The notes beneath the pieces are model-generated. The model was not told where the DNA came from, searched no databases, and saw nothing but the letters and a program-made list of their open reading frames with translations. Shown in pieces: positions 1-24,210 of a DNA stretch of 24,210 bases (the first letter of the stretch is position 1; each line of letters starts with the position of its first letter). The stretch is from a virus. The stretch lies in the IMG/VR virus record IMGVR_UViG_3300033145_001347, positions 1-24,210 of that record, one strand, 5' to 3'. Both the position numbers and the translations under genes were made by a program.

Positions 1-316
1 ATTCCTATCTTTTCCCGCCCATTCCCGCCTATTCCCGTACCCTTTTCCATTATCATACCATTTGCTTTCTTATAGCATATCAAGCAACCGGTCAGATGAT
101 ATATCATACGATAACATATTGCATTGTCAAATTGTTTTTCCGAGTACATTTGGGTACCCCGATGGAACCGGCCTGTTAAATAAGAGAATATGAAAAATGG
201 AAAATCGGAGAATTCCGCGTTTGTTTCGGACCAGAACCGTTTTATAAGAAAGCAAATGGTATGATAATGGAAAAGGGTACGGGAATAGGCGGGAATGGGC
301 GGGAAAAGATAGGAAT
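1..316. repeat. 316-bp element with perfect 74-bp inverted arms
   Basis: Bases 1-74 are the exact reverse complement of 243-316. The arms contain short iterations of ATTCCCG. The 168-bp centre has no convincing ORF but includes the palindrome ATGATATATCAT at 96-107. Perfect arms of this length suggest a recent miniature transposable element (MITE-like) or a folded transcript. The left arm touches the window edge, so the element may extend further left and a target-site duplication cannot be judged. It lies outside the likely phage end and is probably host sequence. Confidence 0.8.
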
Positions 317-725
317 TAGAGTGTGTTAGGAGAGAGGGGATGGGAGAAAGTGAGGTTTGCGAAAAAATAAAAAATGTGGTGAGATTTGCAAATGGTTTGC
401 GACAAATTATAACGCTATTTTTTGAGCACACCAATGTGTAAATAATAATATATTTGACATAATCCCCTCCTTTTTTATCTAATTTTTGGTTCCGGCTTGA
501 GCCCTCCAAGCCGGAACCAAAGCCGGAACCGATTATTTAAGCCGGAACCGTATCTTTTTTCTTGTTATTTCGTAATATTAAGCGTGATCAACTCTAAAAA
601 ATAATTTTTTCAAGCCGGAACCGGTTTTTAAAAAAAACAAAAACAAACGATTTTTATGTAAATTTTAAAATTTTAAACTTCAATCTAAAAAACACTTATT
701 TTTAAACCTTAAAAACTTACATAAA
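317..725. other. Gene-free left-end region of the prophage
   Basis: This AT-rich stretch has no supported ORF. It lies downstream of the leftward repressor gene, where Mu-type phages carry attL. It contains five CCGGAACC-type sites (separate entry) and the 16-mer ATTTGCAAATGGTTTG at 384-399, which recurs at 8375-8390. The host-phage junction is probably between about 317 and 487, but no terminus can be fixed because the right end of the phage is not in the window. Confidence 0.5.
486..624. repeat. Cluster of five CCGGAACC-type sites, candidate transposase end-binding sites
   Basis: Copies of [CAT]AAGCCGGAACC lie at 507-518, 519-530, 538-549 and 611-622, with one inverted copy at 488-499. The inverted copy and the 507 copy form a 14-bp perfect palindrome (486-499 with 507-520) around a 7-base spacer. 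I did not find the site elsewhere in the window. Mu transposase binds several sites at each phage end, so position and multiplicity fit attL. They could instead be operators for another regulator. A terminator role is less likely because no T run follows the palindrome on either strand. Confidence 0.5.
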
Positions 726-1313
726 TCACATTGCCTGCTTTTTGATAGGCTCGGCGTCCGGCGAGTCCGGAGCCGGGAGAGTTTCCTCCAGGCGGCCCTC
801 TAAGGCAGCCACCCTCTCTTTTAATTCTTCACATTCTTTCCTTAAATCCTTAATTTCGTTGGTTTGCTGTTGAACCTGGCACTCTCTGCGAGCGGATATC
901 TGAAATGCGTGGATGTTGGCCTGGATAGCAGGAATCAGGACAGGATCTCTTGAATCAAATATCTCTTTTAACCCTGATACGGCCTTACCAAACTCATCCA
1001 CATCCACATCAGTATTATAGCCGGCTCCAGGGGCAGGCACATGCAAGGCAGATATTTCTTCCTCTTTATATATAGGTACTGTTTTTGTGTCAATATACCG
1101 TTCCCCCCGCCCCGTTAAAATCCATACTGGATTAACATTAAACTCTTTACAAAGGTTTTCAATAAATTGTGCATTCGGGGTGTTCCTTAATTGTTTATAA
1201 TTATTTATTATTTCCTTACTATACCCTAATTTCTTACCCAATTTAATATTAGATAGATGATATTTTTTAATAATATCAAATATTATCCATTTTGTTCTTT
1301 CTTTTAAATTCAA
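726..1313 (-). CDS. c: CI-type phage repressor with C-terminal coiled coil
   Basis: This is the likely lysogeny repressor. Residues about 10-73 resemble the CI-repressor helix-turn-helix family: a recognition region around GKKLGYSKEIINNYK, then the characteristic NPVWILTGRGERY. Residues about 148-178 form a Glu/Lys/Arg-rich coiled coil, probably for oligomerisation. No S24 (LexA-type) self-cleaving peptidase domain is visible, so inactivation would need another trigger. I chose the TTG start at 1313 because AAAAGGGG lies 6 bases upstream. A longer reading from 1394 would add a hydrophobic, AT-biased leader that runs through the operator array. The gene is leftward and divergent from the early operon, as in Mu. 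DNA-binding function is a family inference; the operator assignment rests on position. Confidence 0.8.
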   Translation of the reverse strand: MNLKERTKWIIFDIIKKYHLSNIKLGKKLGYSKEIINNYKQLRNTPNAQFIENLCKEFNVNPVWILTGRGERYIDTKTVPIYKEEEISALHVPAPGAGYNTDVDVDEFGKAVSGLKEIFDSRDPVLIPAIQANIHAFQISARRECQVQQQTNEIKDLRKECEELKERVAALEGRLEETLPAPDSPDAEPIKKQAM

Positions 1314-1328
1314 AAAAACCCCTTTTAA

Positions 1329-1390
1329 GGTTGTATTTAAATACAATTTAAATACAACCTTAAATACAACCAAGCAAATTAAATACAACC
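1329..1390. promoter_or_regulatory. Operator array of TTAAATACAACC repeats
   Basis: Direct copies of TTAAATACAACC lie at 1348-1359, 1360-1371 and 1379-1390. A partial copy (TTAAATACAA) is at 1337-1346 and an inverted copy (GGTTGTATTTAA) at 1329-1340. The array begins 16 bp upstream of the repressor's TTG start and lies between it and the divergent early promoter. It is the natural binding site for the repressor, allowing autoregulation and early silencing. Confidence 0.7.
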
Positions 1391-1472
1391 ACACTAATCT
1401 TTAATAAATACACTAAATTACATATTAGTAGTAAAAATATACAAATAAGCTTAATTAAACCTCATCTTTTTC

Positions 1473-1501
1473 TTGACAGCGGTTTTTATAAGGTTTATAG
1501 G
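1473..1501 (+). promoter_or_regulatory. Candidate early promoter (sigma-70 type)
   Basis: A TTGACA -35 box at 1473-1478 and a TATAGG -10 box at 1496-1501 are separated by 17 bases. It points into the early operon. A strong Shine-Dalgarno GGGAGG at 1536-1541 precedes an ATG at 1548. The reading frame from that ATG runs antisense to the gene at 1564-2010 and does not look like a real protein. Confidence 0.6.
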
Positions 1502-1563
1502 TTAAATCATCAACTAAATAAAAATCTTAAAAAAGGGAGGCAATAAAATGCAAAGTTTTCCCC

Positions 1564-2010
1564 TCAGTCAAACCATCCACGCTGCTCTCGAACACGCCAC
1601 GAGTGAATCAATCCTTCCTTCAAAAAATCACCAAAATCAGCGGGAAACACATGATCATCATCAGGAAGATCCTGCAGGGCTTTTTCAAAATAAAAAAACC
1701 GTTCCCAGAGATAATACTGAAGCTCAATATCCTGATTTGCAATCGTTTTGGCGTGATCCGTCCGGTCGGAAGATAATAAACAAACCAGGGCTTCAACATC
1801 CTTTACCCTGGCTTTTCGCCTGGCATGCCAGGATGGTGTATCTCTATGGATAGCGAAATACTCATTAATTTTTTTCAGGAGTTGAACCGGAAATAATATA
1901 TTTTTGTAACGCTGAAGTTTTTCAAGAGCTTCGGTTTTAGGCATAAACACAAATTTTGTTTTTTTGTCGAATTTGGCCACATCAATCACCTTAACCTTAT
2001 TATGAGACAT
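1564..2010 (-). CDS. Unrecognised 148-aa protein, antisense to the early leader
   Basis: I do not recognise the family. The protein is soluble, mostly helical and charged, with no membrane segment or signal peptide. Its aromatic and charged pattern looks far more protein-like than the H/Q-rich reading of the opposite strand. The ATG at 2010 overlaps the first codons of ner. A GTG at 1989 with AAGG upstream is an alternative start that avoids the overlap. Its stop lies 16 bases inside the reading frame that starts at the strong ribosome site upstream of 1548. Transcription from the early promoter would therefore run antisense through the whole gene. It may be a lysogenic-state or immunity gene, but that is inference from orientation only. 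Confidence 0.55.
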   Translation of the reverse strand: MSHNKVKVIDVAKFDKKTKFVFMPKTEALEKLQRYKNILFPVQLLKKINEYFAIHRDTPSWHARRKARVKDVEALVCLLSSDRTDHAKTIANQDIELQYYLWERFFYFEKALQDLPDDDHVFPADFGDFLKEGLIHSWRVREQRGWFD

Positions 2011-2271
2011 AACAATATGGATATGGAACCGAATGAAATCCGGGTAGCCATAATGAGAGCCAAAACGAGCCAGTCGGTTATAGCTAGAGAATTGGGCGTA
2101 TCCGCCACAGCCATAAATCGCGTCATTGAAGGCAACAGTGTGTCTGATCGAATCAGGCAGGCAATAGCAGTCGCAATCAATGAAGATGTTCGCCGGATTT
2201 GGCCCTCTACCTATATAATACACGGAGGCCCAAGGAAACCCGGCCGTCCGATCCAACAGGTTAATAAATAA
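2002..2271 (+). CDS. ner: Ner-like helix-turn-helix regulator
   Basis: The 89-residue protein carries a helix-turn-helix at about residues 24-43 (SQSVIARELGVSATAINRVI) followed by a basic region, matching the Ner/Nlp type. In Mu, Ner damps early and repressor transcription during lytic growth, and it is the first early gene, as here. No good Shine-Dalgarno precedes ATG 2002 or the in-frame ATGs at 2017 and 2023, which is odd next to the strong, apparently unused site at 1536. The C-terminal PRKPGRP stretch is basic and could extend DNA contact. Confidence 0.75.
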   Translation: MRHNNMDMEPNEIRVAIMRAKTSQSVIARELGVSATAINRVIEGNSVSDRIRQAIAVAINEDVRRIWPSTYIIHGGPRKPGRPIQQVNK

Positions 2272-2356
2272 ACCTTTTTTATAGGTAAGTCAACGTGAGA
2301 TTTTTGATGATATTTGGACGTATATTCTATTTGTTACGGACAAAAAGGGTAACAAA

Positions 2357-2782
2357 ATGACGAAGCATATACAGATGACTTTGTTTAATGCGCCGACATT
2401 ACATATTTCAAGGCCGTTGAAAGAAGCGATGGATGCAGCTTCCAGGCACAGCGGGATGTCGCGGGCTCAGATCGTAGATAAAATGAATGATCTTGCGGAT
2501 CGGCACGGAGTCAGCCTGGTATCCGGAAACAGCAACCGGCTGAAACTGGATACATTTGAAAAATGGCTTAATGTGAATGAAAAAAACAGGAATATAAGGT
2601 TAAAAACCCTACCGATTTTTTGCGCTGTTGTAAAAGACATTACCCCTCTCAATATTATTGCCCAGCCGCTAGGCGCAAAAGTGATTGGGCCGGAAGATCA
2701 ACGGCTGCTCAAATGGGCGAAAGCCTATCATAACGCAAAAGAATCCCGGAAAATCATGCGGCAACTGGAGACTGACTTATAA
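2357..2782 (+). CDS. Conserved-type Mu-like early protein, function unknown
   Basis: This 141-aa protein sits between ner and the transposase, a place where Mu-like phages of related hosts often carry a protein of this style (recollection, not searched). Residues about 33-70 (MSRAQIVDKMNDLADRHGV onward) look like a helix-turn-helix that reads sequence or protein. The rest is helical and ends in a basic, charged tail. AAGGGT lies about 8 bases upstream of the ATG. The stop overlaps the transposase start (TAATG), indicating translational coupling, so a role in regulating or assisting transposition is plausible but unproven. Confidence 0.7.
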   Translation: MTKHIQMTLFNAPTLHISRPLKEAMDAASRHSGMSRAQIVDKMNDLADRHGVSLVSGNSNRLKLDTFEKWLNVNEKNRNIRLKTLPIFCAVVKDITPLNIIAQPLGAKVIGPEDQRLLKWAKAYHNAKESRKIMRQLETDL

Positions 2783-5151
2783 TGGAAGCAGGGACAGGGA
2801 TTGAGATTACTCTCACGGCAAAGCAGATTGCGGATATGAAAGGAATTACCGTGCAGGCGGTTCACAAGTTAGGGAAAAAAGAGGGGTGGCAATATAAAAC
2901 CGTTAACGGCCGGGGAAAACCGCGCAAGGAATATTTATTTTCTTCTCTGCCCGGCGAGATTCAAAATTTATACCTTATATATAAAGGCAGGGGAGAAAAC
3001 CAGGGGTCAGGGGTTAGGGATCAGGGAGAAAACCAGGGGTCAGGGGTTAGGGATCAGGGAGAAAACCAGGGATCAGGGGTTAGGGATCAGGGAGAAAACC
3101 AGGGATCAGGGGTTAGGGATCAGGGGGCGAATCTGCCGGTGAGGGTGGATAACCTGATTGGCGTGCCGGGTGAGACAGACGAAAAAAATGATCCCTGGCT
3201 CAGCCTGCCGGAATCCGTGAGGGAATCGGGATATCGGATTTTGCAGACAGTGAACCATGCACGCGATATCAAGGAGCGCACAAAGAAGGGTAAAACAAAA
3301 GCTCTGAAATTGTATGCGGCACGCGAAGAGATATCATATGCCACGCTCGCGCGGCATATTAAAAAGGCGGATCGCGCCCTGGTTAAAGCAAATAAGTCCG
3401 GCGCTGATACGATTTATGCGCAGATCAAGGCCCTGACATATAAATACGGCGCAAATAAAAATACGGTACGCTCGTTTGACGAGGCGGCGATAATGTTTGC
3501 CTGGTCTCAATACTGCACGCAAAAGCATCTTAATTTGTCTGATGTTTATGAGGAAACGATAAACACGGCCTATTCGGCAGGCTGGAAAACCGGGTCGTAT
3601 GATTCCCTGGTGCGGATCATCAATAAGATGGACCCGGCTACGCGTACGCGCTCACGCAAAGGGGAGCGCAGATTTGAGGCCGATCATCTTAAAAAAATCG
3701 TGCGCAACTACGAAGAGATCTGGTCTAATTTTCAATGGTGCGGGGATCATCATATTTTTGATGTATTTGTAAAACTGCCGGACGGCAAGGGTGGATGGAC
3801 ATTCAAACGTCCCTGGCTCACGGCCTGGATGGATATGGCCAGCCGGTCGATCATGGGCTGGGTGATATCGTTCAATCCTAATTCGCGCTGCATTGCAATG
3901 GCCCTGGCTCACGGAATTAAGGATAAAAACGATCCTAATTTTCCACAGCACGGCCTGCCATCGAGCGTATATATTGATAACGGCAAGGATTACCGGGCAA
4001 AGTATCTAAACGGCGAAGAGATTAAAATCGGCAAAATCGATTACCCGGACATTATCGAAAAATACGCGGCCCTGGGCATAGAGCCGTTTTATATTGACCT
4101 GGAGTATGATCCTGACCAGGATGCCTGGGTGAAAAAGCGCGGCAAAAAGAATATCACGATCAAGGGCATCAGGGTCGGAGGCGTGTATGCACGGCTGAGC
4201 ATCAGTCAACATTATGCGCGGGCCTATCATCCCTGGGCAAAACCTATTGAGCGTATGTTTCGTAATGTTGTGCAGGGATTTTCCAGGCATCTGCCGGGAT
4301 GGTGCGGGTCAGGCCATGATCAGCGCCCGGAAAAGCTTAACTTTGAACTGAAACGCGGGACCGTGTTGACCCTCGATGAGTTTTGCGATGCCTGGTATGG
4401 CTGGGTCACGAACAAATATCATAAACAAAAACACACGGGACACGGCATGAACGGAATGAGCCCTGACCAGGCATTTAAGGCCAAACTCCAAAATCCTACA
4501 AAAGTCTCGCCTCAACTCCTCGATTTTGCATTGCTGAAAAAAGACCGGGTTAAAATGTATAACTGGGGATTTAATCTTAACGGCCGGCAGTATGAACCTG
4601 ATCTGCCGGTTAACCTTCACGGCGGAAACATTGCTAATCATATTATCGGCGAGTGGGTCCAGATATATCACGACTATGATCACAAGACCGTCCGGATCTA
4701 CAAGGACGGTGAATATTTATGCAACGGCAAACCCCTGGACCGGGCTTCCTTTATGGACCCGGATAACCCGGTAATGGTTGATGGGCTGAGAATGCAGGCG
4801 TATCAGACTAAAGCGGCGAAGGCAGTGATGGCGGCGGTTAACAGCCATCCTGCGGCCTCGGCAGGCGTGTCTGAAACGGGAGAGCTGCTCCGGTTAAGTG
4901 CAGGGGAAGAAGAACAAGGGCAAGGGCAGGGATCAGGGGTTGGGGATCAGGGGTCGGAGGCGGAAGTAATACCGATTACGCGGGATGAGCGGTACCGGCA
5001 AATACTCAAAAAGGTTGCCGGGAAAATGGCGATATCGGAAAAAGACAGGGTTTTCCAGGAGGATTTTGAGAAAACGCAGGAATACATGGAATCAGCAGAT
5101 CTTTATAGGGCCGAATTTGAATATATGGAATATCAGGCTAATGGCTCATAA
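2782..5151 (+). CDS. A: MuA-type DDE transposase
   Basis: It catalyses strand cutting and joining at the phage ends. Residues about 9-60 form the Mu-type winged-helix DNA-binding domain (LTAKQIADMKGITVQAVHKL). Residues about 315-500 form the RNase H-like core. By alignment to MuA from memory, the catalytic triad is D322 (CGDHHIFDVFV), D399 (VYIDNGKDY) and E490 (KPIERMFR). The mu-type beta-barrel follows at about 590-660, and a charged C-terminal tail probably contacts MuB. At 789 aa it is longer than MuA (663 aa). Part of the excess is a 44-residue repeat at about residues 71-114 made of four 11-residue units, plus a second patch near residues 709-724, both derived from the phage's GGGRTYA repeats. 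All catalytic residues are present, so it is probably active. Confidence 0.95.
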   Translation: MEAGTGIEITLTAKQIADMKGITVQAVHKLGKKEGWQYKTVNGRGKPRKEYLFSSLPGEIQNLYLIYKGRGENQGSGVRDQGENQGSGVRDQGENQGSGVRDQGENQGSGVRDQGANLPVRVDNLIGVPGETDEKNDPWLSLPESVRESGYRILQTVNHARDIKERTKKGKTKALKLYAAREEISYATLARHIKKADRALVKANKSGADTIYAQIKALTYKYGANKNTVRSFDEAAIMFAWSQYCTQKHLNLSDVYEETINTAYSAGWKTGSYDSLVRIINKMDPATRTRSRKGERRFEADHLKKIVRNYEEIWSNFQWCGDHHIFDVFVKLPDGKGGWTFKRPWLTAWMDMASRSIMGWVISFNPNSRCIAMALAHGIKDKNDPNFPQHGLPSSVYIDNGKDYRAKYLNGEEIKIGKIDYPDIIEKYAALGIEPFYIDLEYDPDQDAWVKKRGKKNITIKGIRVGGVYARLSISQHYARAYHPWAKPIERMFRNVVQGFSRHLPGWCGSGHDQRPEKLNFELKRGTVLTLDEFCDAWYGWVTNKYHKQKHTGHGMNGMSPDQAFKAKLQNPTKVSPQLLDFALLKKDRVKMYNWGFNLNGRQYEPDLPVNLHGGNIANHIIGEWVQIYHDYDHKTVRIYKDGEYLCNGKPLDRASFMDPDNPVMVDGLRMQAYQTKAAKAVMAAVNSHPAASAGVSETGELLRLSAGEEEQGQGQGSGVGDQGSEAEVIPITRDERYRQILKKVAGKMAISEKDRVFQEDFEKTQEYMESADLYRAEFEYMEYQANGS
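2991..3122 (+). repeat. Four 33-bp repeats inside the transposase gene
   Basis: Four near-identical 33-bp units (2991-3023, 3024-3056, 3057-3089, 3090-3122) encode GENQGSGVRDQ four times. Each is built from the same GGGGTCA/GGGTTA/GGGATCA words that fill intergenic gaps here. The array lies between the N-terminal DNA-binding domain and the next domain, so it acts as a flexible linker. A shorter patch of the same type is at about 4915-4960 near the C-terminus. Confidence 0.9.
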
Positions 5152-5169
5152 TTTTTAAAAGGAGGCAGG

Positions 5170-5913
5170 ATGAATAAAGTCTTTTTCAGGACAAATAATT
5201 ATAACCGTATGGTTGCTGCTGTAACAGCACTGGTTAAACGTGATCCGAGCCTGCCGGGCCTGGGATTGATATACGGAAAATGGGGGTTCGGAAAATCAGA
5301 GGCGGTTGATTACTATTATAGTGTGGAAGATATTTTTTATATAGCTGTAGAGCGGCTCTGGAGGCCGCGACGGCTGCTGGAAGAGATGTGCGAAGTGATG
5401 AACCTGGGTGATCCGGTATACAGGCTGGACAGGCTGTCGGACCAGGTGTGCGACGGGTTGCGGAGATGGAACAAGCCTCTCTTTATAGATGAGGGGGATT
5501 ACCTGCTGAAAAACGGAGTTATGCTCGATGTGATACGTGACATCCACGAAAAAACACGGGTACCTATTATAATGATAGGCATGGAATCGGCCCTGAAAAA
5601 ATTACACAGGCACGGGCAATTTTTATCGCGAATACTGCCGGCCGGAATCGTGGAGTTTATGCCTGTGACGCCCCCGGAAATCAGGCTGATAATCAATAAA
5701 TGGACAGGATTAACAATGGAGATCAATGCCGCAGAGCTGTTTTGTCAGTACACGGATGGGGATTTTCGGTATATTGTTGGATATTTACTCTCGATGGAAG
5801 AGAGCTGTAATACAATGAACACAAAAACGATAGATGCGAAGATGGTGGAATCGGTAGTTAACAGGATGTCAGGGCGAAAGCAGGTGAAAATCAAACAAAG
5901 GATAATCAAATAA
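5170..5913 (+). CDS. B: MuB-type AAA+ ATPase, target-capture protein
   Basis: MuB proteins bind target DNA, activate the transposase and give target immunity. This protein has Walker A (GKWGFGKS, residues 36-43), Walker B (PLFIDEGD, D107/E108), a sensor-1-like strand (IIMIGMES, about 133-140) and a likely arginine finger (R154 in FLSRIL). At 247 aa it is shorter than MuB (312 aa) because the ATPase starts almost at the N-terminus and the N-terminal helix-turn-helix of MuB is missing. The next gene, which overlaps it by one base, encodes a double winged-helix protein that might supply DNA binding. A strong AAGGAGG ribosome site precedes the start. Confidence 0.92.
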   Translation: MNKVFFRTNNYNRMVAAVTALVKRDPSLPGLGLIYGKWGFGKSEAVDYYYSVEDIFYIAVERLWRPRRLLEEMCEVMNLGDPVYRLDRLSDQVCDGLRRWNKPLFIDEGDYLLKNGVMLDVIRDIHEKTRVPIIMIGMESALKKLHRHGQFLSRILPAGIVEFMPVTPPEIRLIINKWTGLTMEINAAELFCQYTDGDFRYIVGYLLSMEESCNTMNTKTIDAKMVESVVNRMSGRKQVKIKQRIIK

Positions 5914-6551
5914 TGGCGAGCATACAATCACTTGTCGGAAAAGCGCTTAAAGCGCATAAAATTATGCGCATAGCTGATATCCGGGATCTCATAGGACTGT
6001 CCGGGGCAAAAGGCTGGGCAAGGGTTAACAGGGCAGTACATGACCTGACGAAATCCGGCGAGATAGAGCGATGGAGCCACGGCCGGTACCGCTGGGTAGG
6101 TGGTAAAAAACCGGACATCCGATACTATAAAAAACAGATACAAATATGGCGTCTGATGTGGATCAAAACAAGGCGAAATGAAGCCTTTTCCGTACGCGAT
6201 CTGCACGAGGCTACAGGCGTGGCATACTATACAATTGTACAGTATGTCACATACCTTAAAAAAAACGGGTACCTGACCCCGGCCGGAAAGCGGCGGGCAT
6301 ACAAAACCGCGGCCCCGCTTTATCTTGTGGCTGCGGAGAGGATGAAACAAACAGACCCCCCCTTAAAAAAGCGTGTGCGAAAAACAGCAGAGATTGAAAA
6401 ACGCCTGGACACGGTCAGGGAGCTGGCAGCGGAGTTTTTCAGGATCGAGGATACACGCAAAGATACGATTCAGGGGCTTATAGGCATTGCTGACAAGATC
6501 GTCGGGGAATTAAGGGCAGGGATAAAGGGCAGGGATAAAGGGCAGGGATAA
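5913..6551 (+). CDS. Tandem winged-helix DNA-binding protein
   Basis: The start overlaps the MuB-type stop (TAATG), so the two are translationally coupled. Residues about 5-62 and 85-135 look like two winged helices: the first ends in GEIERWSHGRYRWVG, the second contains HEATGVAYYTIVQYVTYLKKNGYLT. The C-terminal third is a charged helix. The last ten residues (GIKGRDKGQG) come from the G-rich repeat, which has replaced or extended the original end of the gene. Function is not known. Coupling to an ATPase that lacks its own DNA-binding domain suggests a partner role, which is inference. Confidence 0.75.
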   Translation: MASIQSLVGKALKAHKIMRIADIRDLIGLSGAKGWARVNRAVHDLTKSGEIERWSHGRYRWVGGKKPDIRYYKKQIQIWRLMWIKTRRNEAFSVRDLHEATGVAYYTIVQYVTYLKKNGYLTPAGKRRAYKTAAPLYLVAAERMKQTDPPLKKRVRKTAEIEKRLDTVRELAAEFFRIEDTRKDTIQGLIGIADKIVGELRAGIKGRDKGQG

Positions 6552-6660
6552 AATGCAGGGGTCAGGGAATAGGGGTTAGGGGTTTTTGAGCAGGCTACGC
6601 CTGCGATCCCTGATCCCTAATCCCTGCTTTTTCCCTGACCCCTGCATTTTAACCCCTGTA
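6519..6660. repeat. G-rich heptamer repeat folding into a long hairpin
   Basis: Degenerate GGGRTYA words run on the plus strand to about 6582 and on the minus strand from about 6605. Bases 6550-6569 are the exact reverse complement of 6631-6650 (20 bp). The centre holds a second perfect hairpin, GCAGGCTACGCCTGC at 6590-6604. The same core and layout recur at 8227-8355. The element includes the end of the preceding gene. Confidence 0.85.
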
Positions 6661-6668
6661 GTTAAGAA

Positions 6669-6929
6669 ATGAAAATATCGAAACATTTTTGTGACAGGTG
6701 GCAGGAACGGGTCAAAAGGCCGGTGCCGACTGCAAAAGAGATAGGCGACATGGTTAATGAGGCGGTATTATTGCAGAGGTACAGGGATGTTTTCACGCCA
6801 AGAGGGCGGCGGATCACTATTTTGGCGTTGTACTGGTCGGTTGATGAAAGCTTGATTTTAAAAGTTGATGAAAAGAGCGGTGTTGCGGTGACAGTGTTGA
6901 CGGCGGACATGCGTGAAGAGGAGGTATGA
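6669..6929 (+). CDS. Small early protein of unknown function
   Basis: The 86-residue protein begins MKISKHFCDRWQERV and continues as mixed alpha/beta with a strand-rich C-terminal half (LYWSVDESLILKVDEKSGVAVTVLTA). The CDRWxERV opening recalls small phage proteins that may adopt a RelE/BrnT-like fold, but no catalytic pattern can be assigned. There is no antitoxin-like partner next to it. It starts just after the hairpin element and its upstream region lacks a clear ribosome site. Confidence 0.65.
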   Translation: MKISKHFCDRWQERVKRPVPTAKEIGDMVNEAVLLQRYRDVFTPRGRRITILALYWSVDESLILKVDEKSGVAVTVLTADMREEEV

Positions 6930-6974
6930 TGAGATTGATGAGGGCAGGGATAAAGTACAGGGTTTAGGGGATCA

Positions 6975-6994
6975 TACTGTATAAATGTACAGTA
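6975..6994. promoter_or_regulatory. LexA-type SOS box
   Basis: TACTGTATAAATGTACAGTA matches the E. coli LexA consensus (CTGT-N8-ACAG, AT-rich spacer) at 18 of 20 positions by my reading. A possible -10 (TATAAA) lies inside it. It is 20 bases upstream of the ATG at 7014, in an otherwise short gap. It implies damage-responsive control of the downstream early genes if the host or a phage protein reads this box type. Confidence 0.65.
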
Positions 6995-7013
6995 GTTTTT
7001 GGGAGGGAAGATT

Positions 7014-7316
7014 ATGAAAAATCTGTCAGTGAGGGATCTCACAAAAGCGGAGTTGATTAAGGTTCTGGAGGCGGCGCTGTTTACTCCTTTGTCGCAAAAA
7101 ACGATAGCAGCATTCGTGGCTGCAAGAAAGGCCAGACAGGGGTTTGTTATAATTAAAGAGGCGAACGGGAAAATCGCCAGGGCGGATAAAATAAAAAATC
7201 GTGAAAAAAAAGCAGGCGAGTTGTTTAAGGCAAATCGCCTGCTGATCAAGGGTAGCGGGCTGATAGAAGAGGCGAATTGTCTGACGAAAACGTATTTGCC
7301 GGATAATTTTGGATAG
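7014..7316 (+). CDS. Small basic early protein downstream of an SOS-type box
   Basis: The 100-residue protein is basic, helical and unrecognised. It contains alternating hydrophobic and Lys-rich stretches (AAFVAARKARQGFVIIKEANGK; then DKIKNREKKAGELFKANRL), typical of a nucleic-acid-binding or partner protein. The ATG at 7014 is preceded by GGGAGGG; a TTG at 6999 would start inside the ribosome site and is less likely. If the SOS-type operator is functional, this is the first gene it controls. Confidence 0.7.
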   Translation: MKNLSVRDLTKAELIKVLEAALFTPLSQKTIAAFVAARKARQGFVIIKEANGKIARADKIKNREKKAGELFKANRLLIKGSGLIEEANCLTKTYLPDNFG

Positions 7317-7333
7317 CTAAAAGGGAGCAATGA

Positions 7334-7543
7334 ATGTCGACGAAAGATATGCGGTTTTATCGTGATGAGCTGAATATGGATGAGTGTTTTTGTGAAAGAA
7401 GTAAAAAACCGGGCAGGCCGCTGTGTTACAAGTGTTATATGTCCTTGCCGGAAGATATGAAGCGGGATCTGTGGCAGAGGATCGGTAATGGTTATGAGGC
7501 CGCATATGATGCGGCTGTGAAGTGGTTAATACAGGAGGGATAA
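7334..7543 (+). CDS. Small four-cysteine zinc-binding protein
   Basis: The 69-residue protein has four closely spaced cysteines, C18, C20, C31 and C34, in CFCERSKKPGRPLCYKC, which should bind one zinc. A helical tail follows (SLPEDMKRDLWQRIG...EAAYDAAVKWL). Proteins of this form are common in early regions of Mu-like phages (recollection). It lies 17 bases after the previous gene and 2 bases before the next. DNA or protein binding is likely; nothing more specific can be said. Confidence 0.75.
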   Translation: MSTKDMRFYRDELNMDECFCERSKKPGRPLCYKCYMSLPEDMKRDLWQRIGNGYEAAYDAAVKWLIQEG

Positions 7544-7545
7544 AT

Positions 7546-8157
7546 ATGAGCGAAGTAAATATGGACGATTATATGGTGGATGCCCAGGAGCGGCTGGTCC
7601 CACTGGGCCTGGTGTCGGACATTGACAAGGCAAGAAACGACCTGGTCAAAGATCTGGTATCTAAGGCACGCGATCTGCAAAAAGCGATGTATGCGTTTAA
7701 ATGTAGCGCAATGGGCGATGTACAGGCGTTTGTAGAACTCTCTGCTGAAAAATATGATGTATCAATAGGGGGGAGAAAGGGAAACATATCGCTGGTAAGC
7801 TATGACGGTAAAGAAAAAATACAGGTCGCTATCAGCGAGCATCTCTCTTTTGATGAGCGCCTGCAGGCAGCTAAAAAATTAATAGATGAATGTATAACAA
7901 ACTGGACAGAGGGAAGCCGGGACGAAATCAAGGCCCTTATTAATGATGCCTTTCAGGTGGACAAAGAGGGCCGAATTAACACGGGCAGGATACTGGGCCT
8001 GCGCAGGCTGGAGATACAGGATCAAAGATGGCTAAAAGCGATGCAGGCGATCTCGGACAGCCTGCAGGTTGTAGGAAGTAAAACATATATTCGGATATAT
8101 GAACGATCACTGAATGATAAATGGACCCCGTTGTCGCTGGATTTGGCGGCTTTGTGA
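7546..8157 (+). CDS. DUF3164 family Mu-like early protein
   Basis: The 203-aa sequence matches the DUF3164 pattern through its length: an N-terminal helical part (VPLGLVSDIDKARNDLVKDLV), the central KGNISLVSYDGKEKIQVAI, then DECITNWTEGSRDEIKALINDAF, GRINTGRILGLRRLEI and the near-terminal SKTYIRIYER. The family is a regular early-region member of Mu-like phages with no established biochemical role. I chose ATG 7546 because AGGAGGG lies just upstream; the frame is open further left without a ribosome site. It is in tight operon with the zinc protein before it. Confidence 0.88.
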   Translation: MSEVNMDDYMVDAQERLVPLGLVSDIDKARNDLVKDLVSKARDLQKAMYAFKCSAMGDVQAFVELSAEKYDVSIGGRKGNISLVSYDGKEKIQVAISEHLSFDERLQAAKKLIDECITNWTEGSRDEIKALINDAFQVDKEGRINTGRILGLRRLEIQDQRWLKAMQAISDSLQVVGSKTYIRIYERSLNDKWTPLSLDLAAL

Positions 8158-8372
8158 TAAGGGCAGGGATTAAGGGCAGGGATTAGGGATCAGGGAAAAA
8201 GCAGGGATTAGGGATCAGGGAAAAAGCAGGGATAAAGGGCAGGGGTCAGGGAATAGGGGTTAGGGGTTAGGGGTTTTTGAGCAGGCTACGCCTGCGATCC
8301 CTGATCCCTGATCCCTAATCCCTGCTTTTTCCCTGACCCCTGCCCTTTATCCCTGCCCTTCCCCTGCCCTCG
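8158..8372. repeat. Large G-rich heptamer repeat and hairpin
   Basis: This gap between DUF3164 and gemA is entirely degenerate GGGRTYA words. Bases 8227-8253 are the exact reverse complement of 8329-8355 (27 bp). The centre holds the same GCAGGCTACGCCTGC hairpin (8281-8295) as the element at 6519-6660. On the plus strand the left arm is G-rich and could form G-quadruplexes; RNA would fold into a very stable stem. Confidence 0.9.
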
Positions 8373-8398
8373 ATATTTGCAAATGGTTTGAGAAAAAA

Positions 8399-8827
8399 AT
8401 GACAATATCAAATAATCAAAAAGCTGTTGTACATATTGCAGCCGGGCAAATCGGGCTGGAAAAGGACGCATACAGGGATGCCTTGTATGCGCATGCAGGT
8501 GTGAGAAGTGCGAAAGACCTTGACTATAAGGGCTTTAAGGCTGTGATGGAGCACTTTGAAAAATCCGGTTTTCAAGGCACACAGAAAAAAAACAGGAGCC
8601 AGAAGCGAAAAAATGCACGCCCGGGCATGGCCTCAGAGCCGCAATTGAAAAAGATTTTTGCGCTCTGGTTTTCGATGCCTGCCGGATATTATGATCCGGG
8701 CAAAGAGTTTGACGCGCTGCGAGGGTTTTTGAAAAAACGATTCGGGGTGGAACATGAGAATTTTCTGAAATTTAAAACGGCGCATAAGGTTATTGAGGCT
8801 TTGAAGAGTATTGTGCGCAGGGGTTAA
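8399..8827 (+). CDS. gemA: GemA-like regulatory protein (DUF1018, Mu gp16)
   Basis: The protein fits the GemA/gp16 family: an N-terminal block with QIGLEKDAYRDALYAHAGVRSAKDLDYKGFKAVMEHFEKSGF, a basic linker (about residues 60-75), then a C-terminal block (EPQLKKIFALWF to LKFKTAHKVIEALKSI). In Mu, GemA modulates host gene expression and DNA supercoiling. Length (142 aa) is slightly under the usual 150-190. The start follows the repeat element directly and has only a weak GAG as ribosome site. The stop runs into the next G-rich repeat. Confidence 0.88.
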   Translation: MTISNNQKAVVHIAAGQIGLEKDAYRDALYAHAGVRSAKDLDYKGFKAVMEHFEKSGFQGTQKKNRSQKRKNARPGMASEPQLKKIFALWFSMPAGYYDPGKEFDALRGFLKKRFGVEHENFLKFKTAHKVIEALKSIVRRG

Positions 8828-8892
8828 GGGCAGGGGAAAAGCAGGGATTAGGGGTCAGGGATCGGGGATTAGGGGTTAGGGGAAGGGGAGAG
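8826..8892 (+). repeat. G-rich heptamer repeat
   Basis: About nine degenerate GGGRTYA words (GGGATTA, GGGGTCA, GGGATCG, GGGTTA types) fill the gap between gemA and the next gene. The last G-rich word also provides the purine-rich ribosome site for ATG 8901. Confidence 0.85.
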
Positions 8893-8900
8893 GGGCGCTG

Positions 8901-9164
8901 ATGCAAATAAAAATCGGTGATAATGTAAAAATGACCAGGCGGCCTTATTTCTCGGGCATTGTAAAAATGGGCCAGTTCTCGCTGTTTGGCGGGGATATTA
9001 CATTTTTTATCCAATGGACGTTTAAGCCGGACGGCTGGTGCAGCAAAACGCCGATTGAAAAGGATGATTTAAAATTGGTCGAGCAGGGATCGGGGATCAG
9101 GGGAAAAGCAGGGATTAGGGGTCAGGGATCGGGGATCAGGGATCAGGGGAACTACAGGGGTTAG
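8901..9164 (+). CDS. Small beta-rich protein with repeat-derived tail
   Basis: Residues 1-61 look like a compact SH3-like beta barrel: IKIGDNVKMTRRPYFSGIVK and ITFFIQWTFKPDGWCSK. Residues from about 62 (EQGSGIRGKAGIRGQGSG...) are pure translation of the G-rich heptamer repeat, so the original protein probably ended near 9083 and lost its stop to repeat insertion. No function can be assigned. A GGGGAGAGGGG stretch serves as ribosome site. Confidence 0.6.
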   Translation: MQIKIGDNVKMTRRPYFSGIVKMGQFSLFGGDITFFIQWTFKPDGWCSKTPIEKDDLKLVEQGSGIRGKAGIRGQGSGIRDQGNYRG

Positions 9165-9178
9165 GGATTAGGGGGAGG
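9084..9178 (+). repeat. G-rich heptamer repeat
   Basis: About a dozen GGGATCA/GGGATTA/GGGGTCA words run through the 3' end of the preceding gene and up to the ribosome site of the next. Same family and orientation as the arrays at 6519, 8158 and 8826. Confidence 0.85.
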
Positions 9179-9185
9179 ATTGCAA

Positions 9186-9422
9186 ATGAGCTGGAACTCT
9201 TATCGCGGAATACGCATGGGATTTTCTTATATGGGTGCATACCATAAAGCTGAAAAAAGTAAAATCCCTTCTTCGCTCTATAAATATTTTAAAATTTTAC
9301 CAACTAAGGAATGTATAACCATCAAACCAACTCTGGCAAGAAAAGCCAAGCCTTTGGTAGTTTGCTTTTCGTGCAGGTTATTAGGACATTATAAAACCTT
9401 GAGACTCCGAGAAAGGATTTGA
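9186..9422 (+). CDS. Doubtful small basic protein
   Basis: A 78-residue reading frame from ATG 9186 has a good ribosome site (GGGGGAGG) and its stop is one base from the next gene's start. The sequence is basic and low in acidic residues (KAEKSKIPSSLYKYFKILPTKE; ARKAKPLVVCFSCRLLGHYK), with no recognisable domain. The sharp change in base composition from the early operon marks the start of the accessory block. It could be a gene remnant rather than a functional protein. Confidence 0.35.
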   Translation: MSWNSYRGIRMGFSYMGAYHKAEKSKIPSSLYKYFKILPTKECITIKPTLARKAKPLVVCFSCRLLGHYKTLRLRERI

Positions 9423-9423
9423 G

Positions 9424-9915
9424 ATGAAAAAGATAGAAATGACAATCGAATGCCCACACTGCGGAGGCGCTGGAATATATGCCGGTATGGGTGAAGGCGA
9501 TGGAACAGCAGTTGTTTGTTATTACTGTAATGGGACCGGAGCATATAATTATTCTTATTCCTATAAAGATTTCACCGGAAGAAAAGAGAAGGATGGGGTT
9601 AAACGGGTGTATCTCAATGGGACGGGATACAAACTCGGCCTTGGCAAGATTAATTTTGCCGGTATCGGTGAAATCGACATGGATAAAGAGGGTGTCTCTT
9701 ATTCTGAATTTCTTAATGGTAAAAAACCTACTCATATCAAAAAATTGGGATGCCCTATGTTAACAGATCAGGGAGCTTGTCACGACATTAATGGTTTTGT
9801 TGATGAATGTAATAATCTTCATGGCGGTTGGATTGGGCATATATCAGAATGCAAATACCGTGGGGATAAAGAAAAATGCTGGCAACGATTTGAAAACGGC
9901 AGTTCGGTTTTATAA
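9424..9915 (+). CDS. DnaJ-type zinc-finger protein, function unknown
   Basis: Residues 10-40 hold two CxxCxGxG-type knuckles, CPHCGGAG (C10/C13) and CYYCNGTGA (C32/C35), the spacing of a DnaJ central zinc finger. The remainder contains a Tyr-rich stretch (YNYSYSYKDF) and several further cysteines near the C-terminus (CPMLTDQGACHD, CKYRGDKEKCW) that may bind a second metal. It has no J domain. It is an accessory-block gene, probably soluble. A chaperone or RNA-binding role cannot be told apart from sequence. Confidence 0.6.
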   Translation: MKKIEMTIECPHCGGAGIYAGMGEGDGTAVVCYYCNGTGAYNYSYSYKDFTGRKEKDGVKRVYLNGTGYKLGLGKINFAGIGEIDMDKEGVSYSEFLNGKKPTHIKKLGCPMLTDQGACHDINGFVDECNNLHGGWIGHISECKYRGDKEKCWQRFENGSSVL

Positions 9916-9918
9916 CCT

Positions 9919-10000
9919 GTCAGTGCAGTGGATTCGCTTCGCTCACCACTGACTTTAATCGTAAATAGCTCACTGGCAGGCAGGGTTGTGCCGCCAGTGA
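9919..10000. other. Two adjacent hairpins between accessory genes
   Basis: GTCAGTG at 9919-9925 pairs with CACTGAC at 9947-9953 around a partly paired inner stem. TCACTGGC at 9970-9977 pairs with GCCAGTGA at 9993-10000, with an inner GGCA/TGCC stem. No T run follows either. They could be RNA processing sites or a decayed recombination site; compare the attC-like site after the next gene. Confidence 0.55.
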
Positions 10001-10022
10001 TGGCCGATGCAAAGGGGAGATT

Positions 10023-10214
10023 ATGAATTTTGAAATGATGTTTTATTTATTAATTGCTTTTATTGTAGGCAGATTAAGCAAAAAGAAAGTCTATATTGGT
10101 TATGATGAAAAAAAATATCAATCGGCTGATCTCGGTATAATGTTAAAAGAACGAAAATATAACAAATCATTGGAGCCGACCGCCACTACCGAGCCGAAAA
10201 CAAAAACCGAGTAG
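10023..10214 (+). CDS. Small single-span membrane protein
   Basis: The 63-residue protein has one N-terminal hydrophobic segment (residues about 5-16, FEMMFYLLIAFIVG) followed by RLSKKK, so the C-terminus should be cytoplasmic. The tail from NKSLEPTATTEP onward is translated from the attC-like site, a typical way for an integron-cassette gene to end. AAGGGGAG precedes the start. Function unknown. Confidence 0.55.
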   Translation: MNFEMMFYLLIAFIVGRLSKKKVYIGYDEKKYQSADLGIMLKERKYNKSLEPTATTEPKTKTE

Positions 10215-10237
10215 GGCGGCTCAATTCAGACGTTAGG
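10160..10237 (+). other. attC-like integron recombination site
   Basis: The sequence folds like an attC hairpin. TAAC at 10160-10163 pairs with GTTA at 10232-10235 (R boxes; R' reads GTTAGGA). A 5-6 base unpaired spacer lies on each side. TTGGAGCCG at 10170-10178 pairs with CGGCTCAA at 10217-10224 with one extrahelical G (10173), as in attC L boxes. It is preceded by a small ORF whose stop lies inside the site, as in cassettes. The R' box ends in A rather than a pyrimidine. No integrase gene is visible, so this would be an isolated cassette. Confidence 0.5.
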
Positions 10238-10305
10238 AGGGCAAGAGCACTAAAGGAAAAATAAATAATGGTAATTCCGCTCAGGCTGAATAAAAGCAGA
10301 AATAA

Positions 10306-10674
10306 TTATTTTTCAATAACCCATGTATCAATCGGCAAATTATAATGTTGAATAGTGGAATTCAAGCGTATCCAGTATCTACGATCTTTTTCGTGTTCCA
10401 GGATCAGGACAATTCCCGGTTTTTTGCCGGTTTGAAGGCCGTAATAAAGAGATTGACCAATCGCCTCGGCCCACTTGTGCTGCCCGAAGTCAAACTCTAT
10501 GGCGTGGGTTTCAGTAACGCAATCGCACCTGGTGCGATCAGGCAAAACAACTTCCGTCTGCCCGCCACGATCTGCGCACCAGCGTGATTGATAATATTTT
10601 TCGGGGTGCAGGCGCTTGGCGTGACAGCAAACAGCCGACAGCAAGATTAACAATGCTATAAGTAGTTTTTTCAT
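10306..10674 (-). CDS. Exported protein with possible PD-(D/E)XK-like core
   Basis: Residues 1-19 form a classical Sec signal peptide (MKKLLIALLILLSAVCCHA) with a likely cleavage after A19. The mature part contains TRCDCVTETHAIEFDFGQHKWAEAI-type sequence: D51, then E60 and D62, K67 and an alpha-helix with Q74. This layout recalls PD-(D/E)XK nucleases, and I recall exported proteins of this form in other genomes, but the fit is by eye. Four cysteines could form disulfides in the periplasm. It is on the opposite strand to its neighbours, which suggests an independent cargo gene. Confidence 0.65.
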   Translation of the reverse strand: MKKLLIALLILLSAVCCHAKRLHPEKYYQSRWCADRGGQTEVVLPDRTRCDCVTETHAIEFDFGQHKWAEAIGQSLYYGLQTGKKPGIVLILEHEKDRRYWIRLNSTIQHYNLPIDTWVIEK

Positions 10675-10677
10675 AAG

Positions 10678-10792
10678 CTGATTATATTCAAGCTCTTTTG
10701 AAAGATCAAATAAAAAGTCGAATCCACTGAAAGGCTTTGGCGGATTTGACAGGGATGAACAGAAACTGTATTAAAAAATGCAATATAATCAG
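10678..10792. repeat. 11-bp inverted repeat bounding a 93-bp gap
   Basis: CTGATTATATT at 10678-10688 is the exact reverse complement of 10782-10792. The pair lies just upstream of two divergent exported-protein genes and could mark a small insertion or regulator sites. The enclosed sequence has no ORF. AGTCGCT (10791-10797) and AGCGACT at about 10839-10845 form a second, weaker pairing next to it. Confidence 0.45.
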
Positions 10793-10868
10793 TCGCTCAA
10801 CCCGACGGCACAAAGCACCGGAGGTCTTGGAAAAACATAAGCGACTCTAACTTAACGGAGGATTAATT

Positions 10869-11264
10869 ATGAAATGTTTTTGCAGGTTTATATTGTTGTC
10901 AGTTTTCTTAATGGTCTCTTATAGCAATTTGTCTTACGCTGATGATAAAGAAAATATGGCAAAAAATGCGGTGGTTTATCATTGGGACGATGTAATAGTA
11001 GTCAACGTTCACGTGGACAGGCATTATTCTGTTAATGAAATTAAATGCATATCGAGTTACATCAAGTATCAAACTTACTATCAGTATAATTTAAAAAAAT
11101 TTCCGGTTTGTGTTGTCACCTATTTTACAGACAAGAATAAGATACCTGTTGTGGGAGATCCTTGGGAGGTTGGGGGCTGGGAATATCAGTATGTGATAAA
11201 CAGGCAAATGAAGCAAGAGTTTTTATATGCAGTTGTCGATGGTAAAACCATAAGAATACAATAA
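10869..11264 (+). CDS. Exported protein of unknown function
   Basis: An N-terminal signal peptide (about residues 1-25, ending SYA before DDKEN) precedes a beta-rich mature domain with repeated aromatic residues (YHWDDVIVVNVHV, YIKYQTYYQYNLKKF, WEVGGWEYQYVI). CGGAGGA gives a good ribosome site. No family was recognised. Low GC and isolated position fit a cargo gene expressed in the lysogen. A signal peptide means it acts in the periplasm or outside. Confidence 0.6.
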   Translation: MKCFCRFILLSVFLMVSYSNLSYADDKENMAKNAVVYHWDDVIVVNVHVDRHYSVNEIKCISSYIKYQTYYQYNLKKFPVCVVTYFTDKNKIPVVGDPWEVGGWEYQYVINRQMKQEFLYAVVDGKTIRIQ

Positions 11265-11529
11265 AAATTCCCTCGCAAATGAAAAAAACCTTGACAAATA
11301 AAACAAACTACCCTAAACGTGAAGGTACTATTTCAACAAGCGGCTATTCCGCGCCCGTCAGCAGCGGTTTTTTTATGCCTCATTTCAGGGTAGAATCGTC
11401 TATATGGCGGGTCAAGAGGGTCGAATACAATACCCGCAAGGGAAATAAGCCCCGCCGTCTTGTTGCGGTAGTTGAGACCCGCCACTCATCATTTTTGGCG
11501 AAACAACTAATCAACAAGGAGGCAACATC
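11265..11529 (+). other. Structured leader upstream of the BRO-N gene
   Basis: GGCGGGTC at 11406-11413 pairs exactly with GACCCGCC at 11476-11483, enclosing smaller stems (GGGT/ACCC near 11418-11434). CCGC...GCGG followed by seven T at about 11350-11378 looks like a weak terminator. An ORF can be read across (11279-11533), but its product is basic, serine-rich and unlike a folded protein. I recall similar non-coding-looking leaders in front of BRO/antirepressor-like genes of other prophages, which cannot be verified here. Confidence 0.45.
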
Positions 11530-12162
11530 ATGACTACCGAGGCAAACGCAGGCCATATCAGGCCAGACACAACCCCGTTAAAAAACAAAGAACATGCATT
11601 GGTAAAATTTGGACTCGATCCGAACAAGATCATCCAGGAGGATGGACGTTACTGGATGACAGCAAAAGAGATCGGGAAGGCTCTTGGCTATAACGACCCA
11701 GCTAATTCAATGAACAGGTTGTACGGTCGCCACAAGGACGATCTTGAGCCTTATAGAGGCAAAGTCAATTTGACCGATCACCTCGGGATATCCCATGAAA
11801 CAAGCATCTTCAACACAGATGGTATGTGGATGTTTGCTATGTTCGCTAAAACTCCAAAGGCCAAAAAGTTCCGCAAATTCATCGTCAACATGCTAAAAGC
11901 TCTTGAGCGCCAGGAATTTATCCACGTCAGCCAGGTCATGCAGTGGAAAAAGGAGTTGATTGAGCTCAGGATCGGAAAACAGATCCAGAACAGCAGGGCT
12001 ATGGACTGGAATAAATACAACAGGATGATCCGGTACCGGGACATGGGCCTGACCCAGAGAGAGACCGCAAAGCTTCTCGACATCAGCCGTGATGTTGTTC
12101 AGCAGTTCGAGCGCATCGCCAGACAATACGAGCTGAAGCTTGTGTCAGGAGGTGCCGCATGA
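11530..12162 (+). CDS. BRO-N domain regulator with C-terminal HTH
   Basis: Residues about 25-128 match the BRO-N (antirepressor-like) pattern: RYWMTAKEIGKALGYNDPANSMNRLYGRH, then SIFNTDGMWMFAMFAKTPKAKKFRKFI. BRO-N domains bind DNA and are common in phage antirepressors. The C-terminal part has a helix-turn-helix at about 173-193 (GLTQRETAKLLDISRDVVQQFERI). AAGGAGG precedes the start. The protein ends by overlapping the next gene (ATGA). Its position before the late operon suggests control of the early/late or lysis/lysogeny switch. Confidence 0.8.
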   Translation: MTTEANAGHIRPDTTPLKNKEHALVKFGLDPNKIIQEDGRYWMTAKEIGKALGYNDPANSMNRLYGRHKDDLEPYRGKVNLTDHLGISHETSIFNTDGMWMFAMFAKTPKAKKFRKFIVNMLKALERQEFIHVSQVMQWKKELIELRIGKQIQNSRAMDWNKYNRMIRYRDMGLTQRETAKLLDISRDVVQQFERIARQYELKLVSGGAA

Positions 12163-12362
12163 GAGATAAAAGCGCAAGAAATATCGATACGGCAGTCACC
12201 TCTCTTATCAGGCTGAAAGGCATGTTCGGAGCGATCTCTTATCTCACAAACCCTGACGGAACCAGGTTAGGCTATCCCGCGGAAGATTTCGAATCCTGGT
12301 TTGCGGATATCGGAGAGAAGCTGGACGAAGTGGTGAATCTGCTTACAGATGGAAGCTGCTGA
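12159..12362 (+). CDS. Small acidic hypothetical protein
   Basis: A 67-residue protein begins in an ATGA overlap with the BRO-N gene, so it is translationally coupled. The sequence is helical with an acidic C-terminal half (EDFESWFADIGEKLDEVVNLL). No domain was recognised. The tight operon supports that it is real, perhaps a partner or modulator of the regulator before it. Confidence 0.6.
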   Translation: MRDKSARNIDTAVTSLIRLKGMFGAISYLTNPDGTRLGYPAEDFESWFADIGEKLDEVVNLLTDGSC

Positions 12363-12365
12363 ATA

Positions 12366-12560
12366 ATGCTGAACCCGGGATATAAAGCGCAGATCAGGGA
12401 CTATGATTTTGATGTCGACGCGGGGCGGTTGTTTTTGTGCCCGGGTTGCAAAAAACCGTTGATGAATGCGGTTGTTGAAAGATTTTATGTGCGCTGTAAG
12501 CATTGCGGCAAATGGGTATATATTTATAAAAAGGTAGAAGGTGGTCAGCCTTCAGCCTAA
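12366..12560 (+). CDS. com: Com-like zinc-ribbon protein
   Basis: Residues 25-47 hold a four-cysteine zinc ribbon, CPGC (C25/C28) and CKHC (C44/C47), in the arrangement of Mu Com. Com binds the mom mRNA to expose its start. The 64-aa length matches Com. No mom gene follows, so its target here is unknown; it may regulate another transcript. It is the last gene before the gap holding the consensus promoter. Confidence 0.75.
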   Translation: MLNPGYKAQIRDYDFDVDAGRLFLCPGCKKPLMNAVVERFYVRCKHCGKWVYIYKKVEGGQPSA

Positions 12561-12617
12561 CAACCTTCTACCTTTAGTGTGTTTATTTGTTAATATCCAC
12601 CATATATTGTATTTTGT

Positions 12618-12646
12618 TTGACAACAGCTTTAATTTAACGTATAAT
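12618..12646 (+). promoter_or_regulatory. Perfect consensus sigma-70 promoter
   Basis: TTGACA (12618-12623), exactly 17 bases, TATAAT (12641-12646). It lies 33 bases upstream of ATG 12679 and reads only into that gene, which is closed by a terminator at 13604. No operator repeat is visible. Constitutive expression in the lysogen is expected. Confidence 0.85.
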
Positions 12647-12678
12647 TCATTACTAATTTTTTGAAAGGAAATGCTGCT

Positions 12679-13542
12679 ATGGCTAAGCTTTTCAATGAGG
12701 ACGGTCTAAAAAAGGCCATAAGAGATCGGTCCTTTATCAAAAATGGGGCCGAATCTTGCGCGGAAGGTGGTAAATATGATTTTAGGTTAGGCAAACGAAT
12801 TCTCAAGGCATCATTTAAAAGGCCCATTGATGTTGATCGTTTAACTGAAATCGAAAAAGTAAGCCTTTGTGTAGACCCTGGCGAGATAGTTTTTGTACTT
12901 ACTGAAGAAACCTTAGCTTTGCCGATAGACATCAAGGCCGAGTTGAGCTTTAAGAGAAAATTAAGCCATGCAGGTATACTTGTCTTGGGCGGATTTTGTA
13001 TTGACCCTCTTTATCAGGGCAAACTTCTTTTTGGTATTTATAATTTTTCCTCAAGTCCTTTTCCTCTTATTCCAGAAAAAAAATTTATTGCCGCTCAGTT
13101 TTATAGATTATCAGAAAATGAGACATCAAAAGATACTCCAGCACCCCAGTCTGTTGAGGATTTTCCGGAGGATCTTATTAAGCTCATGGATAATTATAAG
13201 CCCTCTTCGCTTGGCGCCATCGAAAAATCACTAAAAGAGCTGTCCCGTGAAGTGGAGGTGTTAAGAGATGATCTGCGCTCAAGAGAGGATTGGTTTAAAT
13301 CATTTCAAGAGAAATTAGACCGAAGCTTTGAGCTGACCACAAAAAATGTGGCCAGCATTGAACGAATTGCGGAGAGCTTAAAAGAAGAAACTCAAAACCG
13401 AAAAGAAACAGAAAAAGTATTTAGAGAAGACCTTAGAACAATCCAAAAATCTTCAATTAAATCCGGAACAGCCATAGGGATTATTACCGCTATTGTCGTC
13501 GGGATTGTTATATATGTTTTAACTAAAACATTACCATTTTAG
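12679..13542 (+). CDS. Membrane-anchored, degenerate dCTP deaminase/dUTPase-fold protein
   Basis: Residues about 12-145 follow the dCTP deaminase/dUTPase (DCD) fold: GGKYDFRLGKRI, VDPGEIVFVLTEETLALP, then GGFCIDPLYQGKLLFGIYNF and the hydrophobic core FIAAQFYRL. By alignment from memory, the deaminase signature RSSLAR is replaced by KRKLSH and the catalytic Glu position by Gly119, so catalysis is unlikely while ligand binding may persist. A Pro-rich linker (146-176) leads to a coiled coil (178-258) and a C-terminal transmembrane helix (263-282) with a 5-residue tail, placing the DCD domain in the cytoplasm. ATG 12679 follows AAGGA; TTG 12661 is an alternative. Own consensus promoter and terminator mark it as a moron, possibly a nucleotide sensor or superinfection-exclusion protein. 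Confidence 0.7.
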   Translation: MAKLFNEDGLKKAIRDRSFIKNGAESCAEGGKYDFRLGKRILKASFKRPIDVDRLTEIEKVSLCVDPGEIVFVLTEETLALPIDIKAELSFKRKLSHAGILVLGGFCIDPLYQGKLLFGIYNFSSSPFPLIPEKKFIAAQFYRLSENETSKDTPAPQSVEDFPEDLIKLMDNYKPSSLGAIEKSLKELSREVEVLRDDLRSREDWFKSFQEKLDRSFELTTKNVASIERIAESLKEETQNRKETEKVFREDLRTIQKSSIKSGTAIGIITAIVVGIVIYVLTKTLPF

Positions 13543-13603
13543 AGCAAGAAACATAAAATATTTGCGCGGCTCGCCCGCCTGATCAGCCATTAGCGGCTTT
13601 CAC

Positions 13604-13647
13604 AGCCCGGTTTTCTGGAAAAAATTTCCAGGAGGCCGGGCTTTTTT
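13604..13647 (+). terminator. Intrinsic terminator after the DCD-fold gene
   Basis: AGCCCGG (13604-13610) pairs with CCGGGCT (13636-13642); inside it CTGGAAA (13615-13621) pairs with TTTCCAG (13625-13631). A run of T follows at 13642-13647. It separates the moron from the lysis operon. The lysis genes therefore need their own promoter or read-through. Confidence 0.8.
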
Positions 13648-13664
13648 ATTTTGGGGAGGCGAAA

Positions 13665-14096
13665 ATGAGGGAAATAAATAAAATTATAGTTCACTGCTCG
13701 GATTCCGATTTCGGAGACGCGGCGCTGATTGATCAGTGGCACAAAGAGCGTGGCTGGGACGGCATCGGATATCACGCAGTGATCACGAATGGCGTGCTCA
13801 GGGCACGCGCCAAATACAAATCCGACGCGGACGGCATGGTCGAAACAGGCAGAGATATTGCCAAAATCGGCGCTCATTGCCGCCAAGAAAATAAAAACTC
13901 TGTCGGGATCTGTTTGATCGGCAGACATCATTTTACTGCATGGCAATTATACAGAGCTTTGCCGAACGCGCTGTTTTTCTATATGCGAGAGTTTGGGATT
14001 GACGAAAAACAGGTTTTCGGGCACCGGGATTTTAATAATAAAAAGACCTGCCCGAACATAGATACTGAACTGATCAGATCGTGGCTTTTGCGATAA
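13665..14096 (+). CDS. T7-lysozyme-type N-acetylmuramoyl-L-alanine amidase
   Basis: This endolysin cuts the amide between muramic acid and the peptide in peptidoglycan. It follows the Amidase_2/T7 lysozyme pattern at near full length (143 aa). Predicted zinc ligands are H10 (IIVHCSDSDF), H120 (GHRDF) and C129 (KKTCPN); Y36/H37 and K127 correspond to the catalytic Tyr and Lys region. It has no signal peptide, so it needs the holin encoded just downstream for export. GGGGAGG is the ribosome site. It starts the lysis-head operon. Confidence 0.93.
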   Translation: MREINKIIVHCSDSDFGDAALIDQWHKERGWDGIGYHAVITNGVLRARAKYKSDADGMVETGRDIAKIGAHCRQENKNSVGICLIGRHHFTAWQLYRALPNALFFYMREFGIDEKQVFGHRDFNNKKTCPNIDTELIRSWLLR

Positions 14097-14129
14097 CGGA
14101 ATAACAGCAATATCGGGGGGTATAACATC

Positions 14130-14678
14130 ATGGAATGGAAATCAATCGGCCGGAAAATAATCGCTTTTGCGCCATCCATCGGCGGGGCGCTATTAGGCCC
14201 CGGCGGGGCCGCAGGCGGCATGGCCGTCAAAGCGCTTGCCGGTGCGTTCGGGCTGACTGAGCAAGAAACCACGCCGGAAAAGATCGACAATCTGATCAAT
14301 TCCGATCCTGAATTCGCTCTGAAGGCTAAAGTTGCGGACAACGACTTTTTGGTCAAAATGCGTGAGCTGGATATCAAAGAATTAGAGACAAGGCTTGAGG
14401 ATATCGATAGCGCCCGTGACCGGGAAGTCGAGATTACAAAAGCAACGGGAAAAAGAGATATTAATCTTTATGTGCTGGCCTGGTTAGGGATACTGGGATA
14501 TCTCGGCCTCATTATATATATCATCCACTGGGGTTTACCCGAGATGAGCTCGGCAGTCGCGTTAATGGTCGGCAACCTGATCGGTATTGTAGGCGCAAAA
14601 TACAGCGGAATATACGACTACTTTTTCGGCTCTTCAAAAGGGAGCGCGGAAAAAAATCAATATTTCGGAGGTAAATAA
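14130..14678 (+). CDS. Three-TM holin (GTA_holin_3TM type)
   Basis: The protein (182 aa) has an N-terminal Gly/Ala-rich amphipathic segment (about residues 10-40, IIAFAPSIGGALLGPGGAAGG), a central charged helix (60-110) and two strong transmembrane helices (111-133 and 139-161). This matches the 3TM holin family found with gene-transfer agents and Mu-like phages. It follows the amidase, so it probably forms the membrane hole that releases the amidase at lysis. Confidence 0.85.
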   Translation: MEWKSIGRKIIAFAPSIGGALLGPGGAAGGMAVKALAGAFGLTEQETTPEKIDNLINSDPEFALKAKVADNDFLVKMRELDIKELETRLEDIDSARDREVEITKATGKRDINLYVLAWLGILGYLGLIIYIIHWGLPEMSSAVALMVGNLIGIVGAKYSGIYDYFFGSSKGSAEKNQYFGGK

Positions 14679-14709
14679 TGCCACCTGCAGGAGGTATGCG
14701 ACAAAAACC

Positions 14710-15129
14710 ATGAACTACAATGCCTGGCGGTTTTGGGTGGATGTGTTTCAGTGGCTGATAACAGCGGCGGCTGGAATATATTTGTTTGCGTCAACCAGGA
14801 CAAAGGCGACTACCGACAACCTGCGGAAAATGGAGGCTAAAATGAGGGCAGAAATAGCGACGCTTAAAAAAGAGACTGAAGACAGGGCCAAAGAACGGAA
14901 TCCGCAATCTGAAATAAAAGAAGTTGATCATCGTTTGCGAAGCGTTTCCGCTCGTCTGGGCCGAGTCGAAACAACATCCAAAGCCGCGGTGAGTCACAGG
15001 GATCTGGCTGATGTGTACGAGAAAATCAACGATGTATCCCGGCAGGTGTCCGGTTTAACCGGCGAAGTAACGTCAGTAAAGGGCAGCGTAGGCATGATTT
15101 TAGATCATTTGATGAATAAGGGAGGATAA
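14710..15129 (+). CDS. DUF2730 family protein (Mu gp25-like)
   Basis: One N-terminal transmembrane helix (residues about 10-27) precedes a long coiled coil (30-135) with heptad-spaced hydrophobics. This membrane-plus-coiled-coil form and its position after the holin match DUF2730 proteins of Mu-like phages. It may act as a spanin-like or lysis accessory protein, but no lipobox-bearing partner was seen, so this is inference. Confidence 0.8.
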   Translation: MNYNAWRFWVDVFQWLITAAAGIYLFASTRTKATTDNLRKMEAKMRAEIATLKKETEDRAKERNPQSEIKEVDHRLRSVSARLGRVETTSKAAVSHRDLADVYEKINDVSRQVSGLTGEVTSVKGSVGMILDHLMNKGG

Positions 15130-15132
15130 ATA

Positions 15133-15432
15133 ATGGGAGGAAAATTCAAAGATACGATGCAACAGCATCTCAGGATTACGCTGTTGCGGCTGCTTTGGGA
15201 GCAGCCCGATTTTTCTCTGAATGATTCGATTTTAAATGATCTGTCCGGGGATTACGGTTTTTCGCCCTCACGAGACCGGGTGCGAACCGAGCTGGCCTGG
15301 CTGGCCGAGCAGGGGCTGATTACAAGCGATGACCTGGGGGGCCTGGTTGTGGCCACGTTAACCCAGCGCGGGGCGGATGTTGCCCGGGGCCGCTGTATTG
15401 TTCCCGGCGTCAAACGCCCGGCTCCAGAGTAA
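15133..15432 (+). CDS. Mu gp26-like winged-helix protein
   Basis: The 99-residue protein is a compact winged helix: LLRLLWEQPDFSLNDSILNDL, SRDRVRTELAWLAEQGLI, then the wing GGLVVATLTQRGADVARG. It matches the VpaChn25_0724/gp26 family regularly placed between DUF2730 and the small terminase. AGGGAGG precedes the start. Its role, perhaps regulating packaging genes, is unknown. Confidence 0.8.
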   Translation: MGGKFKDTMQQHLRITLLRLLWEQPDFSLNDSILNDLSGDYGFSPSRDRVRTELAWLAEQGLITSDDLGGLVVATLTQRGADVARGRCIVPGVKRPAPE

Positions 15433-15434
15433 GG

Positions 15435-15531
15435 ATTGATGACTATTGATTGATGACTGTTGATTGAAAAAAATCATAAATCGACAATCAACAATCCAAT
15501 CAGTCAACAATCAACAATCAACAATCGAAAA
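15435..15531. repeat. TGATTGA-type heptamer repeats, inverted
   Basis: TGACTAT/TGATTGA words every 7 bp (15438-15466) face reverse-complement ACAATCA words (15483-15528), so the gap can form a long hairpin. The array ends just before the AAAAGG ribosome site of the small terminase gene. A frame opens upstream through the repeats, but that reading only translates repeat. Confidence 0.85.
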
Positions 15532-15535
15532 GGAT

Positions 15536-16129
15536 ATGACGAAAAAACAAAAACGAACCGGCAGGGGCTTGTTGTCAACCATCGACCAGTTGCCGGAAGA
15601 TATCCGGGTGGGTATTAACGCGGCCCTGCGCGAGCGCCGTTTGACTCAGGAAGATATCCGGAAACATTTTAATGAGTTGTTGGAAAAAGGCGGCGGCAAG
15701 CCGGTGAGCCGGAGCGCGTTCAACCGGTACAGCATCCAAATCGAAGAAAAGGGCTCCCTGCTCAGGGAAGCCCGCGAGGCGGCCAATGCGCTGGTTGGCG
15801 GATTGGGAGAACAAGGGGGCACGGATCTGGGCCGGGCCGTGACCGAGCTTGTAAAAACACTGGCATTCGACCTGGTGATCAAGGGCCAGGGCAAAGACGA
15901 CGAGGGCGAAAATGAGCCGATCGGCGTTGATACGCTAAATAAAGTCGCTCTCATCTCCCAGCGGATCGAGCGGGCCAGCAAGATCAGCCTGGACCGGGAA
16001 TTGAAAATCAGGGATGAAGCGAGGGCCAAGGCGGTCAAGGCCGTGGAAGCCGAGGCCCAAAAGCAGGGCGCAGGAGCGGCAACCATTGACGCGCTGCGGG
16101 CCGCAATCATGACGGAGTTGAGCGCATGA
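15536..16129 (+). CDS. Mu gp27-like small terminase subunit (DUF3486)
   Basis: The 197-aa protein matches DUF3486: LSTIDQLPEDIRVGINAALRERRLTQEDI near the N-terminus (a helix-turn-helix type DNA binder), then SRSAFNRYSIQIEEKG and a helical C-terminal half. Mu gp27 is the presumed small terminase that recognises phage DNA. I chose ATG 15536 with AAAAGG rather than the open reading from 15464, which translates repeat. The stop overlaps the large terminase start (ATGA). Confidence 0.88.
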   Translation: MTKKQKRTGRGLLSTIDQLPEDIRVGINAALRERRLTQEDIRKHFNELLEKGGGKPVSRSAFNRYSIQIEEKGSLLREAREAANALVGGLGEQGGTDLGRAVTELVKTLAFDLVIKGQGKDDEGENEPIGVDTLNKVALISQRIERASKISLDRELKIRDEARAKAVKAVEAEAQKQGAGAATIDALRAAIMTELSA

Positions 16130-17613
16130 GCGCTGTATTGCTGCCATATCAGATCCGATGGATCGAAGATACGTCTCCGGTCAAGATCATCGAAAAAGGC
16201 CGCCGGATCGGTCTGTCCTATTGCGAGGCGTCGGATGCCGTGCTTTATGCGGCGGACGCGGACCGGGGCGCGAATGTTTATTACATTTCTTACGATAAGG
16301 AAATGACCTCCGGATTCATCCAGGACTGCGCCTCATGGGCCACGGTGTTTCATGCCGCAGCCGGGGAGATCGGAGAACAGATCTTGACCCGGGATGACGG
16401 CCGGGATGTCCATGTGTACGATATTCGGTTTGCCAGCGGGCATTCAATTAAAACATTTTCAAGCAACCCGCGAAACCTCAGAAGCAAAGGCCGCCCCGGA
16501 GAACGCCTGATCGTGGATGAAGCGGCGTTTGTGGATGACATTGAAGAATTGCTGAAAGCCGCAATGGCCATGACCATGTGGGGAGGGACCGTCCGGATCA
16601 TCAGCACTCACAACGGCGATGAAAATCCGTTTAACGGATTGATCTCCGATGCACGGGCAGGCAAAAACGATTATTCGATTCATCGCGTAACCTTAGATGA
16701 CGCATTAAACGACGGGCTTTATAAAAAAATATGCAATGTCACGGGCAGGCAATGGAGCCAAGAGGACCAGGATAACTGGCGCGGCCAGCTCGTTAAGCGA
16801 TACCGACCGAACGAGGACGAAGAACTATTTTGCATTCCGGCATTTGGCGGCGGGGCATATCTTCCCCGTGCGCTGGTGGAAGCCTGCATGGCGGATGCGC
16901 CGTTGCTTCGTTTTGACGGGACACGGGCGTTTAATCTCGAAAAAGAGCCCGCCCGCCGCGCTGAAATGGCGGATTGGATTAATGACATTTTAAATCCGGC
17001 ACTGGCCAAGCTCGACCAAGCCAGGCGGCATGTTTTTGGAATGGATTTCGCCCGTGTAGGTGACATGACGGATATCGTGCCTCTTGAGATCGGTGCGACC
17101 CTGCATAACCGGTGGCCGTTTGTGATTGAACTGCACAATGTTCCCTACAAACAACAGGAACAAGTCACCCTGGCGCTCGGTAACGGGCTTCCCAGATTCG
17201 GCGGATGCAGTATCGATGCCGGTGGAAACGGCGGATTTATTGCGGAGTCAGCCACCGACGCCTGGGGTGAATTCATGGTGGATTCCATTCATTTCACCGA
17301 GCAGTTTTACCGGGATGAATTCCCGAAATACAAGGCCGGATTCGAAGACCGGACCACCAAAATCGTCCGCCATGACGATGTGCTGGAAGATCACCGGGCT
17401 ATCAAACTGGTTCGCGGTGTTCCGAGAGTTCCGCAGGGCAAGACCGACAAGGCCGGGGAACGCCACGGCGACAGCGCAATAGCCGGTCTTTTGGCGGATT
17501 TTCGAAGTCGGCAGGATGTTTCCGTAATGCCCAATATTGTGACTGCCGGGACAAGTCAGATGGGTGAGCAGGTGGCCGGGTATCATGGGCGGGTGAATTA
17601 TCTGGCGTACTAA
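16126..17613 (+). CDS. Mu gp28-like large terminase subunit
   Basis: It powers DNA packaging and cuts the concatemer or host junction. The ATPase half has a Walker-A-like EKGRRIGLS (residues 23-31), and Walker B GERLIVDEAA (D131/E132) followed by a coupling motif IISTHNGDENPF (158-169). The RNase H-like nuclease half has GMDFARVGDMTD, SIDAGGNGGF and a late HGDSAIAGLLAD, supplying acidic residues. 495 aa is normal. The start overlaps the gp27-like stop, and the pair works as the terminase complex. Confidence 0.93.
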   Translation: MSAVLLPYQIRWIEDTSPVKIIEKGRRIGLSYCEASDAVLYAADADRGANVYYISYDKEMTSGFIQDCASWATVFHAAAGEIGEQILTRDDGRDVHVYDIRFASGHSIKTFSSNPRNLRSKGRPGERLIVDEAAFVDDIEELLKAAMAMTMWGGTVRIISTHNGDENPFNGLISDARAGKNDYSIHRVTLDDALNDGLYKKICNVTGRQWSQEDQDNWRGQLVKRYRPNEDEELFCIPAFGGGAYLPRALVEACMADAPLLRFDGTRAFNLEKEPARRAEMADWINDILNPALAKLDQARRHVFGMDFARVGDMTDIVPLEIGATLHNRWPFVIELHNVPYKQQEQVTLALGNGLPRFGGCSIDAGGNGGFIAESATDAWGEFMVDSIHFTEQFYRDEFPKYKAGFEDRTTKIVRHDDVLEDHRAIKLVRGVPRVPQGKTDKAGERHGDSAIAGLLADFRSRQDVSVMPNIVTAGTSQMGEQVAGYHGRVNYLAY

Positions 17614-17634
17614 CAGTAGAGGTCGGCAAAACCA

Positions 17635-17662
17635 GTAACGAGGAACGAGGAATCGGAGCAAC
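17635..17662 (+). repeat. GTAACGA-type heptamer repeat
   Basis: GTAACGA, GGAACGA, GGAATCG, GAGCAAC: four 7-bp words end just before ATG 17666, and the GGAG inside serves as ribosome site. A related array is at 21655-21689. Confidence 0.7.
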
Positions 17663-17665
17663 ACA

Positions 17666-19843
17666 ATGAAACTCTGGCTGAATGAGACGAAATTCATCGA
17701 GCTTAACGACCGTAAATCCCTGAGCGCGGAGATTGCCGCCAGATCACGATCCGTGGACTGGATGGGGATATGGGCGTTGCTGCCTGATCCGGATTCGGTT
17801 CTTGAAAAAACAGGACAGGGGGTTGCCGTATATCGCCAGTTACTCGCTGACGCCCATGTCTGGAGCTGTTACCAGAGCCGGAAATCAGGGACATTATCAT
17901 GCGAATGGAAGATCAATGAAGCGAAAGAAGGTTCAATCCGGCAAAACAAAAACGGTTATAAAATTATCGAAAATCTTATGAACTCTCTCGATGTATATCA
18001 GATCATCACCGACATGCTCGATGCGCCGTTTTTCGGGATGTCTCCACTCGAGGTGATCTGGCAAAGCTCGAAAAATTCCTGGCTGCCGGAACGGATCGAG
18101 GGAAAACCTCCGGAATGGTTCGCGTTCGACCCGGAAAACAGGCTCAGATTTATGTCGCGAGACAATATGACGGACGGCGAGGAGATCCCGGAGTATAAAT
18201 TTCTGCTGCCCCGGCATCATGCAAGTTACCAGAATCCATACGGAGAGCGGGTTCTATCGAGATGTTTCTGGCCGGTGGTCTTTAAAAAGGGCGGATTCAA
18301 ATTCTGGGCTATATTTACGGAAAAATACGGGATGCCCTGGTTAGTGGGCCGGGTGCCGAGATCGACGAACGAGACAGAGCGGGGAGCGCTCCTGACGAGA
18401 TTGACCTCAATGGTTCAGGATGCGGTGGCCGTGATCAATGATGATGAGAGTGTGGAGCTGAAAGAAAGTGGCTCCAAATCCGCCTCCGCGGACATCTATG
18501 AAAAGCTGATCAGCGTATCGAACCGTGAGATATCAAAGGCCATTTTGGGGCAGACCCTGACGACAGAGCTCGATAAGGGCGGCTCTTTCGCGGCCACAAA
18601 AGAACACATGGAAGTCAGGGCTGATCTGGTGGATCAGGATAAACGGATGATCTCCCAGGCGTTTAACATTTTGTTTTCATGGATCATCGAGTTCAATGCG
18701 CAGGGCGCGGCGGTTCCTGCATTTGCATTCTTTGAAGAGGAGGATATTCAAAAAGAGCTGGCCAAACGGGATGAAACCCTGACAAAGCAGGGCGTTACAT
18801 TCACAAAGCAATATTATCAGCGCGTATACAATCTGCAGGAGACGGATTTTGAAGTCGGGGCGCCCCGGGTCGAAGGTTCGGAGTCGGAGGGCGGAGGTCA
18901 GTTTGCCGAGGGGGATGAGGATGTTCACGGGTCAGCGGTGGATAAACTGGCGGAAAAAAAAATCTCCGAAGCCGCCCTGATCTTTGAAAATTACAATAAA
19001 CAGATCAAATCTTTTTTGGGGAAAGCTGATTCCTTAAAAGCCGCCCAAAATAATATTATCGATATTTTCGACCGGATGGATCCCGGGCCATTTGTAAAAA
19101 TCCTGGCATCGACAATGCTTGAAGCGGACCGGGTCGGTGTTCAAAGCATTGCCGGCAGCGAATTCGGCGAAGCCTTCTGGGGTCCGGGACTGCCGTTTGA
19201 AGAGGCGATCGATTATTTTAAAGCCAGAGCGTTTAAAATATCGGGCATAGCCAAAGCCGACCTGCTGGCTGACATCAAAGATGAAATCATTTTAGCGATG
19301 GAGGACGGTTCGACGCTCGATGATTTTAAAAAACAGACCGATGCGCTCTTTGAAAAGCACGGCTGGGACAAACTGCATCCGTATCGGATCGACACGATAT
19401 TTAAAACCAATATGCAGGCGGCGTATCAGGCCGGACGGTACCGGCAAATGATGTCACCGGCGGTTTTAAACGCGCGGCCGCACTGGCGATATGTGGCTGT
19501 CCTGGACGGATCGACAAGGCCGGAACATGCGGTCCTGGACGGAAAGATCTTTCCGCATGATCATTCTTTCTGGGATACGTGGTATCCGCCGAACGGGTTT
19601 AACTGCCGGTGCACGGTGCAGACGGTTTCAGAACGTGAGATGGAGCGGGAAGGGTGGAAGGCTGAAACCAAAGATCCGACCGGCAAATTGATAGAGCCGG
19701 TCGATCCGGTTACCGGACACAAGATGCCGGCCAGGCTCCTGATGCCGGACCAGGGATGGGATCGCAATGCAGCCAAAGAACAGTATCAGCCGGATCTGAA
19801 AAAATATGAGCCGAAATTAAGAAAAAAACTGGAAGGTATTTAG
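17666..19843 (+). CDS. Fused portal (gp29/DUF935) and F-type head morphogenesis protein
   Basis: Residues about 1-480 are a DUF935 portal protein: MLDAPFFGMSPLEVIW, FAIFTEKYGMPWLVG and GGSFAATKEHMEVRADLVDQD are typical. Residues about 510-665 are the Mu F/SPP1 gp7 domain: FEEAIDYFKARAF, TNMQAAYQAGRYRQM and the signature STRPEHAVLDG...YPPNGFNCRCTV. In Mu these are two genes; here they share one 725-aa frame with an acidic, Gly-rich linker (about 400-425). The portal forms the vertex through which DNA enters. The F part helps build the head and may be cut or injected. Confidence 0.9.
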   Translation: MKLWLNETKFIELNDRKSLSAEIAARSRSVDWMGIWALLPDPDSVLEKTGQGVAVYRQLLADAHVWSCYQSRKSGTLSCEWKINEAKEGSIRQNKNGYKIIENLMNSLDVYQIITDMLDAPFFGMSPLEVIWQSSKNSWLPERIEGKPPEWFAFDPENRLRFMSRDNMTDGEEIPEYKFLLPRHHASYQNPYGERVLSRCFWPVVFKKGGFKFWAIFTEKYGMPWLVGRVPRSTNETERGALLTRLTSMVQDAVAVINDDESVELKESGSKSASADIYEKLISVSNREISKAILGQTLTTELDKGGSFAATKEHMEVRADLVDQDKRMISQAFNILFSWIIEFNAQGAAVPAFAFFEEEDIQKELAKRDETLTKQGVTFTKQYYQRVYNLQETDFEVGAPRVEGSESEGGGQFAEGDEDVHGSAVDKLAEKKISEAALIFENYNKQIKSFLGKADSLKAAQNNIIDIFDRMDPGPFVKILASTMLEADRVGVQSIAGSEFGEAFWGPGLPFEEAIDYFKARAFKISGIAKADLLADIKDEIILAMEDGSTLDDFKKQTDALFEKHGWDKLHPYRIDTIFKTNMQAAYQAGRYRQMMSPAVLNARPHWRYVAVLDGSTRPEHAVLDGKIFPHDHSFWDTWYPPNGFNCRCTVQTVSEREMEREGWKAETKDPTGKLIEPVDPVTGHKMPARLLMPDQGWDRNAAKEQYQPDLKKYEPKLRKKLEGI

Positions 19844-19851
19844 GTTGAGAT

Positions 19852-20409
19852 ATGCCGGTCAACCTTGAAATTAAAGCAAAGGATCAACGGGTTTACAACC
19901 TTTTACAGCGGATCCAGAGAAAATTCGGGAATTTCAAGCCGGGCCTGGAGATTATCGGAGAGACCGTGCAGGCCTCGATCTCGCGCAATTTTGAAAAAGG
20001 GGGGCGCCCCGGATGGAAAGAATTGTCTCCGGTGACTAAAAAAATCAGGAAGAAAAAGAGAAAATGGCCGGGCTGGATACTGGTTGTGTCCGGGGCGCTC
20101 AAGAGTATCAGCGACAGGATCGGGAAAGACCGGGTCACCCTGTCCGCAAATAAAAAATATGCGGCGCTCCAGCAATTCGGCGCAAAAAAGGGATCATTCG
20201 GCGAAATAGAGGCCAACATTAAGGCGCATATACGAAAAATCACCCGGGCATTCGGACGGCCTGGAAAGCCTCGCAAGGTTTCCGTGCGCGCGCATACCCG
20301 GAAGATGAAGCTTCCCTGGGGCGATATACCGGCGAGGCCGTTTATGATGGTGCAAGATGAAGACTGGGACGAGATCAGGGAATCCCTGAATGATTTTATT
20401 TTGAGATGA
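19852..20409 (+). CDS. Virion morphogenesis protein (Mu gpG-like, Phage_tail_S)
   Basis: The 185-aa basic protein matches the gpG/tail-completion S family: GETVQASISRNFEKGGRPGWKELS, a central basic loop (KKIRKKKRKWPGW), GALKSISDRI, then YAALQQFGAK and the terminal PARPFMMVQDEDWDEI. Mu gpG is involved in head assembly or maturation. It follows the portal-F fusion directly and its stop overlaps the upstream frame of protease I. Confidence 0.88.
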   Translation: MPVNLEIKAKDQRVYNLLQRIQRKFGNFKPGLEIIGETVQASISRNFEKGGRPGWKELSPVTKKIRKKKRKWPGWILVVSGALKSISDRIGKDRVTLSANKKYAALQQFGAKKGSFGEIEANIKAHIRKITRAFGRPGKPRKVSVRAHTRKMKLPWGDIPARPFMMVQDEDWDEIRESLNDFILR

Positions 20410-20423
20410 GGAAGGAGGTAATG

Positions 20424-21581
20424 ATGAAAAATTTCAAAGGTTTCGATGACTGGATCGAGATATTCAAGGGTGGGAAGCAGATCGACAGCCAGGGCCGGGA
20501 ACATGATGGGGATGCGCTGATTGACAGAGCTGTCAATAATTTCAATACGGCAAACCACGAGCCGCCTCTTGTGGCAGGGCATCCGAAAGATAACTCCCCG
20601 GCATTTGGCTGGGTAGCAGGTCTGAAAAAGGTCGGCAACTCGCTGTATGCCAAATTTAAGGACGTGGTTCCGGAATTTCAGGCGGCTGTTAAAAACGGGA
20701 GGTACAAGAAACGGTCCGCAAGTTTTTACCCTGACGGCCGGCTGCGACACGTGGGGTTTTTAGGGGCCGCGCCTCCTGCAGTGAAGGGTCTGGCCGATCT
20801 CAGTTTCAGTGATGATGATTCGACCACGTTCGATTTTGAGGAGACAAGTCCCTGGACCTGGTCTTCGATTGCCGGGGTGTTCCGGAAGCTTCGCGATTAT
20901 CTTATCGAGAAAGAGGGCATTGAGAAAGCAAATGAACTGATACCCGATTGGGAAATCGAAGAGATAAAAGAGGCGCAGAGAAAGGCCGAAACAACCGGAA
21001 CCGATGAGACCGGTTTCGGCGACAACATAAACACTAATCAAGGAGGAAAAGAGATGAACTTCAGAGAAAAGGTCAAGAGTATGTTTAGCACCCTCGGCGT
21101 TGACATGAGCAAGGTTCCTGATGAGGCAATCCCTGATTCGGCCCCGGACGGTACACCCACGTCATTCACAGAAGCCGATCTGGAAAAGGCCAAGAAAGAC
21201 GCTGCCGAGTCCGAACGCAAGAAAGCGGACGCAGAGTTTGCGGAAAAACAGCGTCAGGCCGCCAAATCCGCACGAGACAGGGAGATCTCGGACTGGGCCG
21301 GCCAAAGGGTTAAGGACGGCAAGCTACTGCCAGCCTGGGTCGATTCCGGGCTTGTGGCGTTTGCACAGAACCTTGACGGTGATGAGGTGATCCAGTTTGC
21401 AGAGGGTGACGGGAAGAAAAGCCCTCAGCAGTGGTTCAAGGATTTCTTAGAGGGATTCGGGGAGTCGGCAATCTTCAAGGAGCTGGCCACAAAGGCGGCC
21501 GCAGGCGATACGGCCGAGTTCGCTGAGTCGAAACAACAGCAGGAATTGGGCGAATCCATCGCTGCGAAGGTGAACGGGTAG
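20424..21581 (+). CDS. I: Mu protease I-like capsid maturation protease
   Basis: Residues about 1-130 form the Mu-I protease domain (GFDDWIEIFKGG, PPLVAGHPKDNSPAFGW, KKRSASFYPDG, RHVGFLGAAPPAVKGL). H53, S98 (or S100) and H109 are candidate catalytic residues, judged by pattern only. The C-terminal half is a scaffold domain, also made separately from an internal start. I chose ATG 20424, 5 bases after AGGAGG; ATG 20406 and ATG 20421 are in frame upstream. The protease trims the scaffold during head maturation. Confidence 0.88.
   Translation: MKNFKGFDDWIEIFKGGKQIDSQGREHDGDALIDRAVNNFNTANHEPPLVAGHPKDNSPAFGWVAGLKKVGNSLYAKFKDVVPEFQAAVKNGRYKKRSASFYPDGRLRHVGFLGAAPPAVKGLADLSFSDDDSTTFDFEETSPWTWSSIAGVFRKLRDYLIEKEGIEKANELIPDWEIEEIKEAQRKAETTGTDETGFGDNINTNQGGKEMNFREKVKSMFSTLGVDMSKVPDEAIPDSAPDGTPTSFTEADLEKAKKDAAESERKKADAEFAEKQRQAAKSARDREISDWAGQRVKDGKLLPAWVDSGLVAFAQNLDGDEVIQFAEGDGKKSPQQWFKDFLEGFGESAIFKELATKAAAGDTAEFAESKQQQELGESIAAKVNG
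21054..21581 (+). CDS. Z: Nested scaffold protein (Mu Z-like), internal in-frame start
   Basis: A strong ribosome site (AAGGAGG, 21040-21046) and ATG 21054 lie inside the protease gene in the same frame, giving a 175-aa product. In Mu, gene Z uses the same trick: scaffold from the 3' part of I. The region is charged, Ala-rich and coiled-coil-like (TEADLEKAKKDAAESERKKAD), as expected for a scaffold. Confidence 0.8.
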   Translation: MNFREKVKSMFSTLGVDMSKVPDEAIPDSAPDGTPTSFTEADLEKAKKDAAESERKKADAEFAEKQRQAAKSARDREISDWAGQRVKDGKLLPAWVDSGLVAFAQNLDGDEVIQFAEGDGKKSPQQWFKDFLEGFGESAIFKELATKAAAGDTAEFAESKQQQELGESIAAKVNG

Positions 21582-21654
21582 GGGCAGAATCGGAGCAGGG
21601 ATGAATCGGAGAAACGGGGACCCGGCTACGCTCTAACGAGCTACGCCGTGGTAA

Positions 21655-21689
21655 GCAACGAGTAACAAGTAACCGGTAACGAGCAAGGA
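21655..21689 (+). repeat. GTAACRA heptamer repeat
   Basis: Five 7-bp words (GCAACGA, GTAACAA, GTAACCG, GTAACGA, GCAAGGA) end inside the GGAGG ribosome site of the decoration gene. Sequence between 21582 and 21654 has looser repeats of the AATCGGAG type and a GGCTACG/CTACGCC pairing. Confidence 0.8.
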
Positions 21690-21698
21690 GGAAGCATA

Positions 21699-22133
21699 AT
21701 GGCAGGGACATTAGGAGTTACAGAGACAACGGGGGCCGAACTCTCTCAGTTGATTGCATCCGATGTGCATATACAGCGAGAGATCACGCTAAAGGCATCG
21801 GCCGGGAATTTGAAACGCGGCACCGTGCTGGAAATGGTGAGCGTTGCCGGCGGCCAGTGGCAGCAATTGCAGGCAGCCGGCGGGGCAAATGCCCGGGCGA
21901 TTCTGCTCGAAGATGTGAGCGATTCAACTTCAACGCAAAGAGCCCAGGCTTATTTCGTCGGGAAATACAGGGAAAAAGACATGATCTGGCCCGCCGGCAT
22001 CACTACGCTGGAAAAGCGCAATGCGATCGTGGGAATGCAGGACAGGGGGATTATCATCGACGAGGCGATCCTGGCTGTGACCACGACGACCACGACAACA
22101 ACTACGACTACGACTACAACGACAACGGCGTAA
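21699..22133 (+). CDS. Head decoration protein with poly-threonine tail
   Basis: Residues about 1-125 match the phage head-decoration family (lambda D-like, HDPD type): GAELSQLIASDVHIQREITLKASAGNLKRGTVLEMV, ILLEDVSDSTSTQRAQAYFVG and RNAIVGMQDRGIIIDEAI. Such proteins cap the capsid after expansion. The C-terminus carries 16 consecutive threonines (codons 22080-22127) then Ala. Codons are mixed (ACC, ACG, ACA, ACT), so this is selection for threonine or an old expansion, not a fresh slip. The tail should be exposed on the head surface. AAGGAGG precedes the ATG. Confidence 0.85.
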   Translation: MAGTLGVTETTGAELSQLIASDVHIQREITLKASAGNLKRGTVLEMVSVAGGQWQQLQAAGGANARAILLEDVSDSTSTQRAQAYFVGKYREKDMIWPAGITTLEKRNAIVGMQDRGIIIDEAILAVTTTTTTTTTTTTTTTTA

Positions 22134-22156
22134 TTTAGACTGAGCAGCAAGGAGTG

Positions 22157-22191
22157 AATTCTTAATTCTTAATTCTTAATTTTGAATTAAG
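22157..22191. repeat. AATTCTT heptamer repeat with hairpin
   Basis: Three exact AATTCTT units (22157-22177) run into a 7-bp hairpin (22175-22181 with 22185-22191). The array separates decoration from capsid gene. AGAAGGAGG follows for the capsid start. Confidence 0.75.
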
Positions 22192-22216
22192 CATTTAAAA
22201 ACAGAAGGAGGATAAA

Positions 22217-23227
22217 ATGGATGATCTTTTCAAAATCAGAGTATTAACGGCGGCGATTAATGCCATGAAGGCGGCGTCCATGAAGGTCTATAACAGGATT
22301 TTCAGAGGCAGGGAACACATGGAACCGAGCGACAGGCTCGCATTCGAGGTGATCTCCGGCAGCGAGAAGATATTGAAAAATATCTCAGTATATGCGCCTG
22401 CCGAGGTCACGGACAAAACAGGCAGGAAGATCGTGACCCTGACCGCGCCCAGGCTGGCGCAAAAACGTTTTATCCATACCGCGGAGCTTAATGCGCTCCG
22501 GGCATACGGGGCGCAGTTCGGCCTTGAACAGATGAAAACGCGCATTGCGAGAGAACAGGTGGATATGCGGGGGATCATGGACAGGACCCTGGAATACTGG
22601 GCCGTCAATGCCCTCAAGGGCAAAATCCTTGATTCCGACCTGGAAACGGTATTAGTCGATTACAACATGGCCGATAGCCACAAGGTCACTCTGACCGGCA
22701 CCAGTCTCTGGACCAATGCGAGCAGCGACCCCGTCAACAAATTCCGGGCATTCAAAAAACTGATCGAGGATGATTCGGGCGCGGCCATAACCGGATGGCT
22801 GGCATATATGGGATCGGAGGTGATGGATGCGCTGCTCCAGCACACGAAAATTCGCGAGTTGCTGAAGTACGGCAAGGGCGTCCAGGTGGCCGAGAACGGC
22901 AAGGTCACGAAGCTGGCCGAGGTCGAACTCGATGAGTATAACGGCTCATTCCTCGATGAGAACGGGACCAGGCGCAGATTTATAGATGAGAAATATATCA
23001 TGCTGGTAGGGCTTTGCGCGGATCTCGTTGATGTGCCTTATGCTCCGATCGTTGACAGCAAGGCGCCCGGGGGCGTAGGGAATATCGACGCCAGTGGCAG
23101 CGGCGCCCTTTATTTCTCGAAGGCATGGGAAGAGGACGATCCCAGCGGTCAGTGGATCAAAGCTGAGACCCGGCCTTTACCCGTGCTGCAGCGTCCCGGC
23201 GCGGTCATCTACGCCAAGGTAGTGTAG
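22217..23227 (+). CDS. Major capsid protein, lambda gpE-like (Phage_cap_E)
   Basis: The 336-aa protein resembles the lambda E family: VTLTAPRLAQKRFIHTAELNALRAYGAQFGLEQMKTRIAREQVDMRGIMDRTLEYWAVNALKGKIL is the hallmark central region, followed by a C-terminal PVLQRPGAVIYAKVV. It forms the HK97-fold head shell. In Mu itself this place is held by gpT, a different family, so the head shell here is of lambda D/E type. AGAAGGAGG precedes the start. Confidence 0.85.
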   Translation: MDDLFKIRVLTAAINAMKAASMKVYNRIFRGREHMEPSDRLAFEVISGSEKILKNISVYAPAEVTDKTGRKIVTLTAPRLAQKRFIHTAELNALRAYGAQFGLEQMKTRIAREQVDMRGIMDRTLEYWAVNALKGKILDSDLETVLVDYNMADSHKVTLTGTSLWTNASSDPVNKFRAFKKLIEDDSGAAITGWLAYMGSEVMDALLQHTKIRELLKYGKGVQVAENGKVTKLAEVELDEYNGSFLDENGTRRRFIDEKYIMLVGLCADLVDVPYAPIVDSKAPGGVGNIDASGSGALYFSKAWEEDDPSGQWIKAETRPLPVLQRPGAVIYAKVV

Positions 23228-23253
23228 GGACAATGGGACCCGGATTTATCCGT

Positions 23254-23283
23254 GCATGGGCAAACCTGTGTGTTTGCCCATGC
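23254..23283. repeat. Perfect 12-bp hairpin after the capsid gene
   Basis: GCATGGGCAAAC at 23254-23265 pairs with GTTTGCCCATGC at 23272-23283 around a 6-base loop. No T run follows, so it is more likely a REP-like element, RNA processing site or mRNA end stabiliser than a terminator. It follows the most highly expressed gene of the operon. Confidence 0.65.
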
Positions 23284-23361
23284 AAACTGACCCGGAGAGT
23301 GGGCGAAACGGAGAGCCGGGGAAAAAGTGAAACGGAAAAGAAACGAGAATACATCAAAACC

Positions 23362-23394
23362 GTTGAACCCCTGAACCCTGAACCCTGAACCCTT
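23362..23394 (+). repeat. CTGAACC heptamer repeat
   Basis: TTGAACC, (C)CTGAACC, CTGAACC, CTGAACC words run up to the weak ribosome site (TGAGG) of the next gene. A sixth instance of a 7-bp repeat at a gap in this phage. Confidence 0.75.
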
Positions 23395-23406
23395 TGAGGT
23401 TTTGCC

Positions 23407-24210
23407 ATGCTTACAATACAACAAATCCTGAACAAGGTCCGTGTCGATGAAAACGGGGACGCCATCTCGTCAATAGAGAGCGAACAGCAGGCGATTAATG
23501 CGGTTTATGATGAGACGGAAAATGCGCTACGGATGAACGTACTTAATCCGACTCTTATCGCAGCATATAGCCCCGCCCATTACGAGCGCGATATTCTTTG
23601 GGCGCAAAAGGGCAAAGTAGCGGCTGCTGATCGATATACGCTTGAGTCTCCCAACGCAACCTGGGACACCACGGAAGGGACTGATTATACCGTGGCCGCA
23701 AACAGGGCCGGCAAGGATTTTTATATCTATGCATGCCAGCCGTCGAGCGGGTCTGTCCCGGATCTAATAGTCTCCGCCAACTCGACTGTGCCCAGCGGTT
23801 ATACTGCCGAAAATTCCAGGAAGATTGGAGGTTGTCATTGCCTGTGTGTCGATGCCGGGACAATAGCAGGACATAACCTTACCGGTTTTGTCGCAGGCGA
23901 TATTTTACCTGCCTCTATTTGGGACCTGGTTTTTCGCCCGATAGCCGAACCTGCCGGGATGGTATGGAGTGATGCAGCGCAGGTATGGGTAGACATTTAT
24001 ATTGCAAGTGGCACTGGGTCTTCTACTGCCAGCGTGTATGGCGGAGCAATTTCAGACGATAGAAACTGGATGGATTTTGTCGATGACTTTGGTGCGGTCA
24101 AAAAACAATTACTTGATGATGTAGAATTTCAGTTGATTGCCTCAAATTCGAACGAAGAGACGAATATCGCAGGATCTGCGGATCCTGGTACTACAGGTGG
24201 ACACTCGGAT
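23407..24210 (+). CDS. 5' part of a putative DGR target protein (C-type-lectin/FGE fold), cut by window end
   Basis: The frame is open from ATG 23407 for 268 codons to the last base. Residues 1-45 (MLTIQQILNKVRVDENGDAI...QQAINAVYDETENALRMN) form a short N-terminal helix region. A middle domain contains GYTAENSRKIGGCHCLCVDAG. From about 170 it resembles the C-type-lectin-like/formylglycine-enzyme-like domain of DGR variable proteins: DILPASIWDLVFRPIAEPAGMVW, WVDIYIASGTG, DRNWMDFVDDFGAVKKQLLDD and NEETNIAGSADPGTTGGHSD, a stretch I know from DGR targets. The variable region should lie near the missing 3' end. TGAGG is the ribosome site. Confidence 0.8.
   Translation, partial: MLTIQQILNKVRVDENGDAISSIESEQQAINAVYDETENALRMNVLNPTLIAAYSPAHYERDILWAQKGKVAAADRYTLESPNATWDTTEGTDYTVAANRAGKDFYIYACQPSSGSVPDLIVSANSTVPSGYTAENSRKIGGCHCLCVDAGTIAGHNLTGFVAGDILPASIWDLVFRPIAEPAGMVWSDAAQVWVDIYIASGTGSSTASVYGGAISDDRNWMDFVDDFGAVKKQLLDDVEFQLIASNSNEETNIAGSADPGTTGGHSD

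Follow-up and report, generated by a model that had tools for sequence, protein, structure and literature searches.

The target of the BPP-1 diversity-generating retroelement (DGR) has been described as a tail fibre (PMC6199706). For the Mu-like phage Mushu, the proposed DGR target is a Hoc-like head decoration protein (PMC5883640, PMC11792537), and Bacteroides Hankyphage, likewise transposable with a Mu-like transposase, also carries a DGR (PMC6199706). DGRs in Mu-like phages are thus already known. In this study, we analysed a window that comprises a whole virus record of 24,210 bp, whose final ORF (23407–24210, plus strand) is still open where the record stops. This ORF has an ATG start, spans 268 codons, and holds the 5′ part of an Mtd-family DGR variable-protein gene, stopping before the variable region (VR). 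The gene probably encodes a variable protein of a Mu-like phage that is the target of a BPP-1-type DGR.

Based on profile matches, the record covers the early genes and the head genes of a Mu-like transposable phage. Encoded are a repressor-like HTH protein, a MuA-type transposase (2782–5151; phrog_310, 1.4e-87), a MuB-type ATPase (5170–5913; phrog_296), DUF3164, GemA, an amidase, and Gp27. Also encoded are the terminase large subunit (16126–17613; profile match), a Mu-type portal fused to a MuF-like domain (17666–19843; profile match), a virion morphogenesis/neck protein, the head maturation protease (20406–21581; phrog_976), a lambda D-like head decoration protein with a poly-threonine tail (21699–22133; profile matches), and the E-type major capsid protein (22217–23227; PF03864, 2.6e-58; phrog_29, 6e-52), and every gene given here with coordinates lies on the plus strand. 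The presence of MuA/MuB transposition genes together with Mu-type head genes in Mu order agrees with the first-pass annotation, which had assigned the DNA to a Mu-like phage. The threonine run of the decoration protein is long and lies at its C-terminal end; a similar Thr/Ser tail occurs in the third gene past the capsid in five related Mu-like records (L071, L072, L074, L075, and L078). At 12661–13542, a dCTP deaminase-like domain (PF22769, residues 15–141) is joined to a long C-terminal extension with a hydrophobic segment at its end. Furthermore, heptamer repeats of the GGGATCA/GAACCCT type occur at 3004–3125, 4929–4952, 6559–6641, 8186–8340, 8852, 9093–9148, and 23364–23392; they are intergenic but are also found within the MuA-type gene, as ENQGSGVRDQG units. 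Capsid relatives were sought in 285 Omnitrophota genomes to place the host, with two weak, partial matches only.

The final ORF had been described as a truncated gene carrying the motifs of C-type-lectin-fold DGR targets. The last base of the record does fall inside the ORF, and the quoted motifs EPAGMVW, WVDIYIASGTG, NWMDFVDDF, and SNEETNIAGSADPGTTGGHSD are all present verbatim. Residues 93–173 (23683–23925, plus strand) match the second, beta-sandwich domain of Mtd (PF21916, mtd_2nd) at 2.1e-19, with 70.3 bits against a cut-off of 24.6. Additionally, the ORF matches phrog_11262 ('tail protein') at 3.1e-35 and BPP-1 mtd at 33% identity over 176 aa (2e-10), and among named phages it matches a Methanosarcinales virus protein (53% identity) and a Chromohalobacter phage protein. 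In a Protein Data Bank search with the ORF protein, Mtd was the sole match (2.2e-12); ORF residues 88–263 align to residues 92–279 (PDB chain numbering) of the 381-residue Mtd. From this alignment, the start of the C-type-lectin/FGE-type region (EPAGMVW ... TTGGHSD) lies at 23947–24210 on the plus strand and is cut by the record end. The BPP-1 variable region starts, by coordinates, near Mtd codon 336, past the aligned part. As measured by PF21916, phrog_11262, and the Mtd structures, the resemblance is well above chance. Because of the PF21916, phrog_11262, BPP-1 Mtd, and PDB Mtd matches, the ORF is, as judged by homology, an Mtd homologue and not just a protein with C-lectin-like motifs. The identity as a DGR target is thereby borne out more specifically than it was claimed, as Mtd-family, and relatives of the ORF have a downstream reverse transcriptase (RT) and A-specific repeats. 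By profile searches, no capsid-decoration domain was found in the ORF, whose significant matches are to Mtd families only. The N-terminal 49 aa (23407–23553, plus strand) have no detectable relative; none was found in IMG/VR, in phage records, or among the neighbouring genes of the fetched loci.

The predicted fold of the truncated fragment is a poor model (pLDDT 52). In a full-length relative that is 57% identical over the shared part (L008), the predicted fold reached a pLDDT of 85, and a Foldseek search with this model returned five Mtd variants as the best matches (E 1.6e-19 to 5e-18, TM-scores 0.64–0.69). The next structural match after Mtd, a distant one, is a Thermus DGR variable protein.

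To place the ORF among its relatives, we collected 68 IMG/VR viral loci and 4 GTDB genomes. Of the 68 viral records, 35 contain a reverse transcriptase, which is 31–38% identical to BPP-1 brt; in the fetched loci, it lies just 3′ of Mtd on the same strand. Repeats were searched by ungapped comparison of the 3′ end of the Mtd gene with the downstream DNA, in which mismatches at template adenines were scored leniently, a possible source of bias. As a positive control, the annotated BPP-1 VR and template repeat (TR) were recovered at their exact coordinates, and moving the leniency to C, G, or T lowered the score of every pair found. When the 36 distinct templates are pooled, the VR differs at 677 of 1053 template adenines (64.3%), whereas the corresponding values are 8/971 for C (0.8%), 5/1286 for G (0.4%), and 27/1013 for T (2.7%). 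Many template adenines belong to AAY (Asn) codons, the usual situation in DGRs. A cassette census covered the 48 relatives whose sequence continues for 1.8 kb or more past Mtd, a set that includes BPP-1, vir525, and some near-duplicates; a template/variable pair was found in 37 of them, and a pair with a full reverse transcriptase in 34. Three (L001, L026, and L038) have an A-specific pair without a full-length reverse transcriptase and seem to be decaying DGRs. In a separate locus (L036), a 323-bp stretch is present in two copies (1–323 and 1179–1501) that are 94% identical, one of which includes the Mtd 3′ end; these are possibly two variable regions, that is, two targets, of one DGR.

Variation within the VR was observed between closely related records. 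L023 and L025, which are records of a single phage, show 6 differences over 6423 aligned bases, and 4 of the 6 lie within the 124-bp VR, every one opposite a template adenine. In the pair L051/L055, 12 of 143 VR positions differ, 9 of which are template-A sites, and the rate outside the VR is 0.45%. No VR difference was found in other near-identical pairs, including L008/L009 and L029/L030, and an exact-DNA search yielded no second contig of the Mu-like phage.

The 24,210-bp record itself contains neither a variable region nor a template nor a reverse transcriptase, and it ends ahead of the sites where they are expected. According to medians from the relatives, the VR would start 189 bp (154–622) past the record end, the stop codon 321 bp, the TR 429 bp, and the RT 650 bp. 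Among contigs that end within 1 kb of the matched Mtd part, 17 end on the 3′ side versus 4 on the 5′ side, as expected if variable and template repeats break assembly. The end of this record fits the same pattern, which by itself proves little. In the mechanism suggested by the relatives, a VR of about 110–140 bp would lie past the record end in the C-type-lectin tip, with a near-identical template repeat next and the reverse transcriptase after it. The enzyme would copy the template RNA, erring at adenines, and the mutated cDNA would take the place of the variable region, giving progeny with different receptor-binding tips. Such adenine-directed mutagenic retrohoming is established for BPP-1 and, by analogy, may alter the binding surface here. 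As for Mtd, the role of the protein would most likely be adsorption, and the N-terminal 49 aa are a possible virion-docking segment. Tail fibres are our first choice for the site of the protein, ahead of the head.

The gene had also been reported to lie next to the capsid gene, and the ORF indeed starts 179 bp after it. The intervening gap (23228–23406, plus strand) contains heptamer repeats (GAACCCT) and, 7 nt ahead of the ATG, a ribosome-binding-like GAGG site. The closest relatives of the capsid are Mu-like (L071–L076, 86–89%), with L077–L081 more distant. In those of L071–L081 with sequence past the capsid, the capsid gene is followed by neck-type genes, so labelled from gene order and likeness to Mu, with no Mtd between them and one small extra gene in L077. 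Because these relatives have no Mtd there, the Mtd gene was either added at this site or attached by a chimeric join. No reverse transcriptase was found in the 13 Mu-like capsid-relative records, most of which are short or fragmentary. Third-position GC is 0.47 in the Mtd part versus 0.59–0.70 in the head genes, which fits either a recent acquisition or a chimeric join, and by trinucleotide composition the Mtd stretch does not stand out within the record (30th percentile).

The capsid-adjacent position is uncommon for Mtd, yet it recurs in unrelated phages. A major head protein is encoded one to three genes 5′ of Mtd in L014 and L044/L045 (phrog_371), in L023/L025/L062 (phrog_10), and in L065 and L033 (phrog_267), and blastp detected no similarity among these three capsid families and that of the record. 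The Mtd stretches of L023 and L033 are 88% identical, yet their capsid families differ, so the cassette and the head genes have been exchanged as separate modules. Elsewhere, the cassette lies among tail genes, between the tail terminator and tape measure in L012 and 3′ of a tape-measure-like gene in L008; these neighbour classes were assigned for a chosen set of loci and carry no claim of frequency. Moreover, L044 and L045, from one sample, are 99.97% identical over 1–11686, from the head genes through Mtd, and diverge 2 bp ahead of the start of the L044 template repeat, which would reflect either recombination or a jump of the assembly at the DGR. In several relatives, small proteins whose N-termini resemble signal peptides, as judged by eye, are encoded 5′ of Mtd (L062:4909–5571, L065:6145–6567, and L024:670–1113), and in L062 and L065 they fall between capsid and Mtd.

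The presence of a DGR in this phage is likely, as judged from its relatives, and a cassette can be expected with fair assurance, not certainty, because in about a quarter of the relatives neither template nor reverse transcriptase is found nearby. Since 11 of the 48 relatives in the cassette census have neither of the two near Mtd, this copy could also be fixed, namely a receptor-binding protein of the Mtd family outside any active DGR, with template and RT lost and the variable region frozen. A DGR-like C-terminus is retained in several such relatives (L005, L013, L018, and L061), and the template persists without a full RT in the three loci with seemingly decaying DGRs. However, most relatives (34/48) have the full cassette, and the record stops where DGR-bearing contigs tend to break; we regard a frozen copy as unlikely. 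C-type-lectin DGR proteins and formylglycine-generating enzymes have a common fold, and weak Foldseek matches (E about 0.01) could be read as pointing to a cellular-type FGE/SUMF1 enzyme instead of a receptor-binding protein. In contrast, the Mtd-specific second domain is found in the ORF, and the Mtd structures score better than any such enzyme by about 16 orders of magnitude; the enzyme reading was rejected, and its probability is negligible.

The preferred reading, a DGR-diversified Mtd protein of this Mu-like phage, also has to be weighed against an artefact of assembly, in which a fragment of another phage's Mtd was fused onto the Mu-like phage past the capsid gene. Consistent with such a join are the neck-type gene that stands right after the capsid gene in the closest Mu-like relatives, the short GAACCCT repeats in the 179-bp gap where the join would fall, the lower third-position GC of Mtd than of the head genes, and a search for another contig with this Mtd start, which found none. 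However, the ordinary trinucleotide composition argues against a chimera, as does the capsid-adjacent Mtd of several unrelated phages, which makes the arrangement not odd in itself, and we consider a chimera quite improbable. The protein might instead be attached to the capsid, as a DGR-diversified head decoration or head fibre adhering to cells or surfaces, and not be a tail-fibre tip. The gene order, with the Mtd ORF lying directly past the capsid gene, agrees with this idea, as does the same placement near a major head protein across three other capsid families (L014, L044, L023/L025/L062, L065, and L033); a Hoc-like DGR target has also been reported for the Mu-like phage Mushu (PMC5883640). 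Against it, no head-binding domain was found and the N-terminus has no relatives, BPP-1 Mtd works on tail fibres (PMC6199706), the L012 and L008 cassettes lie among tail genes, and gene order alone does not fix the location in the virion. Collectively, head attachment is a possible but minority interpretation. The broader proposal, that Mtd-type cassettes have repeatedly taken up a capsid-adjacent position in unrelated phages, this Mu-like one among them, because the protein is head-mounted there, with targeted hypermutation serving head surface proteins, is slightly more doubtful still.

Compared with BPP-1 Mtd (PDB 1yu0–1yu4 and 2iou), the ORF has in common, by sequence, the second domain and the start of the C-type lectin, at about 33% identity, while its N-terminal 49 aa are unrelated; the full-length relatives are predicted to match the Mtd fold over its whole length. 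The relatives also have VR, TR, and RT in the same order and strand as the BPP-1 DGR (VR, TR, and brt), whereas the Mu-like record ends before the elements that BPP-1 shows. BPP-1 is a podovirus (PMC3863775), and its mtd comes after genes other than the capsid gene. In Caudoviricetes sp. vir525 (BK063673), a Methanosarcinales virus, vir525_00054 is a 53% identical Mtd-type protein of phrog_11262, with a template/variable pair and reverse transcriptase 00053 directly 3′ of it; this virus differs in being archaeal and in its other neighbouring genes. In ANMV-1 virus (KP703175), the DGR target gene adtA likewise has a reverse transcriptase after it, the latter 38% identical to that of vir525, but adtA gives no match to the ORF protein by tblastn. 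The open-access literature yielded no paper on Mtd-type cassettes beside a capsid gene, which is not proof of absence. With the present analysis, the transposable phages gain an Mtd-type target, and Mtd cassettes are placed beside the capsid gene in phages of at least four capsid families, that of the record included. If any capsid-adjacent Mtd protein is head-mounted, diversification by DGRs would extend beyond tail fibres. Among the transposable phages with DGRs, the target of Hankyphage had, in the published analysis, no similarity to characterised proteins (PMC6199706). Faecalibacterium phage FP_Mushu (MG711460) is also Mu-like and transposable, and its target was called a Hoc-like head decoration protein (PMC5883640), but that target is an Ig-repeat protein (PMC11792537), and the annotated genome has the cassette past the tail genes, at its right end, away from the capsid. 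The idea of a head-mounted DGR target, raised earlier by Mushu for an Ig-type protein, now becomes a testable question for the Mtd type.
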